A stretch of DNA of 64,000 nt, from assembly GCF_000186345.1 (NCBI RefSeq), contig NC_014962.1:930001-994000 (forward strand), read 5' to 3'. Below the pieces are notes generated by a model. That model was given only the letters and a program-made list of their open reading frames with translations. It ran no database searches and was not told where the DNA came from. Positions 1-64,000 of the stretch are shown piece by piece (positions within the stretch are counted from its first letter, which is position 1; each line of letters opens with the position of its first letter). The position numbers and the translations under genes were made by a program. Source of the DNA: Isosphaera pallida ATCC 43644 (lineage in GTDB: Bacteria > Planctomycetota > Planctomycetia > Isosphaerales > Isosphaeraceae).

Positions 1-142
1 GAGCGCGGTCTTGGTTCCCTAAGATGTCAAGCCGCTTTCACCCAGGGATTCCGCTTCGCTCGGATCGAACCGACCCCGCTTCAATCTGCCGCCGGGCGAT
101 GAACCCCGTTGGACCTCCTGACCACGACGAGACGGCTCCGGC

Positions 143-1630
143 ATGTTCGACGATCTTCAAAAACGGCTCTCGGGCGCGTTCGGTCGATTCCGGGTGCGCG
201 GAGTCCTCACCGAACAAAACATCCAGGATGGCCTGCGTGAGGTCCGCACCGCCCTCCTGGAGGCCGACGTCAACCTCAACGTGGTCCAGGACTTCATCGC
301 CAAAGTCAAGCAACGGGCGGTGGGCGAGCAGATCATCAAGAGCATCCGGCCCGATCAACAGATCGTCAAAATCGTCCACGACGAACTCGTGGCGCTCATG
401 GGCGAAACCGACGCCACGATCCGATTTGAGAAAACCGGGCCCACGATCCTGATGCTCTGTGGTCTGCAAGGCTCGGGCAAAACGACCACTTGCGGCAAAC
501 TCGCTCGGATGCTGGCCCTACAGGGTCGCAAACCTATGCTGGTGGCCGCCGACCTGCAGCGACCCGCCGCGGTCGAACAACTCAAGACCCTGGGCCAACA
601 ACTGGCCATCCCCGTCCACGCCGAAACCGGTGTCGGCCCAGTCCAGGTCTGCCAAAACGGAGTCGCTGCTGCCGCCAAAGCCGGCTGCGACACCGTTATC
701 CTCGATACCGCCGGGCGGTTGCACATCGACGATGAGTTGATGGAGGAACTCAAGACGATCGAGAAGAAGGTCAAACCGCATCACGTCTTCTTCGTGTGCG
801 ACGCCATGACCGGCCAGGACGCCGTGGCTTCGGCCAAAGCGTTCAACGAAGCGCTCGAACTGGATGGAGTAATTCTGACCAAGCTCGACGGCGACGCCCG
901 AGGCGGCGCGGCGCTGTCGATCCGTCAGGTGACCGGAGTGCCGATCAAGTTCATGGGCATCGGCGAGAAGCTCGACAAGCTCTCGCCGTTCGACCCCCGA
1001 CGCATTGCCGGCTCGATTCTGGGCATGGGCGACATCGTGGGCCTCGTCGAGGCCGCGCAATCAGCCATCGACGCCGAGGAGGCCCGCAAGCAGCAGGAGA
1101 AGCTGGCCAAAGGGAAGTTCGACCTCAACGACTTCCGCAACCAGATCGGCCTGATCAAAAAAATGGGGTCGGTCAAAGACTTGGTAGGGAAAATCCCTGG
1201 CTTCAACGCCATTCCTGGGCTCGATCTGGACTCGGTGGACGCCGATGGCGACATGAAGCGCATCCAGGGCATCATCGACAGCATGACCCCCGCCGAACGG
1301 GCTGACCCCAGCCTCATCGACATTTCCCGCCGCCGCCGCATCGCCGCCGGCGCGGGGGTCGAGCCAGCCGATGTGTCGGGACTGGTCAAACAGTTCGACG
1401 CCATGGCCGCAATGGTCAAGCAAATGGCCCAAATGACCTTCATGGACCGCATCCGAACCCTTACCGGTATGGGACGCTCCGGTCTGTTCCTCCCCGGCGC
1501 GAAACTGCCAGCCGTCAAGCAGGGAACCGGCAAACGCCTCACCCCCAAAGAACGCGAAAAGCTCCGCAAGGAACGCGAGAAGGAGGAACGCAAACGCCGC
1601 CGCGAACAACGCGGTCAAGCAGGCGCGTGA
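143..1630 (+). CDS. ffh: Signal recognition particle protein Ffh (SRP54 GTPase)
   Basis: SRP GTPase that binds signal sequences of nascent membrane and secreted proteins together with SRP RNA and delivers ribosomes to FtsY. The 495-residue product has the full family order: N-terminal helical bundle (about 1-90), then the G domain with P-loop GLQGSGKTTT at 107-116, DTAGR at 188-192 and TKLDGDARGG at 246-255. A methionine-rich M domain follows from about residue 325, with the RRRRIAAGAG stretch that contacts RNA and MVKQMAQM repeats. It ends in a lysine/arginine-rich tail. Length is slightly above the usual 450 because of that tail. No strong Shine-Dalgarno is visible before the ATG, but the N-terminus MFDDLQKRL is where the family begins. 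No SRP RNA gene was recognised nearby. It is the first gene in the window, and the 142 bases upstream hold nothing clear. Confidence 0.97.
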   Translation: MFDDLQKRLSGAFGRFRVRGVLTEQNIQDGLREVRTALLEADVNLNVVQDFIAKVKQRAVGEQIIKSIRPDQQIVKIVHDELVALMGETDATIRFEKTGPTILMLCGLQGSGKTTTCGKLARMLALQGRKPMLVAADLQRPAAVEQLKTLGQQLAIPVHAETGVGPVQVCQNGVAAAAKAGCDTVILDTAGRLHIDDELMEELKTIEKKVKPHHVFFVCDAMTGQDAVASAKAFNEALELDGVILTKLDGDARGGAALSIRQVTGVPIKFMGIGEKLDKLSPFDPRRIAGSILGMGDIVGLVEAAQSAIDAEEARKQQEKLAKGKFDLNDFRNQIGLIKKMGSVKDLVGKIPGFNAIPGLDLDSVDADGDMKRIQGIIDSMTPAERADPSLIDISRRRRIAAGAGVEPADVSGLVKQFDAMAAMVKQMAQMTFMDRIRTLTGMGRSGLFLPGAKLPAVKQGTGKRLTPKEREKLRKEREKEERKRRREQRGQAGA

Positions 1631-1698
1631 TCAGTGTCCCCCTCCCGCCACGCCTCAAAGCCCGCTCGCTCACCCATCCCATCCTCCCGGGTAGAGCG

Positions 1699-1726
1699 TT
1701 GACGGCCCGCTACCGGGGCTTACAAT
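1699..1726 (+). promoter_or_regulatory. Sigma70-type promoter for the nuo cluster
   Basis: A -35 box TTGACG (1699-1704) and a -10 box TACAAT (1721-1726), each 5 of 6 to consensus, are separated by 16 bases. The predicted transcript starts near 1733, giving a leader of about 130 bases before nuoA. This position, after the end of ffh and before nuoA, suggests the nuo genes have their own promoter. Seen by eye only. Confidence 0.5.
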
Positions 1727-1862
1727 AACCTACCGCTGGAGTTCGTGACGAATTTCACAAACCCGGAAGCGTCCCCGTCCTTGGAGATTCCTGGCAAAGG
1801 GATGCGACCCGTTGCCACTAACTGAGTTCCGCACCTACCCCCACCCCACCGGAATCCGTCTC

Positions 1863-2411
1863 ATGGGGATCGAGTTCACCCCAGTCTTTCTGCTCATCCT
1901 CGTCGCCATCAGCCTGGCGCTGGTAACAGTGGCCCTCTCGTTGCTCCTCGGTCCCAAACGGACCAATCGGGTCAAAGAGATGCCCTATGAGTCGGGCATG
2001 GATCCGGTGGGCGACGCCCGCCAGCGGTTCGATGTGCGGTTCCACGTGGTTGCGATCATTTTTCTGCTGTTCGACGTGGAACTGCTGTTCCTTTACCCCT
2101 GGGCGGTGGCGCAGTGGAGTGTCAAGGACCAAGCCGCGTCGGCCTCGGTTACTTCGGCGTCGGCCACCCTTGAACCGTTGGGTGGGACTGCACTGGCCTC
2201 CTCGCCCGACGCCGCGACTCCCGAACGTCCCGTCGCCACCGCTGTCGAACGGGCCCAGACTAAGGCCACTGGTCCGGTGGTGGACCCCAATACAGTCGGT
2301 ATCCCGCCCGAATTACGCTGGTTGGTCTTTCTGCTGGTGGTCGTCGTGGTGGTGGTGCTGACCGCCGCCGACGCCTACGCCTGGCGCAAAGGGGTCTTCG
2401 AATGGCGCTGA
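1863..2411 (+). CDS. nuoA: NADH-quinone oxidoreductase subunit A with an internal insertion
   Basis: Small membrane subunit of complex I at the junction of the peripheral and membrane arms. From the ATG at 1863 the 182-residue product has three membrane spans (about 6-29, 62-84 and 152-168). It carries the NuoA signatures [11 protein letters not shown] and [13 protein letters not shown]. An upstream in-frame TTG (1812) would add 17 unlikely residues, so the ATG was preferred. NuoA is normally 115-130 residues. Here about 60 residues rich in Ala, Thr, Pro and Ser (87-148) are inserted between spans 2 and 3. The last codons overlap the nuoB start (ATGGCGCTGA), which points to translational coupling. 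Confidence 0.93.
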
Positions 2412-3145
2412 ATCCGTCCGACTCGCCCGCCGTACCGCCGGTTCCCTCCTCGGAACCACTGGCCACCACTGCCTCCCCAACCGTTCTCACCCCCACGCGG
2501 GCTCTGGGGCAAATCACCAGTGGACCAGTCGAGGAACTGCCTGAGGGGGTCATCCTCACCAGCCTGGACTCGGTGGTGAATTGGTGCCGCAAATACAGTT
2601 TCTGGCCCATGCCGTTCGCCACCGCTTGTTGCGGAATCGAACTGATGTCGGTGGGGGCCAGCCGGTTCGATATCGCCCGCTTCGGCGCGGAGGTGATGCG
2701 GTTCTCCCCCCGCCAGTGTGACCTCATGATCGTCGCGGGTCGCGTTGTTATGAAAATGATGCCGGTGCTGCAACGCATTTGGCTCCAGATGCCCGAACCC
2801 AAATGGTGCATCAGCATGGGAGCGTGCGCCTCGACCGGCGGCATCTTCGACACCTACGCGGTGGTTCAAGGCATTGACCGTTTCATTCCGGTTGATGTTT
2901 ATATTCCAGGTTGTCCTCCCCGTCCCGAGCAGATTCTCAGGGCGATTCTGGACCTTCAGGACAAAGTCCAACGCGGCGGCAAGCTGCTGGGCACCGCGCT
3001 ACCCGAACTGGAGGCCAAGGAGGCCAAACGGAGCCAACTCGCCGAGCAAACAGCGCGGGCCATTGCCGAGGAACGTCAGCACGAATCGCGGTTCGGCTAT
3101 CGCCTGCCCGGCGGCGAGGCGACCGTGGGTGAACTGCGTCAGTAG
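2402..3145 (+). CDS. nuoB: NADH-quinone oxidoreductase subunit B
   Basis: Complex I subunit that carries the terminal 4Fe-4S cluster N2, which passes electrons to quinone. The likely N2 ligands are Cys76 and Cys77 (in [10 protein letters not shown]), Cys142 (in SMGACAS) and Cys171 (in YIPGCPPRP). Their 65- and 29-residue spacings match those of characterised NuoB/Nqo6 proteins. At 247 residues it is longer than the usual 160-220. It has an unconserved N-terminal extension of about 45 residues rich in Pro, Ser and Thr, and a charged C-terminal tail of about 50. The ATG overlaps the end of nuoA. A 189-base gap with a hairpin separates it from nuoC. Confidence 0.96.
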
Positions 3146-3192
3146 GACAACACTGGTTCGTTGCCCAGACGGTGAACCGAGTCCACGCCCGA

Positions 3193-3223
3193 CCAGTCGG
3201 AAGGCGCACTTCGGTCCGACTGG
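3193..3223 (+). other. Inverted repeat between nuoB and nuoC
   Basis: A perfect 9-bp inverted repeat, CCAGTCGGA (3193-3201) and TCCGACTGG (3215-3223), with a 13-base loop lies in the 189-base nuoB-nuoC gap. There is no T-run after it, so it is a weak terminator candidate. It could instead be an intercistronic hairpin that affects mRNA stability or relative expression inside the operon. Confidence 0.4.
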
Positions 3224-3334
3224 CCTGATTCCGGTCCGACTCGACACCACGTCTGCCCTCCCGCTCGAGCCAACCCCGACTCGACTCCGCATCTCGGTTC
3301 CCTCCCCTGTGTCTCGGACAAGGATTCGTTTGCC

Positions 3335-3919
3335 GTGACCACCGCCGCCGAACCCAACCCCGATGCCGCGTTGTCCCCAACGGCCCCCCATGACCCCTTC
3401 GCCGCCCTCGCGCCAGCCCTAGAGAAGCTGGCCGCCGCCGTTGGTCCTGAAGGAGAAGGCTTCACGGTGGAACGGTTCCGCGACAATTTGCGGGTCCGAG
3501 TCCATCCCACCCGCTTGCTCAACGCTTTGACCACCCTCAAAACCCAGGATGGGTTCGCTATGCTCGCCGAACTCGGCGCAACCGACTATCTGGGTTATCC
3601 AGGACGTCCCGCAACCGCACCCCGATTTGAAGTTCATTACGTCTTGCGCGATCTCGACGAGAATCGCATGATCATCGTCAAAACCGGGGTGGACGACCCC
3701 GACCCCGCCTTGCCAAGCGTAACCCATCTGTGGCGCGGGGCCGACTGGATGGAGCGAGAAGTGTTCGACCTATTCGGGATCACCTTCCTGAACCACCCAG
3801 ACCTCCGGCGCATCTTACTCCCTGACGAGTTCGAGTCGTACCCACTGCGCAAGGATTATCCCTTGAGGGGTCGCGGTGAACGTCACAACCTACCCCGAAT
3901 CACCCGCGCGGAATCCTGA
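3335..3919 (+). CDS. nuoC: NADH-quinone oxidoreductase subunit C
   Basis: Peripheral-arm subunit of complex I (30 kDa subunit). The 194-residue product starts at GTG 3335. It has an acidic, proline-rich N-terminus, then the alpha/beta domain containing TDYLGYPG, then the signature block ADWMEREVFDLFGITF. That block continues into NHPDLRRILLPDEF and PLRKDYPLRGRGE near the C-terminus. Length is normal for a separate NuoC rather than a NuoCD fusion. nuoD follows after about 177 bases without an ORF of its own, so the cluster is loosely packed. Confidence 0.95.
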   Translation: MTTAAEPNPDAALSPTAPHDPFAALAPALEKLAAAVGPEGEGFTVERFRDNLRVRVHPTRLLNALTTLKTQDGFAMLAELGATDYLGYPGRPATAPRFEVHYVLRDLDENRMIIVKTGVDDPDPALPSVTHLWRGADWMEREVFDLFGITFLNHPDLRRILLPDEFESYPLRKDYPLRGRGERHNLPRITRAES

Positions 3920-4096
3920 GCGATGCCGCGGGATAGAGGGGCGGGCCGGGTCGAAGGCCGTTCCGCGACACCCGCATCCTCGATCACCCGCGTTTGCCAG
4001 GACCAGATCATCCAATCATCATCAACGACTCTCTCACCCATTGGCCCAAACCAAACCCCATCACCACGACCAACGTTGACGCGAGGTTGGTGTCCC

Positions 4097-5338
4097 ATGA
4101 CGGCTCCCCCCCTCCAACAGGCTCCCTCCGAGGTCTCGGCCGACCGGTCCCGTCTGGAAACCAAACCGTACCTTTGGACCCTCAACTTTGGTCCCCAACA
4201 CCCGGCCACCCATACCACCCTGCGCCTGGTGTTGCAAATCGACGGCGAGACAATTGTACACGCCACCCCCCACATCGGCTATCTTCATTCCGGGTTCGAG
4301 AAGTTGGGAGAACACCTCAACTTCAACCAATACGTGACCGTGGTGGACCGGAAGAACTACATCAGCCCGCCCTACAACGAGATCGCTTGGCACAACGCGG
4401 TCGAGAAGCTGCTTGGCATCGAGCTGACCCCGCGCTGCAAGACCATCCGGGTCATCATCGGCGAACTCTCGCGGATCTGTGACCACTTGCTTTGCACCGG
4501 AGCTTGCGCGTTGGACCTGGGCGGGTTCACCGCCTTTTTGTACGCCTTCAATCAGCGGGAACTGATCTACGACGTTTATGAGGAGATGTCGGGCTATCGG
4601 TTCCATCCCGGCTACACCCGGGTCGGCGGAGTGCTGCACGACTTCAACGACAAGGTGATCGAGAAGGTCAAGCTGGTCCTCCAGACGACCCCCAAGGCGC
4701 TGGCCGACTTCGAGCGTCTATGTATGAGGAACCGCATTTTCGTCGATCGAACCCGAGGCGTCGGGGTCCTCACCCGCGAGGAAGCGATCAACTGGTCGGC
4801 CACTGGGCCGATTGCGCGAGCTTCGGGCGTGACAACCGATCTGCGCAAGGACCAGCCTTACCTGGATTACGACCGTTACGACTTCGAAGTGCCCTACGCC
4901 ACCGAAGGGGACTGCTACGCCCGGTTCCAGGTGCGGATCGAGGAGATGCACCAAAGCTTGCGAATCATCAAGCAGGCGATCGAGGATCTGCCCGACGGGC
5001 CGGTGAATGTCTCAATCGCCGACAAGGTTCCGCTGCCCGACAAGGGGACGGTGTACAACAGCATGGAGGGCCTGATCCAGCACTTCGAATTGATCATGCC
5101 CAACCGTCAGACCTTCAGCCCCAAAAACGAGGTGTACGCCGCCGTCGAGGCTCCCAACGGCGAACTGGGCTACTATCTGGTGGCTGACGGCACCATGACC
5201 GCTTGGCGCACCCGAACCCGGCCCCCTTCGTTCATCCACTTCCAACTCTTCCCCAAACTGATCGAGGGGCACGTCATCTCCGATGTGGTCGCGGTGCTGG
5301 GCAGCCTGAACATTATCGCCGCCGAACTTGACCGTTGA
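4097..5338 (+). CDS. nuoD: NADH-quinone oxidoreductase subunit D
   Basis: 49 kDa subunit of complex I that, together with NuoB, forms the quinone-binding pocket. The ATG at 4097 gives 413 residues, the usual length. The same frame stays open to 3923, but that extra N-terminus has no family resemblance. Recognisable blocks are NFGPQHPATHTTLRL near residue 30, the HIGYLHSGFEKL motif, the NYISPPYNE motif and ELSRICDHLL. The C-terminus ends GSLNIIAAELDR, where the family usually has DPVMGEVDR-type endings. nuoE follows within about 60 bases. Confidence 0.96.
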   Translation: MTAPPLQQAPSEVSADRSRLETKPYLWTLNFGPQHPATHTTLRLVLQIDGETIVHATPHIGYLHSGFEKLGEHLNFNQYVTVVDRKNYISPPYNEIAWHNAVEKLLGIELTPRCKTIRVIIGELSRICDHLLCTGACALDLGGFTAFLYAFNQRELIYDVYEEMSGYRFHPGYTRVGGVLHDFNDKVIEKVKLVLQTTPKALADFERLCMRNRIFVDRTRGVGVLTREEAINWSATGPIARASGVTTDLRKDQPYLDYDRYDFEVPYATEGDCYARFQVRIEEMHQSLRIIKQAIEDLPDGPVNVSIADKVPLPDKGTVYNSMEGLIQHFELIMPNRQTFSPKNEVYAAVEAPNGELGYYLVADGTMTAWRTRTRPPSFIHFQLFPKLIEGHVISDVVAVLGSLNIIAAELDR

Positions 5339-5397
5339 CCTTTCCTCCCCTCCCGCGACCTTTTCCCGCCGCAACGTCGGATCGGAGAATCGCCGTC

Positions 5398-5949
5398 ATG
5401 TCCGAGCTCCCGCACACCAACGGCCACGCTCACGCTGCTCCTGCTCCGGTCGCTCCAATGCTCAGCGCCGAGCTGCGCGACCGGATCACGGCCCTGTTGC
5501 CCAACTACCCAAGCAAGCAGGCGGTGACCCTGCCTGCGCTCCACCTCGTGCATGAGACCTTCCGTTGCGTGCCACGGCAAGCGATGGTCGAGATCGCTGA
5601 ACTACTTGACCTGACTCCGGCTCAAGTGCATGACACCATGAGCTTCTATGGGTTTTTTCACCAAGCGCCGATTGGTGATGTCCGAGTCTGGATTTGCCGC
5701 TCAATCTCATGCGCGGCGCGGGGTGGCGACGAGCTCTTGACCAAGACCTGCGCCAAACTGGGGATTCATCCAGGCGAAACCACCAGCGACGGCAAGCTCA
5801 CGGTCGAGTATGCCGAATGTCTGGGGATCTGCGACCACGCCCCCGCTGCGTTGGCCGACGACGGGCGTATCTTCGGGCCGCTGGAGGACGAGTCCAGCCT
5901 GGAAGCCATGCTCGACGCCGTGCGCCAGGGGCCTGCTCCGGTGGGATGA
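5398..5949 (+). CDS. nuoE: NADH-quinone oxidoreductase subunit E (2Fe-2S)
   Basis: 24 kDa thioredoxin-fold subunit of the NADH dehydrogenase module, holding the 2Fe-2S cluster N1a. The ligands are Cys100 and Cys105 (C-x4-C in ICRSISC) and Cys141 and Cys145 (C-x3-C in ECLGIC). The start was set at ATG 5398 because GGAG lies about 10 bases upstream; the TTG at 5335 would overlap the nuoD stop. The product has 183 residues with a His/Ala/Pro-rich N-terminus. nuoF, its usual partner, does not follow: the next sequence is a pseudogene and then unrelated genes. The rest of complex I must be encoded elsewhere. Confidence 0.95.
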   Translation: MSELPHTNGHAHAAPAPVAPMLSAELRDRITALLPNYPSKQAVTLPALHLVHETFRCVPRQAMVEIAELLDLTPAQVHDTMSFYGFFHQAPIGDVRVWICRSISCAARGGDELLTKTCAKLGIHPGETTSDGKLTVEYAECLGICDHAPAALADDGRIFGPLEDESSLEAMLDAVRQGPAPVG

Positions 5950-6056
5950 GTTCACCGCCTCCGGAACAGACGAAACCACGTCGTCACCTTGCCACATCCA
6001 TCAAATCGAACCGTGCCCTGCACTTCTCTTTGTTCTTATTCGCCGATGTAATCGTG

Positions 6057-6304
6057 ATGACGCTCTCTAGATGGTTTCGGCTTGGCGTTGCCACGACGTT
6101 TGTCTTGATGGCTGGGTTGCTCACCTCGTCTCAGGAGGCTCTCAGCTGCACTTGGGCGGTTTACCTTGGTCCAGGGGATTGGATGGCGGCAAGCTCGCAA
6201 TTCATCACGGCCGGGAATATCAGGTGATGACCAATGCGCTGGTCTTTGATCAATAGCTGGCGTTGAACACCTCTTGGGAGCAACTCGGCGGCACCGTTCT
6301 AGGG
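6057..6304 (+). pseudogene. Remnant of a choloylglycine hydrolase-family (linear amide C-N hydrolase) gene
   Basis: Two pieces of one protein family lie in different frames. From ATG 6057 there is a signal peptide ending ALS and then CTWAVYLGPGDW. This matches the family start, where the mature N-terminal Cys is the nucleophile. From about 6182, in another frame, come DGGKLAIHHGREYQVMTN and ALVFDQ, a TAG stop at 6254-6256, and then LALNTSWEQLGGTVLG. These match the family block normally found some 200 residues downstream. The middle is deleted, the frame has shifted and a Gln codon appears to have become a stop. Downstream family sequence is also lost, with nothing recognisable in 6305-6637. 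Identification is from memory of the family. Confidence 0.7.
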
Positions 6305-6637
6305 TGGGTTTGGGGGTTAATTTAGCTAACCCTGGCCAGGGCTTCGGTTGGGATGGATCGGCGATCAAGCGGAGAGATTTCAGCCCGCCGAGCCGTTTGC
6401 GTTCTGATCTCATTCCTGAACACACCATCCGGGAGAAGCCGCGGCGTCATCCCGTTTCGTGCCAAGTTCGTGGGATGATTGAACCGAGTTGAACCGCCCG
6501 ATGGGATGGACGGGAGCATGGTCAAACGCGATGATGAGAGTCCCACGCAGGAGTGTTCCAACCTCAGGGATCGCCTACTGCGTGGTTGGTTTCGTTCCTC
6601 TCCCCCCTTGCCCACCGCGTCACAGGAGCGTGTTGCG

Positions 6638-7702
6638 ATGAACCATCCTCGCCGCATCGTTGGAGGTCGTCCGCTGTTGCTGACCCTGGCTCTCTCATCC
6701 TTGTTGACCTTGGGCGCGATTGCGGCCCGCGGCGACGAGCCGCCTGTCCCCAAAGCCACCCCGATCGAACCGATCGGGGACATTGTGCGGGTTCATCCCG
6801 ACTTCGACAAGCTGGTGCCCAAGGAAGCCCGGATCGAGCGTCTGGCCACCGGCTTCGAATGGAGCGAGGGGCCTGTGTATGATCGAATCAACCAGTGTGT
6901 CTATTTTTCGGACATTCCTAACAACGCCGTCATGAAGTGGAAGGAGGGCGAGGGGCTGTCCCGGTTTCTGTTCCCGTCTGGTTACACCGGCGACCAAACC
7001 CGCGGCGGCGAATCCGGCTCCAACGGCTTGCTGCTGGATCGGGAGAACCGTCTGGTGCTATGTCAACACGGCGACCGCCGGATCGCCCGGCTCAACGACG
7101 ACGGCAAAACCTTCACCACGTTGGCCGACCGTTATGAGAACAAGCGGTTCAACTCGCCCAACGACGGGGTGTTCAAGTCCAACGGCGACCTCTACTTCAC
7201 TGACCCCCCCTACGGCTTGGAGAAACAGACCGAGGATCCAGCCCGCGAGCTGGATTTCCAAGGGGTTTACAAAGTCACGCCCGACGGCACTGTCACGCTG
7301 CTAACCCGCGCGTTGTCCCGTCCCAACGGCATCGCCTTCTCGCCCGACGAGACGATCCTGTATGTGGCGAATTCCGACCCCCAACGGGCTATCTGGATGG
7401 CCTACGACGTCAACGAGGACGGCACGTTGGCCAACGGACGGGTCTTCGCCGACGTGACCGAGATGGTAGGCCGGTTTAAGGGGCTTCCCGATGGCCTCAA
7501 GGTGGACATCCACGGCAACCTGTTCGCCACCGGCCCGGGCGGGGTACACGTCTATTCGCCCGACGGCAAGCTGCTGGGACGGATCGACCCCGGCAACGCC
7601 ACCGCTAACTGTGCCTTTGGCGACGACGGTTCGACTCTGTACATCACATCCGACATGGATTTCTGTCGAATTCGCTTGAATACCAAAGGCCACGGCTTCT
7701 AA
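6638..7702 (+). CDS. Exported SMP-30/gluconolactonase-like protein
   Basis: Six-bladed beta-propeller of the SMP-30/gluconolactonase/LRE family, probably a secreted lactonase or sugar-related hydrolase. Start ATG 6638 has AGGAG about 10 bases upstream. The frame stays open further 5' but without family similarity. The 354-residue product has a signal peptide (MNHPRRIVGG, a hydrophobic stretch, likely cleavage after AARG). The propeller shows the family's metal-site blocks: EWSEGPVY, FNSPNDGVF, SRPNGIAFSPD and LPDGLKVD. It also has the FTDPPYGL motif that is common in planctomycete homologues. Exact substrate cannot be told. It stands alone between the pseudogene and ptsI. Confidence 0.9.
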   Translation: MNHPRRIVGGRPLLLTLALSSLLTLGAIAARGDEPPVPKATPIEPIGDIVRVHPDFDKLVPKEARIERLATGFEWSEGPVYDRINQCVYFSDIPNNAVMKWKEGEGLSRFLFPSGYTGDQTRGGESGSNGLLLDRENRLVLCQHGDRRIARLNDDGKTFTTLADRYENKRFNSPNDGVFKSNGDLYFTDPPYGLEKQTEDPARELDFQGVYKVTPDGTVTLLTRALSRPNGIAFSPDETILYVANSDPQRAIWMAYDVNEDGTLANGRVFADVTEMVGRFKGLPDGLKVDIHGNLFATGPGGVHVYSPDGKLLGRIDPGNATANCAFGDDGSTLYITSDMDFCRIRLNTKGHGF

Positions 7703-7791
7703 TGAGAAATGAGATCGGATCCGGCTGCCGTGCTGAACGAGTGGTCGGGCGGCGATCAATTCGGCGTGGAGACCGCCTGGTTGGGAATGGA

Positions 7792-7824
7792 CCCCGCTTC
7801 AACCATTGTGTCGGTGAAGCGGGG
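7792..7824 (+). terminator. Inverted repeat after the SMP-30-like gene
   Basis: A perfect 10-bp inverted repeat, CCCCGCTTCA (7792-7801) and TGAAGCGGGG (7815-7824), with a 13-base loop. It sits about 90 bases after the SMP-30-like stop and 120 bases before ptsI. There is no T-run, so it may be a U-less terminator or an operator for ptsI. Confidence 0.35.
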
Positions 7825-7943
7825 CGGATACACTAGAGGTGGTGCAACCAAGTCGTGGACGTCGCATCGCTCGCGGAACCAGCCAGAGCGGCGCGTTCGG
7901 TCGTTCGGGGCCGTCCGGCGTGAGGACCGAGCCGAGGTGACGG

Positions 7944-9797
7944 ATGTTTCGAGGAGTGGCCGTGAGTCCGGGGGTGGTTGTGGGGGTGGCTCGCAAGGTC
8001 GAGTCCCTGTTTGCGACGACGACCCCTGAGAAATGGACCACGCCGGACCAGGCCGCTCGGGAGATCGAGCGGTTCGACCACGCCGTAGAGGCGGCCACCG
8101 TCGAACTCAACCTGATGGTCGAAAAGGTCAAAGCCGAGGTGGGTCCGGCGGAATCCGACATTTTCCGATCCCATCTGGCGATTGTTCGTGACCCATCGCT
8201 GCGGGCGCGGGTTCACGAAGGGATCAAAGATCGTGGACTGACCGCCGCGGGGGCGTTGGTGGAGGTGTACCAGGATTACGCGGTCAAGTTCGCCAAGCTC
8301 GGTCAGGAGCGGTTCCGCGAACGAATGGCCGACATTCAGGACGCGCTTCAACGCATCGCCGCCCAGCTCGACCTGACCGCGGGCGTCATCGCTCCATCCA
8401 AGACGCCCGCCCCATCGCGGTTTCCCGGCCATCTCGTCGATGACACGGGGGGGTCAGACGACTTGGCCTCGTCAGAGGACTCAACCGTGACCACCCGCCA
8501 GGACGAGCCGCCGCTCGTGTTGGTGGCCCACGAGTTGCTACCTAGCCAGGCGTTGGGCTTGGGCGACATGGCCATTGCAGGAATCGTCACCGAGATCGGC
8601 GGCAGCACCTCGCACGCGGCAATCCTGTCCCGGAGTAAAGGGATTCCAGCCGTGTCGGGGGTGGTGGGTATCATGGCCGTCGTCAAGGATGGTGATCCCA
8701 TCATCGTTGATGGCCGTGAGGGATTGGTGCAGATTCGTCCCGAACCGGAGTCGGCTTCAGCTTACCGCAAGTTGCAACGCGAGTTCGTGCGAATCAAAGA
8801 CCGTCTCATCCTGCCTCCGGAGCGTCCGGCCGCCACCCAAGACGGTACCCCCATCGAACTGTTGGCCAACGTCAATGGACCCGACGACGTGATCGCCGCC
8901 CTCCGCGCCGGTGCCGGCGGCGTGGGCTTGTTCCGCACCGAATACTTGTTCCTCGCCCATCACGACTTCCCCGACGAGGACGAGCAATACGAGCATTATC
9001 GCCGGGTGGTCGAAAACGCCCAAGGCAAGCCGGTCACCATCCGAGCCCTTGACCTGGGAGGCGACAAGAGCGTGCCGTTTTTGGGCCAACGTCACGAGGC
9101 CAACCCCGCGCTGGGTTGGCGGTCCATCCGGCTGGTGACCGAACACGCCCGGATCTTCGAGCGGCAGATTCGGGCGATTCTACGAGCCGCCGCCCACGGC
9201 AAGGTCAATCTGCTCTTTCCCATGATCACCCACCTGGAGGAACTCAAGGTCCTCAACCGCCTGGTGGGCGACGCGATTGCCGACCTGGACCGCCAGGGCA
9301 TTCCCCGCGGCGCGCACATCAAATGCGGCGTCATGATCGAAGTACCCGCCGCCGCGATTATGATCGATGCCATTTTGCGTGAAACGGAGTTCATCTCGAT
9401 TGGCTCGAACGACTTGATCCAATATCTCGTCGCCGCCGACCGGGACAACCCTAAAGTCGCTCATTTGTGCGACCCGCTGCACCCGGCGGTGTTTCGGGTG
9501 ATCCGCTCGATTATCGAAGCCTGTCAACGCACCGGCGTTCCCTTAACCGTCTGCGGCGAAATGGCCGGTCAACCCCGCGCCGCCCTGGCGCTGCTGGGTC
9601 TAGGCGCGCGGCGCTTTAGCATGTCGCCGGCGTTCGTGCCCACGATCAAAACCCTGCTTTCCTCGGTCTCATTAGCCCAGGCGGAGCGGTTTGCTCATCA
9701 CGTCCTTCAACTCAAGACCAGTCGAGAGATCCGCGCTTATCTTTCCGACCGACTTCGCGAGGTCTCTCCCGAACTGGCGATGCTCGACTTTTGCTGA
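7944..9797 (+). CDS. ptsI: Phosphoenolpyruvate-protein phosphotransferase (PTS enzyme I)
   Basis: Cytoplasmic enzyme I, which autophosphorylates from PEP and passes the phosphate to HPr. The 617-residue product begins MFRGVAVSPGVVVG, the standard start. Next come the HPr-binding helical region, the swivelling domain with the phospho-histidine His224 in GGSTSHAAI, and the TIM-barrel PEP-binding domain. The last contains RTEYLF, RALDLGGDK, the GSNDLIQY block and the catalytic Cys537 in VCGEMAGQP. The active His lies about 35 residues later than the usual 189, because of a low-complexity Ser/Thr/Asp insertion around residues 155-190. No HPr gene or sugar permease is adjacent, so a regulatory role is possible (inference). 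Confidence 0.93.
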   Translation: MFRGVAVSPGVVVGVARKVESLFATTTPEKWTTPDQAAREIERFDHAVEAATVELNLMVEKVKAEVGPAESDIFRSHLAIVRDPSLRARVHEGIKDRGLTAAGALVEVYQDYAVKFAKLGQERFRERMADIQDALQRIAAQLDLTAGVIAPSKTPAPSRFPGHLVDDTGGSDDLASSEDSTVTTRQDEPPLVLVAHELLPSQALGLGDMAIAGIVTEIGGSTSHAAILSRSKGIPAVSGVVGIMAVVKDGDPIIVDGREGLVQIRPEPESASAYRKLQREFVRIKDRLILPPERPAATQDGTPIELLANVNGPDDVIAALRAGAGGVGLFRTEYLFLAHHDFPDEDEQYEHYRRVVENAQGKPVTIRALDLGGDKSVPFLGQRHEANPALGWRSIRLVTEHARIFERQIRAILRAAAHGKVNLLFPMITHLEELKVLNRLVGDAIADLDRQGIPRGAHIKCGVMIEVPAAAIMIDAILRETEFISIGSNDLIQYLVAADRDNPKVAHLCDPLHPAVFRVIRSIIEACQRTGVPLTVCGEMAGQPRAALALLGLGARRFSMSPAFVPTIKTLLSSVSLAQAERFAHHVLQLKTSREIRAYLSDRLREVSPELAMLDFC

Positions 9798-9860
9798 GTT
9801 CAAACCCGGCCCGCGGCTTGAGACCGGTTGCCCCCCTTTGATGGAAGGCTTCGAAATCCG

Positions 9861-11411
9861 ATGATCGGCTCATCCGCTTCGTCGTTCTGCGCGACCGTCC
9901 CCACCGCCACTGGCGTTGTCTTGCCCGTCATCGCGCCGGGAAGTGGTCAACAGGTAGACGAGGTGCGTTCCAGCACACCCGCCGAGGTGGAGCAAACCGT
10001 GGCGGCGGCCCGCGCCGCGTTCGAGACCTGGTCCCGAACCACCTGGCGTCATCGCCGTCATTGGCTCAAGTCCTGGTCCCAGCGTCTGACCGACCAAGCC
10101 GACGTTTGGATCGAGGATCTGATTCGTCTGCACGGCAAGCCGCGCGTCGAGGCGATCGGCGAGGTGTTGACTACCCTGGAGGCAATCCGTTGGACCATTG
10201 ACCACGGCAAGTCAGTCCTCAAGCCGCGCCGGATTCCCCCCGGTCGGCAGCGCCTAATGAACATCCCCACGGCAGAAATCGTGCCGAACCCGTTGGGCGT
10301 GATCGGGGTGTGGGGCACCTGGAACTTCCCTTTATACCTCAACGCGCCGGTGATCGCTCAGGCGCTGGCGGCAGGGAACGCGGTCGTGTTCAAGCCGTCG
10401 GAATTGGCAGCAGCAACCGGTCGGCGGTTGGCCCAATCCTGGGAGGGTTTGGATCATCCGGCCGGACTTCTCGGGCTGATTCAGGGCGACGCCGAAGTCG
10501 GTCGCCGTTTGGCTGAACAATCTCTTGACAAAGGAGTGTTCACAGGTGGAATTGTTGGCGGCCGTGCGGTGTTGACGGCACTGGCGGCGCGGGGCATTCC
10601 GGCGGTGGCTGAGTTATCCGGTTATGATCCGGCGTTGATTCTCCCCGATGCGGATCGGGAGTTCACCTTGCCCGGGTTGGTTTGGGGGTCGTTTGTTAAT
10701 GCCGGGCAAACGTGCATTGGAATCAAGCGGATTCTCGTGGTGGGCACGCAGACCGACGCGCGGCAATGGTGCGTCGCCCTGGCCACGGCGGCGGCCCGCT
10801 TGCGGGTGGGTGATCCGGCGGGATCGCAGGGTGGCGCGGTTGATGTGGGACCGTTGATTTCCAATTCCGCCCGTCAACGGTTCGCCGGGTTTTTGGCCGC
10901 CGCGCGGGAACACGGCGCCATTGTCCATCAGGGTGGCCGAGTGCTTGAGGAACGCGCAGGCTGGTTCGTCGCGCCGACCGTGCTGGAAGCCGGTCCCGAC
11001 CCCGACGCCGTGGAGCAAGCGTTAGCGGGGTGTTTCGGTCCGTTGGTGCTGGTCCGAAGTCATCCCACCTGCGAGGCGGCTATCGACGCAATCAATCGCG
11101 GTGACTACGGCTTGGGGGCGTCGGTCTGGGGCCGCGACCTAAAGGCCGCGCGGCTGGTCGCCCAACGCTTGCGGGTGGGGATGGTCACGATCAACGACGT
11201 GATCGCTCCCACCGCTCACGCCGGAGCGCCATTTGGGGGAGTACGTGCCAGCGGCTATGGACGAACCCACGGGGCCGACGGCCTCCGCGAGTTCGTCCAC
11301 CAGAAAACCCTGTATGTGCGACCGGCCCGGGGATGGCGACCCCAGGTTTATCCCTATCACGATCGCTTGACCCGGCTCTTGCGGGGGCTCCTGCGCATCC
11401 TTCACCACTGA
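9861..11411 (+). CDS. NAD(P)-dependent aldehyde dehydrogenase
   Basis: Aldehyde dehydrogenase superfamily enzyme that oxidises an aldehyde to the acid. From ATG 9861 it is 516 residues; an in-frame TTG 9828 is a less likely start. Visible are the cofactor-binding motif GVWGTWNFPLYL with VFKPSE and the general-base Glu251 in AELSGYDP. The nucleophilic Cys285 lies in NAGQTCIGIKR, and the C-terminal block is APFGGVRASGYGR. The general layout resembles fatty or aromatic aldehyde dehydrogenases with a C-terminal basic/hydrophobic tail (LTRLLRGLLRILHH) that might associate with membrane. The substrate is unknown. It follows ptsI by about 60 bases and may be cotranscribed. Confidence 0.9.
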   Translation: MIGSSASSFCATVPTATGVVLPVIAPGSGQQVDEVRSSTPAEVEQTVAAARAAFETWSRTTWRHRRHWLKSWSQRLTDQADVWIEDLIRLHGKPRVEAIGEVLTTLEAIRWTIDHGKSVLKPRRIPPGRQRLMNIPTAEIVPNPLGVIGVWGTWNFPLYLNAPVIAQALAAGNAVVFKPSELAAATGRRLAQSWEGLDHPAGLLGLIQGDAEVGRRLAEQSLDKGVFTGGIVGGRAVLTALAARGIPAVAELSGYDPALILPDADREFTLPGLVWGSFVNAGQTCIGIKRILVVGTQTDARQWCVALATAAARLRVGDPAGSQGGAVDVGPLISNSARQRFAGFLAAAREHGAIVHQGGRVLEERAGWFVAPTVLEAGPDPDAVEQALAGCFGPLVLVRSHPTCEAAIDAINRGDYGLGASVWGRDLKAARLVAQRLRVGMVTINDVIAPTAHAGAPFGGVRASGYGRTHGADGLREFVHQKTLYVRPARGWRPQVYPYHDRLTRLLRGLLRILHH

Positions 11412-11563
11412 TCTGGTCTCGTCTTGAGTTCAGGTCTGAGCCTCTTATCTTGAGCGACCCTCAACCCAGATCGATTTCGATTCTCTTCCGGTTGGCCTTC
11501 GCTCCCAGGACTCCCTACCCGGGGAAGCGAATCCGCGAGGGTTAGAAATACCGCGCGGTGAAG

Positions 11564-11587
11564 AAAAACGAAAAACCGACGCGGTTT
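11564..11587 (-). terminator. Rho-independent terminator of rpsU
   Basis: On the minus strand a short stem AAACCG / CGGTTT with loop CGT is followed by a T-rich tract (TTCGTTTTTC). It lies about 55 bases after the rpsU stop codon. The stem is short but the T-run is the best in this window. Confidence 0.5.
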
Positions 11588-11641
11588 GGGAGCGGGAGTA
11601 ACCTGGATCGGGGTGAGTCAAGGGAGCTCGCCGATCGATCG

Positions 11642-11833
11642 TTAGACTCGGGCCGAGGATTGACGAGCCTTCCGCAACCGTTTGAGTTCCTCGCGGCGAC
11701 GGCGCTCACTGGGCTTCTCATAGTAGGCTTTGCGTCGCATTTCTTTGCGTAAGCCGCTGCGTTCACAGAGCTTACGGAATCGCTTGACCGCTTCTTGAAT
11801 CGTCTCGCCCGTCCGCACCCGAAGTTTAACCAC
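11642..11833 (-). CDS. rpsU: 30S ribosomal protein S21
   Basis: Small, very basic 30S protein involved in mRNA binding at initiation. The 63-residue product reads [19 protein letters not shown] at its start, followed by the family's RKLCERSGL and [16 protein letters not shown] blocks. It starts at GTG 11833, supported by a perfect GGAGG six bases upstream; the longer open frame lacks family similarity. It is monocistronic, with a candidate terminator downstream. Confidence 0.95.
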
Positions 11834-12435
11834 GGACAACCTCCACGACGAAAACTCCTGAACGAACCTGATGAGTCGCGCGATGGTGGTCGGACGTTCT
11901 GACCACCGTAACCGCATCCGCGACTCGCGCGCCGCGAGCTTCGCGGCATTGGAATGACTACCCGTTCCGCCGCGAGGACAAGCCAAAATTCCTCCCCGAC
12001 GCCGTCCGGCGGGGAAGAGCCTGTCAATTCGTTTGGTTGACGGTCCAGCGCCAACACCCATCATCGCTTCCAGTCCAGGCGGAGCAGACCAAGTGGGTCA
12101 ATCACCTGGGGAGACGATGTGACCTTGGAGAGCTTGCCTCTGATCCTGTTTTGAGAACAGGATTTTCCGGATCGGGTAAGCGCGCCATTCTACGTTGTAT
12201 CGCCATGAACGCAAGCCCGACCCGAAATTTTCCGGCTTGGCTACGGTGAGCGGCGATTGGTTGAGAGCAGGGTGATTTGGCTTGGGCGGTCCTTGGTCGA
12301 ACTGCTGGGGTTGAGATCCGCGTGTTTGCACCAAGCGATGGGATCATCGGGCTCCGCTCCAGTCCAGACGGACTGGACCAGCGGAGTGGGCGGGACGGCC
12401 TCAAGATGGCCGTTAAGGCAACGTGGCGGGCGTTG
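11834..12435. other. Intergenic region without a supported gene
   Basis: Open frames here have no recognisable products and are interrupted by the flanking genes' shadows. The only structure seen is an 8-bp inverted repeat, ATCCTGTT / AACAGGAT, at 12143-12163 with a 5-base loop. It is followed by TTT on the plus strand. No plus-strand gene precedes it, so its role is unclear. The rpsU promoter is expected here, but no convincing one was found. Confidence 0.4.
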
Positions 12436-13380
12436 TCATGCCGACGGCTCGGAGGAAGCGCGGTGTTTGGTCGGGGATCTGGCATGTTGGCGTTGGGGTG
12501 GGGGGGAGTCGGGAGTCGAAGGGCGACCCTCCGTGGGATCGGCATGGGGGCGAGCCAGCACGCCCCAGTCCCAGGTGCGCGGTTGGTCTTGAAGCGCCTC
12601 GGCCTGAGCGAACTGATCGTCCCAGGGATAAAGCACTTTGACCAGTTCAACTTGGACGAAACCCGCGCGGGCGAACCGCCACTCAATCTCGAAGGGATGC
12701 CAGAATTTTTGCCGCAAACCCAGATAGGTGAATCGTCCCAGGGCGAAGTCATATTGGCTATGTTCGGCATGAAGAGCGGCGAAACGGGCGGCTTCCTCGG
12801 GCTGACCGCCGCGCTCCAGTCCAAGTTCGTAAAGTAGCATTGTGTGATAAAGGATTGCGTCCATCGCGGGGAGAATCGCGGCGAACACCCCGCCGGGTTT
12901 GAGAGCGCGCCGGATTGCCACCAAGGTGCGGTCGATGACCCGGGTGTCGGGCATAACGACCGAGTTGAACGCGACCGCGACATCCAACGTCCCCTCGAAA
13001 TCGTCGAGTTGCTCCATGCTGCGTTGGAGGAACTCGACGCGGCGCGCCTCCGGTCCCAAGCGTTGACGAGAGGCTTCGATCATGCCGGGGGCGAAATCCA
13101 ACGCAATGACTCTGCCGAACCGCTCCAGAAGCCAGGGCAGCAGAGGGCCGGTGCCGCAGCCGAGGTCGGCGACGGTTTCGTCTCGACGCTGGGGGCGCGC
13201 TTCCAAAAGCTCCAAGAGGGGGTTGGTCACACCGGGACGAAACGGGTCAAGAAACAATTCTTCATAACGCTCGGCGTGACGGCTCCAGGCCCGGCCCTGA
13301 TCGCGGGCGTCGGGATTGGTTGGGGAAGCAGGGACGGTGAATCCGGGTTTGGGCGAGTCGGAAGCGGCGCGACGGCTCAT
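12436..13380 (-). CDS. Class I SAM-dependent methyltransferase
   Basis: Rossmann-fold methyltransferase of unknown substrate, 314 residues. Motif I is VADLGCGTG (about 70-78), followed by VIALDFAPGMIEASRQRL (motif II and the acidic SAM ribose ligand). A later block, ALKPGGVFAAILPAMDAI, fits the post-motif III region. The final 50 residues are low-complexity (Pro, Ser, His, Arg) and probably disordered. A conserved RAWSRHAERYEELF segment precedes the SAM domain, as in UbiE/COQ5-like methyltransferases. It is transcribed in the same direction as the GH10-like gene upstream, with a 126-base gap. Confidence 0.85.
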   Translation of the reverse strand: MSRRAASDSPKPGFTVPASPTNPDARDQGRAWSRHAERYEELFLDPFRPGVTNPLLELLEARPQRRDETVADLGCGTGPLLPWLLERFGRVIALDFAPGMIEASRQRLGPEARRVEFLQRSMEQLDDFEGTLDVAVAFNSVVMPDTRVIDRTLVAIRRALKPGGVFAAILPAMDAILYHTMLLYELGLERGGQPEEAARFAALHAEHSQYDFALGRFTYLGLRQKFWHPFEIEWRFARAGFVQVELVKVLYPWDDQFAQAEALQDQPRTWDWGVLARPHADPTEGRPSTPDSPPPQRQHARSPTKHRASSEPSA

Positions 13381-13506
13381 GGGGACGCAAGCGTGACCAG
13401 GAAGGAAGGGGAAAGAAAACGAGCCGGGGCGGGCCGGAAGTTGTGACCGCGGCGATCAAGTGATCGGTTCGATCAATCAATCAATCAATCATGCCGGATG
13501 GTCCAA

Positions 13507-15054
13507 TCATGCCAGATGGTTGGTGCGGAACTGGGCGAGCCATTCCACGATCGGTTTGGGGGAACCATCGGCGCGGAAAAGTCCGCTAGCGGGATAGGGG
13601 CAAGGACTGGCATCGGAGGCGGCGATCCAAGTGATCGAGCGGACGTAGGGCTTGGAAACGGCCAGTTCAACCCAGTCCGAGGCGAAGTCGCGTTGAGTCG
13701 CCTCGGTGGGGGGTTCGGGCCAGTGGTGGTCCAACACGGTGCCTTCGGCGACCGTGCTGAACCCTTGGGCCAGTTCGGCCGGCGAGGTCACCAGGGTGTC
13801 GGCGTCGTTGAGGTTGGAAACCGCCGAGGGGACGGCGAAGGTAAGATGCAGCGGCATGTTCAAGAGTGAGTAGAGATCAAGAAGTTTGGAGAACTCCAGA
13901 AGGTCGCGCATCAAGCCGCCGGGGGGGGCGTAGCCGACGGCGATTTCCAGACCGATCCCCGAGAGTCCCAATTCGTTGCGGGCCAGGTAGTCGCCTAGGT
14001 GGAGTGGAGGATATTGATGGGTCGCCGAAGGTGCGCCGAGCGATTCGGCCCAAGGGCGGTCGAACTCCACGATGAGTTGGGCGTGGGGATCGACGGTGCG
14101 GGCGGTTTGGACGATGCGGGCGGCCACTTCGATCTGTTCCTCTTCGGAAAGACCCAGCGCGTCGGGGGAGCCGATGCGTGAGACGAGGTTCCAGACGGCG
14201 ACCTTGCCCCGGTAGCGTACCAGGTTAGCCCGGACCCAGTCGAGCATGATGTCGAGCATGGTCTGGGGGTCGTTCTGGTGTTCGACCAACCAATCGGGCC
14301 AGGCGGGGGACCGCAGTTCGATCAAGGGCCCGGCAGTGATGGTTAGGTTGTGGCCGCGGGCGTATTCCATCTGGGCATCCAGCACATTCCAGAGGTACTG
14401 GCCTTCGGCGGGGGAGACCGCGTTCCAGTCAGCGTGAACCCGCGCGGCGTTGACGACCCGAGGCAACCAGACGGCCCAGGGTTGGCCCTGGGGATCGCCG
14501 TCGAGCTGACAGCCCAACAGCGTGGGGAGCTTGGCTTGATGCTGATGCCGGAGGTCCAAAAGCAGTCGCGCGTAGGCTCGGGTAGCAAGTTCGCCGGCCT
14601 CGAACGATTTGATCAGACTTGCCTCGGCCAGACGGTGCGAGGTCTCGGGATCATCTTGAGCGAGGGCGGCTTGGCTGAACAGACGTTGCGATTCACGCAT
14701 CATATCCCGTAGGTCGGGAGAAAGCGACATCCCGAGATGATGCGACCAGTCGGCGATTTGGTTACGCAGGTCGTTGAGCCGTCCGCGGGCGAGTTCGACC
14801 ACCAGATCGTAAGGGGTGGCGCGTTCAGAGAGGGTGGCGGTACCAACGACCGGCAGACCGTGACCAGGGATGGGCCAGGGCAGTTGCAGGCGTCCGCTGT
14901 CGGTGATGTCGCGATGACAGAGGAGTTGACCGGGACGCACCTCGATCATGGTGCGGATTGGAGTCCGGTCCGGGCCGACCAGGTAGCCGCGGCGCACTTC
15001 AACGGGGGGGGTCAAGATGTCGCTTGGTGGTAGGCGGAATTTATGTGTTCCCAT
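13507..15054 (-). CDS. GH10 (endo-1,4-beta-xylanase)-like protein with a degenerate active site
   Basis: 515 residues starting at ATG 15054, which overlaps the end of the upstream dehydrogenase by 14 bases. The N-terminal 170 residues resemble a beta-sandwich/helical module; the C-terminal two thirds look like a GH10 TIM barrel. The NAVSPAEGQYLWNVLDAQM block corresponds to GH10 N-x-x-K-P-E-like strand 3. The usual acid/base motif W-D-V-V-N-E reads WNLVSR here (14176-14193), so the catalytic Glu is replaced. The nucleophile region GIGLEIAVGY keeps a Glu. It has no signal peptide. It may therefore bind or act on a carbohydrate by another route, or be non-catalytic. Assignment to GH10 is by motif reading only. 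Confidence 0.7.
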   Translation of the reverse strand: MGTHKFRLPPSDILTPPVEVRRGYLVGPDRTPIRTMIEVRPGQLLCHRDITDSGRLQLPWPIPGHGLPVVGTATLSERATPYDLVVELARGRLNDLRNQIADWSHHLGMSLSPDLRDMMRESQRLFSQAALAQDDPETSHRLAEASLIKSFEAGELATRAYARLLLDLRHQHQAKLPTLLGCQLDGDPQGQPWAVWLPRVVNAARVHADWNAVSPAEGQYLWNVLDAQMEYARGHNLTITAGPLIELRSPAWPDWLVEHQNDPQTMLDIMLDWVRANLVRYRGKVAVWNLVSRIGSPDALGLSEEEQIEVAARIVQTARTVDPHAQLIVEFDRPWAESLGAPSATHQYPPLHLGDYLARNELGLSGIGLEIAVGYAPPGGLMRDLLEFSKLLDLYSLLNMPLHLTFAVPSAVSNLNDADTLVTSPAELAQGFSTVAEGTVLDHHWPEPPTEATQRDFASDWVELAVSKPYVRSITWIAASDASPCPYPASGLFRADGSPKPIVEWLAQFRTNHLA

Positions 15055-16075
15055 GAGTCCCCGACCTCCCGACGTCTGCCGTGCCCTTGACCGCCCGGGC
15101 CTCCCAGACCTCGGGATTGACCAAATGAGGGGGCCGTTCCCCTCGAAGCCAGGCGGCCACGTTGGCCGCAGCGGTCGCCGCCATCGCTCCCCGTGTCGTC
15201 CGCGTGGCGCTGCCAAGGTGGGGCAGCAAAACCGTGTTGGGGCACTCTGCCAATCCCTCGGCCATCAGGGGCTCCCGCTCGTACACATCCAAACCCGCCC
15301 CGGCGATTTGACCGCGCCGCAGCGCTTCGACCAACGCCGCCTCGTCCACCACCGGACCGCGGGCGGTGTTGATTAGGATCGCGGTCGGTTTCATCCGAGC
15401 CAGTGCCGAGGCGTTGATCAAATGGTGGGTGTCCGGTGTCAAAGGCGTGTGCAAGCTCACGAAGTCGGCCGTCTCCAAAAGGTCGTTCAGTGCGACCGGC
15501 CGCGATCCCAGCGCCTCAAGGGCTGGCGCAGGGCGGCGACCGTGGTGAATGAGGGCCATCCCAAAGCCTCGGGCGCGACGGGCCACCGCCTCGGCGATTC
15601 GTCCGGGACCGATCAGACCTAGGGTGGAGCCGGAAACCTCAGTTCCCAGCATGTAGAACGGACTCCACCCAGTGAACGCGCCGCGACGCATGACCCGGTC
15701 CCCCTCAACCACCCGGCGGGCGACCGCTAGAATCAAGGCGAAGGCCAGGTCTGCGGTGGCTTCGGTGAGAACCCCGGGGGTGTTGGTCACCAGGATGCCC
15801 AAACGGGTCGCCGCTGCCACGTCGATGTTGTTGTAGCCTGCTGCCACGTTGGCTACGAGGCCGCAACCGCCTTGGGCGGCCGCTTCCAGGATGGTCGCGT
15901 CGATCGCGTCGGTCAACATGCAAATCATCGCCGACGCCCCCACTACCCGCCGACGAATCTCGTCGGCGGGTAGGGCTTCGTCAAGCGCGTGGTGATCGAC
16001 CTCGTCGGCTGCGGCGGCGACGACGCTCAATCCCGGATCGGGCAGGAGACGGGTGATGAAAACTCGTTGCGGCAA
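15041..16075 (-). CDS. D-isomer 2-hydroxyacid dehydrogenase (glyoxylate/hydroxypyruvate reductase type)
   Basis: NAD(P)-dependent dehydrogenase reducing 2-oxoacids such as glyoxylate or hydroxypyruvate. The 344-residue product starts at TTG 16075, with GAGGA just upstream; MPQRVFITRLLPDPGL is a typical family start. The substrate-domain block is VANVAAGYNNID, and the Rossmann motif is LGLIGPGRIAEAVARRA. The catalytic Arg lies in NTARGPVVDEAAL, the Glu in DVYEREP and the His in LLPHLGSAT. The second Gly of the classic GxGxxG is Gly, but the first position reads GPGRIA, a normal variation. Its 3' end overlaps the GH10-like gene, suggesting translational coupling. Confidence 0.9.
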   Translation of the reverse strand: MPQRVFITRLLPDPGLSVVAAAADEVDHHALDEALPADEIRRRVVGASAMICMLTDAIDATILEAAAQGGCGLVANVAAGYNNIDVAAATRLGILVTNTPGVLTEATADLAFALILAVARRVVEGDRVMRRGAFTGWSPFYMLGTEVSGSTLGLIGPGRIAEAVARRARGFGMALIHHGRRPAPALEALGSRPVALNDLLETADFVSLHTPLTPDTHHLINASALARMKPTAILINTARGPVVDEAALVEALRRGQIAGAGLDVYEREPLMAEGLAECPNTVLLPHLGSATRTTRGAMAATAAANVAAWLRGERPPHLVNPEVWEARAVKGTADVGRSGTHGNT

Positions 16076-16328
16076 GGCATCCTCGACTGCGCCGGTCTCT
16101 TCTCGGCCGGGCGGTTTGATTCCGACGGGACGGGGACGGTGGATCGAACCGGTGGGGGGCCATGCGTTCTGGCGTGTAATCTACTCCGCTTTGAACCACG
16201 TCTCCAGACCGAACTGGTTCAATTCGCTCGAATCCGAACTCACGAGTTGGCGAGGATTCTTGCTTGGAGGATCGCTCGTCGCGTCGGTTTCGGGTTGAGG
16301 AATGAATGGGATGGGGATGGGATGAGGA

Positions 16329-17663
16329 TCAATCGAGGACGGGCAATTGGAGGCTGGGCGCGCGGACGCAATCGAGGCGATCGATCTGCTCCAGAGCCCG
16401 TTCCAGGGCGGATTCCCTTGCAAGGTGGGTCATCACGACCAGAGGAACAACCACCTCGCCGCTGTCCTCGGGGAGTTTCTCGCCGGGGTCGTGCTGGATG
16501 ACGCTGGCGATGCTAATGCCGTGCTGTCCCAAAATCAGGGCGATGCGTCCCAAAACCCCAGGTTGATCGAGGATCCCGAACCGCAGATAGTGACGACGTC
16601 GGGGATCCTGAATGGCGGCGTCAACGACCTGGGCGGAGGCGGTTCGGGAGGGAACCGCGGAGGGGGGAGAGGCCAGGAAGCGGGTGGTCAGCCGGGCGCG
16701 ACCGGTGGCCACATCAATCAGGTCGCCGACCACAGCCGAGGCGGTCGGTGAGGCTCCGGCACCCTGGCCGGTCAGCACCACCTCGCCGACCGCGTCGCCC
16801 ACGATTCGGATCGCATTAAATGGGCCCCGGATCTCGGCCAGCGGGGTGCCGCGCTTGACTAGCGTGGGAGCGACCCGAGGGGCCACTGTGCCTTCGCGGC
16901 GTTCGGCCCAGGCCAAGAGCTTGACCGCGTAACCCAACTCGGCGGCGAAGCGCAGATCCAGTTCGTCCAGGGTGTCGATGCCCCGGCGGGGGATCGACGC
17001 GGGGCCGATACGATGATCAAAGGCCAGCCAGGCGAGGATCGCCAGCTTGTGGGCGGTGTCGGTGCCATCCACGTCCAGAGTCGGATCGGCTTCGGCGAAC
17101 CCCTGGGCCTGAGCCAACGCCAGGGCGTCCCGGTAGGAGCGTCCCGACTCGGTCATCTCGGTGAGGATCGAGTTGCAGGTGCCGTTGAGGATCGCCGCCA
17201 GAGCGTCCACCCGATTAGCAGTCAGCGCGACCGTCAAGGCGTGGATTACGGGCACGCCGCCTCCCACGCTGGCCTCGAACGCCAAAGCGCGCCCGGTCCG
17301 GCCCGCCTCAGCCATGAGGTCGGCCCCGTGTTCGGCCAACAACGCCTTGTTAGCCGTGACCACATCCTTGCCGTTCCTCAATGCGGCCATCATCCACCCT
17401 CGCGCCGGTTCGATGCCCCCCGCCACTTCGACCACCACGTCCAGTTCGGGGTTGTCCAACACAGCGCGGGGGTCGTCGGTCAGTCGCGTCCCCGGCGGTG
17501 GGGCGATGGCCCGGGGACGCTTCGGGTCACGAACCACGATGGTCGTCAACTGGATTGGCCGACCCGCGCGACGAGCGATTCGCTCCCCCTCTCCGCTCAA
17601 CAACCGCGCCACGCCGCCGCCCACCGTGCCCAAACCCAGCATCCCCACCCTCAACGGCTCCAT
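16329..17663 (-). CDS. hom: Homoserine dehydrogenase
   Basis: Reduces aspartate semialdehyde to homoserine in threonine/methionine synthesis. The start was placed at ATG 17663, giving 444 residues; the frame stays open to 17702. It has the NAD(P)-binding GLGTVGGGVARLL at the N-terminus and GKDVVTANKALLAEHG. The catalytic-domain block includes ILNGTCNSILTEM and FAEADPTLDVDGTD. A C-terminal ACT domain (about 355-435, LRFGILDQPGVLGRIALIL) implies allosteric feedback, normally by threonine. It is monocistronic with its own promoter. A hairpin (GAATCC / GGATTC, 16230-16259) lies in the 253-base gap downstream. Confidence 0.96.
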   Translation of the reverse strand: MEPLRVGMLGLGTVGGGVARLLSGEGERIARRAGRPIQLTTIVVRDPKRPRAIAPPPGTRLTDDPRAVLDNPELDVVVEVAGGIEPARGWMMAALRNGKDVVTANKALLAEHGADLMAEAGRTGRALAFEASVGGGVPVIHALTVALTANRVDALAAILNGTCNSILTEMTESGRSYRDALALAQAQGFAEADPTLDVDGTDTAHKLAILAWLAFDHRIGPASIPRRGIDTLDELDLRFAAELGYAVKLLAWAERREGTVAPRVAPTLVKRGTPLAEIRGPFNAIRIVGDAVGEVVLTGQGAGASPTASAVVGDLIDVATGRARLTTRFLASPPSAVPSRTASAQVVDAAIQDPRRRHYLRFGILDQPGVLGRIALILGQHGISIASVIQHDPGEKLPEDSGEVVVPLVVMTHLARESALERALEQIDRLDCVRAPSLQLPVLD

Positions 17664-17793
17664 CGCCCGCTCCCAATAGCGACCCTCCAAACACCGGCTC
17701 ACTCGATTCGCCCCAACACTTGAGGTTCCGGCCTAAACTCGACTCGGTCAGAAAGTTTTGAAAAATTCAGCCCAACCTATCGAACCGCGGCGC

Positions 17794-17822
17794 AGTATAA
17801 GATAAAATCAGGAATCTGTCAG
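17794..17822 (-). promoter_or_regulatory. Sigma70-type promoter of hom
   Basis: Reading the minus strand, -35 CTGACA (17822-17817) and -10 TATACT (17799-17794) are each 5 of 6 to consensus with an ideal 17-base spacer in an AT-rich patch. The predicted leader is about 125 bases. It is the best-scoring promoter found by eye in the window. Confidence 0.6.
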
Positions 17823-18029
17823 GTCGATTCAGTGAATCAAGCCACAGGGACCTGGCGACGTTCCTTCGAGTGGCGTGACCTCTCCTCTCCGCGTTCCGCT
17901 TTCGACGTCGCTTTCCACGCCTTCCGCCATTCCCATCAGACTGCCATTCCATTCGCTCTGCATCTGTCCTCCAACAACCTGCTCGATTAGACGATGCGGA
18001 TCGCCAGTTCCATTGGGAGCCTTTGCTCG

Positions 18030-18290
18030 ATGCCTCGGTACATTTCATCAGGTCATGGTTGGTTGCGTTCAATGGTTCTGAGCCTGCTCGTCGTCGGTTT
18101 GACGCTGGGGCTGGGTTCGGTTCTGACGGGTTGTGATTCGGGGACGGGTCCGGTTGGCGTGATCAAGGCCGACAAGGAATCGGTCTCTAAAGACATCATG
18201 AACCCGCTGGGCAACGAAGAGTCGGCCAACAGCAAGGGACCGCAGGTCAAGGGCGTCGGTGGCAAGCCTCTCATGGGTGGCCAACCTTAA
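18030..18290 (+). CDS. Small lipoprotein of unknown function
   Basis: 86 residues from ATG 18030, which has GGGAG about 10 bases upstream; ATG 17994 in the same frame is possible. A basic N-region (GHGWLRS), a hydrophobic stretch (VLSLLVVGLTLGLGSV) and the lipobox LTGC predict a type II signal peptide and a lipidated Cys. The mature part is about 50 residues, hydrophilic and Gly/Lys-rich (GPQVKGVGGKPLMGG), with no domain recognised. It sits upstream of the DUF1559 gene and could be carried with it, although 408 bases intervene. Confidence 0.75.
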   Translation: MPRYISSGHGWLRSMVLSLLVVGLTLGLGSVLTGCDSGTGPVGVIKADKESVSKDIMNPLGNEESANSKGPQVKGVGGKPLMGGQP

Positions 18291-18402
18291 CGTCCGCTTT
18301 GTACACGCGCTCCGCGACGTGTATCAACCACGTTTCCTCTCATTCCATCGGGATTCAACCCCTCGAATCGCTCCAATTCATTTGGATCGCTCCAACCCAT
18401 TA

Positions 18403-18434
18403 ATCGGGAACCTGCTTGATCGGGAACCTGCGCG
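18403..18434 (+). repeat. 16-bp tandem duplication upstream of the DUF1559 gene
   Basis: ATCGGGAACCTGCTTG is followed at once by ATCGGGAACCTGCGCG, 14 of 16 bases identical. It lies in the 408-base region between the small lipoprotein and the DUF1559 gene. No other gene was seen in that region. Confidence 0.6.
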
Positions 18435-18698
18435 CTGTTGTCCCAGAACGGTGTGGCCTCAACTGCAATTGGTTGGAACGATCGACTTGGGTTCTTTCCG
18501 AGCCTCTCTCGACGCGGAAACGATTCCCGTCTTCGATTCGGGTCGCCATATCAGGAGCCTCAACGCGACACGACGTTTTAAGCGTCCATCTGCTTGGTCG
18601 TTTACAAACGCCCAAGACGACTCCCTGGAACCTTCCGCTTCGTTTTCGTTCCGTTCCATCCGTTCCAATCGTTCGTCCTTCTTCCGGAGCTTTCCACC

Positions 18699-19733
18699 AT
18701 GAGAAACCGTCATGGTTTCACTCTGATCGAGCTGTTGGTGGTGATCGCCATCATCGCGGTTCTCATCGCGTTGTTGCTGCCGGCGGTGCAATCGGCCCGC
18801 GAGGCGGCCCGTCGCGCCCAATGCACCAACAACATGAAGCAGCTGGGCCTAGCGCTTCATAATTACGAGTCGGCCAACCAGATGTTCCCGATCGGGATGT
18901 ACTGGGCGTGGATTCCGGGGATGCCGGGCTGGGTGACCACCACTCACGGCCCGCTGCCGGCCACCACTCAGTTTCTGGAACAGGGCGTGGTGTTCAACGC
19001 GATCAACTTCAACCACAACATGTACGAGCCCGCGAACAACACGGTGCATGGCCTGGGGATTTCGACTTTCTGGTGCCCCAGCGATGGACCAATCTCGCGG
19101 ATCCGGCAAAACGTGGTCGCCCCCGGGGTGTCGATGGCCTATTCGAGCTACGCTGGAATCGCCGGGCCGTGGTTTGTGAACACATATTCGTTGGTCAACC
19201 CCACCGTGGTTCACCCTGACTTCGCGCGGGTGATCGCCAACGGTCGGGGAATCTTCTTCGTGCATAGCACGATTCGGGTGTCGGACATCACCGACGGCAC
19301 CTCCAACACGATGGGGATGGGGGAACACGCCCACTCGCCCTTGACCGAGAACGACCAGAGGGATTGGTTCTGGTGGACCTCGGGCAACTACGGCGACACC
19401 ATGATCAGCACTTACCATCCCCTCAACCCGCATCGCCGGGTCGCGCCGGGGACGGGCAACTACACCGGTCTGGGCGCGTCGGCCTTCATTTCGTCGGCCT
19501 CCAGCATGCACCCGGGCGGGGCCAACTTCCTGTTTATGGACGGCTCGGTGCGGTTCCTGAAGGACACGATCAACTCTTGGCCGCTCGGTCCCAACGGTCA
19601 GCCGGTTGGTTTGACCAGCACGGGTGGGTTCTGGAACCGGATCTTCACTCTTAATCCGCCCGCCCAGTTCGGCGTTTATCAGGCTTTGTCCACCCGCAAC
19701 GGCAGCGAAGTCATCAGCGCCGACGCCTTCTGA
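18699..19733 (+). CDS. DUF1559 (SBP_bac_10) protein with a type IV pilin-like N-terminus
   Basis: Member of the large planctomycete DUF1559 family, 344 residues from ATG 18699, with GGAG 12 bases upstream. The frame stays open to 18594. The N-terminus [19 protein letters not shown] is a prepilin peptidase site plus a hydrophobic helix, followed by [17 protein letters not shown] and [14 protein letters not shown]. The C-terminus keeps the family [17 protein letters not shown] block. Members are thought to be exported and anchored or assembled pseudopilin-like surface proteins; the true function is unknown. It is monocistronic. Confidence 0.95.
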
Positions 19734-20339
19734 ACGAAGGTCTTCAACCGCGACCGTCGGGGTTTAATCCAAGCGTGATTGACCGTGGCCCGTTGTCTCG
19801 CTCTGGCGGGACGGCGGGCCATTGGCGTTGTGGGGTTGGGATTGGAAAACCGCGGGAAGTGACACGCGACGCGGATTCCGGCCACCGGCTTGGTTCGACC
19901 CAATTGACTTCGTCGTGGACAACGCTAAGATCATGGCATCGGCAAGGGAACTGCTCCCTGGCCGCCTTCCGCGCTGTCCTCCGCGAGGCGCTCTTCCCCG
20001 GTTAGAGCCGATCTGTCGGCCCGCCGCCTGTCCCCCCCCGGCTTGGTTCCGGTTCTCATCGCGTTACTGGCGACATTTCCTGGTTGTCTTCGGTAACGTC
20101 GTCAAACTGATTCTCCTTATTCTGACACCCAAGGGCTGCGTCCTGTGTTAGGGCTGCGTCCTGTGTTCCGGCGACGAAGGGTCGCAACGATTGCACGTTG
20201 CGCGATGTTGGTCGGATGAGGCGAATCCAACCACGCCGACTTAGGCGAACCACCCAGTTTCCGCCTGCGACGGGATTGCCCTCTCTTATCGTCACTTGAC
20301 CCCCGCACTTGCCGCCCGCTTGACCTAGGAGTGTCCGCC
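19734..20339 (+). other. Long leader/intergenic region before tatA
   Basis: 606 bases without a supported gene. A weak promoter, TTGACT (19904-19909), 16-base spacer, TAAGAT (19926-19931), is present; an exact 18-bp tandem duplication (20132-20167) lies further downstream. The region just before tatA ends in AGGAG (20327-20331). Confidence 0.4.
20132..20167 (+). repeat. Exact 18-bp tandem repeat
   Basis: AGGGCTGCGTCCTGTGTT occurs twice in direct succession (20132-20149 and 20150-20167). It is intergenic, about 170 bases before the first tatA. Confidence 0.85.
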
Positions 20340-20600
20340 ATGTTTTCTCTGATGACCGTTTGGGCCTTTCTGCCAACCTTCGGCACCAACGAGTTGATTG
20401 TCATCAGCTTGCTTTCACTGCTGTTCTTTGGTCACCGTCTGCCCAGCGTGATGCGGTCGCTGGGCAAAGGGGTCACCGAGTTCAAGAAGGGGATCAACGA
20501 CGTTGAGGACGACGTGAACAAGGCGGTGGAGGGTCCCAAGACGGCCGAGGCTCCCAAGCCTGGTTCGACCGCCACGTCCAGCCCGGTTGAACGCTACTGA
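20340..20600 (+). CDS. tatA: TatA/E-family twin-arginine translocation protein (first copy)
   Basis: Pore-forming or TatB-like component of the Tat pathway. The 86-residue product starts at ATG 20340, eight bases after AGGAG. A hydrophobic N-terminal span (about 1-30) contains FGTNELIVISLLSLLFFG, then the family hinge and amphipathic helix HRLPSVMRSLGKGVTEFKKG. The acidic tail VEDDVNKAV and a short Pro/Ser/Thr tail follow. In the usual FGxxEL motif, the Glu is present. A second copy lies 115 bases downstream. The cluster has no tatC. Confidence 0.93.
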   Translation: MFSLMTVWAFLPTFGTNELIVISLLSLLFFGHRLPSVMRSLGKGVTEFKKGINDVEDDVNKAVEGPKTAEAPKPGSTATSSPVERY

Positions 20601-20714
20601 TCGGCCGGGTTGTTGGTCGTCCGTTGTCGCATGCCATCGCGGCTGGATCATTCGTTCCCATTGGCTTCCCCTCGTACCCCGACTTCGACTCATACTTGAA
20701 ACGGAACCGTTGCC

Positions 20715-21086
20715 ATGCCGTCACTTGGTGGACCGGAAATGCTGGTGGTGTTGGTGCTGGCGGTCCTGCTGTTCGGCAAGAGGTTGCCTGAGGTGGGACG
20801 CTCACTGGGCAAGGGGATCGTCGAGTTCAAGAAAGGGGTGCAAGGAATCGAGGAGGAGATTCATCGCGCGACCCAAATCACCACGCCGGTGTCGCGTCAC
20901 GGCTACTTCGAGGATCGTCCGGTCTCCTCGACGTCGGTTTCCTCCCCTGCGCCACTCTCGCGGTCGATGGAGCAAGTCGCGGTGCCCAAGTTCGAGCCGC
21001 CGGCGACTCGTCCCAGCGTCTCCTCCTCGCCTGAATCGGCCGGTTCCTCCAAGACTGGCGGCAATTCCGCGGGTTATCTGGACTAA
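20715..21086 (+). CDS. tatA: TatA/E-family twin-arginine translocation protein (second copy)
   Basis: 123 residues. It has the short span LGGPEMLVVLVLAVLLFG followed by KRLPEVGRSLGKGIVEFKKG, the most conserved TatA block, and an acidic segment GIEEEIHRATQ. The remaining 70 residues are Ser/Pro/Thr-rich and probably disordered, ending NSAGYLD. The two tandem copies differ in tail length, which may mean one works as TatA and the other as TatB or TatE (inference). The window's Tat substrate candidate is the molybdopterin oxidoreductase at 37.8 kb. Confidence 0.93.
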   Translation: MPSLGGPEMLVVLVLAVLLFGKRLPEVGRSLGKGIVEFKKGVQGIEEEIHRATQITTPVSRHGYFEDRPVSSTSVSSPAPLSRSMEQVAVPKFEPPATRPSVSSSPESAGSSKTGGNSAGYLD

Positions 21087-21217
21087 ATCGGGCATCGAGG
21101 ACCGGCCGCGGACGCCAAGCAAGGCGGCCTTCCTCACACGCGACATCCACTCCATCACCGCGATCCAACTCCATCGATTGAAACGCACCCCATAGCCATT
21201 CACTTCTGGGACGCGAC

Positions 21218-21245
21218 CCGCGGCCGGTTCTCGTACCGGCCGCGG
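21218..21245 (+). other. Strong hairpin in the tatA-thrS gap
   Basis: A perfect 11-bp inverted repeat, CCGCGGCCGGT (21218-21228) and ACCGGCCGCGG (21235-21245), with a six-base loop. It lies 132 bases after the second tatA and 240 bases before thrS. The sequence after it (CTGTTGTG) is only mildly T-rich. It could terminate the tat transcript or be part of a thrS leader. No T-box core was found in the leader. Confidence 0.55.
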
Positions 21246-21485
21246 CTGTTGTGATCTCCTGGGACCGCTCCGGACCGTCGGTGGTGCGGCACCTTGTCCA
21301 AAACTGGAGGAACCGTTACGCTGAAAAAGGTATTTTCGCCCGAGTTCTCAGTTTTGGATCGTCCCGCGGCAACTGCGGGGTTCGATTTGAGTACGGAAAT
21401 CCCTTCAAGTCTCGCTTCCTCCCGCGTCGGCGTCATGTGCCGGGGGATCCGGAACGAGATCGTTCTAGGAATCTCGGTCACGTCC

Positions 21486-23744
21486 ATGATTCAGGTCAAG
21501 CTGCCGGATGGTTCGGTTCGAGAGGCTCCCGAGGGCACAACCGCGCGGGACATCGCCGCGGGAATCGGAAAACGCTTGGCCGAAGCAGCCGTGGCTGCTG
21601 TTGCCGATGGCCACATTATCGACTTGGACCGTCCACTGGACGCGATCCGCGAATCGACCCTCACGTCCTCCAACGGCACCGTCGCTCCCAAAACGGACCA
21701 GCCCATCGACCTGCGTATCCTCACTCCTAAAGACCGCGAGGCGCTGGATGTTTTGCGGCACTCCACCGCGCATGTGATGGCTCGGGCGATCATGCGGCTG
21801 TTCCCTGAGGTGAGGCTGGCCTTCGGACCGACCACAGCGCAGGGGTTTTACTACGATGTGCACATTCCCGGCCGCTCGCTTTCGGAAGAGGATTTCCCAG
21901 CGATCGAGGCCGAGATGAGCCGGATCGTCCAAGCGGGCGAGCCGTTCGAGCGTTTCACCCTGCCAGTCGCTCAAGCAATCGAGTTTCTCGAGGGGATCAA
22001 ACAAGACTTTAAAATCGAACACATTACCCAAGAGTTGCACACCCACGGCGTACTCAGCTTCTACCGCCAAGGTGAGTTCGTGGATCTTTGCCGAGGTCCG
22101 CACATTCCGCACGCCGGCAAGGTCGGGGCCTTCAAACTCACCTCAATCGCCGGAGCCTACTGGAAGGGACGAGCCGACGGCCCGATGCTGCAACGGGTAT
22201 ATGGCACCGCTTTCTTTAACCGCCAGGACCTCGACACGCATCTGGCCCGGATCGAGGAGGCCAAAAAGCGTGACCATCGACGCATCGGTAAAGACCTGCA
22301 TTTGTTCACCATCTCACCGTTAGCTGGGTCGGGTTTGGTGTTGTGGATGCCCAAAGGGGCGATGGTGCGGACGATTCTTCAGCAGTTTTTGCAGGACGAA
22401 CTGCTCAAGCGGGGTTATCAACCGGTGTACACGCCGCACATCGGCAGGGTAGAGCTTTACAAGACCAGCGGCCATTATCCCTACTATAGTGATTCACAGT
22501 TTCCGACGCTCAAATTGCTATCGGACCCGGCCAAGCGGTTGGTGGAGGCGATCGAGTCGGGCGAGGCGATGGATGACGCGACTGCGTGTCGCCTTTTGAG
22601 CGAGGCGGGGATTCCTCCGGTTTCGGTGACTCCGGGCAGCGGCTCGGGCGGGGCGCGGTCGTTCACCGAGATGAGTCCGGGCGAGCGGGCTGCCTACGTG
22701 CGTGAACATGGGGTGGCGGAGGAATATCTGCTCAAGCCCATGAACTGCCCGCATCACATCGAGATTTACAAGGCGCAGCAACGCAGTTACCGCGATCTGC
22801 CGGTGCGTCTGGCCGAGTTTGGGACTGTCTACCGCTACGAACAATCGGGCGAACTGTCGGGATTGACCCGGGTACGCGGCTTCACTCAGGACGACGCCCA
22901 CCTGTTTTGTACCCCCGAGCAGGTGCGGTCCGAGTTCGCGGAGACCATGCGGTTGACCCAATTCGTGCTGGAGTCGTTGGGTCTGAGCGATTATCGCGTG
23001 CGTCTGTCACGCAGCGACCCGGACGACCCCAAGTTTCAGGGGGCCGACGCCTCAATTTGGCTCAAAGCCGAGGCCGACATCCGCGCGGTGCTAGAGGACT
23101 TAGGCCTGCCCTACGACGAAGGGATTGGCGAGGCGGCATTCTACGGCCCCAAGGCCGACTTTCTAGTACGCGACTGCCTGGGCCGCCAGTGGCAATTGGG
23201 CACGGTCCAGCTGGACTACGTGTTGCCTGAGCGATTCGGCCTGGAGTACATCGGCCCGGACAACGCCCCTCACCGACCCGTGATGATCCACCGCGCTCCG
23301 TTTGGGAGCATGGAGCGATTCATGGGGATTTTGATTGAGCATTTCGCCGGCGCGTTCCCACTTTGGCTGGCTCCCGAGCAAGTGCGGGTGCTGCCGATTT
23401 CCGACAAGTTCAATGAGTATGGCCGCACGGTCCTCCACACGCTTCGGCAAGCTGGGTTGCGCGCGGAGTTGGATCAGCGTCCTGAAAAGATCGGGGCCAA
23501 GATCCGCGACGCCCAACTCGAAAAAATCCCAGTGATGCTCGTGGTTGGGGCCAAGGAGGCCGAGACCGGCACCGTCTCGTATCGAGATCGAGTGGACGGC
23601 GATCGAGGCGTGGTTTCTCTCGCCGACGCGGTGGCATCGTTGCGTCGGGAGGTTGAAACCCGCGCAATTCGGGGAGTCGCTCCCGCAACACTTCGCTCGG
23701 TCGAGGAGGAGACCGATCATCAAAGCGAACGGTTCGCTTATTAA
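21486..23744 (+). CDS. thrS: Threonyl-tRNA synthetase
   Basis: Charges tRNA-Thr and edits Ser-tRNA-Thr. ATG 21486 gives 752 residues with the typical TGS-domain start MIQVKLPDGS; the open frame extends upstream but without homology. The editing-site residues His92, His96, Cys202 and His206 are intact, in HSTAHVMAR and DLCRGPH. The class II catalytic core has the zinc ligand Cys421 in KPMNCPHH, then EFGTVYRYEQSGEL and RVRGFTQDDAHLFC. A C-terminal anticodon-binding domain follows. It is longer than the usual 640 residues, mainly because about 65 residues rich in Gly, Ser and Glu (about 345-410) are inserted just before the MNCPHH motif. Confidence 0.96.
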   Translation: MIQVKLPDGSVREAPEGTTARDIAAGIGKRLAEAAVAAVADGHIIDLDRPLDAIRESTLTSSNGTVAPKTDQPIDLRILTPKDREALDVLRHSTAHVMARAIMRLFPEVRLAFGPTTAQGFYYDVHIPGRSLSEEDFPAIEAEMSRIVQAGEPFERFTLPVAQAIEFLEGIKQDFKIEHITQELHTHGVLSFYRQGEFVDLCRGPHIPHAGKVGAFKLTSIAGAYWKGRADGPMLQRVYGTAFFNRQDLDTHLARIEEAKKRDHRRIGKDLHLFTISPLAGSGLVLWMPKGAMVRTILQQFLQDELLKRGYQPVYTPHIGRVELYKTSGHYPYYSDSQFPTLKLLSDPAKRLVEAIESGEAMDDATACRLLSEAGIPPVSVTPGSGSGGARSFTEMSPGERAAYVREHGVAEEYLLKPMNCPHHIEIYKAQQRSYRDLPVRLAEFGTVYRYEQSGELSGLTRVRGFTQDDAHLFCTPEQVRSEFAETMRLTQFVLESLGLSDYRVRLSRSDPDDPKFQGADASIWLKAEADIRAVLEDLGLPYDEGIGEAAFYGPKADFLVRDCLGRQWQLGTVQLDYVLPERFGLEYIGPDNAPHRPVMIHRAPFGSMERFMGILIEHFAGAFPLWLAPEQVRVLPISDKFNEYGRTVLHTLRQAGLRAELDQRPEKIGAKIRDAQLEKIPVMLVVGAKEAETGTVSYRDRVDGDRGVVSLADAVASLRREVETRAIRGVAPATLRSVEEETDHQSERFAY

Positions 23745-23938
23745 GCCGGCCACGATGGCTGTAACCTAAGATTCGAGTCGGATAGACTGAATCTGCAGGA
23801 TGATGGCCGCGAACGATGAGGAGTGGTGACGACAGTGGGTTGTCACCAACCGATCTCCGCTTGAGCCGACGCAAGCGGCACCGCGGTTTTGGATTTTCCA
23901 CCTATGTGTTCGTCGCGCCTCTGGTGAGGTCTCCCACC

Positions 23939-25165
23939 TTGACCTACAAAATCCTAATCGCCGACGACGAGCCGGACCTCGAACTCTTGATCCGTCAGCG
24001 GTTCCGTAAGCAGATCCGCGATAAGGTCTACGACTTCGTGTTCGCCCACAACGGCGCGGAAGCGATTGAAATTCTGAAAAATCAGCAAAGCGTTGACTTG
24101 ATCCTCACCGACATCAACATGCCGGTGATGGATGGGTTGACCCTGCTAACCAAAGTGGCCGAGCGCGACCCACTGTTGCTGGCAGTGGTCATCTCGGCCT
24201 ATGGCGATATGAAGAACATCCGCACGGCGATGAACCGGGGGGCGTTCGATTTTCTGACCAAACCGATCGACTTCGAAGATTTCGAACTGACCTTAAACAA
24301 GTCGATCGCCCACGCGCGGGGCATCCGCGAAGCCTCGCGGGCCCGCCAGGACCTGGCCGCGCTGCAACGTGAGCTGACGGTCGCCAAGGATATTCAGCAG
24401 TCAATCCTGCCGCGTGTGCCCATCAATTTCGCCGAAAAGACCCATCTCGACCTCTTTGCCAAAATGATCCCGGCTCAAAACGTTGGGGGCGATTTTTACG
24501 ATTTCTTCTGGATTGGCGAACGCAAACTCGGCGTGGTGGTAGGCGATGTCTCCGGCAAAGGGATCGGCGCGGCGCTATTCATGGCGATCAGCCGGACGCT
24601 GCTGCGGGCGGTGGCCATGCGGAGCGAATCGCCGGGAGCCTGCCTACGCGAAGTCAACGCCTTCCTCTGCCGCGACAACCACACGGAACAGTTCGTGACC
24701 CTGTTTTACGGCATCCTCAACCTGGACGAAGGCACGTTGCGCTACGCCAACGGCGCGCATGACCCGCCGCGGGTGCTGCGGCAAACCGGGGACCTGGAAA
24801 CCGTCGAACCGACTGGAGACACTGTGCTGGGCATCCTCGAGGATCTGACCTTTCAGGATCGGGAGTTGACACTCCGCCCCGGAGAACTCGTGTTCCTCAA
24901 CACCGACGGCGTTACCGACGCGCTCAACCCTAACGGGGAATCCTACGGCGACGAGCGGCTGAACGACTTCCTCAAATCGGTGAGTCACGCCTCAGCTCAG
25001 GAAATCGTTCTGGGTGTGGTGGATGCTGTGGCGATGTTCAGTTCGGGGGCGTCCCAATGGGACGACATCACCGCGCTGGCGCTGCGTTACCTCGGTTCGA
25101 CGGGCATTGGAGGCGAGTCCTCTTCCCCTCTAGATAATAGCAACACGATCTCGTCCCGAATATGA
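23939..25165 (+). CDS. Response regulator with a PP2C-like (SpoIIE/RsbU) phosphatase output
   Basis: Receiver plus serine phosphatase, a signal input for partner switching. From TTG 23939, with GAGGT upstream, the protein has 408 residues; an ATG at 23816 in the same frame would add a basic, unconserved stretch. The receiver domain (about 3-125) has the acidic pocket in ADDEPD, the phospho-acceptor Asp58 in [13 protein letters not shown], and the Lys in LTKPIDF. A coiled linker ([25 protein letters not shown]) leads to the phosphatase, which keeps the Mn-binding motifs [37 protein letters not shown] and DDITALAL. It likely dephosphorylates the STAS protein encoded downstream. Confidence 0.9.
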
Positions 25166-25622
25166 AGCCCAGCCGGAATGGCCACTTCCGCGCTGCGCGT
25201 CACGCGACTCATCCCGTCTTCGCCCGGCGTGGGCGAAGCCGGGGATTGACCATGAGTCCGAGATCGACCATCTTAGAAACGCGTCAATCACGTGTCGGCA
25301 CGGCTTGGGCCGGTTGGCTAGACCGGCTTCGCCAAGATAAGGTGCCACGCGGCCCATTTGACCTCGGGAATAGATCCCGAGACCCCGGCGAGATTCAATT
25401 CGGTTCGTCGCTTCGCGTCACGTTGCGTCCGGCGAACAGAGTTCGGCGACCCCAAGAGGGTTCGGCAACGACGTTTTGGGAACCATGTGGCGTCCAAGCC
25501 CCAAACCAAAGCCCATCCCTGGAAGCAACTGGGATCGGCCAAGGCGAGGGCAACCAACGTACCGCCGCGGCCTGTCGCGCCGCAGAGCCGACGGCAAGGG
25601 CGACGGGGGAGCCTCAACGTCC
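25166..25622 (+). other. Intergenic region with two small hairpins
   Basis: 457 bases without a supported gene. CTTCGCCC / GGGCGAAG (25218-25238) is an 8-bp hairpin about 55 bases after the phosphatase stop, and CTCGGGA / TCCCGAG (25363-25381) is a 7-bp one. Neither has a T-run. Open frames here give no recognisable protein. Confidence 0.4.
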
Positions 25623-26066
25623 ATGAGCGTGGTCGATTCCGCGTTGGTGCTTCGGAACGAACTCGCCGAGATCCCCCGGTTGGCTCGGTGGATCGCCGAG
25701 TTCCTCGAAACCCAAGGGTTGGGCGACGATCCCTCGATCGTCCATGATGTGCAACTCTGTCTGGAGGAAATCGTTACAAACATTATCAAGTATGCTTATG
25801 CTCAGGAAGGTCCGCGTGAGATTTGGGTGCGGTTGGAATACCGCCCCGACGCGCTGGTCGCCCAGGTCGAGGACGACGGCGAACCATTCAACCCGTTGGA
25901 GCACCCTCGGCCCGATCTTTCTTTAGGACTGGCCGAGGTGGAGCCTGGCGGCCTCGGGATCGAACTGGTTCGTGAATACATGGACGACTTGTCGTACCAT
26001 TGGAATGCGTCTGAGGGTCGCAATTGTCTGAGGATGGTTCGGCGTCTGGCGGTGTCCGCCGCCTGA
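25623..26066 (+). CDS. Anti-sigma factor kinase (RsbW/SpoIIAB-like HATPase)
   Basis: Serine kinase of partner-switching modules: it binds a target (often a sigma factor) and phosphorylates its STAS antagonist. 147 residues from ATG 25623. The GHKL fold is seen in the N-box EEIVTNIIKYAY, the G1 box EDDGEPFNP, and GGLGIELVREYMDD. The chain ends in the beta-strand block RNCLRMVRRL. The frame stays open upstream to 25476, but that part is Arg/Pro-rich without similarity. It lies between the phosphatase and STAS genes. No sigma factor gene is adjacent. Confidence 0.9.
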   Translation: MSVVDSALVLRNELAEIPRLARWIAEFLETQGLGDDPSIVHDVQLCLEEIVTNIIKYAYAQEGPREIWVRLEYRPDALVAQVEDDGEPFNPLEHPRPDLSLGLAEVEPGGLGIELVREYMDDLSYHWNASEGRNCLRMVRRLAVSAA

Positions 26067-26331
26067 GGCCGCTCCAGAAACGAAACGAAGATGAGCCCGC
26101 CCATGGCGTCGCCCGCGATGGGGTTGGATGTTGGGATGGTCGCGTGTTCGAGATGGCTGATGGTACCATCCCACGTCACTGGGTTCGTTTCCGTTCCCCA
26201 AGGGTCGGTCCCCGGTTGCGATTCCATCGCCGAAAAGACCGTCCGATCCTACTTCCCGCTCTGCGGAAGACCTATTCCCGACACCCTTGTTGGCGCGGCC
26301 CCGCCGCCAAGATCGGATCGAGAGCCCCATA

Positions 26332-26685
26332 ATGGAAATCCAACGCAGCCAGCATGGCGAGATCGCCGTCCTCACGGTCGAAGGCCGGGTGGACGCCACG
26401 ACTTGCGAAGCGCTTCAAGACGTGGTTTTGAAAACCATCGATGAAGGCCAACGCAAACTCCTGTTAGATCTCGGCGGCGTCAATTACGTCAGCAGCGCCG
26501 GGTTGCGCGTCTTCCTCCTGGCCGCCAAACGTCTGGCGGCCGACTCGGGAGCCGTGGCGTTTTGTGCCTTGACCAAAGACGTGCGCAAACTGTTCAACAT
26601 CATGGGATTGACCGCCCGGGTCGCGTTGTTCGAGACCCGAGAGGACGCTTTGGCCAACTTTCCCTCTCCAGCCTCGGTCAATTAG
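26332..26685 (+). CDS. STAS-domain anti-anti-sigma factor (RsbV/SpoIIAA-like)
   Basis: Antagonist protein whose phosphorylation decides its partner. 117 residues from ATG 26332; the same frame opens at 26287. The phosphoserine motif lies in VNYVSSAGLRVFL, where the family has D-S-S/T-G-L; here the Asp position is Val-Ser-Ser-Ala-Gly. The strand GEIAVLTVEGRVDATTC and the helix KDVRKLFNIMGL are typical. With the preceding kinase and phosphatase it completes a three-component partner-switching set. A 440-base gap follows before the next gene. Confidence 0.92.
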   Translation: MEIQRSQHGEIAVLTVEGRVDATTCEALQDVVLKTIDEGQRKLLLDLGGVNYVSSAGLRVFLLAAKRLAADSGAVAFCALTKDVRKLFNIMGLTARVALFETREDALANFPSPASVN

Positions 26686-26893
26686 ACCGCCCGGCCATGT
26701 CGGGCTCGTCTCAGTTTGGTTCGCTTCGCGTTGTCTCGTTTCACTGTTTTGGTTCCGAACCTCCTCCACGCCGGTTTCACACCCTCTTCGGATCGCTTTG
26801 ACCGATTCCCTCCATGACCAAATGAGTGAAAGGCGTGGCACGACAGAACGGGAGACTGACCCAACGACAAAGCGAAGGGGGCTCCCTGTTGTC

Positions 26894-26923
26894 TTGTCGC
26901 GTCAAGGCGATTTGGTCTAGACT
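26894..26923 (+). promoter_or_regulatory. Weak promoter candidate upstream of the MoxR operon
   Basis: TTGTCG (26894-26899) and TAGACT (26918-26923), each 4 of 6 to consensus, with an 18-base spacer, lie about 200 bases before the MoxR gene in a 440-base gene-free stretch. Nothing else was seen in that stretch. Confidence 0.3.
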
Positions 26924-27125
26924 CAAAGCGTTGTCGTGGTGGATCGGACCCGCCGACTGCTCGCGCGATTGAAGCTGCGTCGGGATGGCGTGGTTCGGGG
27001 GCACGCCTCGTTCCAGATAACCCCGGCGCGTCGTGGCCGTGGGGCTCGATCCGCCATATTCTTCACGTTTCGACCCTTGCCGCTTGCTTCAGGGTCCGGG
27101 CTCCGTTGTAGGTTCCAGCCTCGTG

Positions 27126-28154
27126 ATGAATCCCACCACGGCGGTTGACACCCCGCCGGTCTCCGACTCCTCCGCTGGGTCCGCCGGACCCGCTCAGGAT
27201 CGTCCTCCCCTTGGCCGAGACCAAGCCGACCCGCTTTTAGAGCGGCTGTTGAACAACATCGGCAAGGTGGTGCTGGGCAAGCCCGAACCGATTCGCTTGG
27301 CGGTGGTGGCTTTGCTGGCCGAAGGACACCTGCTTATTGAGGATGTCCCCGGTGTGGGTAAAACCCTGCTCGCCCGCGCCTTGGCCGCCAGCATCGACTG
27401 TTCGTTCCGCCGCCTTCAGTTTACCCCCGACCTGCTGCCGTCCGACATTCTGGGGTCCAGCGTGTACAATCCCACCACGGGGGAATTCGTCTTCAAGCCC
27501 GGCCCGCTGTTCGCCAACATCATCCTGGCCGACGAAATCAACCGCACCACGCCGCGAACCCAAAGCGCCCTATTAGAAGCGATGTCGGAACGCCAGGTTT
27601 CGATCGAGGGACGCACCCTCCACCTCGAACTCCCGTTTCTGGTGATGGCGACCCAAAACCCCTACGAATTCGAAGGCACCTACGTTCTACCCGAAAGCCA
27701 ACTCGACCGCTTCATGATCCGGATCAAAATGGGATATCCCCTGCGTTCCGAAGAACGTCGCGTCCTCTCTAGCCACCGAAGCGGCGAGCCGGTCGAAACC
27801 CTAAGCCCCGTGCTGAGTCGCCTGGACGTGCTGGACCTGCAAGCGGCGGTGCGGCGGGTCGCCGTGGAAGATTCGGTGGCCGACTACCTGCTGGACCTGG
27901 TTCACGCCACCCGCGACCATGAGGAAGTGCGGGTGGGCGTCTCCACCCGAGGCGCTTTGACCCTCTATCGCGCCTGCCAGAGCTTGGCGTTAGTCTCGGG
28001 ACGCGACTACGTGATCCCCGACGACGTGAAAAATCTGGCAGTGCCGGTGCTTGCGCATCGCCTAGTCGGCAAATCGTTTCTTCAGGCCGGCGAGTTCGCC
28101 GCCGCCGAGGCGCTGATCCGCGACGTGCTGGATCGGGTGCCGGTGCCCGGCTGA
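27126..28154 (+). CDS. MoxR-family AAA+ ATPase
   Basis: Chaperone-like AAA+ ATPase, 342 residues from ATG 27126; the frame opens further upstream without similarity. A Pro/Ser/Ala-rich N-terminal 35 residues precede the ATPase. Walker A is DVPGVGKT at 73-80, Walker B is IILADEINR, sensor 1 is in MATQNPYEFEG, and the arginine-finger region is ESQLDRFMIRI. MoxR proteins help mature or activate partner complexes; the downstream DUF58 gene is the classic neighbour. It begins an operon with the DUF58, transglutaminase and glycosyltransferase genes. Confidence 0.95.
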   Translation: MNPTTAVDTPPVSDSSAGSAGPAQDRPPLGRDQADPLLERLLNNIGKVVLGKPEPIRLAVVALLAEGHLLIEDVPGVGKTLLARALAASIDCSFRRLQFTPDLLPSDILGSSVYNPTTGEFVFKPGPLFANIILADEINRTTPRTQSALLEAMSERQVSIEGRTLHLELPFLVMATQNPYEFEGTYVLPESQLDRFMIRIKMGYPLRSEERRVLSSHRSGEPVETLSPVLSRLDVLDLQAAVRRVAVEDSVADYLLDLVHATRDHEEVRVGVSTRGALTLYRACQSLALVSGRDYVIPDDVKNLAVPVLAHRLVGKSFLQAGEFAAAEALIRDVLDRVPVPG

Positions 28155-28265
28155 GTTGGCTCCCCAGAGATTCCGCCGCCGCGTTGATCGACCGCAGTAC
28201 GTCCTTGGGCATCGTGGGTCACATCCAGTTCGACCCTGGTCCGCTTTCGCACGGGATCTTCTTCG

Positions 28266-29684
28266 ATGCGTTCATCCCTACGACGCGGTTTGGGGCGGTT
28301 GGGGCGTGGTGTGGTCCAGGCGATCTGGCCCAACCAGCGTCTACGCCTCACCCGCGAAGGATCGTGGTATCTGGCGGCCTGGATGCTCATGGTCGTCATG
28401 GGATTTTACCACAACAACAACTTCGTGATGCTGGTGGCGGCCCTGGCGTTTGGTCCAGTGGTGAGTTCGGTCTTCGCCTCCGCGTCGATGCTCAGACGTG
28501 TGACCGTCAGCCGCCGCCCACCGGTCTCGGCGGTTCACGAAGGCGGCCGTCTGACCATCGAATATGCGCTGGACAACTCCAAGTGGATCGCCGCGGCAAT
28601 CGCCCTCACCCTTGATGAGGAACTCCAACCGGAGGACAAAACCTTGCCTCGGGCCCGTCGGGTGCCAATTCGGGCGTTTTGGGAGCATGTGCCGGCCGGT
28701 CGCCGCGGTCGGGTCCGTTGGAACGGGACGGCTCCGGGACGGGGCCGCTACCGGTTTCGGAGTCTGGAGATCATGACGGCTCATCCGTTTGGGCTTCTGG
28801 AGCGACGGGTGAGCATTTCCATGCCAGCTCAACTGGTGGTCTATCCGGCCGTAGGGGTTTTGACCCGTCGCGGCCGCCGCCTGCAACGGGAAGCTTCCGA
28901 GTCACGCCGGGGCCAACGCCAGGAGCGTAGCATCCAACAACTGGACTATCATGGTCTGCGAGAATATCGTCCCGGCGACAGCCCGCGGTCGATCCACTGG
29001 CGGACCACCGCCCGGATCGGGGTTCCAATGGTCAAGGAGTTCGAGGTCCAACGCCAACAGGATTTAGCGATCCTGGTCGATCCCTGGCTGCCCCGCCATC
29101 ACGCCGACGCCGACCACCGCGAGGCGGTCGAGCGGGCCATTCAGTTCGCCGCCACCGTCATCGTCGAAGTCTGCCGTGACCCCGGACGACGAGTCGCCTT
29201 GGGTTGGACCGGGACCGCCCCCGGCGCGCGTCACGGCTTGACCTCGCCTCGTCTCATGCACGAATGTCTGGAAAATTTGGCGGTTCTCAAATCGCACCCC
29301 GAAGGCAAACCAGCCGACCTGATCGAACTCTTGCCTCCTTCGACCTTGCGCGAAGCCTTCTTCGTGATTGTCACCACCCGTCCTCTGACCGTGGCCGACC
29401 TCGCCCCCACCTCCAACGGTTGCTCCCCCTGGTGGACCCGAGGCTTCGCCCAACGCGCGATCATCCTCAACGCCGCTCGCGGCGATCTGGACGACTACAT
29501 CCAGTTCACCGAGACCGCTGCCAAGCTCGATGGCTTGCCTGCTGCGCCTGCTCATAATCCCCCTACGCCTCCCCCGCCGTCCTGGCCGGCCCAACCTTCA
29601 ACCCTCCCAACTCCCGCATCGGTTTCTCCGACGCCGCCTGACCTTCCTCCCGCCTCCCCCGCCCAACCCGGCGCGGCAGCTTGA
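28266..29684 (+). CDS. DUF58 protein with N-terminal membrane spans
   Basis: 472 residues. Two N-terminal hydrophobic segments (about 33-48 and 53-75) anchor it in the membrane. The central part is beta-rich. The DUF58 signature LREYRPGDSPRSIHWRTTAR at 231-250 precedes a vWA-like fold with DLAILVDPW. The last 60 residues are almost only Pro, Ala, Ser and Thr. DUF58 proteins accompany MoxR ATPases; their role is unknown, though a link with the periplasm or cell envelope is common. The stop overlaps the longest open frame of the next gene. Confidence 0.92.
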   Translation: MRSSLRRGLGRLGRGVVQAIWPNQRLRLTREGSWYLAAWMLMVVMGFYHNNNFVMLVAALAFGPVVSSVFASASMLRRVTVSRRPPVSAVHEGGRLTIEYALDNSKWIAAAIALTLDEELQPEDKTLPRARRVPIRAFWEHVPAGRRGRVRWNGTAPGRGRYRFRSLEIMTAHPFGLLERRVSISMPAQLVVYPAVGVLTRRGRRLQREASESRRGQRQERSIQQLDYHGLREYRPGDSPRSIHWRTTARIGVPMVKEFEVQRQQDLAILVDPWLPRHHADADHREAVERAIQFAATVIVEVCRDPGRRVALGWTGTAPGARHGLTSPRLMHECLENLAVLKSHPEGKPADLIELLPPSTLREAFFVIVTTRPLTVADLAPTSNGCSPWWTRGFAQRAIILNAARGDLDDYIQFTETAAKLDGLPAAPAHNPPTPPPPSWPAQPSTLPTPASVSPTPPDLPPASPAQPGAAA

Positions 29685-29773
29685 ACCACGCCCCTCATCC
29701 TTTTCCCACGTCCCCCCTTCATTCCCTCCACTCGATTCCATCCTCCACCGGTCGAATTCCGAGGCCGACCCGC

Positions 29774-32065
29774 ATGCGATCGAAGTTTCCCCTGGTTTAC
29801 CGAGTCAGCTTCTACATCACCGTCACGCTGGCGGTGCTGATCGTTTGCTATGAGGATGCCTCCGAAAACATCATGTCCCGATGGCTTCCCCTGGCGATGA
29901 TCCTGGTGTCCTGCCTGGCTCTGGTTACCGTGGACCGCGACCCCCGCTATGGCCTGTCCATCAGTTCCTCCACCTTGCTCTCTTGGATGGCAATCCTGCT
30001 GGCCTACTTGGAATATGCTGTCCATTCCCGCGATGTGATCGCCCCCTTGACCCATTGGTTGATTTACCTTCAATTGGTCAAGATTTATCGTTTCAAACGA
30101 GCGCCCGACGACTGGTGGATTTTAGGGATTGGGTTGGTGTTGGTGGTGGTGGGTGCCGTTATGAACCGGGGTTCGGAGTCCTTGGGGCCGTTGATTCTGG
30201 TTTGGGCCTTCGCGGGGCTCTGGACGCTGGGGCTATTCCACCTGGCGCGGGCTGCCGAGCGCAGCCGTTTGGCCGAGGGCCGAACCCAGAGGTCGAGTCC
30301 ACTCGCCAGCCAGGAGAAACCCGGTTCTGCCGTCACGACGCCGCTTGACGCGGGCCGCCGGCGCACCGTCGCCGCCCCTTATCCTCATCTGTTCGATCCA
30401 CCGTTTTTCATCGTTGTTGCACGCGTGGGCATGGTGACTCTGGCGTTGGGCGGGGTCTTCTACCTGTTGGCCCCTCGATTCTCGACTCAGGGACAGATGG
30501 GAACCGCCGCGGCAGGCCGGACTTCGTTGACGGGCTTCGACGAACGCACGCCGGTTAAACTCGGCCGTCTGGGCACCATCCTGGAAAACAACGACTTAGT
30601 TTTCAGCGCCACCCTCACCGACGAACACGGCAACGACATCAACCCCGACGACCTCAACGAACCGCTGTTGTGGCGCGGTCTGGTCATGGGACGCTACGAG
30701 CGTTCCAGTTGGACCTCGGTCTTGATCAACAACCCGTCGCCGCCCCCGGCGCGTCGAAGCGACACCGCCCGGCAAATTTGCCAACAGATTACCCTGGAAC
30801 CAACCCGCCAGACGGTTCGATTCGCCCTGGGGCCGATCCTCCAGATTGAAACCTTGGGCGACGAGCCGATGCAATTCCACGCTTCCTCCGGCACCTTGCG
30901 TTCCCCCCAAGGCAACGCCAATTGGGAATACCTGGTTTGGTCGGCCGCCGACCGCGACGACCCGGTGGGAGCCGAGTTGTCCGAAGGGCCGCTAGATCGA
31001 GAAGACCTGCTGACCTATACCCAAATCTCCAACGACTTGCGCCAACAACTCCAACCTCTGGCCCTGCAAGCGACCAAGGGAGGCGATCCTTACGACAACC
31101 TGGCGCTGGCTCGGCGGATCGAGGCGTTCCTGCGGGATTCGGGGGAATTCGGATACTCGTTGGTGCAAACTCGAACCGATCCCTCTCTTGATCCGGTGGT
31201 GGACTTTCTGACCAATCATCGAACCGGTCACTGCGAATATTACGCCACCGCGTTGGCGTTGATGCTGCGTGCGCTGGAAATTCCCGCGCGGGTTGTCAAC
31301 GGATTCAAGGGAGGCGATTACAACCGGATCGATCGGAGGCTCTACGTTCGTCAGAAGCACGCCCACGCCTGGGTCGAGGCGCTGGTCGATTGGCCCGACG
31401 GCACGACCCGCTGGACCACCTTGGATCCGACGCCCTCTAACGAACGCGAAGCCTCGGTTCGTCGGGTCGCCTCCACCGGCCCGTTTGCTGAATTGTCCGA
31501 TACGCTTCGGTATATCTGGACATATTATATTCAAGGATTCGATTCGGCCCGCCAACAGCGTTTGATCTACGAACCGTTGCGTCGCCTGATGGCCGAGGCG
31601 CGTCAGGGGTTTGGGATGATGGGACAAGCGATTCGTTCGTTCTTCTTCTTTCCCGACCTGCGTTCGTTTTTCAACTGGCGGGGTTTCGTGGTGTCGTTCC
31701 TGGGATTGCTGGCTTTGACGGGTTTGCTGTTGGCGTTGCGGCGGTTAGCGCGCTGGATTAGGCGGCGGTTGCCCGGCGGTGACAAGGCGTCTGACGCCGA
31801 ATCGGCGCAGATTGCCTTCTTCCGCCGGATGATCGCCCTGCTCAAGCGGCTGGAACTGGAACGGGGAGCCGGCGAGACGCCTTTGGAGTTCGCTCGTCGG
31901 GCCGGCCAGGTACTTCAAGCGCGTGTCGAGGTGGCCGACATCCCTGAGCGGGTGGTCTTGGCGTACTACGCAGTGCGCCACGGCGGGCGAACTCTGGATT
32001 CGTCCACCCTGCAACGCCTTCTGAGCGATCTGGATTGTCTTGACGCGGCTCTGACCGGTTCGTGA
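29774..32065 (+). CDS. TgpA-like membrane transglutaminase
   Basis: 763 residues from ATG 29774 (MRSKFPLVYRVSFY); the frame is open from 29681, but that region is Ser/His/Pro-rich. The N-terminal half has five or six membrane spans, typical of DUF3488/TgpA proteins. An extracytoplasmic transglutaminase core follows, with Cys487 in TGHCEYYATALALMLRAL, His531 in HAHAW and Asp551 in TTLDPTPSNE, so the triad is intact. Another membrane span (about 640-660) and a C-terminal DUF4129-like region with FARRAGQVLQ end the protein. It is the third gene of the MoxR-DUF58 operon and may act on envelope proteins. Confidence 0.93.
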   Translation: MRSKFPLVYRVSFYITVTLAVLIVCYEDASENIMSRWLPLAMILVSCLALVTVDRDPRYGLSISSSTLLSWMAILLAYLEYAVHSRDVIAPLTHWLIYLQLVKIYRFKRAPDDWWILGIGLVLVVVGAVMNRGSESLGPLILVWAFAGLWTLGLFHLARAAERSRLAEGRTQRSSPLASQEKPGSAVTTPLDAGRRRTVAAPYPHLFDPPFFIVVARVGMVTLALGGVFYLLAPRFSTQGQMGTAAAGRTSLTGFDERTPVKLGRLGTILENNDLVFSATLTDEHGNDINPDDLNEPLLWRGLVMGRYERSSWTSVLINNPSPPPARRSDTARQICQQITLEPTRQTVRFALGPILQIETLGDEPMQFHASSGTLRSPQGNANWEYLVWSAADRDDPVGAELSEGPLDREDLLTYTQISNDLRQQLQPLALQATKGGDPYDNLALARRIEAFLRDSGEFGYSLVQTRTDPSLDPVVDFLTNHRTGHCEYYATALALMLRALEIPARVVNGFKGGDYNRIDRRLYVRQKHAHAWVEALVDWPDGTTRWTTLDPTPSNEREASVRRVASTGPFAELSDTLRYIWTYYIQGFDSARQQRLIYEPLRRLMAEARQGFGMMGQAIRSFFFFPDLRSFFNWRGFVVSFLGLLALTGLLLALRRLARWIRRRLPGGDKASDAESAQIAFFRRMIALLKRLELERGAGETPLEFARRAGQVLQARVEVADIPERVVLAYYAVRHGGRTLDSSTLQRLLSDLDCLDAALTGS

Positions 32066-32081
32066 TTGGTTTTTCATCGTG

Positions 32082-33446
32082 ATGACCGGCTCCTCCGAAC
32101 CCCTTACTCCCGATCCATCCCGCCGGGATCAACCACGACCTGGCCGATCCGTTGCGACCACCGTTTCTCCTGGAACCGAACCCATCCCGATTCTTCTGCT
32201 GGAGGGACCGCTCGATTCCTGGATGGTGTTGGAGCAACTCCGTCGGTTGATGGATCGCCTGGATCGCCGGGGGTTTGAAACTTGGGCGTTTGTCAGTCGA
32301 TTGCCAGCCGGAATCGATCCAGTTGCCCTGGAGCGCGAGGAGGCGATTTTAAGCCGTCAGGCGTTGTCTTTGCCTTGGTTGAGACCGTTGGCGCTGCGGA
32401 GGTTGCCTTGGGGTCCGGGGATCGACGGGGGCGACCCGCCGCGGCCTCGCTTGATCCATGCCCTGCAACGCCGGCTTTGCGGGTTGGCGTTAGACCTGGC
32501 TGAACATTGGGGCATTCCTTATTATGTGTCAGTGCCCGACTTTCCACCGGATCAGACCCGTCTGCGACTCAGTCGCCGCTGGTGCCAGGGCCTGATCGCC
32601 TCGATTCCTGAAGTGGCTGAGGCGCTGGTGGAAACGATGGCAATTCCAGCCGAAGTCATTGTTTCCATCGACCTGGGGATGGACCCACACCACGCGGTTC
32701 CGCCTCCAATGGATCCGCCGTTGCTCAAGCGTCCCCCCGTTGAGGATTCCCAAACCGCTCCGGATCTCTCGCATGGTCTCCTGGATCCGTACGAGAGCCA
32801 TCCCGGAATTCCAATCGACTTCGAACCGCCCGAGCCAATCGAACCTGCCCGTCGCGCCTTGGTCGTAGGAACCACGGGGCGTGGTTTGCCCCGCGACGGA
32901 TTGGATCTGTTTCTCATCGCCGCCCGCCGCGTGCTGGATGCCGGCCTCGACGCCGAATTCGTCATCTCCCCCTGGGCCGGACCACTCCAAGAGGAAGAAT
33001 TGCTCCGCCGCGCCGAATGGCTCAAGCTGAGCGACCGACTGACTTTCGTGGGTCACGAAAACCTCATTCCCATGTTCTGGAATGTTCTTGACTTATACTG
33101 TCAGCCTAACCGGATGCCGACCGTCGGTCGCGCTTTGATCCGCGCTCGTCTCGAAGGTCTGCCGGTGGTGGCGTCCGACTTGCCAGGACTCAGCCGGCAA
33201 ATCCACCACGATCAGGATGGCCTGCTGGTCCCCCCTAGGGACGCTGACGCCCTGGCCAAGGCCATGATCACGCTGCTGAGCGACCCTCAACGCGCTGCGA
33301 GGTTGGGCCGGGCTGCGCGCGCCCGCGCCCTCGCCGAGCATGATCCCGACCAAGCGGCCGACCGGCTCGCGGCCCACTATCGCCTCGCCCTCGAACGGGA
33401 AACCCAACCTGGACCCTTTTTCCAATCCTACTCCCTCGCAACCTGA
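32082..33446 (+). CDS. Glycosyltransferase family 4-like protein
   Basis: 454 residues from ATG 32082, with an alternative GTG three bases upstream. The last gene of the MoxR-type operon, 16 bases after the transglutaminase. It has a GT-B C-terminal domain: VVGTTGRGLPRDGLDLFLIAA, LKLSDRLTFVGHENLIPMFW, then LEGLPVVASDLPGLSRQIHHDQDGLLVPP. The usual donor-binding E-x7-E motif is altered (MPTVGRALIRARLEG lacks the first Glu). The N-terminal domain carries a Pro-rich insertion at about 215-255. Acceptor and donor are unknown. Confidence 0.8.
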   Translation: MTGSSEPLTPDPSRRDQPRPGRSVATTVSPGTEPIPILLLEGPLDSWMVLEQLRRLMDRLDRRGFETWAFVSRLPAGIDPVALEREEAILSRQALSLPWLRPLALRRLPWGPGIDGGDPPRPRLIHALQRRLCGLALDLAEHWGIPYYVSVPDFPPDQTRLRLSRRWCQGLIASIPEVAEALVETMAIPAEVIVSIDLGMDPHHAVPPPMDPPLLKRPPVEDSQTAPDLSHGLLDPYESHPGIPIDFEPPEPIEPARRALVVGTTGRGLPRDGLDLFLIAARRVLDAGLDAEFVISPWAGPLQEEELLRRAEWLKLSDRLTFVGHENLIPMFWNVLDLYCQPNRMPTVGRALIRARLEGLPVVASDLPGLSRQIHHDQDGLLVPPRDADALAKAMITLLSDPQRAARLGRAARARALAEHDPDQAADRLAAHYRLALERETQPGPFFQSYSLAT

Positions 33447-33468
33447 AGCCGGGTCTGGTCCTGGTGGG

Positions 33469-33864
33469 TCATGCTTGGGAGGAAAGCGAAGCCAGGGGAC
33501 GTTTGGGTGCGATCAACACATATAATCCCACTCCTAGTGAGGGAATAGCACAAAAGATAGCAAAACAGATCCAGAAACGGGGTGACTGGAGAACACCACG
33601 CTCCAACATGACGATCGCCACCCAGCCCGCCGTCAGGAAGAAATCCAGACCAGCAAATTGCAGCGCGGGGTCCGCCAAGAACTGATTCCAAAGACGATCA
33701 TTGAAAATCCCCTCGGTCATTTGGACTTGAGCTAGCAGCCAGCCGCCGGGAATCAGCACCAGCGCTAGCAAAATCCATCCCACCGCGTTCCGTTCACTCG
33801 GAAACGGGACGGGGGTGGCGGCAGGTTCTGGGCGAGACGTTGGAGAGGCTTGAGGGTGCGACAT
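33469..33864 (-). CDS. Small three-span membrane protein, DUF2834-like
   Basis: 131 residues from ATG 33864, with AAGGA eight bases upstream; the frame stays open to 33930. A Pro/Ser-rich cytoplasmic head of about 25 residues is followed by three hydrophobic spans (about 27-47, 64-86 and 98-121). The pattern WNQFLADPALQFAGLDFF followed by a span resembles DUF2834, a family of unknown function. It converges with the glycosyltransferase gene (stops 22 bases apart) and is followed upstream by the helicase gene on the same strand. Confidence 0.65.
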   Translation of the reverse strand: MSHPQASPTSRPEPAATPVPFPSERNAVGWILLALVLIPGGWLLAQVQMTEGIFNDRLWNQFLADPALQFAGLDFFLTAGWVAIVMLERGVLQSPRFWICFAIFCAIPSLGVGLYVLIAPKRPLASLSSQA

Positions 33865-33926
33865 AAAAAACATCCTTTGCTGATGTGAAGAAATCACGCT
33901 GTCTAGAATCGACCAAGGCGATCGAA

Positions 33927-36923
33927 TCAAGTTTGAACACGGGGGCGAGTCAGACGTTCATGCAAACGTTTGAGGGCGGAGGCAGGCGACTCGAACCGCA
34001 AGGTCTCCCCTGGCGGGTTCAAGCCGCCACCGGGTTCGATCCAGGCTGCGGCGAAAGGGGAGAGGGGTTGATGCTGCAAGGTCCGACGCATCACCCGGGG
34101 CCGTTGTTCCAACCAGGCGCGGGCGGTGGGAAGGTCAAGCACCTCCTCCAGGGCTTCGCGCTGAGCTTCACGGATGAGAGGATGTCGAGGCGCGGCGGCC
34201 TTCACCACGGGATAGAGCTTCGTGGCGGCCCAGCGGGTGCCGCCGACGCGAACCGACCCCCCTCCGCGGGTATTGCGGGTTTGGGACTCGTGGCGCTTGA
34301 GAATCATCAGACCGACCGCGGCGGCGTGGCGGAACCGTTGAGCGACCAGTTCGCCCCGATCCAACCCGGTCAGAACCGCTTGCTCTAAGCCTTCCGGGTC
34401 GAGCAATTCGTTCCAATCCGGTTCGGGGGGATCTTCGTCGGGGGGGAGGGCCGCGGGCACTCGCAACGCCCAGCCGAGATCGGCGGCGGTCAAACCCAGG
34501 TCGCGGCGCAACCGCCTCCCCCAACGCGCTGCGACCGCCCGCCCCAAGGTCTCACAGGCCGCGCGTCCCAACGGGGCGTGGAAGACCCAGAGACGGCCAG
34601 AGCCGCTGTTGGTCAATTCGCCGGACCAATCTTCAAGTGGTCCATCCTCGATGAGAACACTGTCGGACTCGGGGACCACCGAACAACGCTCTTGGGCTTC
34701 GATCAGGGCGCGGAGGGTTTCGACCGCGTCGGGTTCGTCGTGTTGGAATTCAGCGCGGAGCCATTGGGCCAGATCGTCCGGGCTGCCTCGGAGCAGGTCG
34801 CGGACCTGAACGCGGGTTGCGAAGACCTCCTTTGCTAATTGGCGACTGAGGCTCAAGCGGTCGCTGGTCCAGCGGGGCAGGTTGGGTTCGCCGCCCGTGG
34901 CCCGCGCCAGCAGAATTCCCCCCTCCTCGCCTCGGACCACCTCCAAGGCGCGTCCATCCAGAACGAAACGATCGCCTCGGCTCAAACGTTCGGCGTAAAC
35001 GGCTTCGAGCGTTCCTAATTCGACTCCGTCCACTAGGACGCGAATCGTCTCCTCGGCGTGAATGGTGCCGACATTCATGCGAAACCAACGAAGAATCCGA
35101 CCGCTTTTGGCCCCGAAACTCCCGTGAGCCTTCCAGATTCGAGGACCGCTCCAGCGGGGGTTGGCTCCGGGTTCCGGCTCGAAAGCGGAGGCGGGGGCGG
35201 ACGATTCGCCCGCCAGATAGCTCAGACAGTCGAGGAAATCCTCCCGCGAGAGCGTGGAAGTGGGGTCCGCCCGTCGGATCAGTTCATAAGCGCGCTCCAC
35301 CTCCCACTCGCCGGCACAGGCCATGCCGACTAGGTGTTGGCAGACCACATCCAGCGGGACTCTCGGAACGGCGATTGGTTCAATGCGTCCCTCACGGGCG
35401 GCGCGGGCGGTCACTAGGGCGGACAGAAGCTCTGCCGGTCCCACCGTGACAATGAGGCCCCTTGGGGTCGCTTCGATGGAGTGACCCGCGCGGCCCACCC
35501 GTTGCAAACAACGCTGGACCGAGTCGGGCGGTCCCACCAGCACCGTTAAGTCGGCGGTGCCCAGATCGACTCCCAGTTCCAGACTGGTGGAGGTCACGAC
35601 CGCGCGAAGCTGACCGGTCTTGAGCCGGTGTTCCACCTCGCGCCGACGGGTCGCGTCCAGGGCGGAATGGTGAACGGCGACCAGCTCGGTGACCTTGTCT
35701 GCGACCAGATCGCCTGGGTGACCTTGGGGCGGGGCCGAGACGGCTCGAACAAGGCGCGAATGCTCAATTTTGAGGCGAGCGTTCAATTGAACGCGAGAGG
35801 CGACTTGGTGATCACACAAGCGGTTGCCAATGAGATCGCCGGCGTTGCCGATATAAGGTGTAGGGACATTGGAATGAAAACGTGCGCGGAGGTCGTGAGT
35901 CAATCGTTCGGCGAATGCGCGGGTGTTTGCGAAGATGACCGTGGACCGGTTGGCCCGGATTTCTTGCTCCAGCCGCGCCAACAACCGACGATACGACAGG
36001 CCGCGATGGAATCCCTCGTCGGCCCGGAGCAGGTTGACGACCCGGAGTTCCGGGGTGCGGTCAGGTAAACGGATCGATGAGTTCGCTTGAACGATCGCGT
36101 TGTTGAGTTCGGTTTGGGCTGCGGCGGCGACTGGGGTTTGGGGGTCAGGGGCGAGGTTCGAATCGGTTTGGGGATCGTCGCGGACTGGGTTCCAAGCGTC
36201 GAGAACCACGCAACCGCGGGTGGGTCCGACCAGGTAGCGGGCTATCCGTTGCGCGGGCCGACAGGTGGCCGACAGACCGATCCGTGTCGGGTCGGTCGTG
36301 GCGAGGTCGGCCAGACGTTCCAGACTGAGCATTAGGTCCACCCCGCGTTTGGTGGGAGCCAGCGCGTGGATTTCATCGACGATGATCGTCTCGACCGCGG
36401 CGAAGTGGTCGCGCCAATCGGCCTGGCTGAGCATCAGGGCGAGGCTTTCGGGGGTGGTGACCAAAAGATGGGGGGGACGATCGCGCAGCTTGCGGCGCTG
36501 GTGGGCGGTGGTGTCGCTGGTGCGGGTAGCGACGCGGAGGAACTGGTCGGGTCGGTCATAGCCTAGACGGCGGGCCAGTCCTTCAAGGGGAGCCTGAAGG
36601 TTGCGCTCTACGTCGTAACCCAGACTTCGCAGGGGGGAGACGTAAACGCATCGAAGACCGTCGGCGACCGGCTCGGGAGGTCGCGCGTGGTTGGCGAGCC
36701 GATCAAGGACGCCGAGAAACGCCGACAGGGTCTTGCCAGTGCCGGTGGGGGCCAGCACCAAGGCGTGGCGATGTTGGGCGACCACCGGCCAGGTCAGACG
36801 TTGCGGAGGAGTTGGCCCCTGGGGAAAGGTGGCGCGGAACCAATCCCGAGTCGCCGGGTGGCTCAGACCTGCCAGTGGGTCGTCCGCGGCGCGGTTGGAG
36901 GAGCGTGGGGCGCGTCGCGTCAT
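33927..36923 (-). CDS. Lhr-type DEAD/DEAH-box helicase
   Basis: Large helicase-related superfamily 2 ATPase of 998 residues from ATG 36923 (a TTG at 36962 is an alternative). Motif I is APTGTGKT (58-65), motif II DEIH (183-186), motif III LSAT (217-220) and motif VI QRVGRAGH. The C-terminal 450 residues form the Lhr core winged-helix/DUF4930-like region typical of Lhr proteins. Lhr helicases translocate 3' to 5' on DNA and DNA:RNA hybrids, and in some bacteria act in DNA repair. A lineage-specific insertion (about 240-290) separates the two RecA folds. It is monocistronic. Confidence 0.92.
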   Translation of the reverse strand: MTRRAPRSSNRAADDPLAGLSHPATRDWFRATFPQGPTPPQRLTWPVVAQHRHALVLAPTGTGKTLSAFLGVLDRLANHARPPEPVADGLRCVYVSPLRSLGYDVERNLQAPLEGLARRLGYDRPDQFLRVATRTSDTTAHQRRKLRDRPPHLLVTTPESLALMLSQADWRDHFAAVETIIVDEIHALAPTKRGVDLMLSLERLADLATTDPTRIGLSATCRPAQRIARYLVGPTRGCVVLDAWNPVRDDPQTDSNLAPDPQTPVAAAAQTELNNAIVQANSSIRLPDRTPELRVVNLLRADEGFHRGLSYRRLLARLEQEIRANRSTVIFANTRAFAERLTHDLRARFHSNVPTPYIGNAGDLIGNRLCDHQVASRVQLNARLKIEHSRLVRAVSAPPQGHPGDLVADKVTELVAVHHSALDATRRREVEHRLKTGQLRAVVTSTSLELGVDLGTADLTVLVGPPDSVQRCLQRVGRAGHSIEATPRGLIVTVGPAELLSALVTARAAREGRIEPIAVPRVPLDVVCQHLVGMACAGEWEVERAYELIRRADPTSTLSREDFLDCLSYLAGESSAPASAFEPEPGANPRWSGPRIWKAHGSFGAKSGRILRWFRMNVGTIHAEETIRVLVDGVELGTLEAVYAERLSRGDRFVLDGRALEVVRGEEGGILLARATGGEPNLPRWTSDRLSLSRQLAKEVFATRVQVRDLLRGSPDDLAQWLRAEFQHDEPDAVETLRALIEAQERCSVVPESDSVLIEDGPLEDWSGELTNSGSGRLWVFHAPLGRAACETLGRAVAARWGRRLRRDLGLTAADLGWALRVPAALPPDEDPPEPDWNELLDPEGLEQAVLTGLDRGELVAQRFRHAAAVGLMILKRHESQTRNTRGGGSVRVGGTRWAATKLYPVVKAAAPRHPLIREAQREALEEVLDLPTARAWLEQRPRVMRRTLQHQPLSPFAAAWIEPGGGLNPPGETLRFESPASALKRLHERLTRPRVQT

Positions 36924-37124
36924 CGTGGGGAGTGTCCAGCGTGAGGAACCGACGCCCCGCAAGCCAACGGGACGGCCAAAATCCTCTCGCGGCTCACGTC
37001 AAGATGACGTCACGCGAGCCGGAGAAGAGAGGAGTGCCTGGAGTTTAGACGCGCGACCCGCCAACGTCATCCCGCGGCGTTCGCCAAGCGGAGTGAGATG
37101 AGTCCCCTTGAAGTGGTTTGCGGT

Positions 37125-37427
37125 TCAACCAGCGTGGGGCAGCTGGAAGTCTGGGCCATCGGCCAATTGGTGGCAGTCACGACAAAGGTAGATGACCTCA
37201 AGGGGCTGGTGATGGTCCCAGTGATGACGCTCCAGACGTTGACGACGACGGCACCACTCGCAACGTTCAGGACGTTGCAAGAGGCCAAGGGCCTCGGCGA
37301 GCGAGGCGGCGTAACGCGAGGCTCGGGTCCGGATGCGTCGCGGACGCGTAGGGTCGCGGGCCACTTCAATTTGTCGATGTAAGCGGGCGAGTTTGGCGTG
37401 CTGGCGAAAGCGACGGACTCGCTTCAT
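37125..37427 (-). CDS. Small HNH-like zinc protein
   Basis: 100 residues from ATG 37427, highly basic in the first half (MKRVRRFRQHAKLARLHRQ). The C-terminal half has two Cys pairs and His residues: Cys56/Cys59 in CEWC, His68, His69, His72 and His73 in HHWDHH, and Cys82, Cys85, His86 in LCRDCHQLAD. This is the arrangement of compact HNH nucleases or zinc-finger HNH proteins. No Shine-Dalgarno is obvious. The frame stays open upstream through the repeat pair at 37522-37629, but that sequence has no coding character. It may be a degenerate endonuclease remnant. Confidence 0.65.
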   Translation of the reverse strand: MKRVRRFRQHAKLARLHRQIEVARDPTRPRRIRTRASRYAASLAEALGLLQRPERCEWCRRRQRLERHHWDHHQPLEVIYLCRDCHQLADGPDFQLPHAG

Positions 37428-37521
37428 GGGCCGTGGCTCCTCGGGTCGTGCGAGGTGGGCGAGCAGGCTAAGCGGCGAGACGTGGCGACATGAGACGGGA
37501 GATGTTGAACGGACGAACGAA

Positions 37522-37629
37522 ATTTTTCCGGGGCATTGGCCACCAGGAAACTTGCACATCGCGGCTGGTGCCAATCGCCACAGCATCCAGCGGGGTTTCC
37601 CACGGCGTCGGCCACTAGGAAACTTGCAC
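37522..37629 (-). repeat. CRISPR-like repeat pair (36-bp repeats, 36-bp spacer)
   Basis: Two 36-base direct repeats, 37594-37629 and 37522-37557, are identical at 28 of 36 positions and separated by exactly 36 bases (37558-37593). Read on the minus strand, both begin GTGCAAGTTTCCT; the first has GTTTCC / GGAAAC ends, a palindrome typical of CRISPR repeats. The mismatches cluster in the 3' half of the second copy, as in a decaying last repeat. No third copy was seen at the expected next positions, and there are no cas genes in the window. It could also be a regulatory direct repeat for the HNH gene. Confidence 0.35.
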
Positions 37630-37811
37630 CCCTCCTTGTACCGGCTTTCTTCTGGGAGGATACACCGTAAACTAAAGACGCGCCCCTGGTGAGCGATCAA
37701 AACGTCGCGCCAAACCACGCCACGTTTCGATCTCGCCTCCTCCAAACTCCTCGTCGAAAGCGGGTTGGACGCGACCAGGTGATGGTCGAACCTCACGGAG
37801 CCCTCCCCTCC

Positions 37812-39038
37812 ATGAACGACGCCTTCCTCTCCCGTTCCTGCCCCAGCGCGGCGGGTCGCCGCGCATTTCTGGCCGCGTCGCTGGGGTTGGGCGCGACGTT
37901 GAGCTTGCCGGGTCGTTTGGCGTGGGCCTCGGCGCGTCTTTCACGCGCCACTGCCGACGAAGAGGTGATTCCGCCCGGCTTGATCCCGCGTCAGGTCACG
38001 CCGCCCAACTACGAGACGCCGCTTGAGGAGTTGGGGCGTCCCTGGTTAACGCCAGCCGACCGGCTTTTCATCCGCAGTCACTTCGCCATTCCTCGGGTGG
38101 ACCCGTCCTCCTGGCGTTTGATTGTGGGGGGACGGGCCGCCACGACGCACGCGTTGTCTCTGGAAGACCTACAGGCGATGCCGCAAACCAAGGTGGTCGC
38201 GGTCATTGAGTGTTCAGGCAATGGGCGGATCTACATGGACCCCCCGCCTAATGGGGTGTTGTGGCATCACGGAGCCGTGGGCAACGCCGAATGGGAAGGG
38301 GTGTCGCTCCAAAGGCTCATCGACCTAGCCGGTCCATTGCGGGATTCCCGTCATCTAGTGGTCAGTTGCTTAGATGAGGATCGCACTAAGCCCGCGTATC
38401 CCGACTTCACCCGTAGTCTGCCTAACCGTCGGGATTTGATGGAGCGGACGATCTTGGCGCTGAAGCTCAACGGCGCGCCGTTGCCACCGGCTCACGGGTT
38501 CCCCGCGCGTTTGGTGGTGCCCGGCTGGGTGGGCAACCACTGGCTCAAGTGGGTGAGTCGTCTAGAATTGTCCCGCGACGAAGCGTCCAGCGTGGCGATG
38601 CGAGATGACTATCGGGTGCCCGATCCTCCAATCCGGCCGGGAGATCCGATCGACCCTCGAACCATGCGGATGATCGAGTCGATCCAGGTCAAGTCGCTCA
38701 TCACTTTCCCCACTGCCCAGGCGAAGCTGGAGCGGGGCGAGATTCGCATCACCGGGGTCGCCTATGCCGGGGAAACCCCGGTCGAGCGGGTCGAAGTGCA
38801 GCTAGCGGGCGACTCCCAATGGAGGACCGCCCAGCTGGATCCCCAGCCCAAGCAATACGCCTCCCCCTACGCCTGGTTCACCTGGTCGATCCCCTGGACT
38901 TTTGACCGCGCCGGAACCCACGTGATTCGCGCCCGCGCCACCGACCGCGACGGCGTTACTCAGCCTGAACGCGCAGTCTGGAATCCCAAAGGATACCGCT
39001 GGAATGGCATCCATCAGGTTCAAGTGACGGTCACCTGA
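37812..39038 (+). CDS. Tat-exported molybdopterin-dependent oxidoreductase (sulfite oxidase family)
   Basis: 408 residues from ATG 37812. A twin-arginine signal (AAGRRAFLAASLGLGATL) predicts export of the folded cofactor-bound protein. The molybdopterin domain has the cofactor-ligating Cys134 in VIECSGNGRIYM, plus GNAEWEGVSLQRLI and VVPGWVGNHWLKWV. The C-terminal Mo-co dimerisation domain contains KSLITFP, GEIRITGVAYAG and WNPKGYRWN. There is no haem domain, so the electron partner is separate. It fits the YedY/SorA/sulfite dehydrogenase branch; the exact substrate is uncertain. The same frame opens at 37689, without similarity. Confidence 0.9.
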   Translation: MNDAFLSRSCPSAAGRRAFLAASLGLGATLSLPGRLAWASARLSRATADEEVIPPGLIPRQVTPPNYETPLEELGRPWLTPADRLFIRSHFAIPRVDPSSWRLIVGGRAATTHALSLEDLQAMPQTKVVAVIECSGNGRIYMDPPPNGVLWHHGAVGNAEWEGVSLQRLIDLAGPLRDSRHLVVSCLDEDRTKPAYPDFTRSLPNRRDLMERTILALKLNGAPLPPAHGFPARLVVPGWVGNHWLKWVSRLELSRDEASSVAMRDDYRVPDPPIRPGDPIDPRTMRMIESIQVKSLITFPTAQAKLERGEIRITGVAYAGETPVERVEVQLAGDSQWRTAQLDPQPKQYASPYAWFTWSIPWTFDRAGTHVIRARATDRDGVTQPERAVWNPKGYRWNGIHQVQVTVT

Positions 39039-39128
39039 GGTGAACCGTTTTACGCCAGACGAGTGATTGTTCCGGCCGTCCCGATTCGATTGCAGTCCTT
39101 ATTGTCGGATTGGAAGATTGGCGATTGA

Positions 39129-40322
39129 ATGTCTTTTGTTGGAGTCAAACCCATCGTGCGCGTGACGCTGGTCACCGAGACCTTCTTTCCTCAAATCAAC
39201 GGTGTCTCGCGGACGCTGGGCAAGCTGGTGGATCATCTGAGAAGCGTAGGCGACACGGTCCAGGTCATCCACCCAGATTATGGTGCGCCGCCGGCTTCGC
39301 CGTGGGATGTGACCCTCAAGGCGGTGCCCTTGCCGTTTTACAAGGAAGTCGTGGTGCCGTTGCCACCCTTCGGTAAGGTCGATCGGGCGGTGCGGGAGTT
39401 TCGGCCCGATCTCATCCACATCGCCACTGAAGCGACCCTGGGACTGCACGCCTTGCTCGCCTCGCGTCGCTGGGGCGCTCCGGTGGTGTCGAGTTTTCAT
39501 ACCAACTTCGATCAATACACGTCGCACTACCGATTGGGGTTCATCGAGCCATTTGTGCGGCGGTATCTGCGTTGGTTTCACAATCGCACCCGCGCGACCT
39601 TCGTTCCTACGCCGGGACTCCGACGCAAGCTGGAGGCGATGGGATTCGAGCGGTTGCACGTTTGGCCTCGGGGGGTGGATGCGTGTCTGTTTCGCCCCGA
39701 TCGGCCCCATCGGGAGACAATCCGAACCCAACTGGGATTCGGGCCGGAGACGGTGGTGGTGGGCCACGTGGGGCGTCTCGCGCCGGAGAAGAACTGCGGT
39801 TATCTCGCCGAGGCGCTGGAGATTTTGGGCCGTCACCATCCCGAAGTGGGCTATCTGGTGGTGGGGGATGGGCCGATCCGCGCGGAACTGGAGCGCAACC
39901 TGGGGCCGCGGGGACGATTCGTGGGGTTTCGCACTGGCGAAGACTTGGCCGACCATTACGCTGCGTGTGACCTGTTTGCCTTCGCCGGTCTGACCGAGAC
40001 CTTCGGCAACGTCTTGATGGAGGCGATGGCCAGCGGTCTTCCCGTGGTGGCGTTGGCCGTTGGCGGTCCTGCCGACGTGGTTCAAGACGGGATCACTGGG
40101 CGGTTGCTCCCCGGCGACACGCCGCCGGAGCGATTCGCAACCGCCTTAGCTCAACTGATCGAGCATCCCGACCAACGCCGACAGTGGGCCAAGCAGGCTC
40201 GCCAATACGCAGAAACCCAGACCTGGTCCGCGATCATGCAGGGGCTTCGCGACCACTACCTCAGGGTGTGCGCCGAGAGCAGTAACTCGAGTACAGCCGT
40301 TGCCAGGACAATGTCGCTGTGA
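39129..40322 (+). CDS. Family 4 glycosyltransferase
   Basis: 397 residues; starts MSFVGVKPIVRVTLVTETFFPQ, with the typical GT4 N-terminus. FHTNFDQYTSHYRLG and the HNRTRATFVPTPGLRRKL block resemble the MgtA/SqdX-type glycolipid synthases. The donor-binding block E-T-F-G-N-V-L-M-E is present in AGLTETFGNVLMEAMASGLPVV, with upstream HVGRLAPEKN. Probable product: a membrane glycolipid or polysaccharide linkage; the donor is not identified. It lies 90 bases after the molybdopterin oxidoreductase. Confidence 0.9.
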   Translation: MSFVGVKPIVRVTLVTETFFPQINGVSRTLGKLVDHLRSVGDTVQVIHPDYGAPPASPWDVTLKAVPLPFYKEVVVPLPPFGKVDRAVREFRPDLIHIATEATLGLHALLASRRWGAPVVSSFHTNFDQYTSHYRLGFIEPFVRRYLRWFHNRTRATFVPTPGLRRKLEAMGFERLHVWPRGVDACLFRPDRPHRETIRTQLGFGPETVVVGHVGRLAPEKNCGYLAEALEILGRHHPEVGYLVVGDGPIRAELERNLGPRGRFVGFRTGEDLADHYAACDLFAFAGLTETFGNVLMEAMASGLPVVALAVGGPADVVQDGITGRLLPGDTPPERFATALAQLIEHPDQRRQWAKQARQYAETQTWSAIMQGLRDHYLRVCAESSNSSTAVARTMSL

Positions 40323-40948
40323 CATGGCGGAGGGATCACGGGCAATCTGACGATTGAAGCGGTTGGAATCGCGTGAACCGTCAGGCAATCGCCCTCCTGT
40401 TCTTGCGAACACGCATTTTATCGGGAAGAGTTGAAGGTTGAGAGGGCCGATTGCCGAAATTTCGGTCTGGTCAACCGCGCCGATTCCCTGTAAACGAGGT
40501 TCGCCATCGTGAACGAGCCTGGACGTCTTCCCACTCCCCGCCCACCGGGTCGTTGGAACCGGGAACTGGTTCAGCCTCGGCACACGCTGGCCACGTGGAC
40601 CGACCAGTGGGTCGTCCGCGTGTCGCGGCCCCTCATGGTGGAGGGTTGCCGGATCGGTTCGTCGTCACGGATCGACGCGAATCGGTTCACCCAAGGAAGG
40701 GTTGCGGGTTGCTGCTTCTTTGCCGCACGACGTTCGACGAGCTCGCGGTTCATTCCTTCGGTGCGGTCGGTTCGACGGGACGAGGACGGCTCACCCGTTG
40801 ATCGGCTCCGGCTTCCTTCGCGCTTCGAGTCGAACTCGCTGGGCGGCGCGGGTGAGTTGCGGACAACTTCCACGAGGTTCAGCGATCTCGCGGAGATTCC
40901 CGCCAACTTGTCGTGGTCGCCGTCTCGTCGGAAAGGAGTCCGTGCGGC
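40323..40948 (+). other. Intergenic region without a supported gene
   Basis: 626 bases. A 149-codon open frame on the plus strand (40509-40958) yields an Arg/Ser-rich product without similarity and overlaps the next gene's start, so it was not called. Nothing else was seen apart from an AAGGAG Shine-Dalgarno for the next gene at about 40933. Confidence 0.4.
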
Positions 40949-42760
40949 ATGTCGCTGACCACTGCTTTCGCCCTCGCATTGGGACTAATTCTGGCCGATC
41001 CCGGCCAAACCGTCGCCAACCTTGCCGCGGATTCGGAGCAGAGTCTCGATCGCTCCCGATCCGCCTCCTCGCTGGATGCGCCGATCCTTCTGAATTTTCA
41101 TTCGGCGCGGTGCGGCCCATGTCTTCAAGTTCGTCCTGAAATTCAGCGTCTTGTGAACAACCGTTACCCGGTTCGTTCCATCGAGATTGGCGAACATCCC
41201 GAATGGGCCCGACGGTTTGGCGTGGAAAGCGTGCCCACCTTCATTGTGGTGACGCCTGAGGGGCGGGAGCTTGGTCGGACTTCTGGTTATCAACCGGCCG
41301 AGCGCTTGGCCGCGTTTTATCGTGCGGCTCGCAAGGAGTGGAGCGAGCGTCAAGCGCTCATTGAGCGACGCGGATCCGACGACGAGTTGGAGCACGCCCC
41401 GGCCACGCCGCGCAACCAAAGCGACCGTCCAAGGGTGGTGCCCATTTCCAACGAGACGGCGATTGTCCAGACCGGTCCGGATCCGGCCTCTGAGTCGTCG
41501 AGCGGTAACGCCGCCTCGTCGTTCCGCAATCCCAAGCCCTGGCAGACCGTGGTGCGGATCCAGGTCCACATTCCAGCCGGTCCTGGTACGCCCGCGGCGG
41601 TGGGCAACGGGTCGGGAACGATCATTCACTCCGACGATGACGAGGCGATCATTCTGACCTGTGCCCACATTTTCGAGTTGGAGGGTGGGCGTCGCCAACG
41701 GTTTGTGAAACCATCCCAGTTTCCCTACCCAATTACAGTCGATTTGTTTGACGGTGTGTTGCACGGCCTGAATCCGGCCCAGGTTCATAAAACGCAGACC
41801 CTTCCCGGCGAGGTCATCGACTACGAGCCGACTAAAGATGTGGGTCTGGTTCGGATTCGTCCCAAAAGGCGGTTGCCCGCCTCCCGCGTGGTTCCCAAGA
41901 CTTGGGTTCCCACAGTCAATCAAGAGATGATTACGGTTGGCTGTTCCGAAGGCAACGACGCCACGGCGTGGTCCACCTCGATTCGCTCGACCAAATCGCC
42001 CCGCTTCCCGGACAATCCGTTGTACGAGGGCCTGATTTGTCAACATGCCCCCCGTCAGGGACGTTCTGGCGGCGGCTTGTTTACCTTAGACGGCTTCGTG
42101 GCCGGCGTCTGTGACTTCGCTGAGTACCAGGGGAACGTGGGCTTCTACGCCACGCCGCGGTCAATCCACATGATTCTCGATCGCAACAACCTCTCTCATC
42201 TTTACAAGACGCTGGAGTTCGACGCGCCTCTGCAACTTGCCGGCAACACGCCAGGTTCGCGCGATGTTCCACAGTCGGAACATCGTCGAGCCCGCGCCAA
42301 TCGTCCCGACACGTTCGAGGTGTCGATCCCCTCGCCAGAACTGCTGGGGATCGCGGCCCCTCGTTTGGAGCAAGAGCGCGATCCGTTCGTGCCCGATCGC
42401 CGTCCTCTGCGAATCGCGGCGAACGACCGCACGCGGGAACGTCTCGACGAGCGACCGGAGCGCGAATCGGAGTGGCGCGTGATCGGGCCTGAGGATTCGC
42501 CGGAACGGTTGAATCGCGCGGGAACCTACGCCACCGACATGACCTTGGACTCGTCGGCAGTGGCCCCACCTCTTCCCTCGGCTCCTCGTCCACCCCGACG
42601 TTGGGAGGTGGATGACTCCATATTTGATTCCCCGGCGATTCCCGAGTCTCGCCGTGAGGAACGTCGTTCGAGCCGTAAAGCGTCTCGCATCGAGTTGCCT
42701 CCCTCGATTGAGGATGACTGGAAGCCCGCTCCGGTTCCTTGGCCCGGCGGAAGTCGTTGA
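40949..42760 (+). CDS. Thioredoxin/trypsin-like serine protease fusion
   Basis: 603 residues from ATG 40949, with AAGGAG about 10 bases upstream. A signal-like segment (MSLTTAFALALGLILADP) implies export. Residues about 42-130 are a thioredoxin fold with the redox motif Cys55-Gly-Pro-Cys58 and the cis-Pro region VPTFIV. Residues about 200-400 are a chymotrypsin-like protease with His240 in TCAHIF, Asp297 in TKDVGLVRI and Ser373 in GRSGGGL, all three intact. The last 190 residues are Arg/Pro/Ser/Glu-rich and probably disordered. A redox-sensed protease in the periplasm is plausible (inference). It is a single gene, followed by the convergent glnB. Confidence 0.88.
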   Translation: MSLTTAFALALGLILADPGQTVANLAADSEQSLDRSRSASSLDAPILLNFHSARCGPCLQVRPEIQRLVNNRYPVRSIEIGEHPEWARRFGVESVPTFIVVTPEGRELGRTSGYQPAERLAAFYRAARKEWSERQALIERRGSDDELEHAPATPRNQSDRPRVVPISNETAIVQTGPDPASESSSGNAASSFRNPKPWQTVVRIQVHIPAGPGTPAAVGNGSGTIIHSDDDEAIILTCAHIFELEGGRRQRFVKPSQFPYPITVDLFDGVLHGLNPAQVHKTQTLPGEVIDYEPTKDVGLVRIRPKRRLPASRVVPKTWVPTVNQEMITVGCSEGNDATAWSTSIRSTKSPRFPDNPLYEGLICQHAPRQGRSGGGLFTLDGFVAGVCDFAEYQGNVGFYATPRSIHMILDRNNLSHLYKTLEFDAPLQLAGNTPGSRDVPQSEHRRARANRPDTFEVSIPSPELLGIAAPRLEQERDPFVPDRRPLRIAANDRTRERLDERPERESEWRVIGPEDSPERLNRAGTYATDMTLDSSAVAPPLPSAPRPPRRWEVDDSIFDSPAIPESRREERRSSRKASRIELPPSIEDDWKPAPVPWPGGSR

Positions 42761-42967
42761 ATCGCTTGGAGTCGTGAATCGCGGAACGATTTGCTTGACT
42801 TGCAAACGTTGAGTGGTTCCAGAGAGAAAAAATGTCCTTCAACACTCCCCTTCGGAGTTTCCGAGATCAAACATCCCGGCGACTTCGGAGGGGGTTGATT
42901 TTGGTTTGAGGTTGGGTTCCTTGTTTGGGTTGGACTTGGATGATGGGCCCTGTTTTGTTGACAGAGC

Positions 42968-43315
42968 CTAGATGGCTTCGGGACCGCGTTCGCCGGTACG
43001 GATACGGATGCAATCCTCCAGAGGAAGGATAAAGATTTTGCCGTCACCGATCTTGCCGTCGGGACCGGAACGACCAGCCTCGATGATCGCGTTGACGGTC
43101 GGTTCGACGAAATCCTCGTTGACAGCGATCTGGAGTTCCACCTTGCGCAACAGGTTGATTTGCACTTCCTGACCGCGGTAGACCTCAGTGTAGCCCTTCT
43201 GGCGTCCAAAACCTTGAACATCCATGACGGTCATGCGAAAGACCTCGACTTTCGAAAGGGCTTCCTTGACCGCGTCGAGTTTGGAGGGCTGGATGATGGC
43301 GATGATGAGTTTCAT
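42968..43315 (-). CDS. glnB: PII nitrogen regulatory protein lacking Tyr51
   Basis: 115-residue trimeric PII protein that senses ATP/ADP and 2-oxoglutarate. MKLIIAIIQPSKLDAVKEAL and the T-loop region GFGRQKGYTEVYRGQEV are typical, as is the C-terminal GKIFILPLEDCIRIRTGERG. The residue at position 51, normally a Tyr that GlnD uridylylates, is Val, and position 49 (phospho-Ser in cyanobacteria) is Gln; Tyr46 is retained. This PII therefore cannot be controlled by the classical covalent modification at Tyr51. It lies 230 bases downstream of the glutamine synthetase gene on the same strand. No ammonium transporter gene is adjacent. Confidence 0.96.
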   Translation of the reverse strand: MKLIIAIIQPSKLDAVKEALSKVEVFRMTVMDVQGFGRQKGYTEVYRGQEVQINLLRKVELQIAVNEDFVEPTVNAIIEAGRSGPDGKIGDGKIFILPLEDCIRIRTGERGPEAI

Positions 43316-43545
43316 GGCGATTCGCCTGGGATTGGAAACAAAGGCCGCGTCGGACAGCGCGAGAGCCCGGGAGATCGACCATCGCGCTGTGGGCCGAAAC
43401 CGCGGCGGGTTCGCCGGCGGGGACGCCTTGAAAGGAACGAAAGAAGCGGGGAGGGTTCGAGATGGTCGTCGGGATGGGACGAAGAACCGACGACCACCCC
43501 GTGAGCGAAGGTCAAGATTCGTGATCCCGGCGGAAGATCATGAAT

Positions 43546-45744
43546 TTATTTGAGGAAAAGCATCTCCTGATATGTGGGCAGCGGCCAGAGGTCGTCGGCC
43601 ACGAGGGTTTCCAGCTTGTCGCCGGCGGCCCGCACCCGATTCATCACTGGAATGACCTGATCCCGCATAAACTGAGCGTGCCGCAGGGTGTCACCGTGGT
43701 GGTTGGATTCGATCGCTTGCGCTAGGTGCTCGGCGCTTTGTTGGATTTCGCCAATGGTGCCGGCGAGTTCCTCGAGCAGTTGCATTTGAGTCGAAGGGAT
43801 GGGCACACCGGCGGCTTTGAGGGAAGCGATGGCCTGGGCGACTTCGGTTTGGTAGCGCAGCGCTGCGGGGATCACGATCGTCCGGGCCATTTCCAGGGTG
43901 ATTTGCGACTCGATCGAGATCGTCTTAATATAGTTTTCCAGAAGGATTTCGCGTCGCGACTCGAGTTCGCGTTGGGTGAAGACGTGATACTTGGTGAAGA
44001 GTTCCACCGCTTTGGGCGAGGTGAGGTTGGGCAGGCTGTCGACGGTGTTTTTATGGTTGGGCAGGCCGCGGACTTCCACCGCTTCCTTGTGCCAAGCTTC
44101 GGAGTAGTTGTCGCCGTTGAAGATGACCTTCTTACTCTCGGAGATCACGCCGGGCAGGACCGCCATGATGGCCGACTTGAGATCCTTGCCGTTCTGAAGT
44201 TCGGCTTCGATTCGTCCGGCCAAAAAGTCCAGGCTTTCGGCCACGATGGTATTGAGAACGACGATGGGTCCCGCAATCGACTGGCTAGAGCCCAAGGCGC
44301 GGAATTCGAATTTGTTGCCGGTGAAGGCGAACGGACTGGTTCGATTGCGGTCGCCGGGGTCGGCCTCAGGACGGGGTAGGGTAGGGGCTTTGAGGTCGAT
44401 GACCTTGCCCCGCAGGGTCTCCTTGATCTCCCCTTTTTCAATTTGGTCGATCAGATGTTGGAGCATGTCGCCCACGAAGACCGAGATGATCGCCGGCGGG
44501 GCTTCGTTGGCTCCCAAGCGGTGGTCGTTGCCCGCGAAGGCCACCGACAGCCGCAGGAGATCCCCGTGACGGGCCACCGACCGCAGCACGGCGGCCAAAA
44601 ACACCATGAACTGGAAGTTCTCGTGGGGGGCGTCGCCCGGTTTGAGCAAATTGTTGCCCAGGTTGTCGCTGAGCGACCAGTTCAGATGCTTGCCTGACCC
44701 GTTGATGCCGGCGAATGGCTTTTCATGAAGCAGCAGCTTGAGACCATGACGGTCGGCTATCCGCTTCATCGTCTCCATGACCAGCATGTTGTGGTCGGTG
44801 GCGACATTGGCCGACTCGAACACTGGAGCGATTTCGTATTGCGAGGGAGCCACCTCGTTGTGGCGGGTCTTGACAGGAACCCCGAGCTTATAGAGCTCGA
44901 ACTCGATTTCCTGCATACAGACCAGCACCCGATCGGGAATCGAGCCGAAGTAGTGATCCTCCATCTCCTGGCCTTTGGGAGGCTTGGCTCCGAAGAGGGT
45001 TCGCCCGGCGTTGACCAGGTCGGGACGCAGGTAGTAAAACGACTTGTCGACCAGGAAATATTCTTGCTCGGGGCCGGCCGTGGCAGTTACCCGGGTGGCA
45101 GGGGAGCCGAACAGTTTGAGCATCCGCACGGCCTGGGTGGAAAGGGCTTCCATTGACCGCAGTAGCGGGGTTTTCTTGTCCAGCGCTTCGCCGGTCCAGG
45201 AACAGAAGGCAGTGGGGATGCACAGAATCGCGCCGTTGGAGGTCTCCACCAGAAAGGCTGGCGAGGTGGCGTCCCAGTAGGTGTAGCCGCGGGCCTCGAA
45301 CGTGGCGCGCAAGCCGCCAGAAGGGAAGCTGGAGGCGTCCGGCTCGCCCCGGATCAGCTCTTTGCCAGAGAACTCTGAGATGACCCGACCATCGCCGGTC
45401 GGCTGGAGGAACGAGTCGTGCTTCTCGGCCGTCAGCCCGGTCATGGGCAAAAACCAGTGGGTAAAGTGGGTCGCGCCCCGCTCCATCGCCCACTCTTTCA
45501 TTGCCGAGGCCACGACGTCGGCCACGATCGGGTCGCGCAGCTCCTTGCCCTGACGCAGGGTTTCACATAACGTTTCGAAGATGTTCTTGGGAAGACGTTG
45601 TTTCATTACATCTTCCGAGAAAACATTGATCCCAAACAGTTGTTGGTCACGCAGGTCCTTAAGGCTGGCTCCAGGGTTGGAGACGGAGTGACGGGCGGCG
45701 ATCGCCGAAATGGCCGAATGGCGGGGGTTGGTGAAGCTGGGCAT
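43546..45744 (-). CDS. glnN: Type III glutamine synthetase
   Basis: ATP-dependent glutamate-ammonia ligase, 732 residues from ATG 45744 (the frame opens at 45765). The N-terminal part is specific to [21 protein letters not shown] and [18 protein letters not shown]. The catalytic blocks are [40 protein letters not shown] and [28 protein letters not shown] is much longer than GSI and forms dodecamers by a different arrangement. It is common in Bacteroidetes, cyanobacteria and planctomycetes. The adjacent PII gene suggests joint nitrogen control. Confidence 0.96.
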
Positions 45745-46321
45745 GGACGGACTCTCTTCCATCATCGAGGAGTGGGCGGTCGGGTGACGCGACCGACTGA
45801 TCGCACCATACCCGCCGTTTGAACGTCCAAAGGGGTGATCCCATGCCTTCGTAGTCGGTTTGGGGATCGTCAGCGCGGATCCTGAAACGGATTCAACGCG
45901 GCGAGATCACCCAATCGCAAGGGAGAGGGATGACCACACGGTTGGGGGGGCGAAGGGTGTGATCGAGGTACGTCACTCGTTGGCGATCAACCGTGACGGC
46001 TGGGAGAGGGGAGCCGCTCGATCCATCGCACGTGGGCGGGGATCAGCAAGAAAAGGAAGGAGGGAAGGAAAAGATGAACAAATATGGAGTTCGCTCGGAT
46101 GAGTAATCCTCTCCGACCGGCCTCGCCATCTTGAAACCACTTTCCCACGCGGCTGGCGAAACCTCGTCGTGACGAACCGACCGGTGGAGTCAGGTGGCCT
46201 CTGAAGGCATGATGAGTTTACCATGAGGAACTAGAGACTGGCTAGAGCCTTGTGTCGAATCACAATTGAAGTCCAAGTGGCAAATAGATCGGGTGGAGTT
46301 CGGGGACTTGCGGCGTGGCGG
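45745..46321 (-). other. Region upstream of the glutamine synthetase gene
   Basis: About 580 bases with no supported gene and no convincing promoter by eye; no sigma54 GG-N10-GC element was found. The promoter of the glutamine synthetase gene is expected here. Confidence 0.35.
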
Positions 46322-46364
46322 GGGAGGGCGAGGGGAATTTCTGTGGGAATCCCCTCGCCCTCCC
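46322..46364 (-). terminator. 15-bp perfect hairpin downstream of the lipoprotein gene
   Basis: GGGAGGGCGAGGGGA (46322-46336) pairs with TCCCCTCGCCCTCCC (46350-46364) around a 13-base loop, the strongest hairpin in the window. It lies 55 bases after the stop of the small lipoprotein, read on the minus strand, so it probably ends that transcript. No T-run follows on the minus strand. On the plus strand the right arm could instead pair with AGGGCG at 46372-46377, followed by GGTTTT. Confidence 0.5.
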
Positions 46365-46418
46365 TGGCATGAGGGCGGGTTTTCCCGGCGGCGAGTTGGC
46401 GCACACGGAGCGGGGGGG

Positions 46419-46715
46419 TCACTTGTCGCCGTCGCCGCCGAGTTGAGGCTTGATTTCGGGGGCGGCCAGATCGGGCAGGCCGGAGTCGTCCTTCGAGGTG
46501 TTGGTCTCGTTCTTGGATTCGGGGGCGGGCGCGTCAAGCACCGGGTCGGCCGGCGCGACCGGAGTTTCCGGCTCGGTCGAGTTGGTTTGGGATGCCGCGG
46601 CCGGATCGGTTACCGGAGTCGCGGTGTCCTTTTTGGTCTCCTCGCCGCCGCAACCCACGAACAGACTCAATGTGGTCAGCATCATTCCACCGGCAAACCA
46701 ACACGCGCGAGTCAT
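46419..46715 (-). CDS. Small lipoprotein of unknown function
   Basis: 98 residues. MTRACWFAGGMMLTTLSLFVGCGG gives a short basic start, a hydrophobic stretch and the lipobox LFVGC, so the Cys at about 22 should be lipidated. The rest is acidic and rich in Thr, Pro, Ala, Asp and Glu (for example APAPESKNETNTSKDD), with no domain recognised. GGGAG lies 12 bases upstream of the ATG. A strong hairpin follows the stop codon. About 800 bases separate it from the giant protein gene. Confidence 0.75.
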   Translation of the reverse strand: MTRACWFAGGMMLTTLSLFVGCGGEETKKDTATPVTDPAAASQTNSTEPETPVAPADPVLDAPAPESKNETNTSKDDSGLPDLAAPEIKPQLGGDGDK

Positions 46716-47314
46716 TGGAGAGTGGCTCCCTGTTCTAAAGTGTCATGGATCAAGCGAAGTGATTGTGGCGGATCGAGACCGATCCTTCCGGCGGGACGAC
46801 CTTCGGCGAAGCCCTGTCCGAGACTCAAGCCCGCCCGCCGTCACAACCTCACGCGGGTCATCTTATCCCATCCGCCCGCGACACGCCACCAACCCCTCTG
46901 GCGTGGCGGGCCACCAGACCGCCGGACGGTCATCCGTCGCGCGACTCGCGATGGGGGAAAAATCGGCCTTTTCCCACCGCGAGATCGGTTCTTGGGGTGT
47001 TCGCGCGTGCGATCGGGCCCAATTCTTCGGAACCCTCTGCCAAGAATGATCGACATCACGAATTCATGAGTTGGAAAAGATGTCAAAAGGTCGATGACCT
47101 GGTCGGTTGGAATGAAGGGCCGCGCGCAATCTCGAGAGTGATGGTCAGGTCGCGTCGCAGAGGCTGAGGACGGCTGTTTCAATAAACAGTCCCACATCTT
47201 TTGGAGCGGGGTCGCCAATGGAAGATGATCCTGATCAAAGGGCAGGATCAACAGGTTGTTTTGGTTCTTCAGAGGATGTCTGAGCGATCAAGGCGAGTGA
47301 CTTGCGACAGACCA

Positions 47315-47367
47315 AACCGCCCGATCGCGCGAGGTTCCGGTGGGAATCTCAACGTGATCGGGCGGTT
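47315..47367 (-). terminator. Nested hairpin in the giant gene's 3' region
   Basis: A perfect 12-bp inverted repeat, AACCGCCCGATC (47315-47326) and GATCGGGCGGTT (47356-47367), encloses a second stem, GAGGTTCC / GGAATCTC with one G-U-like pair. Read on the minus strand the outer stem is followed by TTTGGTCTG. It lies about 150 bases after the giant gene's stop and may be its terminator or a structured 3' element. Confidence 0.4.
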
Positions 47368-47410
47368 CGAGTTGGGTTCGGGAAACCCAGGGAGGAAGTC
47401 GGGATGGAGG

Positions 47411-47444
47411 AACCGATCCCCGATTGGGAGAGTGGGGATCGGTT
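47411..47444 (-). terminator. 11-bp perfect hairpin after the giant gene
   Basis: AACCGATCCCC (47411-47421) pairs with GGGGATCGGTT (47434-47444) around a 12-base loop, 72 bases after the stop codon of the giant protein gene. A third, imperfect hairpin lies at 47461-47479. None has a proper T-run, so termination is inferred only from position. Confidence 0.4.
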
Positions 47445-47515
47445 CATTCAAGGAGCTTGAAACCGATCATCGATTGGTTGGATGCCCGATTCGCCGACTC
47501 AGCGGGTTGAGGGCA

Positions 47516-50500
47516 TCAACGACGGCGGAAGGCGGCTGGTCGCGGCAGAGTCGAGGCAACGGCTATATTGTTGGTGTTGGACGGGTAAACGATCGCGCCT
47601 CGGAAGAGTTGATTAGAGTTGCCGAAGTTGTCCTGAACCTGGCCGCTTAGAACGGTGACAACCAAACGTCCGCGTTGGTTGAGCCGACCGGCGATGTCCA
47701 GGCGGACGGTTTGCGGGTCGATCAGGGTCACGTTAGAGATCCGCGCCCGGTTGCGGGGGTTGATGGCCGAGCCGGCGATGCGGAAATCCGAAATCTGGAG
47801 CGACTGTGGATTCACCGGGCGGTTGAAGGTGATCAAAACGAACCGGGGAGCCTGGCGGGGATTGCCGCGCCGGGATAGTTGGGTGACCACCAGCGGGTTG
47901 GCCGGTGGCGGCGGCGTGGTTGCCAGGGTGAACGAGGTGGCGAAGCCTTCGTTCCGCAAGCCTTCGGTGTCGAAGATCCCGTTGGGGTTGACGTTGAAGT
48001 TCAACACCCCTTCGCGTAGCGGACCGACCAGATCGACCCGAACCGTCGCCGGACCCAGCACTGTCACGCCACTGATCTGAGCCGGACTGAGCGGATTGAT
48101 CGCCGTGCCGGAGACCGCGAAATCCTCCACACCCACGGTGACCGGATTGAACTCGCGGTTGAAGGTGACCACGAACGAGTGAGTGGTCGAACCCAGCGCG
48201 AGATTGGGGATGACGCTGGTGACGCCGAAGGAGGTCAGCGGTGGGGCTTCGGTGCCATTGAACTCGTAGGCTCCAATGTCGGCCAGGGTCCCGGGGGTTC
48301 CCACGTTGGGAATGATCACCCGACCACGATTGCGGAAGTCGCGGGCTGGAGCGAACAGGTCGTTGCCGCGATCGACCGCCGCCGAGTTGGACGAAAGGTC
48401 GAAGTTGGCTGTCAGCAAGAACAGCGCGATACCGTCGCCGTCGGGTCTGGGGTCGCGGGGCACCTGGAAGCTCGGGTTGCCGGTGAGGTTACCCAGAGCG
48501 TCCGGTGTGGCGGAGAGCAGAGCCGGGTCGAAGCCGCCGCCGACCCCCTGGGTGTCGTCACCGGGCAGAGTTGGGTTGACCCCGTTGTTAGAGAACAAGT
48601 TGTTGCGGACATTCAGCTTGCCTGGTGTGCTTGCGCGGATCGCTCCGCCGAAATCGGTGGCGTTGGGTCGGGGTTGGTTGCGCCAGAAGATGTTGTTGAC
48701 CACATTGACCGCGGTAGCCACGCCGGAGGTTTGCAGGGTGGCGTCCAGTCCCAACTCGTTGTAGGCGAAAGTGTTGTTGACAACCCGGTGGGTACCGGCC
48801 AGGCCGTTGGCCGTGTTGTCTTCGATCCGCAGCCCGGCGATGTTGCCGGCGAAAACGTTGTTGAAGACATTGACCACGCGGTTGTTGAAACTAGAGTTGA
48901 CTACCAGCAGGCCAGACCCACCATTGACGATGATGTTGCGATCGACCTGGAGGGCCGAGTCGATGACCTCGATCGCCTGGCGCCCCTCGGTCGGGAAGCC
49001 ACCGCCGGAGAACTCGGGGGCCGAGATGGCGAAGCCGGAGACCCGGGTGGGGAAGCCGGGGATGCTCAGCAGGTTGGTCGCAATGACCGTCGAAGTGATC
49101 GCCGGGTCGGTCGGCTGCACCCGCAAGAAGGTTTGGAGCGGCTGGCCGGGGGTCGGCAAGGCGTCCGTCGAGTCCAGGCCGGCCGAGACCAGTTGGACGG
49201 CCGGCTTCATGATGACCTGTTCATCATAAGTGCCTGGCAGCACGCGGATGAAGTCGCCGGGGCCGGCGGTCCGCATTGCCTGGGCGATGGTGCGGAACGG
49301 TCGGGACCGCGAGCCGTCGCCGAAGAAGGGTCCGTCGTCGTCCACGAACAGGTTGCGGCTGAGGGTCGGGTCGAACACCACCGTTTCGATCGGGTTGGTG
49401 ACCAGACCGGGGCTGCCCGCCACGTTCAGCGGGTTGCCTGCGATGTCGGTAATCGCCTCGCTGAAGGTGATCCGGTACACGTCGTTAACCGGGTTGCCCC
49501 GCAACGGGACGCGAATGGTGTGGCGGCCCGTGAACGGCTGGAACTCGACCGTGACCGCCGGATCGAGGCTCACCACCACGTCGGCCGCCGGGTTGGTCAG
49601 CGGGTCGGCCGTGGGGCCGCCGAAGAGACCGTCGCCACCGGAGCGAACCACCGTGATGCCGGTCAGTAGGCTTTCCAGATCGAGGTTTTCGTCGGCCACC
49701 AAGGTGATGAACAAGCGACCATTAATGATCTGGAACTGGCTGTCGGGTTGGGGCGTAACGCTTAGCAGACGCGGACTGCGGGTATCGACCACCACTGACA
49801 GCGGAGCCGACACCGTGGTGTTACCCGACTGATCGGTAATGACCACCCGCGCCAGGCTTGCGCCGGGTAGATCGGCACGGATGCGTCCGTCGGCCTGATA
49901 CTGAATCGGCGAGTCGGGCAGCGAGGCCAGTGGGGTGCCCGGCAAGTTGGCGGCGTTGACCCCCACGGTGACGCTGAAGGTGCCGTCGTTGGCGGTGATG
50001 GCTGAACCGGCGAACTGGAAGACCGGGTTACGGCTGTCGGTGGCAATCTCGAGCCGCACCGTTTGACCGGCTTGCGGGTTAGCGGGTGGGAACTGGTCGG
50101 TGATCCGGCCCAGGAAGGTCGGGGTGGTGTCGAAGGTAATCCGATCGCCTAACAAGGACGGGCGAGGGTTGGTGTCGCTGGTCGGGTCGAGTCGGAAGGT
50201 GTTGGTCACCAACGTCGGAGCGTTGCGGTCCACGATGAAGTCGAGTTGAAAGTCGCCGCCGGACCGACCGTCGCCCGAAGGCAGCGGACGTTGCAGACCC
50301 GAGGCGTCCCGGTTCTCGCCGTCGATCGGCAGACCGGCCGCGTCCCTGACCTGGTTGGTTCCGGTACCCCGGATCGTCAAACGATACAGGTCCGAGGACA
50401 GGTCGATGCCCGCCGTCACCACGGTCAGCGTCAACGCGTTGTTGTCCACGATCAGGTTGGCGTTCGGAATCGGCACGTTGCGGTCGTTGCCGTTGCCGAA

Positions 50501-53500
50501 GATGCCGTCCCGACCTGAGGCTTGCAGAAGGATCGACTGGTTCGTGACGGTCGCCGGATCGAGCCGGTTGCTCAACCGGAAGGTGATCCGCTGGATGTCG
50601 CCGTTGGTCGTGGCGACGCCGTTGGCTGGGTAGAAGTTGGTCAGAACCGGGTCGGTTGCTCCCGGCGCGAGGATCGCCGCCTCAACCGGCCGGACCTCGC
50701 TGAGAGGCACGATGCGGGTGGTGTCGATGCGGAAATCAAGCCGGAAGTTGCCGCCGGGGAAGCCGTCGCCCGAGGGGAGAGCCGCCGCGAGACCCGCCGC
50801 GTTGAGGTTCTCGCCGTCCAAAGCCAGGCCGGACTGGTCGCGGACCACGTTGGAGCCGGTGCCCCGGATGACGAGGCGGTATAGGTCGGAGGCCAGGTTG
50901 ATCCCCGCCAGACTGACCGTCAGGGTCAGGGCGTTGTTATCGACCGCCAGGTTGCCTGAGAGGTCAATGAAGAGGTCGTTACCGTTGTCGAAGATGTCGT
51001 CCCGGCCGGATGCCTGGAGGATCACCGTCTGGTTGGTGACGGTTGTGGGATCGAGCCGGTTGTTGAACCGGAAGGTGATTTGTTGCAGTTCGCCGCTGAC
51101 ATTGATCACCTGGCCGGGTTCATAGATGTCCAGCGCTGTGGGGGTCGTCCCTCCGACCGGCACCACGGTGGCCTGGACATCCAAACCGGGGCCGAACGGT
51201 ACCACGCGGGTGGTGAAGACCTCGCGGAACTCGAAAGCACCGATGTCGAAGAACGGTTTCGACCCGAACCCGGTGTTGGCGACCCCAGCGAAGTCCTGAC
51301 GCAGGAAGCCGCGTTGGTCGCGTTCGCCCTCAAACGGCAGATAGCCGAAGGTGGCGGCGTTGGCACCACTGCCGGTGAAGGCCGGGCCGTTGCCGCCGAG
51401 ACTCACGGGCAGAGCGGCGATCCAGGCGTCGCGGAAGGCCCGTTGGTTGGGGAAGCTGCCCGGCAGGGCCACGATGTCCTGCGAGTCCAGGATCGGAGCG
51501 CTGAAGGTGGGGAATGGATCTTCCTCGAAGCCGACCCGAATCGAATTGCGGTTGCCCAGGGTGGTGCCCAGCACTTGGTCGGAGAGCGGACGGAGGATCC
51601 GCGCGACCGGGTTGAGGGTCAGTTCGGAGCGAGCTGCGTCGATCGCCGCCGAGCCAGGTTGCAGGCGGAAGTCGCGGGCGGCGGCATTGACGAACCGGGG
51701 ATCGCCCACGATCGGGAAGTTGTTGCCCAGGAACGAGCCGTTGTCGCCCGTCACAAAGACCTGATTCACTCCAGGGGTGAACAGGTTGTATTGCATTTGC
51801 GAGAACCGCACGTTCCCCTCGAACCGGGCGGCCAGGTTGCCGATGTTCGAGAAGATATTGTTCATCACCAGGACCGAGGCCACCGCGTTGTTGGAGGCGT
51901 CGTTGGGGAAAGGATCGGAGCCGGTGACATTCACCCCGATGCCAGTGATGTTGTGGAAGGTGTTGTTGAGGATAATCCCGATGGTCGGTTCGGGGTTAGC
52001 CGCCACGTTGCCGCCGGGGAAGCCCGAGCCAACCGCTCCCTCTGACAGCACCCGCACACCGGTGGGCATGTTGGCGAAGGTGTTGTTGTGCAGGAAGAAC
52101 TGGTTAGCTTGTCCGCGCTGGCCGATCCGGGGCGCGTTGGTGGCTGGGGGACCGCCCACGACGCGAATCAGGCCATTGAACCCGGGATGGACCACCAAAC
52201 CGGCCTGGCTGAAGTCGGCCAGGTTCGAGTTGGTGATCGCCAAACGCTTGGGCATGTTGTTCTGAATGGCGGGGACCGCTGCGCCCTTCTTCTGTTCACG
52301 CCAGGAATCGTAGTCGGCGGTGGTGATGTCGCCGTTGAAGGCGTTCTCGGTACCGGTCCCAGCGATGTTCAACACGTCGGTGACCCCGCCGCCCTGCATG
52401 TTGATTCGGGTGAGGAACCGCAAATCGGCGTTGTCGATCGTGTTGCCACCCCGCGGGTCGAGCAGGCTGTAGTTGTTGGCCGCCAGGCTGCCGAAGCCGA
52501 TCACGCCGCCGTCGCCGGCAGCCGGCGGCGCGTTGTCACCCCGGAAGGCGTCGGACATGTCCACGCCCCGAACCGTCACGCCCACGCTGTTGTCACGCAG
52601 CGAAGTGACAATCACCGGTACCCGTTGCTGGTCGAGGGTTTCGTTGGCCGGGATGCCCAGGATGCGGAAGGAGGCGTTGCGGCCCGCGTCGAAGAAGGGG
52701 TCGGTGTCAGGATCCACTCCGTCGTCGTTGCCGATCAAGACACCCGCGCCGGCGTTGGAGTCGATCGCGGTACTCGCAGCCGAGCCCATCCCAGTGTCGC
52801 CATTGCCGTGAGGCGTGAACTGGTTGAGCAGCTTGACGATCAAGCTCTCGCCGGGACGGGCGATCCGGGTGTTGTTGGCCAGCAGGGTGTCTGGCATCGC
52901 GCTTTGCCAGGTCAAGGTCACCACTGGGGTGACTTCGGGGCCGAAGGCATTGGGGTTGGGAGCTGGGAACGGAGCGCCGCCCAGGTTAATCGTGCCCCGT
53001 AGGATGTGCTGGAGATCGGTGTCGTCCCAGACCGAGTTGACCGTCAGGTTGGCCACTGCGCCAGGGGCCGGCAGCGGAGCTTCTGCGAAGCCGACACCAA
53101 GAACCGGACCAGCGTTGGCCAGGATGTGTAGGCCGTCGTACTGGTTGTTCCGCAGCACGTTGCCCCGGAAGAACGGGTTGCCGCTGGACAGAGGCGTTTG
53201 CGGATCGGCCGCGAGCAAACCGTTGGGCGTGGTAACCAGCGCTGAAAGATTGAAGAAGAAATTGTTGTTGGTGATGATCGCCCGGCTACCCGTCGTGTCC
53301 TGAGTCGTGGCGATCAGACCCAGGGTCGGCGCTGCCGGAATGGTGCCGGTGATGGTGTTGCGCGGGCCGCCGCCGTAGAAGAAGTCGGCCTCGTCGATCA
53401 CCACCCGAGCGCCCGAGGAGACCGTGATGCCGCCCCAGCGGCTAGTTAGTGGAATAGGCGCGTTTTCCGGCTGGTTGGGGAAGCGAGGCTGAAGTTGCGG

Positions 53501-56500
53501 GCCGACGTAGCTGGGGTTGGGCGTACCGTTGACCAGATCCACATCCTTGGAGTTGTCCGAATCCACCCGCGGGACGATAACCCGCCGCACGTTGCCGTCG
53601 GGCGAGACCCATTCGGTGAACGCTAGGTCGTCGAATAGGCTAGTGAAGACCACGCGGGCGTCGCCTACCGTACTGGCCCGGAAGTTGGGATTGGGCACGA
53701 AGGTGCCGCCCGGTCCCGGAATGAGGGGACGGTAGTTCGCGCCGAAGGCGTCGAAGCCGCCGAAACCGTCGTCGCCGCCGATGTAGACGCGGTCGCCGAC
53801 GATCAGCGAGTTGCCTCGGGGCGGAGTCCCTTGCAGGTTAGGCACATCGATCCCAGCACCGGCCTGGAACTTGAGCAACATCCCCGGCTGGACGTAGAGG
53901 CGGTTGGCCGTTGGGGCCACTGCGCCAAAGGGTCCATTGAGATTGAGTTCCTGACCGAGTTGGAGGTTGGCCAGGAACAGGTGGGGAACTGGGTCGTCGA
54001 ACACGAAATCACGGGTGTTGCCGTAAGCTCGCGCGTTGGTTTGCAAGATCACGCCGTTGTCTTCGGGACGAACCAGCAGACCGTTGAGCGAGTTGTTACT
54101 CAGCTCAACATTGCGGATCTTGACGCCGCGGGCGACTCGATCCTCGCGGAAGCTGTCGAAGTTGGCCGAGATTGCCGCTTGATTCGAGTTGGGGCCGCCG
54201 GTTTCCGACACCTCGACGTTTGAGATGGTCGGGCGGCTGTTGAATAGGCTGATGGCGTCGAACCGGGTGCCGATGGTTTGTGGCACCGCGCCGCCGGCGT
54301 AACGCACGGTGGTGAAGTTCAGCTTGGACATGACGTCGTCTGCGCCGGAGACCCGCAACCCGGTCGTGGCGCGGCTGCGGAGGATGATACCGCCCCAGTC
54401 GCCGCCGCGAGGTTGGGTCAGGTTGCGGTCGCCGTTCGTGTCGCCGCCCACGCTGTCGTCGGCCAGCGAGGTGAAGTTGACCCGTTCGGTGGCGGTGCCG
54501 CGGGCTTGGAGACTCGAACCTTGCTCTTCGACGATCAGGGTAGCGTTGCGGAACTTCACCGCCGAACCCGGCTCGAAGACCAGCATGGTTTGGGCCGGCA
54601 CCGTCGCCGAGCCGTCGGCCCCCAACGCGGCGGGTGCTTGCAGCACGAAGGGACGCTGGACGATCTGACCAGTGATCGGGTCGAACGAGGGAGCCGAGGG
54701 CAGCGCCACGATCACCGCCGGGCCACCGGTGGCCGCCACCCGCTCGCGGGCGGCGATAAACGCGGAGCGGTCGAACCGTCCGTTGCCGTTGAGGTCGGCC
54801 TGACCGGGGTTGACTCCGGGATTGAACCCGGTGCCGAAGTTAGAGGCATCGTTATTCAGCGCTTCGGGGCCGAGGGTGGGGAAGGGCCGGGCGAGCGAGC
54901 CGTCGGGGTCATCTACCGTGATGAACGGGTTATCCACGTAGTCGGCCCGAGCATAGATTACGTTGCCGGTCGGCACCACCATGAAGCCGGTGACGAACGA
55001 GCCACCGGGACGAAGATCGCCCGACATCCCTGAGCGGATCGCGCCGTCGGGTAGCAGAGTGTCGTAGAACGGCAGACCGGTGGCGGGGTCGAAGGTCGGT
55101 TGCAGGTTGCCCAGCGTATCGACCGCCGGACGCGGCGTGCCCAGGTATTCGCCGTCAAGCTGGTTGCCGAAGCGGTCGCGGATGATCGCGTTGCCTTCGT
55201 TGATGATCACGATTCGGTAGTGATCGGCGGGCAACTCGCCGATGGGACGAATCTCGACCCGGGTGTTGGGCCCGTTGGGACCGTTGACCAAGGAGACCGT
55301 GATCGGAACCTCGGTACCTGAGATACCGTCCAGGCCGAAGTCGCCATCCACCGGACTAGTAGAGCTGTCGGCTGAACGGATCAGACGGAACGCTCCGTTG
55401 GGGATCGGCTGAAGCTGTTCGGAGAAGTCGAACCGAATCACCGAGGGCGGGGTCGGAGCGCGTCCCACCGTGCCCACGGGGCCGGGAATCTCGAAGAACG
55501 ACTTGTCGGGCCTCAGCACCGTTTCGCCGGTGTTGGGGTCGGTCGCCTCCAACTGCATGTCGGTGATGAACACCGGTTGCGATTGAATGACGAGATTGAG
55601 ATCAATCAGGTTGATGAACGATTGGGCGCTGGGCACGATGGAGTTGCCCGCTGCATCGACCAGGCCGGGCAACGCGCGAAGCTGGTAGGACCCTGCGGGC
55701 AGACCTGGATTCAAGGTCATGTTGATCCGACCGGTGTAGCCATCGACCGGCGTGAACTCGCGTGGCGTGGGTGTGAACCGAATCGAGGAAATGAACCGGG
55801 TTAGGTCTTCGGGCTGGATCGGATTGCCATTGACATCGGAGACCCGGACTAGCCGGTAGTTGGCCAGGCTGATCGCGGCGCTGGGGTCCAGCGCGAAGTA
55901 ATCGAGGTTGGCCGGGACTTCCAGAGCGGGCCGGGCGGCCACGATCGGGTCGAGAATCGAGAATTGGAACGAGGTGATCGAGGAGTAGGGGGCGGTGGTC
56001 ACCGGCTGACCGTTGATGAGGGTCAGGTCGGGACGAACCAACGGCCGCGAGGTGTCGATTCGCACCGAGGCGTTGAACACGGTGGCCAGACCGTTTTGCG
56101 GCGGGGCATCCAGAGCGCCGATGACACCAACCCGGATCAGGTGGAAGCCGTCCACCAGATCGTCGGGCACTTCGATGCGGAAGGTGCCGTTAGCGTCGGT
56201 GGTGGTCACGAGGTCGGTGGGCGAGGTGCCGAGCAAGCCCCGCCCGTTCGTACCGACCCGAAGCGCCAACAGGTCGTTGGGTTGACGCGAATTGATCTGA
56301 GCGACTACCACAAGATTGGCGACCCCGCCCAGCAACGAACTGCGGACCTGACCGATGAAGACCGGGCGGCGGTTGTTCGTGTTCTCGTCGCCTTGCACAC
56401 CGGAGTCGCTGGCCGGTTCCAGTTGGAAGAAGGAGATTTCCGGCGCGGTGAGGATCAAGTTGCCCAGGTTGCGCACGAAGTTGCCGCCCGGCTCGCCGTT

Positions 56501-59095
56501 GCCCGAGGGCAGGAAGCCGAAGTTGGGGTTGATCTCGCCGTCTAGGCGGTTGCCCACCAAGTCGGTCACCGTGTCGAACAAGGTCAGCTGATAGGTGCCG
56601 CTGAGCAGTTCCGATTGCGGGACGTTGGTCAAGTCGAAGACCCAGCGGGTGCCGGTGATATCGCCAGCCTCCGGAGCGACCGTCATGCCGCTGAGATTGA
56701 CCGGAACGCCGTTGCGGGTCAAACGCAGCGCCGAGGGAATCATCGTGGCGGGGTTGATCGCCTCGTTGAAGGCGAAGCTGATCCGACGGCTGCCGAAGCT
56801 GAATTCAGTGACGCGGGGGCCGGCGATGTCCTCAACTCGGAAGGGGATGGTCGCACCCACCAGAGGTTTGTTGTCAATCGAACGGATCGAGCCGTCCACG
56901 AGCTCGGCGACGTAGTCGCCATTGGGAGTGCGGCCCGGAGGAGCGGTCACGGTGATCGGCCAGCGGACGATCCGGGGGTTGTCGGGATCGACGATCGGCG
57001 CGCCGGTGAGAACCTGGATCGCCAACGGGGGTTGGGACGAGGTGGTGGCAGTGATTCGCAGGTCAGTGGCGTTGAGGGTGGCCGGATCGACCGGACGGTT
57101 GAAGGTGACGGTGAACAGACGAGGCAGCGAAGTGGCGGTGGCGTTGGCAGCCGGGATGGTCGAGAGGACGCGGAATTGATCGATCGCCTCCAAGGCGCGG
57201 GTCATGTCGGGGCGTCCGTACCCGCCTTGGAAGTTCCAGGGCTGGTTGTCCACGCCGGGGACCGTCGGCGAGGTGTTGTTGGCGAGGAAGATCGAAGCGG
57301 AACGGAGCGCGTCGAAAATCTCGTCGCGGGTGGAATTGGGGCTGAGTTGCCGCATCAAGGCCACGAGGGCTGCTAGGTTGGGAGCCGCCGCCGAGGTGCC
57401 GAAGAAGTTGGGGAACCCGTCGGGCTCGATGTCGGTTTGGCCCAGCGGACCGGGCGGGAAGAAGGAGGTGTTGCCTGCTTGAGGCGCGGAAAAATCAGGC
57501 TTGAGCAATCGAACCGGCTGAGGCAAACGGTTGCCGTTGGCGTCGAAGACTCGGGTCACTGGGCCGAATGCTGAGAAATCGGCCGAGATCAGCTGATCGG
57601 GACTGGCATAGGGAGCGGCCTCGAAATAATTGACCGCACCAACGCCGATCGCCTCGGGCGCGGTTCGCACGCCGAAGGCGGTTGGGAAAGTGGTTTCAGG
57701 ACCGAACTGGATCGTGTTGTTGGGATCGACCACCAAATCGTTGAAGCTGCTGAACCGAACCCGTCCGGGCGCGACTCCCGCCTTGAGTTGGATCGAGACG
57801 AACAGTTGTTGGCCGCCCGGGAAAAGGACGACCTCCAAGGGCACGCCGGTTCCACCAGGCGCGCCGGGGAGGTTGTTGTCTACCCCACTGGCCACAATGT
57901 TGCCGTTGGCGTCGGTGATGAAGAAGTCGAGGTCGGTCGTAGCGTTGCCCCTCAAGCCGTCGAAGGGGTTGTCCCACTGGAACGAGAGCCGACCGCCGAA
58001 GGTACTGATCGGCAAACGGGTAACCGGCGGTCCCCCACCCGGATTGAAGTTGTGGTAAATGCCCGCGGGCAGTCCTTGGGGGGTGGCCTGCACCCCTCGG
58101 AACGGGCTTTCATAGCCCGAATTGGCCGAGTTGCCGCTGGCGCTGAGATAGATCACATTGTTGGTGATGGTCACATCGCGGGCGGCCTGGGCCACGATGC
58201 CGTCCTGGAACATCGGTTCATTCAAGAAACCGATATCGTCCACGATCACGTCCGAACCCGCTGAGGCCAGAACCCGGATGGCTTGAGCGAAATCCGAGAT
58301 CGAGAAGCCAACCGAGTGGAAGAACAGTTCGGCTCCCGGCGCGATGTCGTGGATCAACTCCATCATCGCCCGGCCTTCGTCGGATTGATTGAAACCAACG
58401 TCGTTGAGAACCACGACATTGGGAGGCAGGTCGCCAGTGGCGATCGAATCGGCCAAACCGCCCTGGAACGAGTTGGCACTGTCGGAAATCACTCCCACCC
58501 GCACCCCGGTGCCGTCAACACCAAACTGGGCGCGGATGCCGGCGGCCACCGGCGGCAGACCCCCGGCGAAGACGTCGTCAGCCTGGTTGTTGGCAACCCC
58601 TTGTTGCAACCGCTGGGGCAGAATGCTGGGCATTAGGCTGGTCACGTTGGGCATCAACGCGACCGTTTCCAACTGCGCGATCGGTAGCCAACCCGAGACC
58701 GTGTTTCGCTCCGCGGAAGCGGAAGTCGAGCGGAACCCCAGATTCCGCAGCTGGTTGGTCAAGGTGGTGTGAGGGCCGGAACCCACCACCGTTAGGTGTA
58801 CCTCGTCGCCCCGGATCGAGAGCACCTGAGTCAGTTCGGTCTGGAAGGGCTCGTTCGACCCGGAGAGCAAGTAAGACTTGTAAGCCCGGTTGAGACGAAA
58901 CAAAAACGCGCCGCCTTTGGCCAGAGGCCCGGTTTGCAGCTCCTGGAACTCCTGGGTGCCGGGAATGATCGGCGTGAGGCTCAGCAGGGTCCGGTCTTCC
59001 AGATTCTCCACCCGGAAGAAACCGCGTCGCCGGGCCTTGAGCCCGCGTCGCCCCCGTCCGAAGATTCCACCCGCATCGTGGTTGCCGCTGCTCAT
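47516..59095 (-). CDS. Giant extracellular subtilisin/sedolisin-like protease with Ig-like and beta-helix modules
   Basis: A single open frame of 3859 residues from ATG 59095, with GGGAGAG nine bases upstream; it opens at 59140. A basic leader is followed by LEDRTLLS (32-39), the motif found at the start of many giant planctomycete extracellular proteins. The protease domain (about 195-640) has Asp205 in VGVISDS and Ser568 in GTSAAAPN. Where subtilisins have His-Gly-Thr it reads DEGRAM (Glu240), as in S53-like proteins. Beyond it come repeated Ig-like modules, beta-helix regions ending in FDIGAFEF and ADIGAYEF, a DLNGNGRFD calcium-type loop, and an Arg-rich C-terminus. No dockerin or PEP-CTERM signal is visible. 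It probably acts at the cell surface or in the matrix. Confidence 0.85.
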   Translation of the reverse strand: MSSGNHDAGGIFGRGRRGLKARRRGFFRVENLEDRTLLSLTPIIPGTQEFQELQTGPLAKGGAFLFRLNRAYKSYLLSGSNEPFQTELTQVLSIRGDEVHLTVVGSGPHTTLTNQLRNLGFRSTSASAERNTVSGWLPIAQLETVALMPNVTSLMPSILPQRLQQGVANNQADDVFAGGLPPVAAGIRAQFGVDGTGVRVGVISDSANSFQGGLADSIATGDLPPNVVVLNDVGFNQSDEGRAMMELIHDIAPGAELFFHSVGFSISDFAQAIRVLASAGSDVIVDDIGFLNEPMFQDGIVAQAARDVTITNNVIYLSASGNSANSGYESPFRGVQATPQGLPAGIYHNFNPGGGPPVTRLPISTFGGRLSFQWDNPFDGLRGNATTDLDFFITDANGNIVASGVDNNLPGAPGGTGVPLEVVLFPGGQQLFVSIQLKAGVAPGRVRFSSFNDLVVDPNNTIQFGPETTFPTAFGVRTAPEAIGVGAVNYFEAAPYASPDQLISADFSAFGPVTRVFDANGNRLPQPVRLLKPDFSAPQAGNTSFFPPGPLGQTDIEPDGFPNFFGTSAAAPNLAALVALMRQLSPNSTRDEIFDALRSASIFLANNTSPTVPGVDNQPWNFQGGYGRPDMTRALEAIDQFRVLSTIPAANATATSLPRLFTVTFNRPVDPATLNATDLRITATTSSQPPLAIQVLTGAPIVDPDNPRIVRWPITVTAPPGRTPNGDYVAELVDGSIRSIDNKPLVGATIPFRVEDIAGPRVTEFSFGSRRISFAFNEAINPATMIPSALRLTRNGVPVNLSGMTVAPEAGDITGTRWVFDLTNVPQSELLSGTYQLTLFDTVTDLVGNRLDGEINPNFGFLPSGNGEPGGNFVRNLGNLILTAPEISFFQLEPASDSGVQGDENTNNRRPVFIGQVRSSLLGGVANLVVVAQINSRQPNDLLALRVGTNGRGLLGTSPTDLVTTTDANGTFRIEVPDDLVDGFHLIRVGVIGALDAPPQNGLATVFNASVRIDTSRPLVRPDLTLINGQPVTTAPYSSITSFQFSILDPIVAARPALEVPANLDYFALDPSAAISLANYRLVRVSDVNGNPIQPEDLTRFISSIRFTPTPREFTPVDGYTGRINMTLNPGLPAGSYQLRALPGLVDAAGNSIVPSAQSFINLIDLNLVIQSQPVFITDMQLEATDPNTGETVLRPDKSFFEIPGPVGTVGRAPTPPSVIRFDFSEQLQPIPNGAFRLIRSADSSTSPVDGDFGLDGISGTEVPITVSLVNGPNGPNTRVEIRPIGELPADHYRIVIINEGNAIIRDRFGNQLDGEYLGTPRPAVDTLGNLQPTFDPATGLPFYDTLLPDGAIRSGMSGDLRPGGSFVTGFMVVPTGNVIYARADYVDNPFITVDDPDGSLARPFPTLGPEALNNDASNFGTGFNPGVNPGQADLNGNGRFDRSAFIAARERVAATGGPAVIVALPSAPSFDPITGQIVQRPFVLQAPAALGADGSATVPAQTMLVFEPGSAVKFRNATLIVEEQGSSLQARGTATERVNFTSLADDSVGGDTNGDRNLTQPRGGDWGGIILRSRATTGLRVSGADDVMSKLNFTTVRYAGGAVPQTIGTRFDAISLFNSRPTISNVEVSETGGPNSNQAAISANFDSFREDRVARGVKIRNVELSNNSLNGLLVRPEDNGVILQTNARAYGNTRDFVFDDPVPHLFLANLQLGQELNLNGPFGAVAPTANRLYVQPGMLLKFQAGAGIDVPNLQGTPPRGNSLIVGDRVYIGGDDGFGGFDAFGANYRPLIPGPGGTFVPNPNFRASTVGDARVVFTSLFDDLAFTEWVSPDGNVRRVIVPRVDSDNSKDVDLVNGTPNPSYVGPQLQPRFPNQPENAPIPLTSRWGGITVSSGARVVIDEADFFYGGGPRNTITGTIPAAPTLGLIATTQDTTGSRAIITNNNFFFNLSALVTTPNGLLAADPQTPLSSGNPFFRGNVLRNNQYDGLHILANAGPVLGVGFAEAPLPAPGAVANLTVNSVWDDTDLQHILRGTINLGGAPFPAPNPNAFGPEVTPVVTLTWQSAMPDTLLANNTRIARPGESLIVKLLNQFTPHGNGDTGMGSAASTAIDSNAGAGVLIGNDDGVDPDTDPFFDAGRNASFRILGIPANETLDQQRVPVIVTSLRDNSVGVTVRGVDMSDAFRGDNAPPAAGDGGVIGFGSLAANNYSLLDPRGGNTIDNADLRFLTRINMQGGGVTDVLNIAGTGTENAFNGDITTADYDSWREQKKGAAVPAIQNNMPKRLAITNSNLADFSQAGLVVHPGFNGLIRVVGGPPATNAPRIGQRGQANQFFLHNNTFANMPTGVRVLSEGAVGSGFPGGNVAANPEPTIGIILNNTFHNITGIGVNVTGSDPFPNDASNNAVASVLVMNNIFSNIGNLAARFEGNVRFSQMQYNLFTPGVNQVFVTGDNGSFLGNNFPIVGDPRFVNAAARDFRLQPGSAAIDAARSELTLNPVARILRPLSDQVLGTTLGNRNSIRVGFEEDPFPTFSAPILDSQDIVALPGSFPNQRAFRDAWIAALPVSLGGNGPAFTGSGANAATFGYLPFEGERDQRGFLRQDFAGVANTGFGSKPFFDIGAFEFREVFTTRVVPFGPGLDVQATVVPVGGTTPTALDIYEPGQVINVSGELQQITFRFNNRLDPTTVTNQTVILQASGRDDIFDNGNDLFIDLSGNLAVDNNALTLTVSLAGINLASDLYRLVIRGTGSNVVRDQSGLALDGENLNAAGLAAALPSGDGFPGGNFRLDFRIDTTRIVPLSEVRPVEAAILAPGATDPVLTNFYPANGVATTNGDIQRITFRLSNRLDPATVTNQSILLQASGRDGIFGNGNDRNVPIPNANLIVDNNALTLTVVTAGIDLSSDLYRLTIRGTGTNQVRDAAGLPIDGENRDASGLQRPLPSGDGRSGGDFQLDFIVDRNAPTLVTNTFRLDPTSDTNPRPSLLGDRITFDTTPTFLGRITDQFPPANPQAGQTVRLEIATDSRNPVFQFAGSAITANDGTFSVTVGVNAANLPGTPLASLPDSPIQYQADGRIRADLPGASLARVVITDQSGNTTVSAPLSVVVDTRSPRLLSVTPQPDSQFQIINGRLFITLVADENLDLESLLTGITVVRSGGDGLFGGPTADPLTNPAADVVVSLDPAVTVEFQPFTGRHTIRVPLRGNPVNDVYRITFSEAITDIAGNPLNVAGSPGLVTNPIETVVFDPTLSRNLFVDDDGPFFGDGSRSRPFRTIAQAMRTAGPGDFIRVLPGTYDEQVIMKPAVQLVSAGLDSTDALPTPGQPLQTFLRVQPTDPAITSTVIATNLLSIPGFPTRVSGFAISAPEFSGGGFPTEGRQAIEVIDSALQVDRNIIVNGGSGLLVVNSSFNNRVVNVFNNVFAGNIAGLRIEDNTANGLAGTHRVVNNTFAYNELGLDATLQTSGVATAVNVVNNIFWRNQPRPNATDFGGAIRASTPGKLNVRNNLFSNNGVNPTLPGDDTQGVGGGFDPALLSATPDALGNLTGNPSFQVPRDPRPDGDGIALFLLTANFDLSSNSAAVDRGNDLFAPARDFRNRGRVIIPNVGTPGTLADIGAYEFNGTEAPPLTSFGVTSVIPNLALGSTTHSFVVTFNREFNPVTVGVEDFAVSGTAINPLSPAQISGVTVLGPATVRVDLVGPLREGVLNFNVNPNGIFDTEGLRNEGFATSFTLATTPPPPANPLVVTQLSRRGNPRQAPRFVLITFNRPVNPQSLQISDFRIAGSAINPRNRARISNVTLIDPQTVRLDIAGRLNQRGRLVVTVLSGQVQDNFGNSNQLFRGAIVYPSNTNNIAVASTLPRPAAFRRR

Positions 59096-59577
59096 CGTCA
59101 GACTCTCCCGACCTGAACTCCGTCCTGGCCGCCCGGCCAAGACCCGTTCCCGGCGCGTGTGTCCGTCGTTCGTGGTCCCAAAGATCGCCGTCCCGGTCGA
59201 CCGGTCTCACCTCAACCGGATCTCCTGGCCATCCGGTTCCCTTCTACGCCTCGCTCGCCGCCTCATCGCGCTCGTCAGCACCACGCGTCGAAGCGAATCC
59301 GTCTACCGGATGAATGCATCCATCCATTGCATCATCCATTGTAGAAAGCTGGGAGTCAAGAGGGGGGTTGGAAAAAACCGAAGGGGGGGGTTGGTTTGGA
59401 CCAACGCGGTGGATCCACGCCCGCCCGAGACAGCGTCGCATGCTAAACAGATCGGAGTTGGCCCCTGAGAAGGATTGACTGTTTCCTCCAAACCGCCTGG
59501 TTTGGCATGTCGGGTGGATCGGGTGCGCCGGTCGGGGTCAACGAGGCGAACGGGGCGATCGACCGGCCGGTTGGGGT
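59096..59577 (-). other. Region between the HAD hydrolase and the giant gene
   Basis: About 480 bases with no supported gene. It holds a perfect 7-bp hairpin CCAAACC / GGTTTGG at 59488-59505, about 70 bases downstream of the HAD gene on the minus strand and without a T-run, and a short run of CATCCATTG-type repeats near 59318-59340. The giant gene's promoter is expected here; TACAAT (59340-59335 on the minus strand) has no properly spaced -35 box. Confidence 0.35.
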
Positions 59578-60207
59578 TCAGCGGTTGACGCGGACGCCGA
59601 GGTGGGCGAGTGCTTCCACCAGGTTAGTGGTGTTGAATTCGTAGTGAACCGCCACTAGACCCTGTTTCCGGGCGGCTTGGACATTTTCTGCCAGGTCGTC
59701 TACGAACAGGCAGGCGGAGGGTGCGACCTTCATTGCTCGTAGCGCGTGGTCGTAGAAGGCGGGGTGGGGTTTCTTGACTCCGATCTGGTGGGACAGGATC
59801 AGGTGATCGAACTGGATGAATAGGTCGGCGTAGGTCTTGAGGAACCAGGAGGAGTGAAGTTCTCCGGTGTTGGAGCCCAGACCCAGGAGGTATCCGGCCG
59901 CCTTGAGGTCGCGGGCGAGTTGGGCGACGGGCGGGTTGAGCTCGAAGATCTCTTGGTATGCGGTGGCGAACTCCTCGAACGGGACCGACCAGCCGAGGAT
60001 GGCGTTGAACTGAGCGGCCAGGGTTCGAGAGTCGATCCGTCCGCATTCGTAGTCGGCGTGAACCGTGGCGAAACCGCCTTGGTCGAGCCGTCGCAGCAGC
60101 TCGGGGGCTGACGCGCCTCGGGGCGCGCCCAAGCGGTCCAAGGCCCGATGGTAGTCGAAACGGGCCAAGACGTTACCGAAGTCGAATAGGACCGCTTCGA
60201 TTGTCAT
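59578..60207 (-). CDS. HAD-superfamily hydrolase (YihX-like)
   Basis: 209 residues from ATG 60207; the frame is open further upstream without similarity. Motif I is FDFGNVLARFDY (the second Asp is replaced by Gly-Asn, as in the YihX-like phosphatases). A helical cap follows, then motif II in LGLGSNTGELHSSW, motif III with Lys in GVKKPHPAFYDHAL, and motif IV in CLFVDDLAENVQAA. Members are phosphatases or epoxide hydrolase-type domains; YihX acts on glucose-1-phosphate. It lies 275 bases downstream of clpB on the same strand. Confidence 0.88.
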   Translation of the reverse strand: MTIEAVLFDFGNVLARFDYHRALDRLGAPRGASAPELLRRLDQGGFATVHADYECGRIDSRTLAAQFNAILGWSVPFEEFATAYQEIFELNPPVAQLARDLKAAGYLLGLGSNTGELHSSWFLKTYADLFIQFDHLILSHQIGVKKPHPAFYDHALRAMKVAPSACLFVDDLAENVQAARKQGLVAVHYEFNTTNLVEALAHLGVRVNR

Positions 60208-60482
60208 GGTGAGGACACGCTGGGGGAAGGTCAGGGTTTTGCGGAGTCGAGGAGGCGAATACGCCGGAGCGGCTTGATTGGTTTTATGACGACCGCTTCC
60301 TGAGCTCAAGCCCGACCAGGCGGACGAGCTCGTGGGCGTGGCGGATCGAGGGCGATTCGTTTTATGGTGAGAGGGAGGGGGAGGACCGCGAGACAAGAAG
60401 AAACTCGCCCGGCTCCAAGGTTGGGGAGGGGCTTGAAGCCAGGCGAGGTCAGCGAAGCCGAGCAAAGAGAAACGGGTTGGTT

Positions 60483-63134
60483 TTAGGGAATCGAGAAGGT
60501 GAATTCGTCGCCCACCGCGTCGATCTCGATGGTTCCACCAGGGGCGGCGCGGCCGTCGATGAGGGCGGAGGCCAAGGGGTTGACCAACCGTTGCTGGATG
60601 ATCCGCTTGAGGGGACGCGCGCCGAAGACCGGGTCGTAGCCCTCGCGGGCCAGCAGACGACGGGCGGCTGGGGTGACGTTGAGGGTCAAGCCTGCGCCGG
60701 CCAAACGCTTGACCAGCCGTTCGACCTGGATTTCGACGATGCGGGCGATCTCGTCGCGGCCCAGCGGGTGGAAGATGATCGTGTCGTCGATCCGGTTGAG
60801 GAATTCGGGCAGGAAAGCGGTTTTGAGGACCTCCATGACCCGCCCGCGTAGTTCCTTTTCGTCGGCGTCACGCTCGGCGAGTTCGGCAATGATCGGCGAG
60901 GCGAGGTTGCTGGTCATGATGATGACGGTGTTGCGGAAATCGACCGTGCGGCCGTGGCCGTCGGTGAGGCGTCCATCGTCAAGCACCTGAAGCAGCACGT
61001 TGAACACGTCGCGATGCGCTTTTTCGATCTCGTCGAGCAGCACGACCGAGTAAGGCCGCCGCCGCACCGCTTCAGTGAGCCGTCCCCCCTCCTCGTAGCC
61101 GACGTAGCCCGGAGGCGCTCCGATGAGCCGGGCGACATTGTGCCGCTCGCCGTATTCGGACATGTCGATGCGGACCATCGCCTGTTCGTCGTCGAAGAGG
61201 AACTCCGCCAGTGCTTTGGCCAGTTCGGTTTTGCCGACGCCGGTGGGTCCCAGGAACAAGAATGAACCGATGGGACGATTGGGGTCCTGCAGGTTGGCCC
61301 GGCTGCGGCGCACCGCATTGGCCACCGCCTCAACGGCGTCGTCCTGACCGACGACCCGCTGGTGGAGGTGACGCTCGAGGTTGATCAGCTTCTCACGTTC
61401 GCTTGTGAGCATCTTGGCGACCGGAATGCCGGTCCACTGAGCCACGACTTCGGCGATCTCCTCCTGATCCACCTCGCGCTTGAGCAGACGTTTCCCCCCG
61501 GAGGCGGTGGTTTCTGAGGCGCTGGCTTGGGCGTTCTCCTGAGACTCCAGGTCTTCCAGACGTTTGGCCAGGTCGCGGCGCTCCTGGTCGAGCTTGGCGA
61601 GTTCCAGGAAGGCCGATTCGTCAGGGCGTTCACCTCGCTGTTGGGCTTGGCGGATTTCGTTCCAGGCGCGGTCGTATTGCGTGGTCAAGGCGGCGAGCCG
61701 CTCACGCAGTTCCTGAACGTCGCCGAGACCGGCCTTCTCCATCTCCCACTGACTGCGGAGGTCGGCCAGTTGCTTTTCGGCCTGGGCGATTTCCTCCTCG
61801 ACCTGGGCCAGACGCTCGCGGGCGTGTTCCTCGGTTTCGTCGCGGAGCATCCGTTTGGCCAACTGGAGTTGGAGCAAGCGGCGTTGAACCACGTCGATTT
61901 CGGTGGGGACGGATTGAAGCTCCATCGCCAGACGGCTCGCAGCTTCGTCCACCAGGTCGATCGCCTTGTCGGGCAGGTAGCGATCGGTGATGTAGCGATC
62001 GGCCAGCTTGGCCGCAGCCACCAGCGCTGAGTCGCGGATCTTGACCTTGTGATGGACCTCGTAGCGCTCTTTGAGTCCGCGAAGGATGGCGATGGTGTCC
62101 TCGACGCTGGGTTCGCCGACGAAGACCGGCTGGAACCGTCGTTCCAGGGCCGGATCTTTTTCGATATGTTCGCGGTACTCGTCCAGCGTAGTCGCGCCGA
62201 TGCAGCGAAGCTCGCCGCGGGCCAGGGCTGGTTTGAGCAGGTTGGCCGCGTCCATTGAGCCTTCGGCTTTGCCAGCTCCTACCACTAGGTGCAGTTCGTC
62301 GATGAACAGCACAACTTTGCCTGAGGATTCCGAAACATCTTTGAGGACCGCTTTGAGCCGATCCTCGAACTCGCCGCGGTACTTGGTGCCGGCCACCAGC
62401 GCGCCCATGTCCAGCGCGATGAGTTTGCGGTCGCGCAACGAGTCGGGCACGTCGCCGGAGACGATCCGCTGGGCCAGCCCCTCGACGATCGCGGTTTTGC
62501 CCACGCCGGGTTCGCCAATGAGCACTGGGTTGTTCTTGGTGCGCCGGGAGAGAACCTGGACGACCCGGCGAATTTCTTCGTCCCGACCGATCACCGGGTC
62601 GATCTTGCCGTTGCGGGCCAGTTCCACCAGATCGCGGCCGTAACGCTCCAGTGCCTGATACTTGTCTTCGGGGTTAGGGTCGGTCACGCGCTGATTGCCT
62701 CTCACTTTGATCAACGCCTGGAGCAGGTCGGCTTCCTTGACCCCGACCGCCTCCAGCAACTGCTTGGTTTTGCCCGGTACCTTGGACAGGGCCAGCAGGA
62801 GATGTTCAACGGAGATGTATTGATCTTTAAGTCGATCCGCCTCGGCTTTGGCCGCCTCGAAGACCTTGATCAGGTCGGGACCGAGTGTGGGATCGCCGCC
62901 GCCGTGGACGCGGGGCAATGCCTCCAGACCTTGTTCGCAGGCCTGGCGAAGACGAGCAGGATCGACGCCGAGTTGTCTTAGGAGACTGTGGGTGACGGTT
63001 TGCTCGGGCTCCAGCAGCGCCGTCAAAAGATGCATCGGTTCAATTCGTTGATGATGGCGCTCTTGAGCGAGGGACTGAATCTTCTGGACTGCTTCTTGAC
63101 TTTTATGAGTAAACTGGTCGAAGCGAAACGCCAT
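60483..63134 (-). CDS. clpB: ATP-dependent chaperone ClpB
   Basis: Hsp100 disaggregase that works with DnaK to rescue aggregated proteins. 883 residues from ATG 63134, with a G-rich Shine-Dalgarno (AAAGGGG) just upstream; the frame opens at 63218. The Clp N-domain begins [17 protein letters not shown]. The first AAA+ ring has Walker A GEPGVGKT at 207-214, then the coiled-coil middle domain specific to ClpB (about 410-545) and the second ring with GPTGVGKT at 629-636. Sensor and arginine-finger regions are in place ([23 protein letters not shown]). It lies downstream of dnaK on the same strand, after 432 bases. Confidence 0.97.
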
Positions 63135-63352
63135 AAGTCGGCCCCCCTTTCGGGTCGTCAAACGGCAGGTTCCCGAGGATGGGCGACGGTGGCGCACCGC
63201 GCGGCTCGGGACGATCAAGATTGGGACGCGGGGATCATCAGGGCGGCTTCCACACGGTTCGGCGGGTCGATTCGATTCACGGCGCGAACGCGCCGAATCA
63301 CAAGGCCGCCGCGGCGAAGTCGATTCAAGGAAGTGAGGGTGACAATGAGATG

Positions 63353-63382
63353 ATAGTAAGATTGGCGAGGATGATGATTCAA
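63353..63382 (-). promoter_or_regulatory. Candidate promoter of clpB
   Basis: On the minus strand, -35 TTGAAT (63382-63377), an 18-base spacer and -10 TACTAT (63358-63353), each 4 of 6 to consensus, lie about 220 bases before clpB. A GC-rich hairpin (63274-63299) lies between it and the gene. No CIRCE element was found in the dnaK-clpB gap. Weak by eye. Confidence 0.35.
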
Positions 63383-63566
63383 CCTCGGTTGAGTGCGGCC
63401 TGGGCTTGAGATGGACTCAACACCCGGTTGAATGAACCGATCGCGGCGGGTCGGGCGACCGGTCCAACCGGAATGATGAGCCGGGGGCCGTTGCAGAAGG
63501 GGGCCGTTTGGTTGAGGTCGCCCGACCCCCTTGGAGTTCCACGTCGCGCTGCGGAAGTCGCCGTGG

Positions 63567-64000
63567 TCACTTCTTCTCTTCGAACTCGACGTCGATGGTT
63601 TCGTCCTCTTTGTGGGCCGAGTTGCCGGTGGTCGCGCCTGCGCCTACGGGGGAGCTGGAACCGGCCTGGTTGCTGGCGTAGAGATGTTCGGACATTGCCA
63701 TGCCCGCCTTCTTGAGATCCTCGGTGGCTTGGCGGATCGCTTCGATCGAGTCGCCTTTCACGGCGTTCTTGACCCGCTCGATCGCGGCCTTGACTGCCTG
63801 GGTGTCGGCCTCGGTGAGCTTGTCCTTGGCGTCCTCCAGGGTCTTTTCGATGCGGTAGACCGCCTGATCGGCCTCGTTGCGGGCTTCGGCCAGTTCCCGA
63901 CGCTTCTTGTCGGAGGCGGCGTTGGCTTCCGCTTCGCGTTGCATCCGTTCGATCTCTTCTTTGGAGAGGCCGCCGGAGGCTTCGATCCGCACCGAGGCTT
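63567..64000 (-). CDS. dnaK: Molecular chaperone DnaK (3' part, truncated by the window end)
   Basis: C-terminal 144 residues of an Hsp70 on the minus strand; the gene continues past position 64000. ASVRIEASGGLSKEEIERMQREAEANA is the end of the substrate-binding beta domain followed by the helical lid. The rest, with TEADTQAVKAAIERVKNAVKGD, is the lid helix bundle. The tail NSAHKEDETIDVEFEEKK matches the typical DnaK C-terminal EEVK-type end. Upstream genes such as grpE cannot be seen. Confidence 0.95.
   Translation of the reverse strand, partial: ASVRIEASGGLSKEEIERMQREAEANAASDKKRRELAEARNEADQAVYRIEKTLEDAKDKLTEADTQAVKAAIERVKNAVKGDSIEAIRQATEDLKKAGMAMSEHLYASNQAGSSSPVGAGATTGNSAHKEDETIDVEFEEKK

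Follow-up and report, generated by a model that had tools for sequence, protein, structure and literature searches.

The giant surface protein considered here, encoded in a window of 64,000 nucleotides (the whole stretch of Isosphaera pallida DNA that was analysed), begins with a head that is probably a secreted peptidase of subtilisin fold, built around Ser568, Glu240 and Asp287, with its acid at subtilisin position 125, and produced as a zymogen with a subtilisin-type pro-domain. It belongs to a subfamily, named Glu-type below, in which glutamate stands where subtilisins have histidine. What gives this proposal its direct support is the conservation of the site, the predicted fold and pro-domain, and the fact that the corresponding giant of a sister genus bears an Asp-His-Ser subtilase at this position. 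It is tempting to go further and to propose, in a more tentative way, that an active Ser-Glu-Asp peptidase, its acid at position 125 in a third placement, is the functional equal of a classical Asp-His-Ser subtilase, both having been exchanged as heads of one orthologous giant surface protein.

A giant gene and its modules

Read on the minus strand, positions 47516-59095 translate into 3859 residues with zero internal stops; the ORF list gives the same frame with a TTG start 15 codons upstream of the ATG. A protein of that length had been announced there by the initial annotation, which gave no strand, and the uninterrupted frame agrees with it. The genome that carries the gene comprises 5,529,304 bases in two contigs, the larger of 5,472,964 bases, and the nearby minus-strand genes are ordinary ones (ClpB-type ATPase, HAD hydrolase, glutamine synthetase III). 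The giant is laid out as follows.

47516..59095, minus strand: gene of the giant protein, 3859 residues, ATG at 59095; relatives in Isosphaeraceae
58979..59020, minus strand: N-terminal motif FFRVENLEDRTLLS, residues 26-39, read in the sequence; similar motifs in other giants
58628..58807, minus strand: subtilisin-type pro-domain, residues 97-156, predicted as beta-alpha-beta-beta-alpha-beta in the AlphaFold2 model
57176..58543, minus strand: Glu-type subtilisin-fold domain, residues 185-640, from alignment, model and structure matches
57656..58117, minus strand: beta-rich insert that separates the Asn block from the Ser block, residues 327-480, extent approximate, from the strands of the model
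57026..57178, minus strand: Big_5 Ig-like domain, residues 640-690, from Pfam
48677..49318, minus strand: DUF1565, residues 3260-3473, from Pfam
48257..48412, minus strand: choice-of-anchor Q domain, residues 3562-3613, from NCBIfam

The N-terminal motif resembles the planctomycete export motif, and the Pfam scan of the giant gave no match to it; DUF1565 is presumably of the beta-helix type. Besides Big_5 and DUF1565, Pfam recognizes Big_13 and CopC in the giant, NCBIfam adding the choice-of-anchor Q domain. Peptidase_S8 (PF00082) passes its gathering score, with 24.6 against 21.8 bits, over residues 481-607 only, the serine half of the head. The motifs of the head are VISDS at 202-206, DEGRAM at 239-244, ASGNS at 319-323 and GTSAAAP at 566-572.

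A predicted subtilisin fold with its pro-domain

An AlphaFold2 model of residues 185-640, made from 31 sequences (pLDDT 88.5, pTM 0.91), matches subtilases with Z of 29-31, most of the 50 rows listed showing an rmsd of 2.0-2.5 over 235-257 residues; with its best matches, at Z about 30, to subtilisins, structure prediction upholds the subtilisin-like head that had first been read from the letters. A second model, of residues 37-640 and from 71 sequences (pLDDT 89.4, pTM 0.92), adds the pro-domain, at residues 98-156 of this model; pro-domain and catalytic domain jointly align to pro-subtilisin E (3whi: Z 29.0, 322 aligned, rmsd 3.8) and to pro-Tk-subtilisin (2zwo: Z 28.9, 322 aligned, rmsd 3.5). 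In these models strand 199-204 closes with Ser204 and helix 240-251 opens with Glu240; Asp286 is the last residue of strand 283-286, directly followed by Asp287, and Ser568 comes second in helix 567-584. No solved Glu-type structure was found, the 60 matches listed in each search being named as ordinary subtilases; matches in a viral structure library were named subtilases, with low TM-scores. That S53 entries number zero among the 50 matches listed per structure search does not exclude an S53-like fold and is no evidence of a difference. The median spacing from Asn to Ser is 243 in the Glu-type, 198 in the His-type relatives introduced below, 68 in S8 and 114.5 in S53.

Residues of the site and their conservation

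The subtilisin numbering of the head rests on alignment to eight relatives that keep the histidine (His-type: L019, L020, L022, L025, L210, L212, L216, L217); they have a long insert and share the short base helix of the Glu-type and S53. We relied on them because a profile comparison with the solved structures 9ues and 3afg aligns the N-terminal piece weakly (only 1.5 and 1.3 bits) and fails to bring Glu240 opposite His; it puts residues 204, 205, 286 and 287 in the same places. The counts below refer to 125 Glu-type members.

58484..58486, minus strand: Ser204, position 32 (catalytic Asp in S8); S in 124/125, Asp in 8/8 His-type relatives
58481..58483, minus strand: Asp205, position 33; D in 115/125, otherwise T 5, N 4, A 1
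58376..58378, minus strand: Glu240, position 64, proposed general base; E in 125/125
58238..58240, minus strand: Asp286, position 124; D in 124/125
58235..58237, minus strand: Asp287, position 125, proposed catalytic acid; D in 125/125, Ser in 7/8 His-type relatives
58130..58132, minus strand: Asn322, position 155, oxyanion hole; N in 125/125
57392..57394, minus strand: Ser568, position 221, proposed nucleophile; S in 125/125

In a four-group alignment the S53 Glu lies two columns off that of Glu240, and the S8 rows show Asn in the Asp287 column, owing to a gap; S53 was compared by motif spacing, and position 125 was set by the His-type alignment together with a published account (PMC11593635). 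The S8 comparison set comprises ten sequences and two exchanged heads; because it was chosen by the Asp, His and Ser motifs, its Asp (12/12) and His (12/12) are not used as evidence. Between A1 and ten S8 sequences, hhalign aligned the C-terminal part alone.

The family sample was drawn from 245 open reading frames that matched the Glu-type profile, of which 185 spanned it and 133 were kept after identical or contained sequences had been dropped. These 133 full-length members, the window protein and its paralogue counted, have Glu at position 240 in 125 cases and His in 8, in keeping with the initial reading of a glutamate that replaces the subtilisin histidine at position 64. Since every full-length member without His there has Glu (125/125), the glutamate cannot be put down to chance. 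The 125 rows, among which no pair is 98% identical or more, come from genome_contigs (78), planctomycete genomes (45), one plasmid and one viral contig. For genome_contigs the best 80 of 376 relatives were taken from a scan of at least 591 stretches, and conservation of Ser568 is partly built in for these 78 rows, as GTS formed part of one of the two search patterns; Glu240, Asp287 and Asn322 were absent from both patterns.

Eight columns of 453 never vary in the 125 rows (G195, E240, D287, N322, G511, F564, G566 and S568), and four of the six site positions tested (S204, E240, D286, D287, N322 and S568) are among them, with a hypergeometric P of about 6e-7; in the 30 heads borne by giants, all six fall among 41 invariant columns (P about 4e-7). 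Conservation of the site had been set beforehand as a refutation test of the initial reading, and Glu240 and Ser568 prove invariant, an outcome in favour of that reading. The combination S32/E64/D125 of the Glu-type is to be set against D32 (8/8), H64 and S125 (7/8) in the long-insert His-type relatives, a change that sits on a single branch and counts as one event, not as repeated covariation.

To judge by record titles, the Glu-type group is spread over many bacterial phyla and the archaea. In a scan of 11 proteins, Pfam and NCBIfam yielded no model specific to the class, and the one annotated relative covering the domain, encoded by a Mitsuaria plasmid, carries the label of a plain 'S8 family serine peptidase'. 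Export-linked modules were seen among ten relatives scanned: a T9SS sorting tail in two, and RTX repeats, a dockerin (below cut-off) and PGF-pre-PGF in one each. The archaeal members belong to Methanosarcina and Methanomicrobiales (L131, L137, L126), that of Methanosarcina also bearing NosD/beta-helix and PGF-pre-PGF domains. A divergent, putatively viral member with Asn at position 33 lies on a contig from a viral collection (L206). The genome of the window itself holds a Glu-type paralogue (G000 contig 2, 1390551-1391828, minus strand; L195, L036), an open frame of 1142 codons that is 40% identical over the head domain and is without the downstream part of the giant.

A head that can be exchanged or lost

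What is new here is the distribution of the giant: among 45 genomes of Isosphaeraceae, its own included, the downstream region is matched in 37 and the head domain in 36 (partial or weak matches counted), the head being exchanged in one genus and missing in another. In thirty cases a Glu-type head shares its frame with the downstream region, and all these heads keep S204, E240, D286, D287, N322 and S568 (30/30), while Asp205 is lost in five. The giants of genus g174 (G231, G232; L167, L168) have as their head a classical Asp-His-Ser subtilase, with LDSG, HGT[SA]VAG and GTSAASP, and a pro-region unlike that of the window protein, to which their downstream parts are 32-47% identical; in the case of G231 the stretch analysed reaches no further than the front part of the giant. 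Those of genus g162 (G205, G206; L169, L170) are open frames of 3138 and 3111 codons from which the peptidase head is absent, a LESRRLLS or LEDRRLLS motif being followed by the Ig-like region. No GTS peptidase motif was found in any frame of at least 80 codons in the stretches of g162 analysed, and a search of its two genomes by the Glu-type head domain gave no match elsewhere. Exchange and loss amount to one event each, both seen in two species of one genus.

The head is, then, a module that can be exchanged and lost. Its exchange for a classical subtilase supports a peptidase role, the head having been replaced by an equivalent, and the headless giants speak against a giant that depends on cutting by its own head. 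The initial annotation had suggested that the protease might process the rest of its own chain; with two species of one genus keeping headless giants in open frame, this suggestion finds no support. Essential self-processing is unlikely: self-cleavage is possible, yet not as a step that giants in general could require.

Some observations on other large frames may be added. The protein of L167 (1888-12690) differs from the window protein by its C-terminal tail, rich in Pro and Lys. At L191 a 3667-codon antisense frame (746-11746, minus strand) opposite the giant gene is a GC-rich overlap artefact, which masked the real plus-strand giant gene when the longest open reading frame was picked. In another planctomycete (G167 contig 1, 4054408-4055298, minus strand; L162) a classical S8 match lies in an open frame of 6789 codons.

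Proposed mechanism and its alternatives

According to a comparison of subtilase structures (PMC11593635), the subtilisin site consists of acid, base, residue 125, oxyanion residue and nucleophile; residue 125, which is Ser in 47 of 49 structures (PCSK9 and a thiazoline oxidase/protease being the exceptions), touches the base with its carbonyl group and the catalytic acid through a water molecule, and S53 has shifted its acid onto the helix of the base. In the Glu-type head, Ser568 would be the nucleophile, Glu240 would replace His64 as general base and Asn322 would keep the S8 oxyanion hole. Because Ser204 has replaced the Asp of position 32, we place the supporting acid at Asp287, directly after the strand ending in Asp286. 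The acid would then occupy a third place of the fold: it is on the first strand in S8, at Glu+4 in S53, and would be at position 125 here. Acids may also be conserved for structural reasons or to bind a metal; Asp287, however, is invariant at just this position and the acid at 32 is gone, which would best be understood as a shift of the acid to this third element. Catalytic activity is predicted, and so are the parts assigned to the single residues and any substrate there may be. In an unrelated, serine-protease-like ester-bond site, Glu for His is reported to keep up to 87% of crosslinking (PMC12679949). If the head is active, the fold of subtilisin would allow proton transfer with three alternative placements of the acid, a gene group of many bacterial phyla and archaea would gain a function, and the exchange of heads in close relatives offers a natural paired comparison.

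It is unlikely, though far from negligible, that the head is a pseudopeptidase, keeping the subtilisin fold to bind peptides or to pack against the rest of the giant, with no cutting. Both His and Asp32 are missing, the top Foldseek matches of the first model include CspC, a named pseudoprotease, beside the protease CspB, and among the papers listed by the literature search there was no experimental study or enzymology of a Glu-type member. A dead site would however be expected to drift, whereas the nucleophile Ser, the Asn of the oxyanion hole, Glu and Asp287 never change, in 125/125 members and in 30/30 giant heads; moreover, a complete Asp-His-Ser subtilase stands at the same place in one genus.

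The Asp of VISDS had been taken at first for the catalytic one, which would make Asp205, Glu240 and Ser568 the triad. Asp205 is common (115/125) and adjoins position 32, but it corresponds to position 33, Ser204 filling position 32, and it gives way to T, N or A in 10/125, including five of the 30 giant heads, in which the six remaining site residues are all retained. On the alignment to Asp-His-Ser relatives and this loss we reject Asp205 as the catalytic acid; the corresponding triad is improbable.

That the head should be a true sedolisin (S53), sharing origin and mechanism with kumamolisin, is very improbable. It has in common with S53 a Glu for His64 and a short helix before Ala-Pro, the 13-residue step from Glu to the Pro of that motif being the same as in S53 motifs, but also common to the His-type relatives. 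The initial annotation saw here an S53-like arrangement, which fails on the details: at Glu+4, where six of six fetched S53 motifs have Asp, the Glu-type has Met (122) or Leu (3), and the oxyanion residue, Asp in 5/6 of S53 and Asn in 1/6, is Asn in 125/125. With these two defining residues absent, S53 membership was rejected. The predicted pro-domain is of subtilisin type, and the pro-kumamolisin activation domain PF09286 is not among the five Pfam hits of the giant at E 0.01, nor in any of 119 planctomycete genomes, the control being positive in 1/14.

Profile comparison tells a similar story: the Glu-type profile matches the His-type with E 4e-50 over 375 columns, gap-free at the site motifs, S8 with 1.2e-13 and S53 with 1.8e-4, the S53 match being weak (probability 48, against 100 for His-type and 98 for S8). 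The Glu-type forms one group in both trees (66 rows, SH-aLRT 96; 26 rows, 100/99), and its link with the His-type is favoured, not firm, at 92/78; in the careful tree of 26 rows the His-type rows are not one group (two changes). Both trees and profile scores favour the His-type, but the AU test does not reject a tree joining Glu-type and S53 (p 0.403), and we therefore do not claim that the glutamate arose independently of S53. The last reading, in which Asp205, Glu240, Asp286 and Asp287, four acids near one pocket by alignment, would bind calcium for stability and not for catalysis, recalls the many secreted subtilisins that bind calcium, but it leaves the joint invariance of Ser568 and Asn322 unexplained and is scarcely credible.

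Place among known subtilases

We can now come back to the proposed Ser568-Glu240-Asp287 peptidase and compare it with what is known. It has in common with the classical S8 enzymes Ser221 and the oxyanion Asn155 (Ser568 and Asn322, 125/125 each); Asp32 and His64 are lacking, Ser204 (S in 124/125) and Glu240 (125/125) standing instead. In the broad sense of S8, it appears from the models to share the subtilisin fold and the subtilisin-type pro-domain. The His-type planctomycete Asp-His-Ser subtilases (L019 and others) form a possible bridge between S8, Glu-type and S53.

Siezen, Renckens and Boekhorst (Proteins 67:681) reportedly recognized in silico, in 2007, a sedolisin-like Glu-Asp-Ser subset of prokaryotic subtilases, in which the Asp lies on a beta-strand in similar position, and not on the helix of Glu. 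The Glu-type group is presumably that subset: Glu on a helix, Asp by a strand and Ser all appear in the predicted model of the head. On that basis, the Glu-type class itself is not new. The CDD entry cd05562 (Peptidases_S53_like) presumably includes members with the DEGRAM motif; the literature search found no paper with this accession. A member of the sister E-H-S subset, SprP, has reportedly been studied at the bench (PMC3937732). Beyond the subset of 2007, the architecture of the giant and the exchange of its head are additional here.
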